This document shows, piece by piece, positions 1 to 42,715 of a stretch of 42,715 nt of DNA. Where the stretch lies: assembly GCA_009377535.1 (NCBI GenBank), contig WHTV01000027.1, positions 1 through 42,715 of the forward strand, written 5' to 3'. Position numbers and translations under genes: made by a program. The notes beneath the pieces are model-generated. The model made no database searches and was not told the DNA's origin. It worked only from the letters and a program-made list of their open reading frames with translations. This DNA is from Kiloniellaceae bacterium (GTDB lineage Bacteria > Pseudomonadota > Alphaproteobacteria > Kiloniellales > Kiloniellaceae). The number at the start of each line of letters is the position of its first letter. Positions within the stretch are counted from its first letter, which is position 1.

Positions 1-984
1 GGGATAGCGCGGATCGCTGTAGCCGGGGGTCGAGGGGTGGCCGGGGGCGACCAGGGAATCGAGCAAGGCCTCGTCGGCTTCGTCGAAACCGTGATCGAGC
101 GCGCCGAGGTAGGCCTTCCATTGCTCCAGGGTGCGCGGGCCGGCCAGCACCGAGGTGATGATGGGGTTGGCCAGCACCCAGTTCACCGCGAAGTCGGCGG
201 CGGTCATGCCCTTGGCTTCGGCATGGGTCTTGATCTTCTGGGCGATGACCAGGGATTCCTCGCGGAACTCGCTCTCCATTATGCGCTGGTCCTTGCGCCC
301 GGCGCGGCTGCCCTTGGGCGGCGCCTTGCCGGGCAGGTACTTGCCGGTCAAGACCCCGCGCGCCAGCGGGCTGTAGGGCACCACGCCGAGGCCGTAGTAC
401 TCGCAGGCAGGCAGGATCTCCACCTCCGGCATGCGGTTCATGGCGTTGTAGTAGGGCTGGCAGACGATGGGCCGGTCGATGCCCGCCTCGCCGGCGAGAC
501 GCACCAACTCGGCGATGCGCCAGCCGCGGAAGTTGCTGACGCCCCAATAGAGCGCCTTGCCCTGGCCGAGCACGTCGGCCACCGCGCTGACGGCTTCCTC
601 CAGCGGCGTCGAGTAGTCGTCCAGGTGCAGGTACCAGATGTCGACGTAGTCGAGCTGCAGACGGGCGAGGCTGTCGTCGATGGCCTTCAGCAGCCACTTG
701 CGGCCGAGGCCCTGCGCGTTCGCATGGGTGTCGTTCACCGGGTTGCCCGCCTTGGTCGCCAGCACCCAGGTATCGCGGTCCTTGGCGATGGCGCGGCCGA
801 TGATCTGCTCAGACTTGCCCCTGCCGTACTGGTCGGCGGTGTCGATGAAATTCACGCCGGCCTCGCGCGCGTGGTCGACGATCCGGCGCGCCTCCTTCTC
901 GTCGGTCTGCTCGCCGAACATCATGGTGCCGAGACAGATCGGCGAGACGGTGAGGCCGCTGCGGCCGAGTTTGCGCATGTCCAT
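1..984 (-). CDS. Aldo/keto reductase, 3' end cut by window edge
   Basis: NAD(P)H-dependent carbonyl reductase of the aldo/keto reductase family, cytosolic TIM barrel. The reading frame is open from an ATG at 984 to base 1 (328 codons) and is preceded by a good Shine-Dalgarno (AGGAG, 6 nt spacing). The protein begins MDMRKLGRSGLTVSPICLGT. The catalytic tetrad is visible: Asp and Tyr in FIDTADQYGRG, Lys in VLATKAG, His in WYLHLDD. The last visible residues (PGHPSTPGYSDPRYP) match the usual C-terminal segment of the family, so only a few residues are probably missing. Substrate cannot be deduced. It is transcribed away from the toxin-antitoxin pair. Confidence 0.93.
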   Translation of the reverse strand, partial: MDMRKLGRSGLTVSPICLGTMMFGEQTDEKEARRIVDHAREAGVNFIDTADQYGRGKSEQIIGRAIAKDRDTWVLATKAGNPVNDTHANAQGLGRKWLLKAIDDSLARLQLDYVDIWYLHLDDYSTPLEEAVSAVADVLGQGKALYWGVSNFRGWRIAELVRLAGEAGIDRPIVCQPYYNAMNRMPEVEILPACEYYGLGVVPYSPLARGVLTGKYLPGKAPPKGSRAGRKDQRIMESEFREESLVIAQKIKTHAEAKGMTAADFAVNWVLANPIITSVLAGPRTLEQWKAYLGALDHGFDEADEALLDSLVAPGHPSTPGYSDPRYP

Positions 985-1095
985 GGGGGCTCCTAGAGGG
1001 CTCTTTCGGGCTCGTCGGTAGTGGGGGAAGGGACCGGATTTGCCGGCGGAGTTTAATCCTTTGCCCCGGCGCCCGGCAACACGGTGCGGCATGTC

Positions 1096-1126
1096 TTGAG
1101 CGCCCTTAATTATACATATGTATAAT
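1096..1126 (+). promoter_or_regulatory. Candidate promoter of the abrB-doc operon
   Basis: TTGAGC at 1096-1101 and a perfect TATAAT at 1121-1126, separated by 19 bp, which is slightly long. The -10 lies inside the 20-bp palindrome, so a protein bound there would block RNA polymerase. The region is strikingly AT-rich against its surroundings. Confidence 0.5.
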
Positions 1127-1127
1127 T
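1108..1127. promoter_or_regulatory. Perfect 20-bp palindrome, likely operator
   Basis: AATTATACATATGTATAATT is identical to its own reverse complement. It overlaps the candidate -10 box and sits about 55 bp before the preferred antitoxin start. AbrB-type antitoxins are dimeric DNA-binding proteins that usually repress their own operon, so autoregulation here is the likely role; that is inference from position and symmetry. Confidence 0.6.
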
Positions 1128-1182
1128 TTACTTCTGTAGTATGGTTGAGTTCACTGCAGCGCCATCCTGGAAGGTCATCGCC

Positions 1183-1407
1183 TTGTCCGACGCCGTCAAG
1201 ATTCGCCGCATCGGCAATTCACTGGGCGTGACCCTTTCCGAGCAGGTCCGCGAGATGGGCCTGGGCGAGGGCGACAGTCTCTTCGTGGTGAAGACCCGCG
1301 ACGGCATCGAACTGACGCCCTATGACCCGGATTTCGCCGAGGCCTTGGAGGCAGGACGCGACTTCATGCGCCGATTCCCCAATGCCATGAAAAAGCTGGC
1401 GGAGTGA
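1183..1407 (+). CDS. AbrB/SpoVT-type antitoxin
   Basis: Small swapped-hairpin AbrB-family DNA-binding protein, antitoxin partner of the Doc toxin that follows. I prefer a TTG start at 1183 (74 aa, MSDAVKIRRIGNSLGVTL) over the upstream in-frame ATG at 1141: TTG has GGAAGG 8 nt upstream, and members of the family normally start just before the KIRRIGNSLGV motif. The second half (PYDPDFAEALEAGRDFMRRF) is the typical C-terminal tail that would wrap the toxin. Its TGA overlaps the GTG start of doc by 4 nt, indicating translational coupling. Repression through the palindrome at 1108-1127 is likely. Confidence 0.88.
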   Translation: MSDAVKIRRIGNSLGVTLSEQVREMGLGEGDSLFVVKTRDGIELTPYDPDFAEALEAGRDFMRRFPNAMKKLAE

Positions 1408-1793
1408 CGGCCCATCGCTGGCTGAGCCTGGCGATGGTATCAGCCCTGCACCGCGAGTCGATTGCCCGCTTCGGCGGCAGCGACGGCATCCGCGACGCCG
1501 GTCTGCTCGAAAGCGCGCTCGCTCGTGCGCAAAATCGCGTCGCTTACGATCCCGGGGCCACGGTCTTTGCCCTGGCGGCGGACTACTGCCTCGGCATCGC
1601 GGGCAATCATCCCTTCGTGGACGGCAACAAGTGCACCGCGATCCTGGCGGCGGCGACCTTCCTTTCGCTCAACGGCTACGCCTTCGACCCGCCGGAGACG
1701 AGCATCGTCCAGATGATCGTCGGCCTGGCCGCGCGGGAGGTGGAGGCTGACGCCTTGACCGAGTGGTTTGCCGACTTCTCTCAACAGCGATGA
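1404..1793 (+). CDS. doc: Doc-type (death-on-curing) Fic-fold toxin
   Basis: Type II toxin of the Doc/Fic family (129 aa; phage P1 Doc is 126). P1 Doc inactivates elongation factor Tu by phosphorylation, with the conserved Fic motif as active site. Here the motif reads HPFVDGNKC with His69, Asp73, Asn75 and Lys76. The residue that is almost always Arg at the end of the motif is Cys77 (codon TGC, one transition from CGC). The rest of the fold (DAGLLESALARAQN, TFLSLNGYAF) is intact. GTG start overlapping the antitoxin stop. The missing Arg, expected to contact the nucleotide phosphates, may weaken activity or mark a tolerated variant. Confidence 0.9.
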   Translation: MTAHRWLSLAMVSALHRESIARFGGSDGIRDAGLLESALARAQNRVAYDPGATVFALAADYCLGIAGNHPFVDGNKCTAILAAATFLSLNGYAFDPPETSIVQMIVGLAAREVEADALTEWFADFSQQR

Positions 1794-1795
1794 GG

Positions 1796-1812
1796 CTGAC
1801 GCCCGGCGTCAG
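1796..1812. terminator. Hairpin between convergent genes
   Basis: CTGACGC-CCG-GCGTCAG, a 7-bp perfect stem with a 3-nt loop, immediately after the doc stop and overlapping the stop codon of the convergent exporter gene. It has no strong T-run, so it is a weak intrinsic terminator or mRNA 3'-end stabiliser for both strands. Confidence 0.4.
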
Positions 1813-2723
1813 TTTGCCGGGCCAGCAATAGGCACTGCCGGCACCGGTTTGTCCCTGGCCAGGTAGATCGCACCGGCGCAGATCATCACAGCGCCGGCGA
1901 TGGCGGCCGGACGCGGCCACTCGTCGAAGAACAGAAGGCCGAGCAGGGCGGCGAAGACCAGGCCGAGGTACTTGATCGGTACCAGCTTGGCGGTCTCCGC
2001 CAGCTGGAAGGCGCGGATATTGCAATACTGGCCGACGATCGCCACGGGCCCCATGGCAAGCAGGACGACCAGGTCAGCGAGAGGCAGCAGGCGCCACCAC
2101 CAAGCCGTCGCCGCGAGGAGCATCAGGCAGGCGCTGCCGTTCACCAGGGTGAGGGTGCGTTGCGGCGTATCGCGCACCGCGGTGAAGCGCAGCAGCACCA
2201 CCTCGGCGCCCCATGCGATGGCCTGCACCAGGGCGGCAAGGGCGCCGAGGGAGACCCAGCCTGGCGCCTCGGGATCCGGCCCGGCCACCACCACCGCGCC
2301 GGCGAGGCAGACAACGCCGGCGATGAGGTCGGCACGCCTCAGGCGCTCGCGCAGGAAGATGGCGGCCAGGGTGACGGCGAAGACGCCATTGGTCATGGCG
2401 ATGGCTTGCGCATTGGCCAGGGGAATGTGGGTCACAGCGTAGGTGCCGAAGGCGACACTGGTGATGCCGCAGCAGGCGCGGAAGACATGCGCCAGGTTGA
2501 GACGCCGCTTTGCCGGGGCAAGGATCTCCGGTGCCGCCTGTCGGGGGCCATAGGTCGCGAGGAAAAAGGGCAGGATCGTGAGGAAGCCGGCGAAATAGCG
2601 CAGGAAGGCGACCTGCACCGGCGGCACCGCGGCGCTCGCCAGCTTCGGCAGCATGAACATGAAGGCGAAGAGGAAGGCGCCGAGGACGACCCAGCCCATG
2701 GCCTTGACGAGATCGCGGGACAC
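1809..2723 (-). CDS. EamA/DMT-superfamily transporter
   Basis: Inner-membrane exporter of the drug/metabolite transporter superfamily with two EamA repeats and about ten hydrophobic helices (for example MGWVVLGAFLFAFMFMLP, VAFLRYFAGFLTILPFFLA, ALVQAIAWGAEVVLL). Substrate unknown. Starts at GTG 2723 (304 aa) and ATG 2699 (296 aa) are both possible; neither has a strong ribosome site. The longer frame back to 2816 would overlap the upstream exporter gene and adds a non-membrane tail, so it was rejected. Lies 28 nt downstream of the LysE-type gene on the same strand, so the two are probably co-transcribed. Confidence 0.85.
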   Translation of the reverse strand: MSRDLVKAMGWVVLGAFLFAFMFMLPKLASAAVPPVQVAFLRYFAGFLTILPFFLATYGPRQAAPEILAPAKRRLNLAHVFRACCGITSVAFGTYAVTHIPLANAQAIAMTNGVFAVTLAAIFLRERLRRADLIAGVVCLAGAVVVAGPDPEAPGWVSLGALAALVQAIAWGAEVVLLRFTAVRDTPQRTLTLVNGSACLMLLAATAWWWRLLPLADLVVLLAMGPVAIVGQYCNIRAFQLAETAKLVPIKYLGLVFAALLGLLFFDEWPRPAAIAGAVMICAGAIYLARDKPVPAVPIAGPAN

Positions 2724-2751
2724 CTGGGACCGATTCGCCTGGGGAAGGACT

Positions 2752-3363
2752 TCAGCGCGTGGCGATGGCGGCGGCAGCGCCGGCCATGACGCCGGCGCTG
2801 ACCCGGTTGGCGGCACGCACCGCCTTGGGCGAGCGCAGCACCCGGCGCGCCTGCGCGGCGAGGCCGGTCCAGGCGAGGTCGATGGCTGCGAGCACGACGA
2901 GCATGGTCGCCGTCAGTTCGATCCAGCCGACGAGGGTCACCGCCTTGAGATCGATGATGGCCGGAAGCAGGGCGAGATAGAACACCATGATCTTCGGATT
3001 ACCGAGGGTGACCGCCATGCCCGCGGCGAAAAGCCTGAGGGCGGAACGGGTCCGCGGCGGGGCGCCGTCGCGCAGCTCCACCGGGGCGAACCACATGCGC
3101 CAGGCGAGATAGAGCAGGTAGGCGACGCCGAGATACTTGATGACGATAAACAGCAGATGCAGGCTTTCGGCGATGGCGGCCAGCCCCCAGACCGCCAGCG
3201 ACAGCCAGATCGCCTCGCCGATCCACATGGCGGCCAGGAAGGGCAGCACGCCGCGCCAGCCGCCGGTCATCACGCGCGCTACCAGGGCTGCGATGCTGGG
3301 CCCTGGCGAGCCGGCGGCGACCAGCAGTGCGCCGGCGAAAATCAAGAGCGAGGTGGACTCCAC
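2752..3363 (-). CDS. LysE/RhtB-family amino-acid exporter
   Basis: Inner-membrane translocator of the LysE/RhtB family, which exports amino acids or derivatives. The signature AAGSPGPSIAALVARVMTGG follows the first helix, and about six hydrophobic helices are visible, as in the family. I chose GTG 3363 (203 aa, MESTSLLIFAGALLV) because AAGGGG lies 7 nt upstream; an ATG at 3393 would add ten residues that do not fit the first helix. Substrate unknown. Confidence 0.87.
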   Translation of the reverse strand: MESTSLLIFAGALLVAAGSPGPSIAALVARVMTGGWRGVLPFLAAMWIGEAIWLSLAVWGLAAIAESLHLLFIVIKYLGVAYLLYLAWRMWFAPVELRDGAPPRTRSALRLFAAGMAVTLGNPKIMVFYLALLPAIIDLKAVTLVGWIELTATMLVVLAAIDLAWTGLAAQARRVLRSPKAVRAANRVSAGVMAGAAAAIATR

Positions 3364-3456
3364 GAGCTGCCCCTTCCACGGTGAGCGCGGCAAGCATAGG
3401 GGCAGGCCCGCTCCGGCGGCAATGCACTTTCGGCGCTTTGCCGGCTGGCGCTGGCT

Positions 3457-3696
3457 CTAGGACTCATCGTTCTTCTTCTTCTTCAGTTCCACGCGCAGGC
3501 GATCCTGGAACTTGCCGCCATCGGTGCGGGTCACCAGGAACTGGCGCACCGCCTCGCCCGCCGACTCGCGGTCGTAAGGCTCCCAGCCGGCCATCTTGGT
3601 CAGCACATGCTTGAGCGCGCTGGGATCGATCCGTCCGCGCAACTGCGAGAGCTGGCGCAGCAAGGCACGGCGGGCATCATCGCTTTGATCTGGCAT
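3457..3696 (-). CDS. Small hypothetical protein, 79 aa
   Basis: No family recognised. The product is hydrophilic, mostly helical by composition, with a lysine-rich C-terminus (RVELKKKKNDES) and no signal peptide or membrane segment. An ATG with AGGAAAG about 9 nt upstream supports translation, and the residue pattern (DPSALKHVLTKMAGWEPYD) looks like a real protein rather than an antisense shadow. A strong plus-strand terminator (3721-3756) lies just upstream of its start, on the opposite strand. Confidence 0.6.
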   Translation of the reverse strand: MPDQSDDARRALLRQLSQLRGRIDPSALKHVLTKMAGWEPYDRESAGEAVRQFLVTRTDGGKFQDRLRVELKKKKNDES

Positions 3697-3720
3697 CCTC
3701 TGGCTTTCCTCAAGCGAACA

Positions 3721-3756
3721 GGGCGGCGCGGGCTCCGCGGGACCGCCCCTTTTTTT
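3721..3756 (+). terminator. Strong orphan intrinsic terminator
   Basis: GGGCGG pairs with CCGCCC and an inner CGCGG pairs with CCGCG around a GCT loop, with a 3-nt bulge (GGA), followed by seven T (3750-3756). This is a textbook Rho-independent terminator on the plus strand. No plus-strand gene precedes it: everything from 1809 to 3696 is on the minus strand. Its transcript is therefore unknown; an antisense or small RNA over the 79-aa gene is possible. Confidence 0.75.
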
Positions 3757-4004
3757 GTCACCCTCACGATTTGGCAGCTTAGGACCACAACGGTAAGCTT
3801 CCGTTAACGCCTTGGCTTGCCTGCGCTGAAAGGCAGTGGTAGAAAAAGTCGCTGTAGCGATTAAACATTACGCTATTTCAATTATTTAGTGAAAGTACCG
3901 GCGGGAGGCCGGCGGGCAGCGGGTGCACCCAGCGCCACGGTGAGACAGTCCCCACGGGCCCGACCGCGCGAAACTCTGCTGTGAATCGAGGACGTTAGCT
4001 GGAA
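3757..4004. other. Intergenic region, AT-rich, divergent promoters expected
   Basis: This stretch separates the divergent genes at 3696 (minus) and 4005 (plus). The segment around 3838-3892 is AT-rich in an otherwise GC-rich context and includes TAGCG...CGCTA with an 11-nt spacer. Promoters for both neighbours are expected here, but I could not fix a convincing -35/-10 pair for either strand. No RNA gene or ORF is seen. Confidence 0.4.
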
Positions 4005-4736
4005 ATGTCTCTGGGACTTCACGAAAACCGACAGCGCCGCCGCCGCCGCTTCTGGTGGGCCGTCAGCAAGTGGACGCTGGCGCTGGTGCTGGTGCTGGCC
4101 GCGGGCGCCTATTCCTATCGTTTCGGCACCCAGCTGGCCGAGCGTGAAGTGGTGAGGGCCGAGGAGCGCATCGCCGAGCTGACCATGGAGGTCTCCGGTC
4201 TGCAGCAGCAGAGCGCCGCGCTGGCCACCGACCTCGCCCAAACCCGCGAGGCGATCGCCGCCTGGCAGGCGCGCTACGAGCGCGAGGTGCCGAAGGGCTT
4301 CGTCAGGGAAATGATGGAACTGGTGCAGAAGAAGCTCGAGGCGGGCGCCGACGAGGAACGGCTGGCCTTCCTGGTGTCCGCCGCCGACAAGCCGCGCAAC
4401 TGCGACGGCCAGCCGGAAACCAAGCGCTTCATCGTCACCACCGAGTTGCAGAGCGGTGGTTCGAACGACTCCGTCAGCTTCGGCGCGCGCGCCGTCACCG
4501 TCACGGCGGTGGGAGCGGCGGCGCACGATGCGAACGGCAACCTGGAGGCCTGGTTCGATCCGCAAAAGCCGCTCACCGTGACCTTCACCCAGCTTGGCGG
4601 CAAGACGGTGCAGGCGGAAGGCCCGCTGCCGCTGCACCACTCCGTGGTGGCCGGCAACGACGAATACCGCTTCTCAGTGCTGCCCGGCGCCCGCGGCTTC
4701 CTCACCGTCACCGCCGATCGCTGCGACTACCCTTAA
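4005..4736 (+). CDS. Membrane-anchored coiled-coil protein, unknown function
   Basis: 243 aa, family not recognised. Order of parts: a basic N-terminus (NRQRRRRRF), one membrane helix (about residues 22-36, LALVLVLAAGAYSY), a coiled coil (about 45-90, rich in Glu, Gln, Ala and Arg), then a globular region of about 140 residues, probably beta-rich and periplasmic, with a Cys near 130 and another near the C-terminus that could form a disulfide. The positively charged start suggests N-in, C-out topology. Single gene between divergent and convergent neighbours; the ATG has only a modest GG-rich ribosome site. Confidence 0.7.
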   Translation: MSLGLHENRQRRRRRFWWAVSKWTLALVLVLAAGAYSYRFGTQLAEREVVRAEERIAELTMEVSGLQQQSAALATDLAQTREAIAAWQARYEREVPKGFVREMMELVQKKLEAGADEERLAFLVSAADKPRNCDGQPETKRFIVTTELQSGGSNDSVSFGARAVTVTAVGAAAHDANGNLEAWFDPQKPLTVTFTQLGGKTVQAEGPLPLHHSVVAGNDEYRFSVLPGARGFLTVTADRCDYP

Positions 4737-4765
4737 GAGGCTAAGAGGCGGCTTTCACAGCGTGC

Positions 4766-6442
4766 CTACTTCGCCAGGGCCCTGGCGCGCAGGCCGCTCA
4801 GGGTGGCGCCCGGCGTGATCGCCTCGGGGTCGAGGCGCAGCTCCAGCAGCGCCGGCTTGCCCGAGGCCTGCGCTCGCCCGAAGGCGGCGGCGAAGTCGGC
4901 GTCGTCTTCCACCACCTCGCCATGGGCACCGTAGGCCCGGGCCAGCGCGGCGAAGTCCGGGTTGGTCAGCTCGGTGGCGCTGACGCGGCCCGGGTAGTGG
5001 TTTTCCTGATGCATGCGGATGGTGCCGAGGCTGGCGTTGTTCACCACCAGCACGATGATGGGCAGGCCGTACTGCATGGCAGTGGCCAACTCCTGGCCGT
5101 GCATCATGAAGCAGCCGTCGCCCGCGAAGCAGACGACCGGGCGGTCGGGATGGACCGCCTTGGCAGCCACCGCCGCCGGCAGGCCGTAGCCCATGGAGCC
5201 GGAAGTCGGCGCCAGCTGGCTGCGGAACTGGCGGAAGCGATAGAAGCGGTGCAGCCAGGCGGTGTAGTTGCCGGCGCCATTGGTCAGGATCGCTTCGGGC
5301 GGCAGCGTTTCATTGAGCCAGGCGACCACCTTGCCGAGTTGCAGGCGGCCGGGCACCTCGGTCGGCTGGTTGTGGGCGAGGTAGTCGGCATGCGCCGCCG
5401 CCGTCCAGTCTTGCCAGGCCCCGGCATCCGGCGGCGTCCTGTCGCGCGCCGCGCGGACGAAGGCGGCGCTGCCCGCCTGAATCGCCAGCTCGGGCCGGTA
5501 GACGCGGCCGAGTTCCTCGGCGGCGGGATAGACGTGCACCAGGGGCTGATCGGGGTTGGGGATCTTCATCAGGCTGTAGCCGCTGCTGGTCATCTCGCCG
5601 AAGCGCGAGCCCAGCAGGATCAGCAGGTCGGATTCGCGCACCCGCGCCGCCAGCTTCGGATCAATGCCGATGCCGACGTGGCCGGCGTAGCAGGAATGCT
5701 CGTTGTCGAAGTAGTCCTGACAGCGGAAGGAGGCGGCGACCGGTAGCCGCGCGCTCTCGGCGAAGGCTTCCAGCTCGGCCTTGGCCGCGGCGCTCCAGCC
5801 GCCGCCGCCGACGATGACGAGCGGGCGCCTCGCCCGCTCCAGGCGTTGCCAGAGTGCGTCCATCAGGCCCGGCTCGGGGGCGCCGGCGCTGGCGTGATAG
5901 GGCCGCGCCAGCAGCGGCGGCGGCACCGGCGTCGACAGCATGTCCTCCGGCAACGCCAGCACGACCGGCCCGGGCCGGCCGGAAGTCGCCGTGTGGAAGG
6001 CGCGGCTGACCATCTCCGGGATACGCTGGGCGTCGTCGATCTCGGCCACCCACTTGGCCATCTGCCCGAACATGCGGCGGTAGTCGATCTCCTGGAACGC
6101 CTCGCGCTCGCTCATGCCGCGGCCGACCTGGCCGATGAAGAGAATCATCGGCGTAGAATCCTGGAAGGCGACGTGGACGCCGGCACTGGCACTGGTCGCG
6201 CCGGGCCCGCGCGTCACGAAGCAGATGCCCGGCCGGCCGGTCAGCTTGCCGTAGGCGTCGGCCATCATCGCGGCGCCGCCTTCCTGCCGGCAAATGTGGT
6301 AGGTGATCTCCGGCGTGTCGTAGAGCGCGTCGAGCACGGCGAGGTAGCTCTCGCCCGGTACCCCGAAGATGCGGTCGGCCCCTTCGGCGGCCAGTTGATC
6401 GACCAGGATGCGGCCGCCGTTTGCCAAGTTGTTGTCGGTCAT
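4766..6442 (-). CDS. ThDP-dependent acetolactate-synthase-like enzyme
   Basis: Cytosolic thiamine-diphosphate enzyme with the three-domain layout of the acetolactate synthase/pyruvate oxidase family (558 aa from ATG 6442). The catalytic Glu54 (CRQEGGAAMMADAYG), the central NAD/FAD-like domain (about 195-330) and the ThDP/Mg motif GDGCFMM...VVNN (about 440-470) are all visible. A TTG 15 nt upstream has no ribosome site. No small regulatory subunit (IlvH) follows, so it is probably not the housekeeping acetolactate synthase. It belongs to the loosely annotated thiamine-pyrophosphate-binding proteins that act on various 2-oxoacids. Substrate unresolved. Confidence 0.9.
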   Translation of the reverse strand: MTDNNLANGGRILVDQLAAEGADRIFGVPGESYLAVLDALYDTPEITYHICRQEGGAAMMADAYGKLTGRPGICFVTRGPGATSASAGVHVAFQDSTPMILFIGQVGRGMSEREAFQEIDYRRMFGQMAKWVAEIDDAQRIPEMVSRAFHTATSGRPGPVVLALPEDMLSTPVPPPLLARPYHASAGAPEPGLMDALWQRLERARRPLVIVGGGGWSAAAKAELEAFAESARLPVAASFRCQDYFDNEHSCYAGHVGIGIDPKLAARVRESDLLILLGSRFGEMTSSGYSLMKIPNPDQPLVHVYPAAEELGRVYRPELAIQAGSAAFVRAARDRTPPDAGAWQDWTAAAHADYLAHNQPTEVPGRLQLGKVVAWLNETLPPEAILTNGAGNYTAWLHRFYRFRQFRSQLAPTSGSMGYGLPAAVAAKAVHPDRPVVCFAGDGCFMMHGQELATAMQYGLPIIVLVVNNASLGTIRMHQENHYPGRVSATELTNPDFAALARAYGAHGEVVEDDADFAAAFGRAQASGKPALLELRLDPEAITPGATLSGLRARALAK

Positions 6443-6574
6443 GTCGTCTCGTTGCAAAAAGGATCACTTGCTGCCTGGCGCCAGACTAGAACATGGGCGC
6501 GCCCGCGCAAGGGCGGCTTTCGCAGTCGCCGCCCGCCATGCTAGGAATGCGCGGCCTTTCGAGAGGATTCCCGC

Positions 6575-8962
6575 TTGCCCCGCCGCGCCCTTCGCCTGCT
6601 ATCGCTGCTGATCGTCTGCCTCGGCCTTGCCGTTTCGGGCGTGGTGGCGGCGCAGGATGCCGGCGACGCCGCGGCCCGGTGGGACCGCAGCCTCGATCTC
6701 GTCGAGCAGCAGCTGTCGCGCGCCGATACCACCGCCGAGAGCGCGGCCCGCTTCTTCGAGCTGACGGAGCAGATCCGCCAGGAGGCGCGGGACGAAGCGG
6801 CAGCGCTGCAGCCGAGGGTGGAAAGCCTACAGCGCCGCCTGGAGGCGCTGGGGCCGGCGCCGGAGGAAGGAGCGGCGCCGGAATCTCCGGAGGTCGCCAC
6901 GCAGCGCCAGGGACTGAGCGCGGAACTGCAGCGCCTCAATGCGCAAATCAGCCAGGCCAAGCTCGCCATCGTGCGTGCCGACGAGATCGACCGGCTGGTG
7001 GGCGCGCTGTCGCAGCGCAAGCGCTTCGAGGCGCTGTTCCACACCTATCCCTTCCCCTGGGTGCCGGAGACCTGGCAACAGAGCGTGCCGGAATCCTTCG
7101 CCGTGGCGGAGCAAATGTTGCGCGCGCCCGTCAACTGGTGGGAGGGCGTGTCGCTGGATGAGCGTCCCACCTCTCTCACTCTGCGCGTTGCCGTTCTGCT
7201 GGCCCTGGCCTTGGTGCTCGGCGGCGTCCTGCGCTACTGGCTGATCAGTCGCTATGGGCGCGACTCCCAGCAGAGCGCGCCGAGCTATGCCGCCCGCCTG
7301 GTCGCCGCGGTTGCCAGCGCCGGCGCGCGCGGCATCATTCCCGCCCTGGTCTTCGGTGGCCTCTTCTATCTCGCCTGGCGCAATCAGGTTGCGGAAGAAA
7401 GCCTGTTCTGGTCGCTGCTGACCCTGCTGTTCGCCGTGATGACGTTCTTCAGCCTGGCCTGGGCAGTGCCCTACGCGGTGCTCTCGCCGGACCTCCCGCA
7501 GTGGCGGCTGCTGTCGGTGTCGCCCGAGAACGCGCGCATCCTGGGCCGGCGCTTCACGCTGCTGGCGGCCTTCTTCGCCGTGCAGATCTTCATGGCCGGG
7601 GCGCACGAAGAAATCGGCGTCAGCGATGCCTATTTCTCTCTCTCCACGCTGCTGCTGAACGCGCTTCCCGCGCTCATCGTGATCGATATGGGTCGCCGCC
7701 GCTATTGGGTGATGGGGCGCCCGCGGGCCGACGAAGGTGAGGAAGACGAAGCCGCGCAGCCCGCTCCGTCGCAAAGCGGCTTCTGGAATCTGGTCAGACG
7801 CCTCACCGTCGTGATCGCCGTCGGCAGTATCCTGGCATCGCTCATCGGCTATGCCGACCTGGCCGACTTCCTCGTTCGCAGCCTGCTGCTGAGCATCGTG
7901 ACCTTGGCCGCGGTCGCGATCCTGCGCGGGCTCGGCCGCGAGCTGGTCGGCGCCGGCTTGCGTTCGGGCTTCACGCGAGAGGCACTGGAGCTGCGCCACG
8001 TCGCCCGCAATCGCATCAAGTTCTGGCTGCGCACGCTGCTCGATGCCATGCTGATCGTGACCGGCATCCTGGTGATCGCCGCGATCTGGTCGTCACCCTT
8101 CGGCGAGTTCTGGGCGCAGACGCGACGCCTGCTGTCGGGCATCACCATCGGCGGCGTCACCATCTCCTTCACCGACATCCTGGTGGCGCTTTCCATCTTT
8201 GTCCTCATCCTGCTGCTGACCCGCCTCGGCCAGCGCTTCCTCAACAACAGCGTGCTGCCGCAGACCGGCTTCGATTCCGGCGTGCAGAACTCGCTCGCCG
8301 CCGGCTTCGGCTACATCGGCGTCATCCTGGCAGCCGTCTTCGGCATCTCCGCCCTCGGCGTCGACCTGTCCAACATCGCGCTGATTGCCGGCGCGCTCTC
8401 CGTCGGCATCGGCTTCGGGCTGCAGACCATCGTCAGCAACTTCGTCGCGGGCATCATCCTGCTCATCGAGCGGCCGATCAAAGTCGGCGACTGGGTCCTG
8501 GTCGGCGCCAACGAGGGCCTGGTGAAGCGGATCACCGTCCGCTCGACCGAACTGCAGACCTTTCAGCGTGCGTCGGTGATCATTCCCAACTCGGACTTCA
8601 TCTCCACCTCGGTGATCAACTGGACCCACAAGGATCACTATGGGCGCATCGAGGTCGGGGTCGGCGTCGCCTACGGCTGCGACATCGAGAAGGTTCGCGA
8701 GGTGCTGCTCGACTGCGCCCAGCGGCACGAGCGCGTACTGACCTCGCCGGAGCCGAACGTGATCTTCATGAACTTCGGGTCCAGCAGTCTCGACTTCGAA
8801 CTGCGCTGCTTCACCAGCGAGGTCAGCTACCGGCTGGTCATTGCCAGCGACCTGCGCTTTGCCATCGACAAGGCCTTCCGCGAGGCCGGAATCGAGATTC
8901 CCTTTCCGCAGCAGGTCGTCCATTTCGCGGCGCAGCCCATCGCCATCAAGTCCCTGGAATAG
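6575..8962 (+). CDS. DUF3772/MscS-family mechanosensitive channel
   Basis: 795-aa inner-membrane channel that would open under membrane tension during hypo-osmotic shock. Order: signal peptide (1-26, ending VVAAQ), a periplasmic helical DUF3772 region rich in coiled coil (about 30-190), about ten membrane helices, then the MscS pore helix and beta domain, recognised by NFVAGIILLIERPIKVGDWV (about 628-647), followed by the C-terminal domain. TTG start with GAGAGGA about 7 nt upstream; no better start exists. It is much longer than E. coli MscS (286 aa) and resembles the large multi-helix paralogues. Confidence 0.92.
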   Translation: MPRRALRLLSLLIVCLGLAVSGVVAAQDAGDAAARWDRSLDLVEQQLSRADTTAESAARFFELTEQIRQEARDEAAALQPRVESLQRRLEALGPAPEEGAAPESPEVATQRQGLSAELQRLNAQISQAKLAIVRADEIDRLVGALSQRKRFEALFHTYPFPWVPETWQQSVPESFAVAEQMLRAPVNWWEGVSLDERPTSLTLRVAVLLALALVLGGVLRYWLISRYGRDSQQSAPSYAARLVAAVASAGARGIIPALVFGGLFYLAWRNQVAEESLFWSLLTLLFAVMTFFSLAWAVPYAVLSPDLPQWRLLSVSPENARILGRRFTLLAAFFAVQIFMAGAHEEIGVSDAYFSLSTLLLNALPALIVIDMGRRRYWVMGRPRADEGEEDEAAQPAPSQSGFWNLVRRLTVVIAVGSILASLIGYADLADFLVRSLLLSIVTLAAVAILRGLGRELVGAGLRSGFTREALELRHVARNRIKFWLRTLLDAMLIVTGILVIAAIWSSPFGEFWAQTRRLLSGITIGGVTISFTDILVALSIFVLILLLTRLGQRFLNNSVLPQTGFDSGVQNSLAAGFGYIGVILAAVFGISALGVDLSNIALIAGALSVGIGFGLQTIVSNFVAGIILLIERPIKVGDWVLVGANEGLVKRITVRSTELQTFQRASVIIPNSDFISTSVINWTHKDHYGRIEVGVGVAYGCDIEKVREVLLDCAQRHERVLTSPEPNVIFMNFGSSSLDFELRCFTSEVSYRLVIASDLRFAIDKAFREAGIEIPFPQQVVHFAAQPIAIKSLE

Positions 8963-8982
8963 AAAGAAAAAAGCGATCTACC

Positions 8983-8996
8983 CAGCCCCGGGGCTG
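8983..8996. terminator. GC-rich palindrome after the channel gene
   Basis: CAGCCCCGGGGCTG is a perfect 14-bp palindrome, flanked by outer AGCG/CGCT arms, 20 nt after the mscS-like stop. There is no T-run, so at most it is a Rho-assisted or mRNA-end hairpin. Confidence 0.3.
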
Positions 8997-9126
8997 AGCG
9001 CTTCCGCCCAAGCGGCGGGCGGTGGACTTCTCCGCGCCGTTGCCTATCATGGCGCCAGGAGATAGGGACCGCGGCCGACCTCCGCGGTCGCCGGGGTGGG
9101 CTTGCCCGGAAGGGGCCGCAACCTGC

Positions 9127-10788
9127 ATGGCTGACGGAAACCACCATCCGATGATCGCAGTGCTGCAGGCGCAGCTGGCCGCGCGCCGTATCGGGCGTCG
9201 CAGCTTCTTGCGCCTGGCGACGCTGCTCGGCACTTCCGCCGCTGCCGCCGCGGCCATGGCGGGCACCAGCGCGTCGGCTTTCGCCCCGCAGGTGGCGCAA
9301 CGCAGGGGAGGGCGCCTGACCCTCGGCGGCCGTGTGCATCCGATGTCCGACCCCCACGCGCTGGCTTGGCTGGAGCCGGCCAACGTCGTGCACCAGGTCT
9401 GCGGGACGCTGACGCGCACCGGCTTCGACAACATCACGCGCCCGCACCTGCTGTCGCATTGGCGGGCCTCGCCGGACCTCACGACCTGGGACCTGCATCT
9501 GCGCGACGACGTCTTCTGGCGCAGCGGGCGCCGCTTCCTGGCCGAAGATGTGGCCTGGAATCTGCGCCGGCTTCTCGATCCGGCGGTCGGATCTTCGGCC
9601 TTGGGCTTCATGGGCGACTACATGCTGGCGGATGGAACGACCCCGGGGTCTGTCGCTGGCACGCTGTGGGATGCCGACGCGGTGGAACTGGTCGACGATT
9701 TCCACCTGCGGCTCAACCTCAAGTCTCCGCAGATCGCCCTCCCCGAACACCTCTTCCACTTCACCAACGTGATGCTGGACCCGGAGGAGGAAGGCCGCTT
9801 CGGCGTCGGTTCCAACGGCACCGGCCCCTTCACACTGGTGGAATACCGGGTCGGCGAGCGCGCCCTGCTGCGCGCGTGCGAAAGCCAGTGCGGGCCGGCG
9901 GGCGGGCGCCGGGCGCAGCTCGACGAGCTGCTGCTGCTCGATCTCGGCGACGAGGCCGCGGCTTCCGCCGCCGCGATGGTTTCGGGCCAGGTCGACGGAC
10001 TGATGCGCTGCGACTATTCGGTGGCGGAGATCCTTGCCGGCCGGCCGGGGCTGCAGGTCCACCGCACGCGCACGGCGGCCACCGGCATGCTGCAGATGAA
10101 AGTCGACCAGAAGCCCTTCGACGACCCGCGTGTGCGCCGCGCGCTGCGCCTGGCCATTGACGTGGAGGAGGTCACGCGCCTTTCGTTGCGCGGCTTCGGC
10201 GAGCCCGCGGAACACCACATGGTGGCACCGGTGCATCCCTGTTATGCGGCGCTGCCGGCGATGGGGCACCACCCCGCGGAGGCGCGCGCGCTCTTGGCTG
10301 AGGCGGGCTATCCCGACGGCCTCGACCTCACCATCACCTGCAAGAACTGGCCGCAGTGGGAGCTCGACTCCGTGCAGGCCATGGCGGCGCAGTATGCCGC
10401 CGCCGGCATCCGCTGCACCCTGGAGGTGCTGCCGGCCGCGCGCTTCTGGGAGGTGTGGGAGAAGGCGCCGCTCGCCTTCGTCGAATGGGCGCCGCGCCCG
10501 CTCGGCTTCATGCTGCTGGATCTGACGGTGCGCTCCGGCGTGCCATGGAACACCACCGGGTTCTCCGACCCGGAGATCGACTCCCTGCTCAGCCAGGTGG
10601 AAGCGGAACCCGACATCGAAGATCGTCGCCCGCTGATGCGCCGCATCCAGAAGAAGATGCAGGAAGAGGGCCCAGTCGTGCAGCCGTCGTGGCTCTCCGT
10701 GGTCACCGTGATGGCGGAGCGGGTGGGCGGCTTCCGCCTGCATCCCACCACCCTGCTGTTCGCCGAGAACTATTTCCTCAAGGCGTAG
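9127..10788 (+). CDS. Tat-exported family 5 solute-binding protein
   Basis: Periplasmic binding protein of the oligopeptide/nickel/dipeptide ABC importer family (SBP_bac_5), 553 aa from ATG 9127 with GGAAGGGG about 10 nt upstream. The N-terminus carries a twin-arginine signal (GRRSFLRLA, Arg24-Arg25) and an Ala-rich hydrophobic stretch ending near SASAFA. The body has typical motifs (DLHLRDDVFWRSGRRFLAEDV, DPRVRRALRLAID). No permease or ATPase genes are nearby, so it is an orphan binding protein. Tat export suggests folding or cofactor binding before export. Ligand unknown. Confidence 0.9.
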   Translation: MADGNHHPMIAVLQAQLAARRIGRRSFLRLATLLGTSAAAAAAMAGTSASAFAPQVAQRRGGRLTLGGRVHPMSDPHALAWLEPANVVHQVCGTLTRTGFDNITRPHLLSHWRASPDLTTWDLHLRDDVFWRSGRRFLAEDVAWNLRRLLDPAVGSSALGFMGDYMLADGTTPGSVAGTLWDADAVELVDDFHLRLNLKSPQIALPEHLFHFTNVMLDPEEEGRFGVGSNGTGPFTLVEYRVGERALLRACESQCGPAGGRRAQLDELLLLDLGDEAAASAAAMVSGQVDGLMRCDYSVAEILAGRPGLQVHRTRTAATGMLQMKVDQKPFDDPRVRRALRLAIDVEEVTRLSLRGFGEPAEHHMVAPVHPCYAALPAMGHHPAEARALLAEAGYPDGLDLTITCKNWPQWELDSVQAMAAQYAAAGIRCTLEVLPAARFWEVWEKAPLAFVEWAPRPLGFMLLDLTVRSGVPWNTTGFSDPEIDSLLSQVEAEPDIEDRRPLMRRIQKKMQEEGPVVQPSWLSVVTVMAERVGGFRLHPTTLLFAENYFLKA

Positions 10789-10833
10789 GGGGTTTTGCCG
10801 GCAGACCCGGTCCCGGAGGTGTGAATAAGGCGG

Positions 10834-10861
10834 TTGCGTCTGGCGCCGCGCGGCCTAAACT
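10834..10861 (+). promoter_or_regulatory. Candidate promoter of rhodanese-metZ operon
   Basis: TTGCGT (10834-10839) and TAAACT (10856-10861) with 16-bp spacing, followed by an approximately 75-nt leader before the rhodanese ATG. I checked the leader for the SAM-II riboswitch often found before met genes in alphaproteobacteria and did not see its conserved core. Confidence 0.35.
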
Positions 10862-10940
10862 CGCCAGCCTTGAAGGAGGCAGAGGCGGGCGGTCGTGACC
10901 CGGCCGGGCCGCGGGGCGGAAAGCAGCTGGGAGTTGCGCG

Positions 10941-11363
10941 ATGACTGAGGATTATGCAGGCGACCTGCGCCCGGCGGAAGCCTGGGCGCTGCTGGAAAAG
11001 GATCCCAAGGCCGTGCTGGTCGACGTGCGCACGGCGCCGGAGTGGGGCTTCGTCGGCGTGCCGCGGCTGGACGGCATCGGCAAGGAGACGCTCTGTGTCT
11101 CCTGGCAGGCCTACCCCGACATGGCACGCAATGAGGACTTCGCCGGCGCGGTCGCGGCCAAGGGGGTCGGCAAGGATCAGCCGGTGCTGCTGCTCTGCCG
11201 TTCCGGCGCCCGCTCGCGCGCGGCCGCCATCGCGCTGACCGCCGCCGGCTTCGGGCCCTGCTACAACGTGGCCGAGGGCTTCGAGGGCGACCGCGACGGC
11301 GACCTGCACCGCGGCAGTGTGGGCGGCTGGAAGGCCGCCGGTCTGCCCTGGGCGCAAGGCTGA
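10941..11363 (+). CDS. Rhodanese-like sulfurtransferase
   Basis: Single-domain rhodanese (140 aa) with the active-site loop CRSGARSR: the Cys would carry a persulfide and the Arg residues set anion binding. The conserved start LVDVRTAPEW and the end GFEGDRDG...GGWKAAGLPW are typical. ATG with GGGAG about 8 nt upstream. It ends 25 nt before metZ, and a rhodanese next to metZ is a recurrent alphaproteobacterial pairing, so it probably handles the sulfide or persulfide used by MetZ. That functional link is inference. Confidence 0.92.
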   Translation: MTEDYAGDLRPAEAWALLEKDPKAVLVDVRTAPEWGFVGVPRLDGIGKETLCVSWQAYPDMARNEDFAGAVAAKGVGKDQPVLLLCRSGARSRAAAIALTAAGFGPCYNVAEGFEGDRDGDLHRGSVGGWKAAGLPWAQG

Positions 11364-11388
11364 ACGCCCTTTAAGAGAGATCGGGAAG

Positions 11389-12582
11389 ATGCCGAAGGAC
11401 AACAACACGACACGGCGCTGGCGTCCGCAGACCGAGATGGTGCGCGGCGGCCTGGCGCGCAGCCACTTCGACGAGACCAGCGAGGCGCTCTACCTGACCT
11501 CCGGCTACGTCTACGGGACCGCCGAGGAGGCCGAGGCCGCCTTCAAGGGTGACAAGGACCGCTTCGTCTACTCGCGCTACGCCAATCCGACGGTCGCCAT
11601 GTTCGAGGAGCGCCTGCGCCTGTTGGAGGGCGCCGAGGCCTGCCGCGCCACCGCGAGCGGCATGAGCGCGGTCTATGCCTCCCTGATGTCGCAGCTGAAG
11701 GCCGGCGACCGCGTGGTCGCCTCGCGCGCCCTCTTCGGATCCTGTCAGTACATCGTGGCCGAACTGCTGCCGCGCTACGGCATAGAGACCCAGCTGATCG
11801 ACGGCCGGGATCTTTCGGCCTGGGAGTCGGCCCTGGCTGCGGGCGCGCAGGCGGTGTTCCTTGAGACGCCGTCCAACCCGACGCTGGAGATCATCGACAT
11901 CGCCGCGGTCAGCGAGCTGGCGCACGCCGCCGGCGCCACGGTCATCGTCGACAACGTCTTCGCCACGCCGCTGCTGCAGCGGCCGCTGGCGCTCGGCGCC
12001 GACGTGGTGGTCTATTCGGCCACCAAGCACATCGACGGCCAGGGCCGCACTATGGGCGGCGCTATCCTCTGCAGCGAGGCCTTCGTGAAGGACCACCTGC
12101 AGATGTTCTACCGCCACACCGGCCCGACGATGAGCCCCTTCAATGCCTGGGTCATGCTGAAGGGCCTCGAGACCCTGGATCTGCGCGTCGAGCGGCACTG
12201 CGCCAATGCGCTGGCCGTGGCTCAGTTCCTTGAGGGTCAGAGCGGCGTCGCCAAGGTGCTCTACCCGGGCCTCGCCAGCCACCCCCAGGCCGACCTCGCC
12301 AAGCGCCAGATGCAGGGCGGCAGCACCCTGGTGGCCTTCGAGGTCGCCGGCGGCAAGGCGCGCGCCTTTCGCCTGCTGAACGCGCTCGCCACCATCGACA
12401 TCTCCAACAACCTCGGCGACTCCAAGAGCCTCGTCACCCATCCGGCCACGACGACGCACCAGCGCCTGAAGCCGGAGGAGCGCACCGAACTCGGCATCAG
12501 CGACGGCCTGCTGCGCCTCTCCGTCGGCCTGGAAGATCCCGCCGACCTCATCGAGGATCTGGAGCAGGCGCTCAGCGTCTGA
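11389..12582 (+). CDS. metZ: O-succinylhomoserine sulfhydrylase
   Basis: Cytosolic PLP enzyme of the Cys/Met metabolism family; it converts O-succinylhomoserine and sulfide to homocysteine and succinate, by-passing cystathionine. 397 aa from ATG 11389 (MPKDNNTTRRW), with GGGAAG just upstream. The PLP lysine lies in YSATKHIDGQGRTMGGA. Other family marks are SRYANPTVAMFEERL, ETPSNPTLEIIDI and SNNLGDSKSLVTHPATTTH. The assignment to MetZ over MetB or MetC rests on overall motif fit and the rhodanese partner. Downstream homocysteine methylation could be served by the MetE-like gene at 13762-14811. Confidence 0.93.
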   Translation: MPKDNNTTRRWRPQTEMVRGGLARSHFDETSEALYLTSGYVYGTAEEAEAAFKGDKDRFVYSRYANPTVAMFEERLRLLEGAEACRATASGMSAVYASLMSQLKAGDRVVASRALFGSCQYIVAELLPRYGIETQLIDGRDLSAWESALAAGAQAVFLETPSNPTLEIIDIAAVSELAHAAGATVIVDNVFATPLLQRPLALGADVVVYSATKHIDGQGRTMGGAILCSEAFVKDHLQMFYRHTGPTMSPFNAWVMLKGLETLDLRVERHCANALAVAQFLEGQSGVAKVLYPGLASHPQADLAKRQMQGGSTLVAFEVAGGKARAFRLLNALATIDISNNLGDSKSLVTHPATTTHQRLKPEERTELGISDGLLRLSVGLEDPADLIEDLEQALSV

Positions 12583-12594
12583 CGCGCGACGTCG

Positions 12595-12894
12595 ATGCGA
12601 AAGTTCAGGGTCTTCCTGCGCGGCGAGAACTTGTTTTTGAGGATGGACGGAGAGACAAAGCGCTGCGGCTTCTACACGACGCGCTACGTGGAAGCTGCCG
12701 ACCGCGACGCGGCCGAGCAGCGCGCGGTTGATGCTTTCCGGGACGAAGGCCGGCTGCGTGGTCTTGTGGTGAACGATCCGTCGGACCCGCCGATGCTTTT
12801 CGCCGACGAGATTGACGAGATCGAGACTTTTAACGGCATCGAGAGCCTGACGCCGAGTCTCGTCTTCTTTCCTGACGAGTCGGCCAAGCACTAG
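12595..12894 (+). CDS. Conserved-looking small protein after metZ, 99 aa
   Basis: Family not recognised. Begins MRKFRVFLRGENLFLRMDGE and ends with an acidic half (DEIDEIETFNGIESL). No signal peptide or membrane segment. It begins 12 nt after the metZ stop, so it is very likely co-transcribed, although no clear Shine-Dalgarno precedes the ATG. The N-terminal beta-strand pattern and a CGFYTTRYVEA segment suggest a small alpha/beta fold. Function unknown. Confidence 0.7.
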   Translation: MRKFRVFLRGENLFLRMDGETKRCGFYTTRYVEAADRDAAEQRAVDAFRDEGRLRGLVVNDPSDPPMLFADEIDEIETFNGIESLTPSLVFFPDESAKH

Positions 12895-12906
12895 CCACTC
12901 GCCGAT

Positions 12907-12934
12907 CGCGCTGATCGTCGCCGGCGTCAGCGCG
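12907..12934. terminator. Hairpin between convergent transcription units
   Basis: CGCGCTGA and TCAGCGCG form a perfect 8-bp stem around a 12-nt loop, exactly filling the gap between the metZ-operon end (12894) and the convergent lipoprotein stop (12935). No T-run on either strand; probably a bidirectional weak terminator or 3'-end stabiliser. Confidence 0.45.
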
Positions 12935-13600
12935 TCATCGGCCGGCCATCCATGGGTCGCTGACGAAGTCCGGCACGACGGTCTCGTAGCTGCCTTCGCC
13001 GACCCACTCGTCGTTCTGCGGGTTGGGCATGAGGTCGTTGCTGTCCCAGCTGAAGAACAGCAGCACTACCCAGTCGGTCTGGTGCGAGAAGGCGTAGGTC
13101 GGCTCCTGCGAGTTCTTGAGGGCGCCCGTCTTGGCGTCGTAGGTGGTCAGCGCCAGCTTCACCACGCCTTGACGGCGGTCGCGCTTGTAGAGCGCCAGCT
13201 CGGGGAAGGTGAATTCGCCGGCCAGCGGAATCGGGATCGGGATACTCGGGATGCCGACCAGCGTCTTCTTGCGGTCGATCGAGAGGGCACCGACGCGCGG
13301 CTCGAACACCAGGTCCGCCTGGTCGCGCGCGGCGACGAGGCTGCCGCCGTGGCGTAGAACGCGGTCGCGCAGTGTCGCCACCAGGTACTTGCTGTCGGTT
13401 CCCTCGACGTAACTGGCGTCGACGAAAATCTTGCTGTTCGGCGGGATCTGGATCGCCAGCTCGTTGCAGACGCGGTCGATGGCGGTCGAGAACAGCAGTT
13501 GCTCGGTGGCGGTGCGCGCCGGCTGACTCTCGCGCAGCTGCGAGCAGGCGCAGAGCGCAAGCACAAGAAGGACGGCGGCCGGGGCACGGGCTACGGTCAT
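12935..13600 (-). CDS. Lipoprotein, DUF6655-like
   Basis: Predicted outer- or inner-membrane lipoprotein, 221 aa from ATG 13600 (MTVARAPAAVLLVLALCACS; lipobox LCAC, with a CGGAG about 10 nt upstream). The mature part starts QLRESQPARTATEQLL, a pattern I associate with the DUF6655 family, followed by a compact alpha/beta domain and a C-terminal aromatic stretch (TDWVVLLFFSWDSNDLMP). A longer in-frame start at 13696 would bury the signal sequence and was rejected. Function unknown. Confidence 0.75.
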   Translation of the reverse strand: MTVARAPAAVLLVLALCACSQLRESQPARTATEQLLFSTAIDRVCNELAIQIPPNSKIFVDASYVEGTDSKYLVATLRDRVLRHGGSLVAARDQADLVFEPRVGALSIDRKKTLVGIPSIPIPIPLAGEFTFPELALYKRDRRQGVVKLALTTYDAKTGALKNSQEPTYAFSHQTDWVVLLFFSWDSNDLMPNPQNDEWVGEGSYETVVPDFVSDPWMAGR

Positions 13601-13761
13601 GAGAAACGGCTCCGCGGGAAACAGGGATGCGGGCGACTTTAATCGATCGCTTGCCGTCGAGTCAGGGCGGCTCGTGCCCGGCCCTTGGAAAGACACAGCG
13701 GTGTCATCAAATGGACACGCCCGATGCGTGTCAGGCCCTGCCGACCAGCTGAGAAAACTGC

Positions 13762-14811
13762 CTAGACGCTCTTCGCCGCTTCCGAGAGCACCTTGAGCTT
13801 GCGCATCGCGAGATCGCGGCCGAGGTGGCCGAGGCCGCAGTCGGGTGCGGCGATGAGGCGTTCGGGTGGCAAGTGCCGGAGTGCCGCGACGAGGCGCTCG
13901 TGCACCTCATCCACCGTCTCGATGCGGCTGCGCGCGATGGCGATGACGCCGAAGATCACCGTGGTGTCGGTGAAGCAGTCGAGCAGGCCGAGATCGTTGG
14001 GGCGGTGCGCGTCTTCGAGCGAGACGGCGTCGACCACGCAGGCATCAATCGCTTCGGCGAGCTCGAAGTAGGCCCGCGGGTCGGCCTTTATGTAGTCTTC
14101 CTGGTCCAGGCGGCTGGGATAGCCGCAGCAGATGTGCAGGGTCTTCACCACGCCCGGCGGCACGCCCTGCCAGCAACGTTCGATGTGATCGATGCCATAG
14201 GCGAGCGCCTGTTTCGGCTTGCGGGCGAAGAGCGGTTCGTCGATCTGGATGTATTTGCAGCCGGCTCCGGCGAGGGCCAGGATCTCCTGGTTCAGCGCCG
14301 CGGCGAGGTCGCGGCCCAGCGCCTCGGCGTCGCCGTAGAACGCGTCCGCCGTGGTGTCGGCGATGGTCATGGGGCCGGGCAGGGTCATCTTCACCGGGCG
14401 TTCGGTAAAGCCCTGCGCCAGCTTCCAGTCGGCGGGCAGGAAGGGCGCGCGCGCCTTCACCGGGCCGCTCACCGTCGGCAGCTCGGCTTCGTAGGCGCCG
14501 TCCCGCAGGATGCGGTGGGTCAGGTGCTCGAAATCGAAACCCTCGAGGTGGCGGCAGTGGTAGTGCACGTAGTTCTCGCGGCGCACCTCGCCGTCGGTCG
14601 GGATGTCGATGCCGCAGGCGACCTGATCCTCGATGACCTCGCGCACGCCCGCGGCGATGATCCGGCCGGCCTCGGCGCCGAGGCGCTCGATGGCATGGAC
14701 ATAGTCGCGGGTGGCGACGCTCGAATCGACGGCGCCGGGATCGAACCAGTCGGGGATGCGCAGGCTGCGCGGTTTCGGGTAGGCCCCGATGGTGGTGGTC
14801 AGCAAAGGCAT
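13762..14811 (-). CDS. Core-MetE-type methionine synthase-like methyltransferase
   Basis: 349-aa cobalamin-independent methyltransferase corresponding only to the catalytic C-terminal half of MetE (E. coli MetE is about 750 aa). The zinc ligands are all present: His and Cys in LHICCGYPS, Glu in VSLEDAHR, Cys in APDCGLG. The N-terminus (TTTIGAYPKPRSLRIPDW) is typical of stand-alone members. Such core-MetE proteins may use methyl donors other than folate polyglutamate, and some family members act in C-S chemistry other than methionine synthesis, so the substrate is open. The ATG is preceded by a purine-rich GGGGGAAGA. It lies 63 nt downstream of the regulator gene on the same strand. Confidence 0.88.
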   Translation of the reverse strand: MPLLTTTIGAYPKPRSLRIPDWFDPGAVDSSVATRDYVHAIERLGAEAGRIIAAGVREVIEDQVACGIDIPTDGEVRRENYVHYHCRHLEGFDFEHLTHRILRDGAYEAELPTVSGPVKARAPFLPADWKLAQGFTERPVKMTLPGPMTIADTTADAFYGDAEALGRDLAAALNQEILALAGAGCKYIQIDEPLFARKPKQALAYGIDHIERCWQGVPPGVVKTLHICCGYPSRLDQEDYIKADPRAYFELAEAIDACVVDAVSLEDAHRPNDLGLLDCFTDTTVIFGVIAIARSRIETVDEVHERLVAALRHLPPERLIAAPDCGLGHLGRDLAMRKLKVLSEAAKSV

Positions 14812-14874
14812 CTGATGTCTTCCCCCGGGGTCTCTTGCCCCATGGGGAAAACTAACAGGGATGGCGCGGCGAGG

Positions 14875-17100
14875 CTACGCCGCGCTGCCGACCAGTTGCG
14901 AGAACTTGCCGTGTCCGCGCAGCGGATCGAGAGCCTGGTCCAGCGGCATCCAGGCGAGCAGGCGCTGGCGGAACACAGGCAGAGCGTCGAGCGCGCGTTC
15001 CAGCCATTCCAGCGCCAGCGTGGTGTTGCCCAGCAGCGCATGGGTGCGGCTGACGTTGTAGCGCACGAGATGGTCGTCGGGGCCGATGACGACGGCGCGG
15101 CTCGCCCACTCCTCGCCGCGCAGGCCTTCGCCCAACTCGACGAGCAGGGTGCTACCGAAGGCCCAGGCATCCGCATTCTCCGGATGGCACCTCACCTCAT
15201 CGGTCGCCTGGCGAAGCGAGCGTGACGCCGCCGACTTGAATTCGCGCTCGAAGCCGAGCGCCCGGTATTCCTCAGCCAGCAGGCCGGCGCAGCGGTAGTC
15301 GTGCGGCCGCAACTCGGCGGCGTTCTCGAACAGCGAAAGCGCCGGCTCGCGCTGGCCGAGCAGGCGGCAGCAGCGCGCCTTGAAGAAATGCGCCTCGAAC
15401 AGCGACGGATCGAGTCCCATCGCGTAGTCGAGCAGGCCGAGCGCTTCCTGATAGCGGCCGAGGACATAGAGCGCGAGGCCCTTGGTGGCGCGGGCCTCGC
15501 CCAGGCCAGGCGCCAACTCGATGGCGCGCTCGCTGGTGGCGAGCATGCCCGCGGTGGTGACGGCCGCATCGTTGCCGCACAGCGTGGTCTCGCAGGTCGC
15601 CCGCGCCGCGTGGGCGTAGAGCGGATCGATCTCAGTCGCCTTGGTGAAGAGATCGTGGGCGATGCGCAGGCTCCGCTTGTCGCAGCCGCGCAGATAGAAC
15701 GAGCGTCCGAGCAGGTAAAGCTGATAGGCCTCGACGCTGGCGGTCGGCCGGCCGGCGAGGCTCACCATCTCGTCGGGCAGCAGCTGCACGCGAAGCGCCT
15801 CTGCGATATCGCGGGACAGCGCCTCCTGCAGCCCGAAGATGTCCCTGACGTCGCGATCGTAGCGCCGTGCCCAGATGCAGCTGGCCGTCGCGCCCTCGAT
15901 CAGCTGGGCCGTTATCCTGATGCGGCCACCGAGCTTGCGCACGCTGCCCTCGAGAACATATGCCGTCCGCAGGCTGTGCGCGGCTTTCTGCGGGGAAGGG
16001 CGTTCGCGGGCGTCCTGCGCCCCGCGGTGCACGACCGTCAGCAGGCCCGAGAGTTGCGACAGGTCGGTGATGATGTCCTCCGTCAGACCTTCCGCGAAAT
16101 ACTCCTGCTCGGGATCGCGGCCTATGTTGAGGAAGGGCAGCACGGCGACAGACGGCGCAGCCGCGTCGACCGCGGCAGTCTCGTCGCGGGCGGTGGCGAC
16201 CACGCTGCGCTGGCGCTGTATTGCCTCGTAGGCGGCGAGCGTCGCCGGCTCCGGCCGGATGCCGAGATCGCGCGACAGGCGGCGGCGCAGCGACTCGTAG
16301 AGGGAGAGCGCCTGGGTGCTCTCTCCGCGGTCGGCGTGGATCTGCATCAGGGCGCGGCAGGCTCCCTCGTGGTGCGGATCGAGCAGCAGGAGCTGCCGGG
16401 CGATGGTGGCGGCGCGCTCGCGCTCGCGGGCGGATGTCGAGCGCAGTAGCGCTGCGGTCATGGCCTCCGTCGCCAGATGGCGCAGCCGTTGCCGCTCCAA
16501 GAGGAGCCATTCCTCGAAGCCGGCATCGGGAATCTCGATGCCCTCGAGGAAGTCGCCGCGGTAGAGGTCGATGGCTTTGTCGATCGCCGGCGATGTGCCT
16601 TCCTCCAGCAGCCGGCAGAAGTCGACCGCATCGACGGTGACGCAGGTCTCGTCGAGCTTCACCGACTGCCGGTCGGAGACGATCGCATCGGTGCCATGGC
16701 TGGAGAAGCTGCGGCGCAGGTGCCAGACGGCCTGCTTCAGGCTGTCGCGTGCCTGGCGGTCGCTGCGGTCTCCCCACAGCAGCGCCGCAATCCTGGAACG
16801 CGGCGTCGGGATGCCGAGCGTGGCAGCCAGGTAGCCCAGCAGCGCGCGCGCCTTGTGGCCGGCGACCGGGACCGCCGTCTTGCCGTCGCTCTGGACCTGC
16901 AGGCCGCCGAACAGGGTGACGGCGATGGAACGGCCATTCTCTTCGGCGACAGCGGCCGCGCCCGAAGGGGCTACCCCTGATGCGCCGGCGGTGCGAATTA
17001 ACGGAGTTTTCTTCCTCCCCGCCGGCGTCCTGCACCGACTGTGGCGGTCTCTGAACGCGCTTGTCCGGCGCCAGCCTTCATCGTAGGTCCTGCGGTTCAC
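14875..17100 (-). CDS. BTAD/TolB-like/TPR transcriptional regulator
   Basis: 741-aa protein with an N-terminal OmpR-type winged helix (about 58-140, LFGGLQVQSDGKTAVPVAGH) and a bacterial transcriptional activation domain of SARP type (about 150-290, SLYESLRRRLSRDLGIRPEP). Next come a TolB-like/adenylate-cyclase-associated domain (about 310-420, SVAVLPFLNIG and YVLEGSVRKLGGRIRITAQL) and TPR repeats to the end (about 450-740). It probably binds DNA and senses a partner through the TPRs; no cyclase domain is present. GTG 17100 is the only in-frame start far enough upstream and it has no good ribosome site, so the first about 50 residues are uncertain. Possibly co-transcribed with the MetE-like gene. 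Confidence 0.85.
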   Translation of the reverse strand: MNRRTYDEGWRRTSAFRDRHSRCRTPAGRKKTPLIRTAGASGVAPSGAAAVAEENGRSIAVTLFGGLQVQSDGKTAVPVAGHKARALLGYLAATLGIPTPRSRIAALLWGDRSDRQARDSLKQAVWHLRRSFSSHGTDAIVSDRQSVKLDETCVTVDAVDFCRLLEEGTSPAIDKAIDLYRGDFLEGIEIPDAGFEEWLLLERQRLRHLATEAMTAALLRSTSARERERAATIARQLLLLDPHHEGACRALMQIHADRGESTQALSLYESLRRRLSRDLGIRPEPATLAAYEAIQRQRSVVATARDETAAVDAAAPSVAVLPFLNIGRDPEQEYFAEGLTEDIITDLSQLSGLLTVVHRGAQDARERPSPQKAAHSLRTAYVLEGSVRKLGGRIRITAQLIEGATASCIWARRYDRDVRDIFGLQEALSRDIAEALRVQLLPDEMVSLAGRPTASVEAYQLYLLGRSFYLRGCDKRSLRIAHDLFTKATEIDPLYAHAARATCETTLCGNDAAVTTAGMLATSERAIELAPGLGEARATKGLALYVLGRYQEALGLLDYAMGLDPSLFEAHFFKARCCRLLGQREPALSLFENAAELRPHDYRCAGLLAEEYRALGFEREFKSAASRSLRQATDEVRCHPENADAWAFGSTLLVELGEGLRGEEWASRAVVIGPDDHLVRYNVSRTHALLGNTTLALEWLERALDALPVFRQRLLAWMPLDQALDPLRGHGKFSQLVGSAA

Positions 17101-17201
17101 CTGACGCCGCGACCGCCACTGTCCAGAAAAGCGAAGGATTGCTCAGTGAGGAATCCCACAGCCTGTGCCAGTTCCGCCAGATTGCACATCCGGAGCCGCC
17201 G

Positions 17202-17447
17202 ATGAGCGCCGGCGATGCCGTGGGCTGGCTGGCTGCCACGCTGACGCTGCTGGCCTTCCTGATGCGCTCGATGACCGCACTGCGGGTCGTCGCGATCGCG
17301 GCGAACCTCTGCTTCATCCTCTATGGCGCGATGAGCTGGGCCTATCCAATCCTGGTGCTGCACATCGCGCTGTTGCCGTGCAACGTCCTGCGCCTCTGCG
17401 AGCTGCGCCGCGCCGGCGACGGCCGGCCGGTGCCGCGCCGACTATAG
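17202..17447 (+). CDS. Small three-helix inner-membrane protein
   Basis: 81 aa, ATG 17202 with CGGAG 7 nt upstream. Three hydrophobic helices (VGWLAATLTLLAFLM, LRVVAIAANLCFILYGAM, YPILVLHIALLPCNVLRL). The pattern resembles the membrane part found in YgjV-like and Popeye-like proteins, where in some alphaproteobacteria it precedes a cyclic-nucleotide-binding domain. Here the protein ends right after the helices (RRAGDGRPVPRRL), so it is a stand-alone version. Its 3' end overlaps the end of the convergent deacetylase-fusion gene by 6 nt. Function unknown. Confidence 0.7.
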   Translation: MSAGDAVGWLAATLTLLAFLMRSMTALRVVAIAANLCFILYGAMSWAYPILVLHIALLPCNVLRLCELRRAGDGRPVPRRL

Positions 17448-19712
17448 CGCCTTGCTGTAGATCGCCTTGCCGTCGCCGGGGCGGTAGAAGTCGGGCAGCT
17501 CGGCAGCGAGGGTGAAGCCGGCGGCGGCGTAGAAGGCGCGGGTCGGCGTATAGCGCGCGCTGGTCGAGGTGTCGATGTAGACGCGCTGCGCGCCGCCGCG
17601 CTTCATGGCCGCCTCGGCGCGGGCCAGGATCTGGTGGCCGAAGCCGCGGCCCTGGCGGTCCGGGTGCACGGCGATCCAGTAGAGGTCGTGGCTGCTGGCC
17701 GAGCCGGGGATCGGCCCGTAGCAGGCATAGCCGACAAGGGTGCCGTCCTCCTCCAACAGGACGAACTCGTAGCCGGAGGCGCGGCCCCTGGCCACGCGCT
17801 CCTGTACCAGCTCCTCGGCAATGGCGATCTCCTCGGCGGAGAACATGCCGGTGGCGGCGACCAGGCTGCGCACACGCTCGCCGTCTTCCGGCTTTACCGC
17901 CTCGCGCCACAGCTGGCCCTTGGCAGCCGGCCGGCCCGCAGCCGTCTTGGCCAGGCGCGCCGAGCGCTTGGCGACGCTGCTGCCTTCCACCAGGCCCGTG
18001 AAGAAGTGGCGCGCGTTGAGGCCCAGGGTGCGGATGCGATAGCCGCCTTCCTGCACCACCACCGTGGGATAGCCGGCGGCGCCGATGAGGACGCCCATGC
18101 GGTGAAAGTCGGCGGCCCGGTTCGACCAGGTGCCGGTCGGATCGCCGCGTGCGGTGTCGAGTCCGAAGGCAACCACCAGGCGGGCCGGGTCGTGGCGGTC
18201 GATGCGCTTCAAGGCGGTTTGCAGGGCGTCCATGTACTGCTCCGGCGTGATGCTCTCCGGCAGCGGGATGTTGAGGTTGTAGCCGGCGCCCTTGCCGCGC
18301 CCGGACTCGTTGCGAAATCCGGTGAAGTAGGGATAGGCAAAGGCCGGCGCGCCGTGGATCGACACAGTCAGCACGTCGTCGCGCTCGTAGAAGATGTCCT
18401 GCTGGCCGTTGCCGTGGTGGTAGTCCACGTCCAGCATGGCGACTTTGCCGTAGTGCGACAGGAAGTTGGCGGCGATGGCAGCGTTGCTGAAGTAGCAGAA
18501 GCCGCCGAAGCTGCGCCGCTCGGCGTGGTGGCCGGGCGGGCGCACCAGGGCGTAGGCCAGCGGCGCGCCGTTCAGCACCTCCTCGGCGGCGGTCAGCGCG
18601 CAGTCGACGGCCTGGCGCGCGGCCGGGAAGGCGTTGCGGTTCAGCGGCGTGAAGGTGTCGATGCACCAGTAGCCGGCCAGCACCGAACGTTCTTTCGGCC
18701 GGCGATCCGGGTTGCGGATCGGGAAGACGTAAGGGTAGATCGACCGCTTCAGCGGGGCCTCGGCGCAGGCGTGCTGGATGTAGTCGACCAGGCCGGCATC
18801 GTGCACTTCGCGGATGAAGCGGTCGGGGAATTTGCGGGCCGGCAGGCGGCGGAAGAAATCGGTCTTGTCGAGCTCGCCGAGGATGGCGCTGACGCGCACC
18901 GGGGCCTCCACATAGCCGCGGTCGCGCACGTGATGGATGTCGTGCTTGTCGTTCACCACCAGGGCGACCTGCGGACGGCCGGAAGAGCCGGGCAGGGGCG
19001 CGGCGATCTGCTCGCTCTTCAGATAGCGCGGCGCGCGCAGGCGGTAGCTGTCCGGCCTCACTGAGGCCACCACCTTCTCGACGTAGTCCGGCGGGCAGAC
19101 GCCGGCGTAGTTGCGTTCCAGGATGGCGCGCACGATGCGACGCAGGCGGGCGGCCGAGGGCAAGGCGTGGCGGCCGAGGCCGTCGAACACCAGGTAGGGC
19201 ATGTCGGTGTCGCCCGGCGTGATCGGCAGGTCGTAGGCGATGCCCTCGATGGGGAAGGCGCCGTAGCGCTCGTAGAACTTCAGGCGCTGGGCGTTCTGCC
19301 GGCGCAGCTTGGGGTCGGGGCTCTTGGCCGCCTCGTCGGGCAGGCATTCGTAGTAGAGGCCGGCTGCGCCCAGGCTCTCCGCCTCCTCGCGCACCCGGTC
19401 GTAGAGTGCGCCGCCGATGCCGCTGCCGGCGCGACCGCCGGGGGCGATGGAGATGACCTCCAGATAGGAGAAGGCAAGATCGGGATCGTGCAGCAGCAGA
19501 GCGAGCGCCTTCACCCGACCGCGCGCGTCCTCTGCCGCCAGAAGTGTGGCGATGAAGCGATACCTGAAGGGGTTGTCCAACTGGTCGGGCAGCTTGGCCA
19601 CCTCGCCGCCCTGCATGCCGGGGAACTGGGCACGGATGATGGCCTGGGCTTCCTCCACGGCCGAGCGGTTGGCCGGGGTGTGGCTGTCGGAGATCTTGCG
19701 TATGCGCAGCAT
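17442..19712 (-). CDS. GNAT-deacetylase-GNAT three-domain fusion
   Basis: 756-aa cytosolic fusion. Residues about 1-170 form a GNAT acetyltransferase; its acetyl-CoA loop is AGSGIG, lacking the usual first Gln/Arg. Residues about 230-590 form a histone-deacetylase/acetylpolyamine-amidohydrolase domain with every catalytic mark: GHH (about 392), GFCYFSN, DVDYHHGNG (about 427), FGLDTARGDP (about 518) and GGY (about 555). Residues about 605-756 form a second GNAT with a canonical RQGRGFG loop (about 688). Opposing acetylating and deacetylating activities sit in one chain. The ATG directly abuts the stop of the upstream ATP-grasp gene, the fourth member of the KamA operon. Likely substrate: the operon's own beta-lysine product (inference). 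Confidence 0.9.
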   Translation of the reverse strand: MLRIRKISDSHTPANRSAVEEAQAIIRAQFPGMQGGEVAKLPDQLDNPFRYRFIATLLAAEDARGRVKALALLLHDPDLAFSYLEVISIAPGGRAGSGIGGALYDRVREEAESLGAAGLYYECLPDEAAKSPDPKLRRQNAQRLKFYERYGAFPIEGIAYDLPITPGDTDMPYLVFDGLGRHALPSAARLRRIVRAILERNYAGVCPPDYVEKVVASVRPDSYRLRAPRYLKSEQIAAPLPGSSGRPQVALVVNDKHDIHHVRDRGYVEAPVRVSAILGELDKTDFFRRLPARKFPDRFIREVHDAGLVDYIQHACAEAPLKRSIYPYVFPIRNPDRRPKERSVLAGYWCIDTFTPLNRNAFPAARQAVDCALTAAEEVLNGAPLAYALVRPPGHHAERRSFGGFCYFSNAAIAANFLSHYGKVAMLDVDYHHGNGQQDIFYERDDVLTVSIHGAPAFAYPYFTGFRNESGRGKGAGYNLNIPLPESITPEQYMDALQTALKRIDRHDPARLVVAFGLDTARGDPTGTWSNRAADFHRMGVLIGAAGYPTVVVQEGGYRIRTLGLNARHFFTGLVEGSSVAKRSARLAKTAAGRPAAKGQLWREAVKPEDGERVRSLVAATGMFSAEEIAIAEELVQERVARGRASGYEFVLLEEDGTLVGYACYGPIPGSASSHDLYWIAVHPDRQGRGFGHQILARAEAAMKRGGAQRVYIDTSTSARYTPTRAFYAAAGFTLAAELPDFYRPGDGKAIYSKAL

Positions 19713-20696
19713 TCAGGCAGCGACCTGTCGGCGTCCCTTGGCGGCTGCGACGATGCTGCCGATGACGGCGTCGTAGTCAAGGCCGGTGCGCGCCGCCGCG
19801 GCGACGAAGCCGGCGTCCGGCGCCAGGCAGGGATTGAGATTGACCTCCAGGATGGTCGGGCGGCCGGCGCCGTCGACGCGAAAGTCGACGCGAGCATAGC
19901 CGGCGAGGCCGAATTGCCGCCAGGCCGCCAGCGCCAGCGTGCTCAACTCGGCGATGAGCGCGGCGTCGCCGGCCGCGAAGTCGAAGCTGCGCGGCGTGTT
20001 GGCGTAAGCGACGCTGTCGGTTGCCCACTTGGCTTCATAGTCGACGATGCGCGGCCGCTCCGACGGGAAGTCGACGAAGAGGATTTCGGCAGCCGGCAGC
20101 ACGCTCGGGCCCGTGGCAGTCTCGAGGATCGAAAGGTTGAACTCGCGCCCCTCGACGTAGGCCTCGGCGAAGAACAGCCCGCCGAAGCGTTGCTCGCGGG
20201 CGGCGATCTCCCGCCGCGCCTCGGCGGCCGGCACCACGGAAGCGGCATCGAGCCCCAGCGAGGCGTGCTCGGTGTCGGACTTCACGATGACGCGGGCGTC
20301 CGGCGCGAAGCCGGCGCCGTCGGGCGACCAGGCCGGCGTCGGCAGTCCGGCCGCGGCCAGCAGGCGCTTGGCGGCGGTCTTGGTGAGGGTCAGGTGGTGC
20401 GCCGCCAGGCCGCTGCCGGTGTAGGGCAGGGCGAAGTGGTCGAGCGCGGCCGGGGCGAGTTGCGCCAGGGCCGAGTCGCCCTCCAAGGCCTCGACCAGGT
20501 TGAACACCAGGGTCGGGCGTTCGGCGGCGAGCTGCGCCAGGACAGAGAGGTCGAGGCCAAGCTTCACGACCTCGCTGTCATGGCCGAGGCGCTGCAGGGA
20601 GGCCGCGATGGCCTCTGCCGTGACGATGGTGTCCGCCTCGTCCGGGCGATCTGCCGCTGCCCCGTGCAGGACCGGCAGATAGCTGGACCGGATCAT
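19713..20696 (-). CDS. ATP-grasp ligase B (D-Ala-D-Ala-ligase fold)
   Basis: 327-aa ATP-grasp carboxylate-amine ligase that would form an amide bond through an acyl phosphate. Seen: substrate-side motif LVFNLVEALEGDSALAQ, an ATP-binding Lys in RVIVKSDTEHASLGLDAASV, a Glu-rich ATP clamp (FFAEAYVEGREFNLSIL), and the metal-binding end ARVDFRVD...TILEVNLNP. The acceptor region after the EVN motif (NPCLAPDAGF) differs from that of true D-Ala-D-Ala ligases, so the acceptor is probably not D-Ala. Its ATG overlaps the stop of ligase A by 4 nt, and its stop abuts the ATG of the GNAT-deacetylase fusion. Confidence 0.9.
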   Translation of the reverse strand: MIRSSYLPVLHGAAADRPDEADTIVTAEAIAASLQRLGHDSEVVKLGLDLSVLAQLAAERPTLVFNLVEALEGDSALAQLAPAALDHFALPYTGSGLAAHHLTLTKTAAKRLLAAAGLPTPAWSPDGAGFAPDARVIVKSDTEHASLGLDAASVVPAAEARREIAAREQRFGGLFFAEAYVEGREFNLSILETATGPSVLPAAEILFVDFPSERPRIVDYEAKWATDSVAYANTPRSFDFAAGDAALIAELSTLALAAWRQFGLAGYARVDFRVDGAGRPTILEVNLNPCLAPDAGFVAAAARTGLDYDAVIGSIVAAAKGRRQVAA

Positions 20697-21712
20697 GCCG
20701 GGATGCGCCGCCGTCGCTTGGACTGCACCAGACCGACGCCGGTGCGCAGCTTGGCCGCCTGCAGGATCTCCCCGATCAGCGTCTCGTAGCTCATGCCGGA
20801 CAGGCTGGCCAGGATCGGCAGGTCGGAGTGGGTCGGGTGCAGGCCGGCCAGCGGGTTGACCTCGAGGAACTGCGGCACGCCGCCGGCGTCCGAGCGCAGA
20901 TCGAGGCGCGCGCCATCGCGGCAGCCCAGCGTGCGGTAGGCGGCCAGCGCGGTGGCGCCGGCGGCCCGGGCTTCCGCATCGTCGGCCAGATGGTATTCCA
21001 CGCGCGACTCGCAGAGTTCCTTGTTCTCGAAGGAATAGACGTCCGGCTCAGCGTTCTGCAGCAGCACGATCTCGAGCACCGCGATGATGCGCGCCGCGGC
21101 GGCGTTGCCGACGACGCCGACGGTGAACTCGCGGCCCGGCAGGAAGGGCTCGGCGATGGCCGGCTGATTGAAGCGGGCGCGCAGGGAGCGCGCCGCCGAA
21201 AGCAGCGCCTTGCGGTCGCTAGCCTTGGAGGCCCGCTCGCAGCCCTTGCCGGTCCCCTCGGCCAGCGGCTTCACGAAGACCGGGAAGGCCAGGCTGCAGG
21301 CCCTGGCATCGGCGTCGTTCTCGATCACCGAGAAAGGCGCCGTGGGCAAGCCGGCGTCGCGCACCAGGCGCTTGGCGACGGCCTTGTCCAGCGTGACCGA
21401 GAGGGTCAGCGGGTCGGAGAAGACGTAGGAAATGTTGTAGGCCTCGAGCAGCGCCGGCACCTGGGCCTCGCGGTTGCGCCCGGCGACGCCCTCGCAGATG
21501 TTGAACACCAGGTCCCAGCTCTCGCCGGCGACCAGCCGGCTGGCGAGGCTGCGGATGTGGCCGATACGCTCGACCCGGCAGCCGTTGGCTGCGAGGGCCT
21601 GCTCGAGGGCGTCGATGGTTTCCGGCGAATCGAATTCGGCCAGGGCGTCTTCCGAGAAGCCGCCGAGGGCGCGGTAGTCGTCGCGCAGGTCGTAGGTCAG
21701 GCCGACACGCAT
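20693..21712 (-). CDS. ATP-grasp ligase A (D-Ala-D-Ala-ligase fold)
   Basis: 339-aa ATP-grasp ligase, start MRVGLTYDLRDDYRALGG. Marks: LVFNICEGVAGRNREAQVP, the ATP lysine in FPVFVKPLAEGTGKGCERAS, IAEPFLPGREFTVGV, and the metal-binding ARLDLRSD...FLEVNPLAGLHPTHSDLP, whose end is close to the D-Ala-D-Ala ligase consensus. It is clearly related to but well diverged from ligase B, so the two probably act on different acceptors in sequence. Its ATG overlaps the kamA stop by one base (TGATG). A role in peptidoglycan is unlikely given its partners. Confidence 0.9.
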   Translation of the reverse strand: MRVGLTYDLRDDYRALGGFSEDALAEFDSPETIDALEQALAANGCRVERIGHIRSLASRLVAGESWDLVFNICEGVAGRNREAQVPALLEAYNISYVFSDPLTLSVTLDKAVAKRLVRDAGLPTAPFSVIENDADARACSLAFPVFVKPLAEGTGKGCERASKASDRKALLSAARSLRARFNQPAIAEPFLPGREFTVGVVGNAAAARIIAVLEIVLLQNAEPDVYSFENKELCESRVEYHLADDAEARAAGATALAAYRTLGCRDGARLDLRSDAGGVPQFLEVNPLAGLHPTHSDLPILASLSGMSYETLIGEILQAAKLRTGVGLVQSKRRRRIPA

Positions 21713-23064
21713 CAGCGGGCCCCCTTCTTCCTGCCGGCGCCGGGTTTGTCGGCACCGGTGCGCCCGCCCGGGTCGGGGTAGCGGTAGACGCCGCCTTCGA
21801 AGTTGCGCAGCAGCAGGTCGTCGCCGTCGCGCCCCACGATGTAGTCGGGCAGCAGGGGGATCTTGCCGCCGCCGTTGGGGGCGTCGATCACGTACTGCGG
21901 GACGGCATAGCCGGTGGTGTGGCCGCGCAGGCCCTCGATGATCTCGATGCCCTTCTCGACCGGCGTGCGGAAGTGCGAGGAGCCGGTGATCGGATCGCAC
22001 TGGTAGAGGTAGTAGGGCTTCACCCGGCGCATCAGCAGGCCGTGCATCATGGCCTTCATGGTATCGACCGAGTCGTTGATGCCTTTCAGCAGCACCGTCT
22101 GGCTGCCCAGCGGGATGCCGGCGTCGGCCAGGCGGGTGTAGGCCTCCGTTGCTTCCGGGGTCAGTTCCTTGGGATGGGTGACGTGGATGCTCATCCACAC
22201 CGGGTGGTGCTTGCGCAGCATGCGGACGAGCGAGCGGGTGATCCGCATCGGCAACACGGTCGGCACCTTGGAGCCGAGGCGGATGAACTCGACGTGCTTG
22301 ATCCGGCGCAGCCGGCCGAGCAGGTAGTCGAGCTTCTCGTCGGCGATGGTCAGCGGGTCGCCGCCCGACAGCAGCACGTCGCGGACCTCCGTATGCGCCT
22401 CGATGTAGGTCAGGGCCTGTTCCCACTGGCTGGTGGAGAACTGATACTCGCCGCCGGCCTCGCCCACCATGCGCGAGCGGGTGCAGTAGCGGCAGTAGGT
22501 CGAGCAGAAGCCGGTGGTGAGGAACAGCACCCGGTCCGGATAGCGGTGCACCAGGCCCGGCGTCTTGGTGTCGTGGTCCTCGCCCAGGGGGTCGTCCGCT
22601 TCGCCCGGCGTGCGCAGGTACTCCTGGCCGACGGGAATGTGCGTCCGACGCAGAGGCTCCTCGGCATCGTCGCGGCTCATCAGGCTGGCGTAGTAGGGCG
22701 TGATGCCGACCGGCAGGGATCCCTTGTGGCGGGCCACAGCGGCGTACTCGTCCGGCGACAGCTGGAAAATCCGCTCCAGCTCAGCCAGCGAGCGGATGCG
22801 ATTGCGCAGCTGCCAGCGCCAGTCGTTCCATTCCTCCGGCGTGGCCGCGGGGAAGAAGCGGCGCCGGAAGGCGCGGGCCTCCGGTCCCTGCGGGAAGCGC
22901 TCCGTCCGCTGCCGCGCCTCGAAGGTCCGCGCCAGCAGGCTCTCCGCCGGGCGCAATGCAGGCGACCAGGAAGACGAGTTCAGTGCTTTTGATTTGAGGG
23001 GAGTGGAAGTCGGTTCGGTCTCCGAACCGGGAGGCTCCGAAGGGGGAGCCTGAAGATCGTCCAT
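21712..23064 (-). CDS. kamA: KamA-family lysine 2,3-aminomutase (radical SAM)
   Basis: Converts L-lysine to beta-lysine using a 4Fe-4S cluster, S-adenosylmethionine and PLP. 450 aa from ATG 23064. The cluster motif is CSTYCRYC (Cys187, Cys191, Cys194). The PLP lysine is Lys401 in DAPNGGGKIP. Residues that hold lysine in the Clostridium enzyme are kept: Arg196 (for Arg134), Asp357 (for Asp293) and Asp394 (for Asp330), with identical spacing between the last two and the PLP lysine. This favours true lysine aminomutase activity. The N-terminal 80 residues are low-complexity, Pro/Ser-rich and atypical. An upstream GTG at 23127 is less likely. First gene of the four-gene operon. Confidence 0.92.
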   Translation of the reverse strand: MDDLQAPPSEPPGSETEPTSTPLKSKALNSSSWSPALRPAESLLARTFEARQRTERFPQGPEARAFRRRFFPAATPEEWNDWRWQLRNRIRSLAELERIFQLSPDEYAAVARHKGSLPVGITPYYASLMSRDDAEEPLRRTHIPVGQEYLRTPGEADDPLGEDHDTKTPGLVHRYPDRVLFLTTGFCSTYCRYCTRSRMVGEAGGEYQFSTSQWEQALTYIEAHTEVRDVLLSGGDPLTIADEKLDYLLGRLRRIKHVEFIRLGSKVPTVLPMRITRSLVRMLRKHHPVWMSIHVTHPKELTPEATEAYTRLADAGIPLGSQTVLLKGINDSVDTMKAMMHGLLMRRVKPYYLYQCDPITGSSHFRTPVEKGIEIIEGLRGHTTGYAVPQYVIDAPNGGGKIPLLPDYIVGRDGDDLLLRNFEGGVYRYPDPGGRTGADKPGAGRKKGAR

Positions 23065-23281
23065 TTCTTGGTCAATCCATAAGTCGCGGGGGTCGTCGCG
23101 CGAAGATCGTCGATTCTGACACCGCACCGCAGACGTGAATTTATTTGTATAAGTCGCAAACCTTTACAAGTGGTTTTTTTTAAGCGGGTCTCGCGGGCGG
23201 GTCGGACCGCCTCTTTCAAAGCGGCGGAGCCGCGCCCTATGATGGGGTCGAGAGATGGGCAGGAAGCAGGGAGCGGAAAGC
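23065..23281. promoter_or_regulatory. Divergent promoter region, kamA operon / oxidoreductase
   Basis: 217 bp between two divergent units. The segment 23139-23182 is AT-rich and includes a run of eight T, and it probably holds the kamA promoter on the minus strand. I could not find a well-spaced -35/-10 pair, so an activator-dependent promoter is possible. No ORF or hairpin terminator is seen. Confidence 0.4.
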
Positions 23282-24286
23282 ATGCAGGCTTGGCAGATCC
23301 AGTCGACGGAGGGCATCGAGGGGCTGACGCAGACGGCGCTTTCCCTGCCCGATCCCGGCCCCGGCGAGGTGCGGGTCCGTCTGCGGGCCAACTCGGTCAA
23401 CTACCGCGACCTCAGCGTGGTCAGCGACCCGGCTGCCCGCGGCATCGCCCTGCCGCGCATCCCCAACTCCGACGGCGCCGGCGAGGTCCTGGCGGTCGGT
23501 ATGGGCGTCACCGACTTTGCACCCGGCGATCGGGTGGCCGGTTGCTTCTTCCAGAACTGGATCGATGGTCCCTGCACGGCGGAGGCCATGGCCTCGGCCC
23601 TGGGCGGGGAGCTCGACGGGGTGCTGGCTGAGGAGGCCAACCTCAAGGCCGGCGGGCTGGTGAAGATCCCGGACCACCTGAGCTTCGCCGAAGCGGCGAC
23701 GCTGCCCTGCGCCGCGCTGACCGCCTGGCGCGCGCTGGTCGAAGTCGGCCGCCTCAAGGCCGGCGACACCGTGCTGCTGCTGGGCACCGGCGGCGTCTCC
23801 ATCTTCGCCCTGCAGTTCGCCACCCTGATGGGCGCCCGGGTCATCATCACCTCCTCCAGCGACGAGAAGCTCGCCCGCGCCCGCGAACTGGGCGCCTGGC
23901 AGGCGGTGAACTACCGCCAGACGCCGGACTGGGAGAAGCCGGTTCTCGAGATGACCGGCGGGCGCGGCGTCGACCTGACGGTGGAGGTCGGCGGCGCGGG
24001 GACCCTGGAAAAGTCGATTGTCGCCACCCGCATCGCCGGCACCATCGCCTTCATCGGCGTGCTTGCCGGCGGTCAGGTGAACCCGCGCCCCATCATGGGC
24101 AAATCCCTGACCCTGCAGGGCATCTACGTCGGCTCGCGCAATCTCTTCCGGGACATGAACCGCGCCATCGCGGCCTCCGGCCTGCGCCCGGTGATCGACC
24201 GGACCTTCGCCTTTGAGGAAGCCCCGCAGGCCTATCGGGCCATGAAGGCGGCCGGCCACTTCGGCAAGCTGGTCATCGAGATCTAG
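23282..24286 (+). CDS. Zinc-free MDR-type alcohol dehydrogenase/quinone reductase
   Basis: Cytosolic medium-chain dehydrogenase/reductase, 334 aa from ATG 23282 (GGAG upstream). GroES-like N-terminal domain (LPDPGPGEVRVRLRANSVNYRDL) and a Rossmann NAD(P) site (VLLLGTGGVSIFALQFA). The zinc-binding Cys/His set of classical alcohol dehydrogenases is not visible, so a quinone-reductase-like, zinc-independent oxidoreductase is more likely. Substrate unknown. Convergent with hpnM, 16 nt apart. Confidence 0.9.
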   Translation: MQAWQIQSTEGIEGLTQTALSLPDPGPGEVRVRLRANSVNYRDLSVVSDPAARGIALPRIPNSDGAGEVLAVGMGVTDFAPGDRVAGCFFQNWIDGPCTAEAMASALGGELDGVLAEEANLKAGGLVKIPDHLSFAEAATLPCAALTAWRALVEVGRLKAGDTVLLLGTGGVSIFALQFATLMGARVIITSSSDEKLARARELGAWQAVNYRQTPDWEKPVLEMTGGRGVDLTVEVGGAGTLEKSIVATRIAGTIAFIGVLAGGQVNPRPIMGKSLTLQGIYVGSRNLFRDMNRAIAASGLRPVIDRTFAFEEAPQAYRAMKAAGHFGKLVIEI

Positions 24287-24302
24287 GCCGAGTGCAAACA
24301 CC

Positions 24303-24911
24303 TTACTCCCGCGCGAAGCCGGCCGTCTTGTCCTTCAGTGCCGCGATGAGCGCGTCGATGCCGAGCTTGTCGATGATGCCGTTGTATTCGGAGCGGCGCG
24401 TGGCGAGTTCCGAGTAGGCGCCGCCGAGGATGGTGTCGACGATGCGCCAGTTCCCCGCGCCGTTCTCCGGGCGTGTCAGATAGTTGATCGCTACGGTCTC
24501 GCCATTGCCTTTCACGATCCGGTTCTGCACCAGCACCGTGCCGCGCCGGGCCGGCTGCTCACCAAGGATTTCGAATTTCTCGCCGTCGAAGCCGTCGAAG
24601 CGGTCGGCGAAGACGCCGATGCTGTAGTCCGCGAAGGCCTGCGTGAACGCCTGTTTCTGGGCCATGCTGATGGAGCTCCAGTGGCCGCCGACGACGATCT
24701 GCGCCATGGCCGCGAAGTCGAAGGTCTCCCGCAGCACCGGCGCCAGCTTCTCGTAGCGGCCGCTGTAGCCGAGCGCTTCGGCGCCCTTCATCGTCTCGAG
24801 CAGGGTGGCGTTCAGCCGCTCGACCGTTGCGGTTGGCGTCTCGGCGGCCTGCGCGGGCGCCGGGGCGGCAAGCAGCAGGCAGGCGAGGGCGAAGGCACTG
24901 AGGCGGGACAT
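24303..24911 (-). CDS. hpnM: HpnM, hopanoid-associated MlaC/Ttg2D-like protein
   Basis: Periplasmic lipid-binding protein of the toluene-tolerance/MlaC family, thought to help move hopanoids or other lipids to the outer membrane. 202 aa. The signal peptide ends at PAQA (MSRLSAFALACLLLAAPAPAQA). Family marks: FDFAAMAQIVVGGHW, FADYSIGVFADRFDGFDGE, WRIVDTILGGAYSELATRRSEY. I prefer the ATG at 24911, which has AGAAGGG about 6 nt upstream, over the ATG at 24917. Divergent from hpnA with an 88-bp gap that must hold both promoters. Confidence 0.88.
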   Translation of the reverse strand: MSRLSAFALACLLLAAPAPAQAAETPTATVERLNATLLETMKGAEALGYSGRYEKLAPVLRETFDFAAMAQIVVGGHWSSISMAQKQAFTQAFADYSIGVFADRFDGFDGEKFEILGEQPARRGTVLVQNRIVKGNGETVAINYLTRPENGAGNWRIVDTILGGAYSELATRRSEYNGIIDKLGIDALIAALKDKTAGFARE

Positions 24912-24999
24912 CGTCATCCCTTCTGATGTACGGCACGGCCATCCCGGTGCAAGGAATTTGTCGTTTGCGGCCACTCCGGGGCGGGCGCAAGCTGCCTAC

Positions 25000-25992
25000 A
25001 TGAGTGTTCTCGTCACTGGAGGCACAGGCTTCGTCGGCTCGGCGGTCGTGCGCGCGCTCATCGCCCAGGGCGAGCGGCCGCGATGCCTGGTGCGCTGTGG
25101 CAGCGACCGGCGCAATCTGGCCGGCCTCGACGTCGAGCTTGTCGAGGGCGACCTTAGCCGGGAGGACTCCCTGGAGGCCGCGCTCAAGGGCTGCACGGCG
25201 CTGTTCCATGTCGCCGCCGACTACCGCATCTGGGCGCGCCGGCCGGAAGACCTCATCCGCACCAACGTCGAGGGAACCCGCCGCCTGATGATGGCGGCGC
25301 TGCGCCACGGCGTTGAGCGGGTTGTCCACACCTCCTCGGTTGCCGTCCTCGGCAAGTTGGGCAACGGGGAGCCGGCCGACGAGGCGACGGCGGTCTGCCT
25401 GGGCGACATGATCGGCGCCTACAAGCGCTCGAAGTTTCTCGCCGAGGAGGAGGTGCGCCGGCTGCAGCGCGAGGAAGGCCTGCCGGTGGTGATCGTCAAT
25501 CCCTCGACGCCCTTCGGGCCGCGTGACGTGAAGCCGACGCCGACCGGGCGCCTGGTGGTCGCGGCGGCGGCCGGGCGGATGCCCGCCTTCGTCGATACCG
25601 GCCTCAACGTGGTCCACGTCGACGATGTCGCCGCCGGGCACCTGCTGGCCTTCGAGAAGGGCAAGCTCGGCGAGCGCTACCTGCTGAGGGGTGAGAACCT
25701 CGGCCTTGCCGAGATCCTCGGCCAGGTGGCGGCGCTGCGCGGGCGCCGGGCGCCGCGCCTGCGCTTGCCGCGCCGACCGCTGTTCCCCCTCGCCGTGGCA
25801 GCCCAGGCCTGGGCGCGGGCGACCGGCGGGCGCAAGCCGATGCTGACCGTCGAGGGGCTCCGGATGGCCGCCCGGCCGATGTACTTCCGCCACGACAAGG
25901 CGGCCCGGGACCTCGGCTACCGGCCGCGCCCGGCGGCGGAGGCGATCGCCGACGCGGTCGGATGGTTCGAGCGCGAGGGCTATCTCTCCTGA
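25000..25992 (+). CDS. hpnA: HpnA, hopanoid-associated sugar epimerase
   Basis: Extended short-chain dehydrogenase/epimerase, 330 aa from ATG 25000. N-terminal Rossmann site VLVTGGTGFVGSAVV, catalytic Ser (HTSSVAVLG) and a YKRSKFLAE motif in the usual Tyr-x-x-x-Lys position. Its family is tied to hopanoid loci and is thought to act on the polar head group (sugar) of extended hopanoids. A stretch typical of the family follows (NPSTPFGPRDVKPTPTGRL). First gene of the plus-strand hpnA-hpnH pair. Confidence 0.92.
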   Translation: MSVLVTGGTGFVGSAVVRALIAQGERPRCLVRCGSDRRNLAGLDVELVEGDLSREDSLEAALKGCTALFHVAADYRIWARRPEDLIRTNVEGTRRLMMAALRHGVERVVHTSSVAVLGKLGNGEPADEATAVCLGDMIGAYKRSKFLAEEEVRRLQREEGLPVVIVNPSTPFGPRDVKPTPTGRLVVAAAAGRMPAFVDTGLNVVHVDDVAAGHLLAFEKGKLGERYLLRGENLGLAEILGQVAALRGRRAPRLRLPRRPLFPLAVAAQAWARATGGRKPMLTVEGLRMAARPMYFRHDKAARDLGYRPRPAAEAIADAVGWFEREGYLS

Positions 25993-26027
25993 GGCGCTGG
26001 CGCGCCGGCCCCCAAATCCCCACAGAC

Positions 26028-26106
26028 TGTAGGGTGGTGTTGCGCCGCAAAATCGTTAGACTGGGCGCCGGACAGGGGGTCCCCCCAAAGCACCCGTTCC
26101 CCTACA
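26028..26106 (+). other. hpnA-hpnH intergenic region with a 7-bp inverted repeat
   Basis: The 132-bp gap between hpnA and hpnH contains TGTAGGG (26028-26034) and CCCTACA (26100-26106), plus a compact GGGGGTCCCCC. They could form a leader hairpin just before the hpnH ribosome site, but the stem is short and the spacing wide, so this is weak. Confidence 0.25.
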
Positions 26107-26124
26107 CCCTCTCGGAGAGGCATC

Positions 26125-27264
26125 TTGGCTGTACCCTTGATTCAACAGTTGCGCGTCGGCGCCTACATCATGAAGCAGCGCCTCCGCGGCAACAGCCGCT
26201 ACCCGCTGGTCCTCATGCTGGAGCCGCTGTTCCGCTGCAACCTCGCCTGTCCCGGCTGCGGCAAGATCGACTATCCCGAGGAGATCCTGAACCGCCGCCT
26301 CTCGGTCGCCGAGTGCATCGAGGCGGCGGAGGAAAGCGGCGCGCCGATCGTGTCGATTCCGGGCGGCGAGCCGCTGATCCACAAGGAGATGCCGCAGATC
26401 GTGGCCGAGCTGGTGAAGCGCAAGCGCTTCGTCTACCTCTGCACCAACGCCCTGCTGCTGGAAAAGAAGATCGACCTCTTCAAGCCCAGCAAGTACCTGA
26501 CTTTCTCCATTCACCTGGACGGGCTGGAGGAAGAACACGACCGTGCGGTCGACCAGAAGGGCGTGTTCAAGCGCGCCGTGAGGGCCATCGAGCTGGCGCG
26601 CGACCGCGGCTTCCGGGTCAACGTGAACTGCACCCTCTTCAACAACGCCAAGCCCGAGGAGGTCGCCAAGTACCTCGACTTCGCGCGGGACCTCGGCGTC
26701 GAGGGCGTCACCATCTCGCCGGGCTACGCCTACGAGCGCGCGCCCGACCAGCAGCATTTCCTCAGCCGGCGCCAGACCAAGGAGCTGTTCCGCGACGTCT
26801 TCCGACGCGGCAAGGGCCGCAAGTGGCGCTTCTCCCAGTCCAGCCTCTTCCTCGATTTCCTCGCCGGCAACCAGACCTACGAGTGCACGCCGTGGAGCAA
26901 TCCGACGCGCAACGTCTTCGGCTGGCAACGGCCCTGCTACCTGCTGAACGAGGGCTATGCGCCGAGCTTTCAGGCGCTGATGGCGGAGACCGAGTGGGAG
27001 AGCTACGGCACCGGCAACTACGAGAAGTGCGCCAACTGCATGGTCCACTGCGGCTACGAGGGCACCGCCGTGGCCGACACCGTGGCCAATCCGCTGAAGG
27101 CGCTGAAGGTGGCGCTCGCCGGCGTCGGCACGGAAGGCGAGATGGCTCCGGAACTCGACCTCAGCCGGCAGCGTCCGGCGGTCTACGCCTTCGAGGACTT
27201 CGTCGCCGAGGCGATGAACCAGAAGCCGGCCAGCGGCACCTCGCCCTCAGAAGCCGCCGAATAG
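26125..27264 (+). CDS. hpnH: HpnH, adenosylhopane-forming radical SAM enzyme
   Basis: Radical SAM enzyme that attaches the 5'-deoxyadenosyl group to diploptene, giving adenosylhopane, the first step to C35 hopanoids. 379 aa. The cluster motif is CNLACPGC (Cys38, Cys42, Cys45); the PGGEPLIHKEMP motif follows, and a C-terminal Cys-rich part (EKCANCMVHCGYEG) is kept. TTG start at 26125 with GGAGAGG about 5 nt upstream. Its last 18 nt overlap the last 18 nt of the convergent hpnG, whose product acts next in the pathway. Confidence 0.95.
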   Translation: MAVPLIQQLRVGAYIMKQRLRGNSRYPLVLMLEPLFRCNLACPGCGKIDYPEEILNRRLSVAECIEAAEESGAPIVSIPGGEPLIHKEMPQIVAELVKRKRFVYLCTNALLLEKKIDLFKPSKYLTFSIHLDGLEEEHDRAVDQKGVFKRAVRAIELARDRGFRVNVNCTLFNNAKPEEVAKYLDFARDLGVEGVTISPGYAYERAPDQQHFLSRRQTKELFRDVFRRGKGRKWRFSQSSLFLDFLAGNQTYECTPWSNPTRNVFGWQRPCYLLNEGYAPSFQALMAETEWESYGTGNYEKCANCMVHCGYEGTAVADTVANPLKALKVALAGVGTEGEMAPELDLSRQRPAVYAFEDFVAEAMNQKPASGTSPSEAAE

Positions 27265-27948
27265 CGCGTCCTTCACCGCTTCCAGCGTCCGCAGGCGGGC
27301 CAGCGCCAGCTCGCTCTGGCGCGCCAGCCTGAGCGCGGCAGGGATTTCCGACGGGCGCCTGGCCAGGGCCGCGAGGGCGCGGCCGATGGCCGGCCGGCCA
27401 TCGGGCTTCAGGGCATTCTCCACCAGGGACGGCAGGCTGTCCTGGGCCCGGTCGGCAATGGCGCGCACGGCAAGGAACGCCAGTCCAGCCTCGGCCGCGA
27501 TGGCCCCGACCGCGCCGGATTCCATGTCGACCGCCAGGCAGCCGGTGGTACCGAAGAGGACTTCCTTGTCGTCCGGCGCCCGCCACAGCCGCTTGCTGCC
27601 CAGGATCAGGCCGTGGCGGCACGGCAGCCGCACTTCGGCCAGAGCGCTGCGGACCGCTTCCTGCCAGTCGGAGTCGCAGGCGTAGCAGTCGGCATCGTCG
27701 GTCAGCACGTCCTTCGCCACGACCAGATCGCCGCTCTCGAGCCTCGGATCGAGGGCCCCGGCGATGCCGAAGCTGATAAGCGCGTTGACGCCGGCGTCGA
27801 CCAGCCGGCGGGCCAGCACGGCGGCGCGGGCGGCACTGGCGCCGGCGCAGACCACACGCACGCTGCTGACATCTTCCCCCAAGAGGCCGTCCACAACGGC
27901 GGCCTCCGAGGCGAGCCCGGTGACGACGCCGACCCTGGGAGAGCCCAC
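27247..27948 (-). CDS. hpnG: HpnG, hopanoid-associated nucleoside phosphorylase
   Basis: Purine-nucleoside-phosphorylase-like enzyme that removes adenine from adenosylhopane to give ribosylhopane or its phosphate. 233 aa from GTG 27948, 4 nt after the shc stop. Marks: VVTGLASEAAVVDG, SFGIAGALDPRL, CLAVDMESGAVGAIA and VRAIADRAQDSLP, the last two forming the ribose and base pocket. End gene of the hpnBCDE-shc-hpnG unit; its 3' end overlaps hpnH on the opposite strand. Confidence 0.92.
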   Translation of the reverse strand: MGSPRVGVVTGLASEAAVVDGLLGEDVSSVRVVCAGASAARAAVLARRLVDAGVNALISFGIAGALDPRLESGDLVVAKDVLTDDADCYACDSDWQEAVRSALAEVRLPCRHGLILGSKRLWRAPDDKEVLFGTTGCLAVDMESGAVGAIAAEAGLAFLAVRAIADRAQDSLPSLVENALKPDGRPAIGRALAALARRPSEIPAALRLARQSELALARLRTLEAVKDALFGGF

Positions 27949-27952
27949 GGGC

Positions 27953-29938
27953 CTACATGCCGTAGCTGACGCGCCGCTCGTTGCTTTGCATCAGGTTGCG
28001 GTAGCGCGCCAGGGCCCAGAGCGGGAAGTAGGCGCTGTAGCCATGGTATTTCAGGTAGAACACCCGCGGGAAGCCGGTGCCGGTCCAGTAGTCCTCGGCC
28101 CAGCGCGCGCCCTGGCGCGGCTGCTGCTGCAGGAAGGCGATGCCGCGGCGCACGGCGTCGCTCTCGACCTCGCCGGCGGCCATCAGTCCGAGCAGCGCCC
28201 AGGCGGTCTGCGAAGCGGTCGAGGACTTCGTCTCGGCGCGCCGCTCGCTCCAGTAGGTGGCGCAGTCCTCGCCCCAGCCGCCGTCGGGCAGCTGGCGGCG
28301 TTGCAACCAGGCCACCGCCTTGCGGATGTGCGGTGCCACCATGTCCTCGCCGCAGGCGTTGAAGGCGGCGAGCGCGGACCAGGTCCCGTAGACGTAGTTG
28401 ACGCCCCAACGCCCGTACCAGGAGCCGTCGGCTTCCTGCTCGCGGCGCAGGTAGTCGAGGCCCCGGCGCACCACGGTGTGGTCGCGCCCGTAGCCGAGCT
28501 GGGCCAGCATGGAAAGGCAGCGCGCCGAGACGTCGGCCGTGGGCGGATCGAGCAGCGCGCCGTGGTCGGCGAAGGGGATGTGGTTCAGATACTGGAAGGC
28601 ATTGTCGGCGTCGAAGGCACCCCAGCCGCCGTTCCTGCTCTGCATGGCGATGACCCACTTGGTCGCGCGCTCGATCGCCGGCTTGCAGGCTTCAGAGCCG
28701 GCGCGGTTCATCGCCAACACCACCACGGCGGTGTCGTCGACGTCCGGATAGTGGGCGTTGTTGTACTGGAAGGGCCAGCCGCCGACCGGCGCCTCGGCGC
28801 GCCGCCAGGCCCAGTCGCCACGCACCTCGGTGATCTCGCGGCCCAAGAGCCAGTCGAAGGCGCGGCTGATGCTGTCGCTGTCGACCGGCACATCGGCCTC
28901 CAGCATGGCATGGGCGGCGAGGCAGGTGTCCCAGATCGGCGACAGGCAGGGCTGGCAGGTGACGGTGTGCTCATCGCGCGCGAAGAGCAGGCGGTCGATC
29001 GCCTCGCGGGTCAGGCGGTAGTCGGGGTCCTCCCAGTCGTAGCCCAGCACGTGGAAGGCCATGGCGGCAATGGCCATGGCCGGAAAGATGCCGCCGAGGC
29101 CGTCTTCGCCGTTCAGGCGCTCCTTCACGAAGTCCATGGCCGCGTTGATCGCCTTCTGGCGCTTGGCGCGCGGACGCAGCGGGTCGCTGAAGCGCAGCAC
29201 CCGGTCGATGCCGGCGAAGATGGCGCCGAGCGGGCTGCCGCTGGCATTCATGTTGTAGATTTCGCGCGCCGGGTCCCCGCGGAACAGCTCGCGGACGGAG
29301 ATGCCGCGCGGGTTGGCCGCCTGCGGTTTCCTGTCCATGACCACCAGCAGCGGCGCGATCACCGTGCGCGACCAGTAGGACATCTTGGAGAGGTGGAAGG
29401 GGAACCAGCGCGGCAGCAGCATGATCTCGACCGGCATCTCCGGCACCGCGCGCCAGGGCACCTGGCCGAAGAGGGCGAGCGCGATGCGGGTGAAGACGTT
29501 GCTCTGCGCGGCACCGCCAGCGTCGAGGATGGCCTCGCGGGCGCGCTGCATGTGCGGCGCCTCCGGGTCGTCGCCGGCCAGCTTCAGGGCGAAGTAGGCC
29601 TTCACGCTGGCGCTGATGTCCAGATCGCCGTCGTAGAACAGCGGCCAGCCGCCGTGGCGGCCCTGGATGGCGCGCAGGTGGTTGGCGATCTTGGGCTCGA
29701 TCTCGCGGAACCGCGGCGTGTCGACCTGGCCGAGGAAGTGCTGCAGAAAGATGTATTCGGCCGGGATGGTGGCATCGGCCTCCAGCTCGAACAGCCAGTG
29801 GCCGTCCGGGCGCTGTTCGGCCTTCAGCGCGCTTCGCATCTCACCGACCAGGGCATCGACGGCGTCGAGGTCGGGAAGCGGAGCGGCGACAGGTACGGGA
29901 GGAACGTCTCGATCTCTGGCTACGGTACTGCTTGTCAT
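27953..29938 (-). CDS. shc: Squalene-hopene cyclase
   Basis: Membrane-associated class II terpene cyclase that folds squalene into hopene and hopanol. 661 aa, normal length for the family. The catalytic acid motif reads YPDVDDTAVVVLAM (near residue 398). Several QW-type repeats are visible (GHWLFELEADATIPAEYIFL, GGWGAFDADN, ADGSWYGRWGVNYVYGTW, GGWGEDCATYW). The ATG at 29938 lacks an obvious Shine-Dalgarno. It is separated from hpnE by 169 bp, more than the other junctions in the unit, so a promoter of its own is possible. Confidence 0.96.
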   Translation of the reverse strand: MTSSTVARDRDVPPVPVAAPLPDLDAVDALVGEMRSALKAEQRPDGHWLFELEADATIPAEYIFLQHFLGQVDTPRFREIEPKIANHLRAIQGRHGGWPLFYDGDLDISASVKAYFALKLAGDDPEAPHMQRAREAILDAGGAAQSNVFTRIALALFGQVPWRAVPEMPVEIMLLPRWFPFHLSKMSYWSRTVIAPLLVVMDRKPQAANPRGISVRELFRGDPAREIYNMNASGSPLGAIFAGIDRVLRFSDPLRPRAKRQKAINAAMDFVKERLNGEDGLGGIFPAMAIAAMAFHVLGYDWEDPDYRLTREAIDRLLFARDEHTVTCQPCLSPIWDTCLAAHAMLEADVPVDSDSISRAFDWLLGREITEVRGDWAWRRAEAPVGGWPFQYNNAHYPDVDDTAVVVLAMNRAGSEACKPAIERATKWVIAMQSRNGGWGAFDADNAFQYLNHIPFADHGALLDPPTADVSARCLSMLAQLGYGRDHTVVRRGLDYLRREQEADGSWYGRWGVNYVYGTWSALAAFNACGEDMVAPHIRKAVAWLQRRQLPDGGWGEDCATYWSERRAETKSSTASQTAWALLGLMAAGEVESDAVRRGIAFLQQQPRQGARWAEDYWTGTGFPRVFYLKYHGYSAYFPLWALARYRNLMQSNERRVSYGM

Positions 29939-30018
29939 CTGATTATTGCGGGCAAGGCCTCATGAAGTGGATGAAATATCCCTGGCGACTTTCCTCAAAC
30001 GTCTCCTGCTCCCTGAGA

Positions 30019-30049
30019 CCCCGCCTTCGAATCAGCGGTTTGAGCGGGG
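30019..30049 (-). other. Stem-loop between hpnE and shc
   Basis: CCCCGC and GCGGGG form a perfect 6-bp GC stem with a 19-nt loop in the longest gap of the hpn unit. There is no T-run on the minus strand. It could set differential mRNA levels of hpnBCDE and shc-hpnG; this is inference only. Confidence 0.3.
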
Positions 30050-30107
30050 ATTCTGACCAAGCAGGTGGGCTCTGGCAAGCTCTGCCTGCCGCGCAAAGGA
30101 GGCGGCA

Positions 30108-31391
30108 TCACGGCCTTGCCAGCAGGGCCGCGGCGGCCGCGCCCGAGCGCACGGCCGATTCGATGGTGGCGGGATAGCCGGTATCGGTCCAGTCGCCGGC
30201 CAGGGCGAGGTTCGCCCAGCGGGTGCGCGGGCCGGGCCGCAGGCGCAGGGCGGCCGGGGTCTGGGCCAGGGTGGCGCGCTTCTCCTTGATGATGCGGGAA
30301 ACCGGCCGGCCGGCCGGGTCGAGGCCGAGGGCCCTGGCGGTATCGCGCCACATGAGGGCGGCGATCTCCTCCGAGGGGCGCTCGGCCAGGTCTTCGGCGG
30401 CGCTGACGGTGAGGCTCACCACGTCGTCGCGCAGGAACAGCCAGTCGGCCGCGCCCCCGACCAGGCCCAGGATGGGCAGCTCCGGTGCCAGGGCGCGGGC
30501 CGGGCGGGCGCCCGCCGGCAGGCGGAGGTGGGCGTTGACGATGGGGCGGCTGTCGCGTGGCACCTCCAGGTCCGGCAGGAGTTCGCCGGTGACCGCCGGC
30601 GGCAGAGCCAGCACCACCGGCTCGCCGGGCGCGACGGCGATGCGGGTCTCGCCGAAGTCGAGGCCGGCCACCCGGTCGCCCTCGAAGGCCAGGCCGCGCA
30701 GCCGTCGGCCGAAGGCGACCGCGCCGCCGCGGGCGCGCAGGCTTTCCAGCGCCGGGTCGACGAAGACGTCGCTGAGGCCGCGGCGGGCGACGTAGGGACG
30801 GCAGGCGTCGGCGCCCTTGGCGAAGGACTCCCGCACCACCAGCCAGAGCAGGCGCGCGGAGGCCTCGCGCGGATGGGTGTTCAGCGCCGCCACGGTGAGC
30901 GGCACCCAAAAGCGCTCCCACAGCGGGCCGCGGTCGTCAAGGCAGTCGGCGACGGTCGCGGTCTCGGAGGCCACGGCAAGCTTCCAGGTCGCCAGATAGT
31001 CGCTCACGCCGCTGCCGGGGATGCGTGCCTTCGCGCTGAAGATCCACCAGGGGATGGCGCCCGCGCCCGGCACCACCGTCCAGCTCTCGCCAGTGGCGAG
31101 ATCGAGGAAGGGAAAGGCGGCCCGGGCAGGTTGGGTCAGGCGGTCGGCGGCACCGATCTCCGCGATGAAAGCCAAGGCCGCGGTGTTGGCGGCCAGCAGC
31201 ATGTGGTTGCCGTTGTCGATGCTGCGCTCCAGCTTGGCGTCGACGTAGGAGCGGCAGCGTCCGCCGGCCTGGGCGGCCGCCTCATAGAGCGTGACCTGGA
31301 AACCTTCGGCCGAGAGCCGGAGGGCGGCCGACAGGCCGGCGATGCCGGCACCGACGACATGGGCACGGCGCGGGGAGGCGGCCTCAGGCAT
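30108..31391 (-). CDS. hpnE: HpnE, hydroxysqualene dehydroxylase
   Basis: FAD-dependent enzyme of the amine oxidase/desaturase fold that removes the hydroxyl from hydroxysqualene to give squalene, using a reductant. About 427 aa. The dinucleotide site is HVVGAGIAGLSAALRLSAEG, followed by YEAAAQAGGRCRSY and IDNGNHMLL; the C-terminal FAD contact is ALAGDWTDTGYPATIESAVRS. Start at ATG 31391 or the GTG directly before it; that GTG abuts the hpnD stop. Confidence 0.94.
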   Translation of the reverse strand: MPEAASPRRAHVVGAGIAGLSAALRLSAEGFQVTLYEAAAQAGGRCRSYVDAKLERSIDNGNHMLLAANTAALAFIAEIGAADRLTQPARAAFPFLDLATGESWTVVPGAGAIPWWIFSAKARIPGSGVSDYLATWKLAVASETATVADCLDDRGPLWERFWVPLTVAALNTHPREASARLLWLVVRESFAKGADACRPYVARRGLSDVFVDPALESLRARGGAVAFGRRLRGLAFEGDRVAGLDFGETRIAVAPGEPVVLALPPAVTGELLPDLEVPRDSRPIVNAHLRLPAGARPARALAPELPILGLVGGAADWLFLRDDVVSLTVSAAEDLAERPSEEIAALMWRDTARALGLDPAGRPVSRIIKEKRATLAQTPAALRLRPGPRTRWANLALAGDWTDTGYPATIESAVRSGAAAAALLARP

Positions 31392-31394
31392 CAC

Positions 31395-32276
31395 TCAGAG
31401 CCCGTTCCTCAGCGCGATCCAGAGCTTTTCCGCCTTGGCCAGGCGGACCTCCTCGGTCACGTCGGCCCAGCCGCGCTGCTGCAGGCGGGTCAGCAGACGG
31501 CGGTAGATCGCCAGCATGATCCGGGCCGGGCGCATCGGGCCGCGCCGGCAGTGGGCCATCAGGCGCTCGGCCTCGGCGAAGCGCTCCTGTGCCAGGGCAG
31601 CGAGGTCGCGGCAGACGCCGGCAAGGCGCGGGTCGCGCAGCACGGCCAGGGGATCGTCGGAATCGATGCCGTGGCGCTGCAGCAGCTCGCGCGGCAGGTA
31701 GAGGCGCCCGCGTTCGGCGTCCTCGGCGACGTCGCGCAGGATGTTGGTGAACTGCAGCGCGTCGCCCTCGGCCAGGGCGAGGGCTTGCGCTTCCGGTTCC
31801 GTCGCGCCGAAGGCCTGCACAGAGAGCACCCCGACGGCGCCGGCGACGCGGCGGCAGTAGAGCCTGAAATCGGCCATGGCGGGCGCGCGGATGTCCTCGC
31901 GCGCATCCATTTCCATGCCGTCGATCACGGCGAGGAACTCGTCCTGGGGCAGGGCGTAGTCCTGCACCGGCCCGAGCAGGGCCTGGGCGGTCGGGCGGCT
32001 TGGACAGCCGGCGTAGAGGCGGTCGATCTCCTCGCGCCAGGCGGCGAGCGCGCGCTGCTTGTCCGCCGGGCTGCCGCCCTCGTCGGCGATGTCGTCGACC
32101 TCGCGGCAGAAGGCGTAGATGGCGTACATCGCCTCACGGCGCGGGCGCGGCAGCAGGCGCATGCCCCAGAGGAAGGAGGAGCCGGAGCGGGTGGCGACGG
32201 CGTGCACGTGGACCCGGGCGGCGGCGATAGCGTCCGGCGGCAGTGCCGGGCGGGCGAGGGCGGCGGGCGAGGTCAT
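31395..32276 (-). CDS. hpnD: HpnD, presqualene diphosphate synthase
   Basis: Trans-prenyltransferase of the squalene/phytoene synthase fold that condenses two farnesyl diphosphates to presqualene diphosphate. 293 aa. Metal-binding Asp motifs are present: FCREVDDIADEGG and NILRDVAEDAERGRLYLP. Its ATG overlaps the hpnC stop by 4 nt, so translation is coupled. Distinguished from HpnC by gene order and by the YAIYAFCREVDDIAD pattern. Confidence 0.94.
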   Translation of the reverse strand: MTSPAALARPALPPDAIAAARVHVHAVATRSGSSFLWGMRLLPRPRREAMYAIYAFCREVDDIADEGGSPADKQRALAAWREEIDRLYAGCPSRPTAQALLGPVQDYALPQDEFLAVIDGMEMDAREDIRAPAMADFRLYCRRVAGAVGVLSVQAFGATEPEAQALALAEGDALQFTNILRDVAEDAERGRLYLPRELLQRHGIDSDDPLAVLRDPRLAGVCRDLAALAQERFAEAERLMAHCRRGPMRPARIMLAIYRRLLTRLQQRGWADVTEEVRLAKAEKLWIALRNGL

Positions 32277-33157
32277 CGGCTCTGGCTTGCCGGCTGGTGG
32301 CGGCCGAAGAGGCGGCCAAGCTGTACGCCGCAGATGCCCTTGATGCCGCAGGCGATGAAGTCGCCGCGGCTGAGCGCGACACGGCCGGCCAGGGGATCGC
32401 CGGCGCGCAGGCGCTTGGTGAGGCGACGGGCGAGCTGCACGATCACCGCCGACTCCATGGCGAGGCGAGCCGAGCGCAGCTGGCCGGGCAGCTGCCCGGC
32501 CTCCTCCATGAGGCCGTCGACGCCGTCGAGGCAGCGGTCGAGCAGGCGACGGAATCCCGGCGGGCTGGCATCACGGTCCAGCACGGTGACGTCGAAGCCC
32601 TCGGCCTGCAGCCAGTCCAGCGGCAGGTAGACCCGGTCGAGTTCGTGGTAGTCGTCCCGGCAGTCTTGCAGGTGGTTGAGGATCTGCAGCGCGGTGCAGA
32701 GCGCGTCGGAGGCGGTGTAGCCGGCGGGATCCTCGCCATGCAGGTCGAGCAGGTAGCGCCCGACCGGGTTGGCCGAGAGGCGGCAATAGCCGAGCAGTTC
32801 GCCCCAGTCGGCATAGCGCAGCTTCACCGCGTCCTGCTTGAAGGCCGCGATCAGGTCGGTGCCGCGCGCCGCCGGCACGCCGGTGGCCGCCAGGCTTTCG
32901 CGCAGGCGCTTCGCCTTCTCCAGGCCCGCGCCGGCGGCCGCAGGGTCGGTGAGAGCCGCCTCGAAGGCGGCGAGGCGGGCGATCTTGTCTTCGGCGGCGA
33001 GCTGCGGATTGTCGGCGATGTCGTCGATGGCGCGGGCGAAGGCATAGTAGGTCGCCACGTGCGGGCGCAGCGCCGCCGGCAGCAGCCAGGAGCCGACCGG
33101 GAAGTTCTCGTCCGCCGCGCCCTTGCCCGACGGGGTCTCGACCTTGGTGTCAGTCAT
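32273..33157 (-). CDS. hpnC: HpnC, hydroxysqualene synthase
   Basis: Squalene-synthase-fold enzyme that turns presqualene diphosphate into hydroxysqualene. 294 aa from ATG 33157 (MTDTKVETPSGKG). Marks: ENFPVGSWLLPAALRPHV, FARAIDDIADN, and NHLQDCRDDYHELDRVYLP with the second Asp-rich site. The HpnC-specific start ENFPVGSWLLP separates it from HpnD. It lies 35 nt after the hpnB stop. Confidence 0.94.
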   Translation of the reverse strand: MTDTKVETPSGKGAADENFPVGSWLLPAALRPHVATYYAFARAIDDIADNPQLAAEDKIARLAAFEAALTDPAAAGAGLEKAKRLRESLAATGVPAARGTDLIAAFKQDAVKLRYADWGELLGYCRLSANPVGRYLLDLHGEDPAGYTASDALCTALQILNHLQDCRDDYHELDRVYLPLDWLQAEGFDVTVLDRDASPPGFRRLLDRCLDGVDGLMEEAGQLPGQLRSARLAMESAVIVQLARRLTKRLRAGDPLAGRVALSRGDFIACGIKGICGVQLGRLFGRHQPASQSR

Positions 33158-33192
33158 CAGCCTCAATCATATCCGAGCAGGGATGCGGGGGC

Positions 33193-34377
33193 CTAGCCCA
33201 CCGGCCTGTCCTGCACGCGGCCTTTCCACTGCCCGCCCCGGCCGCGCCAGTGGCGCCAGGCGGAATCGAAAGTCATCGCGCTGTATAGAGCAGCGGCCAG
33301 CGGCAGCAAAGGTGCCAGCCACGGCGACTGATCGTAGAGCCGCAGGGTCGGCAGCAGGGAAAGGCTCATAAGCAGCCAGGCCAGCGCGCCGAGCGCCGCC
33401 GGCAAGGCCTGCTGATGCCAGGGATAGGCCAGCACCAACAGCGGCGGTACCAGATAGGTGAGAACCATGCCGGCGAGCGTGCCGGCGAGCCGCAGCGGTT
33501 GATGGCGCAGCTGGTTGTAGGCGCTGCGCGCCACCATGTTCCAGATCACGCCGAGCCCGCTGTAGGGGCGGATCGAGCGCGCCTCGGTGCCGAGGCCAAG
33601 CCAGATTCCCCGGCTGGCGGCCGGCCGGCTGGCCTTCACGGCGTCGGCCAGGGCGCAGTCGTCGATGAGGGCGTCGCGAATGGCCGCGATGCCGCCGATG
33701 CGCTCGAGCGCCTCATGGCGCAGCAGCACGCAGCCGCCGGCCGCCGCGGCGGTGGCCCTGGCCGGGTCCTTCACCCAGGCGAAGGGATAGAGCTTCTGGA
33801 AGAAGTAGATGAAGGGCGGAATCAGCAGGCGCTCCCAGAAGCTCTCGCAGCGCAGGGCGACCATGAGGGAGACCAGGTCGCGGCCTTCGCTTTCCGCCTT
33901 GGCGACCAGGCGCCGCAGGGCGTCGGGCGGCTGGCTGATATCGGCGTCGCTGAACCAGAAGAAGCCGCTCTGCGCGCCGGCCTGCTGGACGCCCTGGTGC
34001 AACGCCCAGAGCTTCCCCGTCCAGCCCGGCGGGAGCGCGGCGGCCTGTACCAGGCGGAAGCGTGGCGGGTCCTTGCTGCCGGCCGCTGCGGCGCAGGCCA
34101 GTTCTGCGGTCGCGTCCTCGCTGTGATCGTCGACCAGGAGGACGCTCAAAGGGCCGGGATAGTCCTGGGCCAGCAGCGAGGCAAGGCTCTCTCCGATCAC
34201 CTCCGCCTCGTTGCGCGCCGGCACCACCGCGGTGACCGCCGGCCAGGTCTCGCAAGCGGCGGGCAGACGCTCCAGCCGCTCGGCCGAGCGCCAGAAGCCG
34301 CCGCGGAAAGCCAGCAGGTAGACCCAGACCAGCAGCGAGAGCAGGGCGATCACAAGGAGGGGCGTCGGCAGGGGCAA
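33193..34377 (-). CDS. hpnB: HpnB, hopene-associated glycosyltransferase
   Basis: Membrane-bound GT-A fold glycosyltransferase of the HpnB type. 394 aa: an N-terminal helix (LLVIALLSLLVWVYLLAF), a catalytic domain with AVVPARNEAEVIGESLASLL, VLLVDDHSEDAT and a metal-binding FWFSDADI, then three to four C-terminal helices. It is thought to act on the hopanoid head group; the sugar and acceptor are not settled. TTG start at 34377 with GAAGGA about 6 nt upstream. First gene of the minus-strand hpn unit. HpnI is a related possibility, but the length and the RGGFW start fit HpnB. Confidence 0.88.
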   Translation of the reverse strand: MPLPTPLLVIALLSLLVWVYLLAFRGGFWRSAERLERLPAACETWPAVTAVVPARNEAEVIGESLASLLAQDYPGPLSVLLVDDHSEDATAELACAAAAGSKDPPRFRLVQAAALPPGWTGKLWALHQGVQQAGAQSGFFWFSDADISQPPDALRRLVAKAESEGRDLVSLMVALRCESFWERLLIPPFIYFFQKLYPFAWVKDPARATAAAAGGCVLLRHEALERIGGIAAIRDALIDDCALADAVKASRPAASRGIWLGLGTEARSIRPYSGLGVIWNMVARSAYNQLRHQPLRLAGTLAGMVLTYLVPPLLVLAYPWHQQALPAALGALAWLLMSLSLLPTLRLYDQSPWLAPLLPLAAALYSAMTFDSAWRHWRGRGGQWKGRVQDRPVG

Positions 34378-34447
34378 GGCTCGTCCTTCGGGCAGGAGTT
34401 GAGTCCCTTTTTTGCCAGGTTTCCCGGCAGGTGCAAGCCGGCCGGCT

Positions 34448-34459
34448 CTGGAATTCCAG
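34448..34459. terminator. 12-bp palindrome at the PAS gene end
   Basis: CTGGAATTCCAG is a perfect palindrome placed directly after the stop codon of the PAS gene (reading on the minus strand), upstream of hpnB. There is no adjacent T-run. It may be a 3'-end hairpin or a protein site for hpnB; neither can be decided. Confidence 0.3.
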
Positions 34460-34972
34460 CTACCGCCCTGGAGCCAAGCTGCGGCGCCAGGAGTTGACGT
34501 TCAGCGAGATCATGCGATCGAGCGTCGTCCCGTCGCTCGACAGCGGCAGGCAGAGCGCCTCGATGTCGATCAAGGGTCGCCGCTCGGACGCCGACTCGGG
34601 CCAGTAGGCGTAGGTGGGTATGGCCTGGGCGACGCAGTGGTCGAAGATCTGCTTGCACCTGTCGCGCACCAAGGACGGGATCTTGGCGGTCATCAGGGTG
34701 CGGCCGGTCTGCTCGCCGTAGCTGTCGACGAGTCGTTGACCGCAGAGGCGAAAATAGTAGTCGCTGCCGTCGTCGATCACGTCGACCATGAGGATGTAGG
34801 GCCACAGCGCCACGATCTTTTCCGGCACCAGGGCGTCGCGCTGGGGAATCCTGGAGTCGCCCCTGATCTCGTGCCAGTAGGCCAGTGCTTCGTCCAGGAT
34901 CTGCGAGAGGAAACTCACGCCTGCGGCGTCCACCGGGCCGACCGCCTGGCCACGCTCCCTCTCAGCGATCAA
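34460..34972 (-). CDS. PAS_5-type single-domain protein (1 of 2)
   Basis: 170 aa, cytosolic. Matches the alphaproteobacterial PAS_5 pattern: an N-terminal EALAYWHEIRGDSRIPQRDAL, then LWPYILMVDVIDDGSDYYFR and LVDSYGEQTGRTL. No output domain is attached, so it would act as a sensor or partner protein. The TTG at 34972 has no clear ribosome site; a GTG 18 codons further in (MSFLSQILDEALAYW) is an alternative. It lies upstream of hpnB on the same strand, and read-through into hpnB is possible. A paralogue lies at 39277-39864. Confidence 0.75.
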   Translation of the reverse strand: MIAERERGQAVGPVDAAGVSFLSQILDEALAYWHEIRGDSRIPQRDALVPEKIVALWPYILMVDVIDDGSDYYFRLCGQRLVDSYGEQTGRTLMTAKIPSLVRDRCKQIFDHCVAQAIPTYAYWPESASERRPLIDIEALCLPLSSDGTTLDRMISLNVNSWRRSLAPGR

Positions 34973-35334
34973 TTGAAGTCTATCGCCACCGTTGGAAGTT
35001 TCCCTAATCGTTCCGCGCTCCGTTTCAGTCAGTCACGTTGGCCTTACCGAGGTTGAACGACGCCGCAGTTCGGGGGGATCGAGGTCGTGGCGTGCCGGCG
35101 CAGGACGCAGCCGCGGCGCTGCACCCAATATGCGCGGAGCTCGGCGAGCGACGGCCCGTCCAGTGACTCTGCAGATGTCATGTTCCCCGCCCCCAGGGCC
35201 GCGGCCCTTTTCCGGCGCCGCAGCGGACGATCTCCTGCCTGGATCCCAAATGCCTACGTACTGAAAAAAATACGATCAAAAAGGGAAGAGGTCCCATGCT
35301 CCCCCGCGCGCAGTTTAACACCTGTTCGGATTGA
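34973..35334. other. Intergenic 362 bp with small ORF and palindrome
   Basis: Between two minus-strand genes. It holds a 45-codon ORF (35044-35181, listed separately), a 14-bp palindrome AGGGCCGCGGCCCT at 35195-35208 followed by TTTT, and an AT-rich stretch at 35260-35285 likely to be a promoter for minus-strand transcription. No RNA gene was recognised. Confidence 0.4.
35044..35181 (-). pseudogene. 45-codon ORF, possible PAS_5 N-terminal remnant
   Basis: An ATG at 35181 follows a purine-rich GGGGGCGGGGAA and opens 45 codons: MTSAESLDGPSLAELRAYW..., ending at a TAA. The SLAELRAYWVQRRG stretch resembles the first helix of PAS_5 proteins (compare EALAYWHEIRG in the neighbour). After about 25 residues the similarity fades (RRHATTSIPPNC), as expected from a truncated and drifting copy. 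It could also be a genuine small protein. Confidence 0.3.
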
Positions 35335-35922
35335 TTATAAGCCCTTTGCAAGGCCGTCACAGCGCTCGAGAAAACAGCGCTTTGCCTTGCCCGGGGCCCA
35401 GGGCACCAGGACGATTCCGTCGAAGCGCTTGCTGCGGCCGAAGAGCCGGCGGGCCTCGCTCGGCGAGAAGCCGGCAAGCTGGGTCGCTTCCAGATAGGCG
35501 GCGATGCGGTCGGCGCGCTTGATCAGGCTTTTCAGCTCTTCCGTTTCGCGCGCCGGCAGGCCGAAGCGCAGCCGAATCGCCGTCATCAGGCGTTTCTCGA
35601 GCACCTTGTAGTCGGCGCCCACCGCAGACTTGAACGGCGTGATGAGGTCGCCGATAACATATTCCGCGGCGTCGTGCAGCACCGCAGAGAGATGTTCGGC
35701 CGGAGTGAGTTTCGGCTTCAACTGCCCGGCGATCTCGTCGACCAGCAGGCTGTGCTGGGCGACGGAGAAGGCCGCATCGCCGGAGGTCTGGCCGTTCCAG
35801 CGGGCGACTCGGGCCAAGCCGTGGGCGATGTCTTCCAGCTCGATATCGAGCGGCGAGGGGTCAAGCAGGTCCAGCCGGCGTCCGGAGAGCATGCGCTGCC
35901 ATGCCCGCTTCGCATCCTTCAT
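35335..35922 (-). CDS. HD-domain phosphohydrolase, YfbR-like
   Basis: 195-aa metal-dependent phosphohydrolase resembling YfbR, the 5'-deoxynucleotidase. His and Asp ligands: SVAQHSLLVDEIAG and AVLHDAAEYVIGD, followed by KRADRIAAYLEATQLAGF with the distal Asp. ATG 35922 has AGAGAGGA about 8 nt upstream; an upstream in-frame extension to 36192 looks non-coding. Likely role: nucleotide pool or salvage; substrate not proven. Confidence 0.88.
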   Translation of the reverse strand: MKDAKRAWQRMLSGRRLDLLDPSPLDIELEDIAHGLARVARWNGQTSGDAAFSVAQHSLLVDEIAGQLKPKLTPAEHLSAVLHDAAEYVIGDLITPFKSAVGADYKVLEKRLMTAIRLRFGLPARETEELKSLIKRADRIAAYLEATQLAGFSPSEARRLFGRSKRFDGIVLVPWAPGKAKRCFLERCDGLAKGL

Positions 35923-36053
35923 GCCGGTGGTCCTCTCTCTTGCCGGGCGGTCGGTTAGGGATAAGCCAGGCCGCGCGCCGGGGCAAGATTTGGGGGAGGC
36001 GGAGGGTTCAGCCGCCGTTGCTGCGTGGGTCGCCGAGCAGCTCGGAACGGGAT

Positions 36054-36437
36054 TTAGAGACCTGAAGCGATCCGGCTGGCGATCAGGCCGCCGGCGGCGG
36101 ATTGAGGATCGACCACCAGCCAGGCGCCGGCGCGCCGCAGCCGGCCGGCAAAGCCGCTCTCGTTGCTGTAGGCGACCAGGACCGTTTGCCAAAAGCCCTC
36201 GCGGACGGTGAAGCCGCCCGCTTTCGCCACAGCCGTCAGCGCCGCCGTCTTGTCGGTTCCCGGCGGGAAGACGGCGGCCAGGGTGCCGCGCTCGGCGCCC
36301 GGAAGGTCTGCCACGGCGAGGAGCGGTGTGGTGCTGGCCAGCAGCAGAAGGACGAAACCCAGCCCGGCGACCAGACGGCGTGCCGCCGTCTTTGAAAAAC
36401 TGCCCTGTCGGGTCGGTACGCTCGATTGGCTGGACAA
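36054..36437 (-). CDS. Small membrane-anchored hypothetical protein
   Basis: About 127 aa from TTG 36437 (AAGGGG 9 nt upstream); a GTG at 36458 is an alternative without a ribosome site. A basic start, one hydrophobic helix (VAGLGFVLLLLASTTPLLAV), then a compact domain of about 75 residues (LAAVFPPGTDKTAALTAVAKAGG, FAGRLRRAGAWLVVDPQSAAG). It may be an anchored or secreted protein. Family not recognised. Divergent from the sulfatase. Confidence 0.6.
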   Translation of the reverse strand: MSSQSSVPTRQGSFSKTAARRLVAGLGFVLLLLASTTPLLAVADLPGAERGTLAAVFPPGTDKTAALTAVAKAGGFTVREGFWQTVLVAYSNESGFAGRLRRAGAWLVVDPQSAAGGLIASRIASGL

Positions 36438-36518
36438 TGTTCGAACCCCTTGGATCACTGGGAATTAGGCCCGAAAGCCCTTTATCCAGGGTTAAAGTTT
36501 GAGGTTCTGTTCAAGAAT

Positions 36519-36537
36519 CCGCAGGCTCAAGCTGCGG
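36519..36537 (+). other. Hairpin in the leader region before the sulfatase
   Basis: CCGCAG and CTGCGG pair around a 7-nt loop in the 174-bp gap between divergent genes. A T5 run follows only 12 nt later, so it is not a classic terminator; a leader structure of the sulfatase mRNA is possible. Confidence 0.25.
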
Positions 36538-36611
36538 CGGGCAGTTGCTTTTTCTATGCAAAGCGTGGTGAAAGGCGACGGAGACCGCATTTCGGGGGAC
36601 CCCACCAGGCG

Positions 36612-38144
36612 ATGAGACCCAACGTTCTGCTGATCACGGCCGACCAATGGCGCGGCGACAGCCTTGGCGCCGCCGGGCACCCGCTGTTGCGCACGCCGGC
36701 CATCGACGCCCTGGCCGCCGCCGGTGTCTGCTTCCTCAGCCACTATGCCCAGGCGGCGCCCTGCTCACCGGGGCGCGCCTCGCTCTACACCGGCCTCTAT
36801 CAGATGAACCACCGGGTGCTGCGCAACGGCACCCCGCTGGATGCCCGCCACGACAACATCGCCAAGGCGCTGGCCCGCCAAGGCTACCGGCCGACCCTCT
36901 TCGGCTATACCGACCAGGCCGTCGACCCGCGCACCACGACGGCGGACGATCCGCGCCTGACGACCTACGAGGAGGTGCTGCCCGGCTTTACCGTCGCGGT
37001 GAAGCTGCCGGAGGACAACGCGGCCTGGTTCGCCTGGATGGAAGCGCGCGGCCACGCGCTGCCGGCCGACCGCCGGGCGCTGTACTGGCCGGAAGAAGGC
37101 CGGCCCGAGCTGCCGTCGACGGCGCCGCCGCGTTACAGCCAGGACGAAACAGAAACCGCCTTCCTCACCGGCGCCTTTCTCGACTGGTTGCCGGAGCAGC
37201 CAAAGGACGCGCCGTGGTGCGCCCACCTCTCCTTCCTGCGCCCGCACCCGCCTTTCCTGGTGCCGGCGCCCTTCAACGACCTCTACGATCCGACGGCCGG
37301 CCCCGCCTTCCGGCGCGCCGAAAGCGCGGCGGCCGAGGCGGCGCAGCACCCCTACCTGCGCTATTGGCTCGACACGACGCTGGCCGGCTCGTTCTGCCTT
37401 GTCGAGGCGGCCGACCGCCGCGTGGCCGACTGGCCGGATGCCGCCTTTCGCAATGTCCGCGCCACCTACTGGGGCATGATCTCGGAGGTCGACCGCCAGA
37501 TCGGCCGCCTGGTCGAGGGACTGAAGGCGGCCGGCGCCTGGGACAACACCGTCATCGTGCTGACCTCCGACCACGGCGAGATGATGGGCGATCACTGGAC
37601 CCTGGGGAAGTTCGGCTACTTCGACCAGGCCTACCATGTTCCCCTCATCGTCCGCGATCCGCGCCACCCCGAGGGCTTCGGTGGCCGGGTCGCCGCCTTC
37701 ACCGAGGCGGTCGACGTGGTGCCCACGCTGATCGAGGCGGCGAGCGCAGACCTGGAGGGGCCGGCCGACGGCCGCGCGCTGACGCCCTTCCTGCGTGGCG
37801 AGACGCCCGCCGACTGGCGCCGCGCGGCCCATTGGGAGTTCGATTTCCGTGAGGTGCCGAGCGGCCGCGCGCAGGCGGCCCTCGGCCTCGATCTCGACGA
37901 CTGCGCCCTCGCGGTGATCCGCGGCGAGCGCTACAAATACGTCCACTTCGCCGGCCTGCCGCCGCTGCTCTTCGATCTCGCCGAGGATCCGGCCGAGTTG
38001 CACAACCTTGCCGACGACCCCGACCATCTCGTGGTCCGCCTCGCCATGGCCGAGAAGCTGCTGGCCTGGCGCAGCCACCACCTTGACCGCCGGCTCACCG
38101 GCCTCTCGCTGACTCCCGGCGGGCCGTTCGACGCGCGCACCTGA
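36612..38144 (+). CDS. Phosphonate monoester hydrolase-type sulfatase
   Basis: 510-aa alkaline-phosphatase-superfamily hydrolase. Formylglycine motif C51-S-P-G-R55, metal ligands Asp11 (ITADQWRGD) and SDHGEMMGDHW. The protein follows the Burkholderia/Rhizobium phosphonate monoester hydrolase closely in length (about 514 aa) and in motifs such as LYQMNHRVLRNGTPLDARH, DPRTTTADDPR, LRPHPPFLVPAPF, AEAAQHPYLRYW and KYVHFAGLPPLLFDLAEDP. It therefore probably cleaves phosphonate or phosphate diesters and sulfate esters promiscuously. ATG 36612; the ORF extends upstream but without homology. The Cys must be converted by a maturase not seen in this window. Confidence 0.9.
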   Translation: MRPNVLLITADQWRGDSLGAAGHPLLRTPAIDALAAAGVCFLSHYAQAAPCSPGRASLYTGLYQMNHRVLRNGTPLDARHDNIAKALARQGYRPTLFGYTDQAVDPRTTTADDPRLTTYEEVLPGFTVAVKLPEDNAAWFAWMEARGHALPADRRALYWPEEGRPELPSTAPPRYSQDETETAFLTGAFLDWLPEQPKDAPWCAHLSFLRPHPPFLVPAPFNDLYDPTAGPAFRRAESAAAEAAQHPYLRYWLDTTLAGSFCLVEAADRRVADWPDAAFRNVRATYWGMISEVDRQIGRLVEGLKAAGAWDNTVIVLTSDHGEMMGDHWTLGKFGYFDQAYHVPLIVRDPRHPEGFGGRVAAFTEAVDVVPTLIEAASADLEGPADGRALTPFLRGETPADWRRAAHWEFDFREVPSGRAQAALGLDLDDCALAVIRGERYKYVHFAGLPPLLFDLAEDPAELHNLADDPDHLVVRLAMAEKLLAWRSHHLDRRLTGLSLTPGGPFDART

Positions 38145-38155
38145 GGCCCGTGAGG

Positions 38156-39160
38156 CTAAGCGCCCGGACTTTCCCAGCGCCCGCTGTCGCCGGAGCGGAA
38201 CAGCGCGTCGAGAATGCGCATCATCTGGATGGCGTCTTCGATGCCGTAGGGCAGCTCGGCTTCGCCCAGCACCACGCGCGCGAAGGCATCGCACTGCTCG
38301 CTGTACTGGTCGACGGCCGGGATGACGTGCGTCCTACGGTGGCCGTCCCCGGGTGCCTTGCCCTCGTCGATGAATACCTTGGTTTCCACGCCGGCTGGTG
38401 CATTGAAAGGGATTTCGACTTCCATGCGTGCCTTGGTGCCGACGGCGTGCAGGCGCTGATAGGCCGTCACCTGGGTCGACACCGTGAAGTCGCAGCGCCG
38501 CCCGCCGCCGAAGTCGAGGATGGCGCTTGCCAGGCGGTCGGTGCCGAAGGTGGGGTCGCGCTCGATGAGGGCGATCACGCGCTGCGGCTCGGCCTCGAAG
38601 AGGAAGCGGCTGATCACCGTGGGATAGCAGCCGATGTCGAGCAGGGCGCCGCCCCCTGTTTCCGGCCTGTTGCGAATGTTCTCCGGGTCGAGATTGCTGT
38701 AGGAAAAGAAGCACTGAATGGCGCGCAGGTCGCCCAGGGCACCGCTGCGCACCTGTTCGCGCAGCCACAGCCACTGCGGATGGAAGCGCACCATGAAGGC
38801 TTCCATCACCGGCACCCGGCCGTCGATGGCGGTGAGCCGCTCGGCGTCGGCGGCCGTCATGGCGATAGGTTTTTCACAGAGCACCGGCTTGCCGGCCGCT
38901 ACCGCCTCGAGGGTCAGGTCGACGTGCAGGTTGTTGGGCAAGGGGTTGTAGACGGCGTCGATGTCCGGGTCGGCCAGAAGTTCGGCATAGGAGCCGTAGG
39001 CCTTCTCGATGCCGAGATCGCGTGCCGCCGCAGCGGCGCGTTCCCGGTCGCGCGAGGCGATCGCCGTCACCACGCCGCGCTGGGAGCGCTGGATGGCCGG
39101 AATGACCAGGCTGCGGCCGATTTTCGCCGTGCTGAGAACGCCCCAGCGAATCTTGCGCAT
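38156..39160 (-). CDS. Gfo/Idh/MocA-family oxidoreductase
   Basis: 334-aa NAD(P)-dependent sugar or polyol dehydrogenase. N-terminal Rossmann site (WGVLSTAKIGRSLVIPAIQ), EKPIAMTAADAERL with the catalytic Lys, and GGGALLDIGCYPTVISRFLF in the substrate domain. ATG 39160 with AGGAG about 9 nt upstream. The substrate is not deducible. Convergent with the sulfatase gene; only 11 nt apart. Confidence 0.92.
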   Translation of the reverse strand: MRKIRWGVLSTAKIGRSLVIPAIQRSQRGVVTAIASRDRERAAAAARDLGIEKAYGSYAELLADPDIDAVYNPLPNNLHVDLTLEAVAAGKPVLCEKPIAMTAADAERLTAIDGRVPVMEAFMVRFHPQWLWLREQVRSGALGDLRAIQCFFSYSNLDPENIRNRPETGGGALLDIGCYPTVISRFLFEAEPQRVIALIERDPTFGTDRLASAILDFGGGRRCDFTVSTQVTAYQRLHAVGTKARMEVEIPFNAPAGVETKVFIDEGKAPGDGHRRTHVIPAVDQYSEQCDAFARVVLGEAELPYGIEDAIQMMRILDALFRSGDSGRWESPGA

Positions 39161-39228
39161 GTGTCATACTCCTCGGTGGCACTGCAGATCTGGGGAGACC
39201 CTACAGGAGGGAACCATCCGCCGTCGAC

Positions 39229-39258
39229 CTGACAAGGCGCGAGGAATGTGTCTACAAT
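39229..39258 (+). promoter_or_regulatory. Candidate promoter of second PAS_5 gene
   Basis: CTGACA (39229-39234) and TACAAT (39253-39258) with 18-bp spacing, about 18 nt before the GTG start. It is the best-looking sigma-70-type promoter in this part of the window. Confidence 0.5.
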
Positions 39259-39276
39259 CGTTTTCTGCTTCGAGCG

Positions 39277-39864
39277 GTGGTTCGCCTGGTAGACAAGGTA
39301 GGGACCAGACTGCTGGATCGACCTGAAGGCAATGAAGAGTCTTTCCGTGCCCGGATCGCGCATCCGGACCTGAGAGGTCTCTATGACTACTGGCTGGAGC
39401 GCAGCAGCGACGCCGCCGTGATGCCGCGCGGGGCCTTGGACCCGGTGGACATCCCCAGCCTGCTCAAGAATCTCATCCTTGCCGATGTCGCCGACGGCGG
39501 GCGACAGATCGACTATCGCCTGGTGGGCACGGACATCGTCGCCGCCCATGGCTTCGACTTCACCGGCTGGAGCGTCGAGCGCCTGACCAGCGGGGCCACC
39601 CTGGCCTTCACCCAGCGGCTCTACGGCACTGTCGTGACGCGCGCCGTGCCGGTCTACTCCGAAGGCCGGTTCCGTTGGATCGACAAGGAATACCACTGGA
39701 CCTGGCGCCTTCACCTGCCGCTGTCACGGGCTGGGGACGGGCAGGTGGATTTGGTGCTGGTGGGTCAGTTCTTCCAGCCGAGGCACGGCCTCGGCGACCT
39801 GCTTTTCCCGGCCCAGCCGGCCGAACTGGCGGCCGACCGCGCCGCTATCGCCCCGACGCGCTAA
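39277..39864 (+). CDS. PAS_5-type single-domain protein (2 of 2)
   Basis: 195 aa, cytosolic. PAS_5 pattern: LRGLYDYWLERSSDAAVMPRGALDP, SLLKNLILADVADGGRQIDYRLVGTDIV, GWSVERLTSG, then a beta-sheet tail ending GQFFQPRHGLGDL. No output domain. The GTG start has a poor ribosome site but follows a good promoter closely. It differs from the copy at 34460-34972 by a longer C-terminal extension, so the two are not a recent duplication. Confidence 0.8.
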   Translation: MVRLVDKVGTRLLDRPEGNEESFRARIAHPDLRGLYDYWLERSSDAAVMPRGALDPVDIPSLLKNLILADVADGGRQIDYRLVGTDIVAAHGFDFTGWSVERLTSGATLAFTQRLYGTVVTRAVPVYSEGRFRWIDKEYHWTWRLHLPLSRAGDGQVDLVLVGQFFQPRHGLGDLLFPAQPAELAADRAAIAPTR

Positions 39865-39988
39865 CGGGCTTCAGGCGGCCGCAACCGTGCTTGAAGTGTG
39901 ATTTCCCCCACTGTGCCACCCGGGCGTTGCGTGCTCTTTGCTATGCTCCAACGACGCAAGCGGCTGCCGGCGAGCAGGGGAGGGTGGC

Positions 39989-42202
39989 GTGGCGAGCGAA
40001 ATCCAGAATCTCGACGGGGCAGCTACCACCTTGGCGCCAGGGGAAGGCCGGGCGGAGAGCAGCCTCCGGCGCCTGACCGTGGGCGACCAGCCGATTTTCG
40101 TGCTGAAGCAGCGCGGCCGTTTCCCTGACATCGCCTACGACCACGGCCGGCTGCTCGCGCGGCAGATCGAAGCCGGCGCCTTTCCGGAGATCGTCTCCAC
40201 CATCGCCCGTGGCGTGAACCTCGAAAGCAAGCTGCTCAGCAAGGTCGCCTCGGCGCTCTACCGCTGCTACAGCGACCGGGTGCTGCGCCATTGCAGCGCG
40301 GAGTTCCGCGCTGCCGTGGACGGCCTCGCCGCCGGCTACCGCGACGGGGTGGCCGACCCGGAATTCTCCGATCTCGAAGTGCGTGACGCCCTCGTCGCCA
40401 TCGAGGTCGGCAACGTCATCGACGGCCTGTCGCGCATCTTCGCCATGCCCGGCGTCAGGGCCCTGCGCGCGCCTGCCGTACTGGCCCTGGTGGCACCGGT
40501 CCTGCGCGATCCTGCCGCGAAGAACTACCTGCAGGCGGCGCAGCAGGATGCTGCCAAGCAAGCCGACGTCGGCGCGGCGCTGCGCGCCATGGCCGGGCCC
40601 AACAACCGCATCGACTTTGCCTGCACCGGCTTTGCCGTGCCGGCAGCGCTGGCCGCCGACGGGCTGCACCTCCATGCCCGCAACCTCGATGCCGACCTCT
40701 ACAACTGGACCGCCGCGCCGGTGCTGTCGCTGCTCGACGAGACCGCGGACAAGCCGGGCTGGCACAAGTACGCCGCCTTCGGGACCGCAGGCCTCATCTA
40801 TCCCGGCGGCATCAGCGGCCTCAACGATGCCGGCATCGCCGTCTCCCTGCACCAGATGTCGACCACCGAGGTGCAGAGCGGCTTCCTGCTGGGCAGCGGC
40901 GACATCGCGCCCTTCGTCGAGCAGCGCATGCTGCGCGAAGCCGGCAGCGTCGACGACTGCGTCGACCTGGCCAAGGCGGCCAGGCATTTCGCCGCCTGGA
41001 CCTTCTTCGTATCCGATGCCAAGACCGGCAAGGTCCGCCGCATCGAGGTGAACGGCGAGCGCGTGCGCGTGACCAAGCACGAGGGCGAAGCGGTGCCGCA
41101 GACCAACCACTTCCTGCACGCCGACATGATGGAGCGCTTCTTCGACGAAGACGACAACCATTTCACGCCGAGCTTCGGCAAATGGCTGGAGACGCACGCC
41201 CGCTTCGACTCGGTGGCCGCGGCCCTGAAGGAGGATGCCGGCCGGCAGCGCATCGACGTCGACTGGTCGATCGATTGGCTGGCCTCCAGCCGCGACGGCG
41301 CCCTGGAGAAAATTCGCAAGGCCTTCCCGTCGCCACCCGATCCGATGACCGCGGAGCGCGCCTACGGCCGCGTGCCGCGCAAGGTCTACGGCCAGCTCGG
41401 CAGCATCGTGCGGGCCGATCCCAAGCGCCGGCCGTGGCGCGACGAGGTCTGGATGACCACCGGCGACCGCCAGCCGAGCCCGCACAGCAGCTACCTCGGC
41501 TGGGTCGTCGACTGGGAGGGTTTCGAGCTGAACCCGCTGGGCGACCGGCCGTTGCGCCGGGTTTCCCACTACGCGACGGAGGGCCGCCGCAACTGGGAGG
41601 AATCGCTGACCATCTACCTCTCGGCGCGCCTTGCCGTATCGCGCCCGCGCGACAGAGAGGGCCGCTTGTTGCGCGGGCGGCCCGATGCGGCCTACCAAGA
41701 GGGGGCCCTGAAGCGCGCCATCCACCTGCTGACCTCGGCCATCGACCTGGCGGCGCTGGATCGCCTGGTCGAGGTGCCCTACCACTACATGCGCGCGCGC
41801 TTCAGCCACGCCGCCGGGGACTACGCCGCGGCGGAAGCCGACTGGCGACTGCTGCGCGCCATCTGGGCCTGGCAGAACGACGCCCCGTCGATTGCCGCCG
41901 ACTGGCCGGTGTCGGTGCCGCGGGTGATGCCGCTCATGCATCCCTACGAGGCCGCGCTGGTGGCCCTGCTGTCGTCCGTGACGGAGGATCTGCTGCAGGG
42001 CGCCACGACCACCTGGGACGGCCGCGCCGAGCGCCTCGACGAGGCACGCGGGCTCTTCGCTCAGGTGAAGCAGGAATGCTTCGGGTCTGCCAAGCGCGCC
42101 CACTTCGATCTGGAGAACTGGATGGAACTGCTGGCGGAGGTGGCAGCCAAGGGCGGCGGCGCAGTCGAACTCCCGGAACCGAACTTCGTCACCGCGGAGT
42201 AG
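39989..42202 (+). CDS. C45-like autoproteolytic acyltransferase/hydrolase
   Basis: 737 aa from GTG 39989, with GGGGAGGG just upstream. The core resembles Ntn-hydrolases of the C45 family (isopenicillin N acyltransferase and related amidases). The putative nucleophile is Cys212 in NNRIDFACTGF, followed by LHLHARNLDAD and FGTAGLIYPGGISGLNDAGI. If so, cleavage before Cys212 would release a 211-residue helical pro-region. The C-terminal about 200 residues are helical and unlike minimal C45 enzymes. No signal peptide is seen, so it should act in the cytosol. Substrate unknown. Its end overlaps the panC fragment by 14 nt on the other strand. Confidence 0.8.
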   Translation: MASEIQNLDGAATTLAPGEGRAESSLRRLTVGDQPIFVLKQRGRFPDIAYDHGRLLARQIEAGAFPEIVSTIARGVNLESKLLSKVASALYRCYSDRVLRHCSAEFRAAVDGLAAGYRDGVADPEFSDLEVRDALVAIEVGNVIDGLSRIFAMPGVRALRAPAVLALVAPVLRDPAAKNYLQAAQQDAAKQADVGAALRAMAGPNNRIDFACTGFAVPAALAADGLHLHARNLDADLYNWTAAPVLSLLDETADKPGWHKYAAFGTAGLIYPGGISGLNDAGIAVSLHQMSTTEVQSGFLLGSGDIAPFVEQRMLREAGSVDDCVDLAKAARHFAAWTFFVSDAKTGKVRRIEVNGERVRVTKHEGEAVPQTNHFLHADMMERFFDEDDNHFTPSFGKWLETHARFDSVAAALKEDAGRQRIDVDWSIDWLASSRDGALEKIRKAFPSPPDPMTAERAYGRVPRKVYGQLGSIVRADPKRRPWRDEVWMTTGDRQPSPHSSYLGWVVDWEGFELNPLGDRPLRRVSHYATEGRRNWEESLTIYLSARLAVSRPRDREGRLLRGRPDAAYQEGALKRAIHLLTSAIDLAALDRLVEVPYHYMRARFSHAAGDYAAAEADWRLLRAIWAWQNDAPSIAADWPVSVPRVMPLMHPYEAALVALLSSVTEDLLQGATTTWDGRAERLDEARGLFAQVKQECFGSAKRAHFDLENWMELLAEVAAKGGGAVELPEPNFVTAE

Positions 42203-42560
42203 ACGTTCCTCCTGCGCGCTCGAGGAAAAGGCTCTCAGCGCGCGGCGGCACGGCGATGTTGTCGATCAAGCGGACCGATCCCATCCAGCCCGCCACGAAG
42301 AGCCGCGCCGGGCGATCGGCCCGAATGAGCTCTTCCAGGTTGTCGCCGGCGCGCAGATCGAGATAGTCGAGCCTTTCGACGCCCGCGCGCTGCAACTCCG
42401 CGCGGCCCCAGGCGAGCAGCGGCGCGGCGGGGCCGTCCGACGCGGTGAGCCGCTGTGCCACGGCCGTCAGGATGCGGTGGATCGCCGGTGCCCGGCTGCG
42501 CTGTTCGTCGTCGAGCAGGGCGTTGCGCGATGACAGCGCCAGGCCGTCGGCGTCGCGCAC
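42189..42560 (-). pseudogene. panC: C-terminal fragment of pantothenate synthetase
   Basis: The last about 120 residues match PanC, which joins pantoate and beta-alanine: VRDADGLALSSRNALLDDEQ, an AELQRAGVERLDYLDLRAGD segment, and the closing LFVAGWMGSVRLIDNIAV. The N-terminal two thirds with the ATP-binding HxGH motif are absent and are replaced in frame by transposase sequence from 42558 outward. As it stands it cannot be an active enzyme; the organism would need another pantothenate route, another panC, or the join is an assembly artefact. Confidence 0.85.
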
Positions 42561-42715
42561 CGTGTTGCGCAGCCGGTCGTGGAGTCGGTCGACGGCGCCG
42601 TCGGCGCTCCAGAGGGCGAAGTAGTCGTACACCGTCGCCCACGGCGGCAGGTCGCCAGGCAGCTGCCGCCAGGAGCAGCCTGTCCGGGCCTGGTACAAGA
42701 TCGCATCCACGATCT
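42558..42715 (-). mobile_element. IS5-family transposase N-terminal fragment
   Basis: The frame is open to the window edge and reads IVDAILYQARTGCSWRQLPG, then PPWATVYDYFALWSADGAVD and RLHDRLRNTVR, the N-terminal helical domain (DUF4096) of IS5-family transposases. No DDE catalytic domain follows: after about 50 residues the frame continues directly into PanC. No terminal inverted repeat is visible because the window ends inside the element. Confidence 0.8.

Follow-up and report, generated by a model that had tools for sequence, protein, structure and literature searches.

What might a cell make with a lysine 2,3-aminomutase, two ATP-grasp ligases and a protein that joins two acetyltransferase domains to a deacetylase, all encoded side by side? 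The genes lie in a 42,715-nucleotide contig of a Kiloniellaceae bacterium (WHTV01000027.1, assembly GCA_009377535.1); this whole stretch of DNA is referred to below as the window. The sequence-only reading had described four minus-strand genes with junctions of 1, 4 and 0 nt and intact catalytic motifs, and both points held. All four frames are open at the coordinates in Table 1. KamA and LigA overlap by 1 nt (TGATG), LigA and LigB overlap by 4 nt (ATGA), and the stop codon of LigB is followed at once by the ATG of the fusion gene (0 nt). Catalytic motifs are kept wherever they were tested, namely in KamA, at the ATP/Mg-type positions of the ligases, in the deacetylase and at the GxG of GNAT1.

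Table 1. Genes of the cassette and domains of the fusion protein, in window coordinates.
Feature	Coordinates	Strand	Size or description
KamA-type lysine 2,3-aminomutase (radical SAM, PLP)	21712..23064	-	450 aa
LigA, Ddl-like ATP-grasp ligase	20693..21712	-	339 aa
LigB, second Ddl-like ATP-grasp ligase	19713..20696	-	327 aa
GNAT-deacetylase-GNAT fusion	17442..19712	-	756 aa
GNAT1 domain (probable), divergent acetyltransferase fold	19143..19712	-	fusion residues 1-190
Deacetylase domain, acetylpolyamine amidohydrolase / class II HDAC type	17943..19142	-	Hist_deacetyl
GNAT2 domain	17442..17942	-	C-terminal GNAT; family of solved structure 2r7h

A LigA-profile scan, evaluated on the best 80 named loci, found relatives of the cassette in Alphaproteobacteria, "Deltaproteobacteria", Planctomycetota, Acidobacteria, WOR-3 and other groups. 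Most of these loci sit in metagenome bins, which may contain binning errors, and the counts hold for those closest to the query; L087 (Desulfocarbo indianensis SCBM) and L099 (Desulfopila sp. IMCC35006) are entered under strain titles. Among testable loci, 74 of 77 have KamA within 2.5 kb on the upstream side of LigA and 68 of 75 have LigB within 3 kb downstream, counting as positive L130, whose printed coordinates show a LigB that a 60-nt overlap rule had flagged as absent. Downstream of LigA, GNAT2 is found in 57/65 testable loci and the deacetylase in 19/59. Because the arrangement recurs in distant taxa, it is not due to chance. The sequence-only reading had named failure of the genes to co-occur in related genomes as one ground for refuting it: they do co-occur broadly, and in distant groups, but KamA (E<=1e-60) is absent from the other genomes of the same genus (0/7) and of the same family (0/15).

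The cassette is modular, with a KamA-LigA core, a LigB-GNAT2 extension and an optional GNAT1-deacetylase part, so that the "four-gene operon", real in the window, is elsewhere just one form among several. Three untruncated LigA loci that have no KamA nearby carry it elsewhere in the genome (51-62% identity), as do three loci cut at a contig end (44-58%), which makes 6/6. Five KamA-LigA loci have no LigB, and the genomes of L082, L089 and L118 contain no LigB-level match at all. LigB and GNAT2 also travel together: an unlinked LigB directly adjoins GNAT2 in L189, the pair sits on the strand opposite KamA-LigA in L061, and the two are a single protein in L091, L100, L113, L138, L050 and L039. 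Distances among KamA, LigA and LigB correlate (r 0.38-0.57; 0/999 shuffles) across the 57 of 106 loci with all three proteins near full length, with a modest 0.38 for KamA and LigA.

A conserved fifth gene, which the sequence-only reading had suggested looking for, did not emerge as a general feature of these loci. Of 106 loci with LigA, 10 carry a CxxCxxCC-type protein. The neighbour families rest on 116 proteins. Most were drawn from 150 sampled among 255, from which some were removed by hand, and three CxxCxxCC proteins were added manually, so that the neighbour-family count for this protein is a biased rate. Gene calls came from simple scripts and include false frames. Among the 25 commonest of the 134 families there were no Mur ligase, polyamine, NRPS, carrier-protein, exporter or asparagine-synthase families. 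Two single cases point in opposite ways: an MscS-type channel lies directly downstream of the cassette in L145, and in L114 the last part of GNAT2 overlaps with a Mur ligase gene of the Mpl type, encoded on the same strand (409.9 bits, cut-off 388.7). Hopanoid (membrane) genes adjoin the cassette in the window. Several other associations were rejected. At the Rfam gathering score the window and 19 loci gave tRNAs only and no known riboswitch; plasmid or phage carriage was dismissed, with no match to LigA at E<=1e-40 or at E<=1e-20; and ectoine synthase as a salt marker was found in 1/22 cassette genomes and in 5/54 without the cassette (p 0.67).

KamA combines Radical_SAM and LAM_C domains, the LAM_C match covering just positions 1-58 of 127. 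Its C-terminus is short relative to AblA: the match to TIGR03820 (AblA) stops at position 362 of 417 and scores 473.5 bits, under the cut-off of 525.4. KamA also falls under the cut-off for TIGR03821 (EpmB; 250.8 bits, cut-off 369.3) and exceeds that for TIGR00238 (KamA family radical SAM protein; 337.9 bits, cut-off 199.2). After exclusion of proteins under 300 aa, which reduced the set from 98 to 96, CxxxCxxC and the PLP lysine were present in 96/96 cassette KamAs, as were the equivalents of Arg134, Asp293, Asp330 and Lys337 (2A5H numbering), which we take to be lysine-pocket and catalytic residues. Cassette and lone KamAs do not form separate groups in the KamA tree: one clade takes 93 of these 96 and also six lone ones. 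There were 40 other genomes of the class with KamA, one of which (G306) was left out of further testing, and for 7 of 29 close KamAs of the class the genome had no LigA-level match.

Both ligases belong to the Dala_Dala_lig_C family (PF07478; 87.8 bits for LigA and 62.0 for LigB, gathering score 24). They fall under the TIGR01205 (Ddl) cut-off of 245.65, with 116.7 and 76.2 bits, and under that of every listed Ddl and Van model (for LigA, the best 25 of 46 models). A housekeeping Ddl role is ruled out, as the genome carries its own Ddl (270.2 bits). The ATP/Mg-type Lys, Asp, Glu and Asn positions are kept in LigA and LigB, the one exception being the Glu (35/37 in LigB). In LigA the Ddl first-substrate Glu and Arg and the carboxylate Ser are each kept in 42/42, while Glu replaces the Ddl Tyr in 34/42 and Asp replaces Leu in 41/42; to judge from the residues, these changes would suit an amine side chain. 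Neither ligase has the Glu-Ser-Tyr combination that is presumably the D-alanine-D-alanine ligase active-site set. The corresponding residues are Glu (42/42), Thr (35/42; Ser in 7/42) and Glu (34/42) in LigA, and Glu (29/37), mostly Ala in place of the clamp Ser (33/37) and Trp at the Tyr site (37/37) in LigB. Since KamA-LigA pairs occur without LigB, LigA is probably the beta-lysine ligase, and we propose that LigB extends or caps its product.

Such ligases could also serve the cell envelope, with a beta-lysine dipeptide made by LigA and LigB entering a peptidoglycan precursor or bridge, as with the Ddl and Van enzymes. Two Ddl-like ligases in a cell that has its own Ddl must be specialised copies, the Mur ligase of L114 favours wall synthesis at that locus, and the hopanoid neighbours in the window would fit. 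Key Ddl pocket residues are nevertheless altered in both ligases, genes for acetylation and deacetylation would not be expected, Mur ligases are missing from the commonest neighbour families, and the window's hopanoid genes have no cluster in common with the 41 other loci compared. We therefore consider an envelope role unlikely.

The fusion protein matches Hist_deacetyl at residues 268-572 (E 2.3e-68) and has a clear C-terminal GNAT at 645-734, whose family profile matches 2r7h at E 8e-58. An N-terminal GNAT had also been called; in the window protein it lies under the Pfam cut-off (E 0.014), but 17/17 relatives scanned give matches at E<=1 to GNAT models of Pfam, the best of them at E 5.8e-7, and the call is therefore probably right. 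Against the PDB the GNAT1 profile gave weak GNAT matches (best E 0.0036). The GxG of GNAT1 is kept in 21/21 rows, as are, in the deacetylase, the His-His pair, the Tyr and three ligands of Zn. The best PDB relatives of the deacetylase are the acetylpolyamine amidohydrolases 9gkz, 6phr and 3q9b. This kinship lends itself to a polyamine-like scheme in which beta-lysine oligopeptides act as cations, their charge tuned by GNAT and deacetylase in the manner of polyamine acetylation; beta-lysine retains an aminopropyl group, as acetylspermidine does. With a deacetylase in just 19 of the 59 testable loci and no polyamine families among the commonest neighbours, we rate this scheme as improbable as an envelope role.

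Known uses of beta-lysine were compared in 31 cassette genomes, among them 7 of the 18 LigA-bearing phylum genomes. AblB (TIGR03827) was found in 0/31, the window's genome included, while three control genomes gave matches, and the fusion itself has no AblB match at E<=0.01; the AblAB pathway was rejected on the 0/31 count. EpmA (TIGR00462) scored over its cut-off in 21/31 and was absent from the window's genome (91% complete) and nine others, which rejects EpmAB as the sole use of KamA in the window's genome. The contrast with both systems drawn in the sequence-only reading thus stands for AblAB and for the window, but it is blurred where EpmA is present: KamA could also feed EF-P in many cassette genomes. 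Taken further, KamA might mainly serve EF-P beta-lysylation through EpmA, with the ligases as a side branch. In other genomes of the class, EpmA is over the cut-off in 16 of the 17 whose KamA reaches E<=1e-100, the remaining one giving a partial hit, versus 17/54 without such a KamA (p 7e-6, uncorrected for kinship). Gene order, however, ties KamA to LigA, ten cassette genomes including the window's have no EpmA, and among 24 alphaproteobacterial cassette genomes EpmA is present in 1/7 with GNAT1-deacetylase and in 13/17 without. An EF-P role thus seems slightly less likely again than the two preceding schemes.

Least likely of all is a secreted natural product, for instance a fragment of an antibiotic or siderophore: beta-lysine is found in streptothricin-type products, GNAT1 has non-significant matches to the streptothricin/nourseothricin acetyltransferases 3pp9 (E 0.06) and 5c82 (E 0.26), and membrane proteins adjoin the cassette in L030 (lactate-permease type), L072 (YitT) and L102 (MarC), yet these belong to different families, NRPS, carrier-protein and exporter families are missing from the commonest neighbours, and the cassette is spread very widely.

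The reading that we prefer, by a narrow margin of belief over doubt, is that the self-contained cassette makes a cytoplasmic acetylated beta-lysine di- or tripeptide, with a stress or compatible solute pool as its likeliest role by analogy with N-epsilon-acetyl-beta-lysine. Of the pathway in the sequence-only reading, a single route that starts from beta-lysine, forms amide bonds and uses acetylation survives as the likeliest outline. We infer the role, every substrate and the sequence in which LigB and GNAT2 act as follows. KamA would convert L-lysine to beta-lysine, and LigA, with ATP, would join it to an ordinary amino acid, giving a dipeptide whose carboxylate is free. A further residue or cap would come from LigB. 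GNAT2 would put an acetyl group on an amine left free, probably the one at the end of the beta-lysine side chain, and so yield a product of low charge. In cassettes that have it, the GNAT1-deacetylase part would reset the acetylation state. We counted in favour the overlapping genes, KamA-LigA linkage, the presence of KamA elsewhere in 6/6 genomes whose LigA locus lacks it, the KamA-LigA loci without LigB, the pairing of LigB with GNAT2, conserved KamA residues, the kept and changed LigA pocket residues, the distance correlation, the kinship of the deacetylase and the MscS channel of L145; against it stand the ectoine synthase and riboswitch nulls, the L114 Mur ligase, EpmA in 21/31 genomes, the 7/29 KamAs without LigA and the r of 0.38. 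Gene identity, residue conservation, linkage, modularity and distribution are direct results of the computation.

More tentatively, and with rather less confidence than we place in the product itself, the cassette may represent a widespread, so far unrecognised class of primary-type metabolites. These would be beta-lysine di- or tripeptides that acetylation can switch. A portable core of KamA and LigA would make them, with LigB-GNAT2, GNAT1-deacetylase and CxxCxxCC as clip-on modules, and in many phyla they would serve in the cytoplasm as a solute pool or as a pool of cations with tunable charge. No published description of such an operon appeared in titles or abstract openings among the full-text matches listed. 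An earlier mention is possible in a 2009 survey, which reportedly treated ATP-grasp amidoligase operons. If our proposal is true, many uncultured and anaerobic lineages contain a beta-amino-acid peptide metabolite, overlooked because its ligases resemble cell-wall Ddl enzymes and its deacetylase resembles histone deacetylase. It would mean a new solute (or polyamine-like) pathway, a use of free beta-lysine other than EF-P and AblB, and a suggested function for 2r7h.

The structure 2r7h, a "putative D-alanine N-acetyltransferase", belongs to the same family as GNAT2; the name is the depositor's only, and was perhaps taken from a Ddl-like neighbour. Like acetylpolyamine amidohydrolases, the cassette deacetylase keeps the Zn and catalytic residues, but it is flanked by two GNATs, and its operon also encodes KamA and the ligases. 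LigA and LigB share family and ATP/Mg-type residues with the D-Ala ligases Ddl and Van, and differ in having mostly Glu (LigA) or Trp (LigB) for Tyr and, in LigB, mostly Ala for the clamp Ser. As in the EpmA/EpmB/EF-P system, a KamA-type enzyme is proposed to feed a ligase, although the cassette ligases are Ddl-like ATP-grasp enzymes and not GenX. The N-acetylglutaminylglutamine amide (NAGGN) route, in which a GNAT and an ATP-grasp enzyme make an acetylated dipeptide solute, resembles the cassette in outline; it uses a fused GNAT/ATP-grasp NAGG synthetase with an asparagine-synthase-like partner and, to our knowledge, no aminomutase, whereas the 25 commonest neighbour families of the cassette include no asparagine synthase. 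The AblA/AblB route to N-epsilon-acetyl-beta-lysine likewise pairs a KamA-type aminomutase that has the lysine residues with a GNAT; passages in two papers count the genes for the lysine aminomutase and the acetyltransferase among those for compatible solutes (PMC11201294, PMC13422317). Unlike AblA/AblB, the cassette has a KamA that is under the AblA cut-off and without the C-terminal part, a fusion without an AblB match, and two ATP-grasp ligases between the aminomutase and the GNAT.

The sequence-only reading had described four minus-strand genes with junctions of 1, 4 and 0 nt, and each coordinate and junction proved correct: in gene order, KamA and LigA overlap by 1 nt, LigA and LigB (both Ddl-like ATP-grasp ligases) by 4 nt, and LigB is followed by the fusion protein at 0 nt. 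Residues 1–190 of the fusion (GNAT1) match GNAT models weakly in the window protein alone (E 0.014), and all 17 relatives examined match at E ≤ 1 (best E 5.8e-7). A divergently oriented zinc alcohol dehydrogenase lies 5′ of the cassette, with hopanoid genes beyond it; the HpnA start given at 24805 is probably too far 5′, and the match starts at residue 66.

Features of the window and of compared loci (L-numbers)
Feature	Location	Strand or position	Basis or remark
KamA-type radical SAM protein	window 23064-21712	minus	Pfam + NCBIfam
LigA, Ddl-like ATP-grasp	window 21712-20693	minus	Pfam + NCBIfam
LigB, Ddl-like ATP-grasp	window 20696-19713	minus	Pfam + NCBIfam
Fusion, 756 residues, deacetylase then clear GNAT (GNAT2)	window 19712-17442	minus	Pfam + NCBIfam
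BTAD + TPR regulator frame	window 14875-17100	same strand as cassette, 3′ of its end at 17442	
Hopanoid cluster	window 24303-34377	beyond alcohol dehydrogenase	MlaC-like, HpnA, HpnH, squalene-hopene cyclase, HpnE, HpnD, HpnB
MscS-type mechanosensitive channel	window 6575-8962	other strand, 8.5 kb from cassette	not counted as evidence for a solute role
Lactate-permease-type gene	L030 5543-7216	between LigA and LigB	
MscS-type channel	L145 11322-12404	same strand, directly behind fusion	family match, one locus
Mpl-type Mur ligase	L114 9541-10974	same strand, overlaps end of GNAT2	family match, one locus
MarC transporter	L102		family match, one locus
YitT membrane protein	L072		family match, one locus
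Nucleotidyltransferase with CDP-alcohol phosphatidyltransferase domain	L106		family match, one locus
DXP reductoisomerase	L120		family match, one locus
Lone KamA and GNAT2-like protein (36% identity)	L057 8131-10250	GNAT2-like protein just 3′	

The cassette is real, conserved and modular. We scanned named species genomes, mostly metagenome bins, with a LigA profile and kept the best 80 loci. Among these, KamA lies within 2.5 kb 5′ of LigA in 74/77 judgeable loci and LigB within 3 kb 3′ in 68/75, while GNAT2 is present in 57/65 and the deacetylase in 19/59. Their titles span Alphaproteobacteria, Magnetococcales and Nitrococcus; 'Deltaproteobacteria' (Syntrophaceae, other Syntrophobacterales, Desulfobacteraceae, Desulfobulbaceae and others); and Planctomycetota, WOR-3, Acidobacteria, Spirochaetales, Bacteroidetes, Fibrobacteres, Sumerlaeota and Goldiibacteriota. 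KamA was found elsewhere in 6/6 genomes whose LigA locus shows none nearby: three untruncated planctomycetotal loci (L096, L113, L120; identity 51–62%) and three cut at a contig end (44–58%). Five loci have KamA-LigA without LigB; LigB occurs elsewhere in the genomes of L078 and L102, and searches of those of L082, L089 and L118 gave scores at LigA/Ddl level only. The unlinked LigB in the L096 genome (L189) directly adjoins GNAT2, that in the L102 genome (L186) has a partial GNAT2 about 1.3 kb off at the locus edge, LigB-GNAT2 of L061 faces KamA-LigA from the opposite strand, LigB and GNAT2 form a single protein in six loci, and GNAT1-deacetylase can occur as a separate gene after GNAT2 (L092, L098, L099). 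Because loci are split, unlinked, fused and rearranged in these ways, the parts move as three modules: KamA-LigA, LigB-GNAT2 and GNAT1-deacetylase. Distance correlations over 57 loci were 0.38 for KamA-LigA, 0.50 for KamA-LigB and 0.57 for LigA-LigB (each 0/999 shuffles), and weaker for GNAT2-LigA (0.32; 5/999 shuffles, 34 loci).

The expectation that the genes co-occur in other genomes held widely, but not among close relatives: KamA at E ≤ 1e-60 was absent from 7/7 other genomes of the genus and 15/15 others of the family, and present in 1/35 of the order. At class level, 40/384 other genomes have a match at E ≤ 1e-100, 29 of them 67–78% identical to the window's KamA, and LigA and LigB follow KamA in 22 of these 29. 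In the remaining seven (six lone KamAs and one at a contig end), two of which are 63% and 86% complete, LigA-profile matches did not exceed Ddl level (up to 120 bits). Eleven genomes carry more distant KamAs (47–60% identity); among the ten examined, two (L061, L063) have LigA, LigB and GNAT at KamA, and G245 has LigA, LigB and GNAT2 together on another contig. LigA occurs in 18/397 other genomes of the phylum sample, with KamA visible in the short flanks of 16 and LigB in those of 9.

A fifth conserved gene was sought among the neighbours, and none is general. Same-strand neighbours within 120 nt (21 in 17 loci) are otherwise variable; those given a family check include the one-locus cases of the table. 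Across 116 neighbour proteins, response regulators and sigma-54 activators head the list of families, with 5–6 members each (25 commonest of 134 families). A CxxCxxCC-type protein occurs in 10/106 LigA loci: six carry it in the KamA-LigA gap, three after LigB and one (L080) after GNAT2. In G799 it also follows a KamA unlinked to that genome's LigA-LigB, which lies elsewhere as L120. Loci with this PF03692-type protein are L121, L125, L133, L137, L141, L147; L036, L044, L046, L080; and L179. Of the 116 neighbours, which contained 8 CxxCxxCC-type proteins, 5 matched PF03692 at E ≤ 1e-4. For FliB, a [4Fe-4S] lysine methyltransferase, a passage of PMC8598068 compares the cysteine motif with PF03692, so methylation of the cassette product is conceivable, as a thought and no more.

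Lysine is the best-supported KamA substrate. The three cluster cysteines are conserved in all 96 cassette KamAs compared, as are the counterparts of Arg134, Asp293, Asp330 and Lys337 in the solved structure 2A5H. There, Asp293 and Asp330 bind the side-chain amine of lysine, Arg134 binds its carboxylate and Lys337 holds PLP.

Ligase residues were mapped by alignment to the genome's own Ddl (42 LigAs, 37 LigBs). LigA keeps the first-substrate Glu (E26), Arg (R269) and Ser (S296) in 42/42 each; in Ddl, the equivalent Arg and Ser clamp the acceptor carboxylate. The LigA product is probably a dipeptide with a free carboxylate. Where Ddl has the Tyr, most LigAs carry Glu (34/42); S296 is followed by Asp in 41/42, and the loop Ser is replaced by Thr in 35/42 and kept in 7/42. 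The acidic residues gained would suit an amine-bearing substrate. In LigB the Tyr is replaced by Trp (37/37) and the loop Ser mostly by Ala (33/37); the clamp Ser is mostly Ala (29/37) and sometimes retained (6), and this altered clamp suggests a different acceptor. In a less likely alternative, the dipeptide would be built into a peptidoglycan precursor or bridge, for which the Mur ligase of L114 speaks. A housekeeping Ddl role was rejected, as the genome has its own Ddl on another contig (270.2 bits; beside frames we read as MurB- and FtsQ-like) and LigA (116.7) and LigB (76.2) fall under the cut-off of 245.65.

For the proposed beta-lysine peptide pathway, acetyl chemistry would follow ligation. 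GNAT2 belongs to the family of structure 2r7h (E 8e-58), named 'putative D-alanine N-acetyltransferase' by its depositor. The nearest solved relatives of the deacetylase, whose catalytic residues are kept in 21/21 rows, are acetylpolyamine amidohydrolases. The aminopropyl group of beta-lysine resembles that of acetylspermidine, and an acetylated beta-lysine compound is therefore a plausible substrate. The cassette may make a solute, a reading that draws on an analogy with acetyl-beta-lysine, the lack of a recurrent exporter among the cassette neighbours and the one MscS gene of L145. Passages of PMC11201294 and PMC13422317 count the genes for lysine aminomutase and acetyltransferase among compatible-solute genes, and the former places ablA and ablB beside a mechanosensitive channel. 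Ectoine synthase, found in 1/22 cassette genomes versus 5/54 without, did not help the solute role, and a scan of the window and 19 loci for Rfam riboswitches found none. In the cassette-bearing alphaproteobacterial genome G361, ectoine synthase (PF06339) gives eight tandem matches in three open frames (G361:C81:35-3343) plus one on C101.

We rate the outline of the pathway as moderately likely. The cassette is a new arrangement of known enzyme kinds, and none of the papers listed by our literature searches describes it. The reading had set it apart from AblAB and EpmAB; the first contrast stood and the second in part. AblB, a component of AblAB, was absent from 31/31 cassette genomes, with three control genomes positive. 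These 31 comprise the window's genome, G050, 22 genomes from the class and 7 of the 18 phylum-sample genomes with LigA. The window's KamA ends before the C-terminal region of AblA, misses the AblA cut-off (473.5 versus 525.4) and is also under the glutamate, arginine and EpmB cut-offs. The L057 pair, in whose genome no LigA-level match was found, is possibly AblAB-like with a different acetyltransferase. EpmA exceeds its cut-off in 21/31 cassette genomes. In 71 other class genomes, it does so in 16 of the 17 whose KamA matches at E ≤ 1e-100 (with a partial EpmA match in the remaining one; G245, G416 and G125 also carry LigA) versus 17/54 without such KamA, where weaker EpmB-type matches would have escaped notice (p 7e-6, kinship ignored); lone KamAs thus usually accompany EpmA. 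Within the 24 alphaproteobacterial cassette genomes, those with GNAT1-deacetylase have EpmA in 1/7 cases and those without in 13/17 (p 0.009, uncorrected). The window's genome (91% complete) carries the cassette with no EpmA found, an argument for a KamA that serves LigA there.
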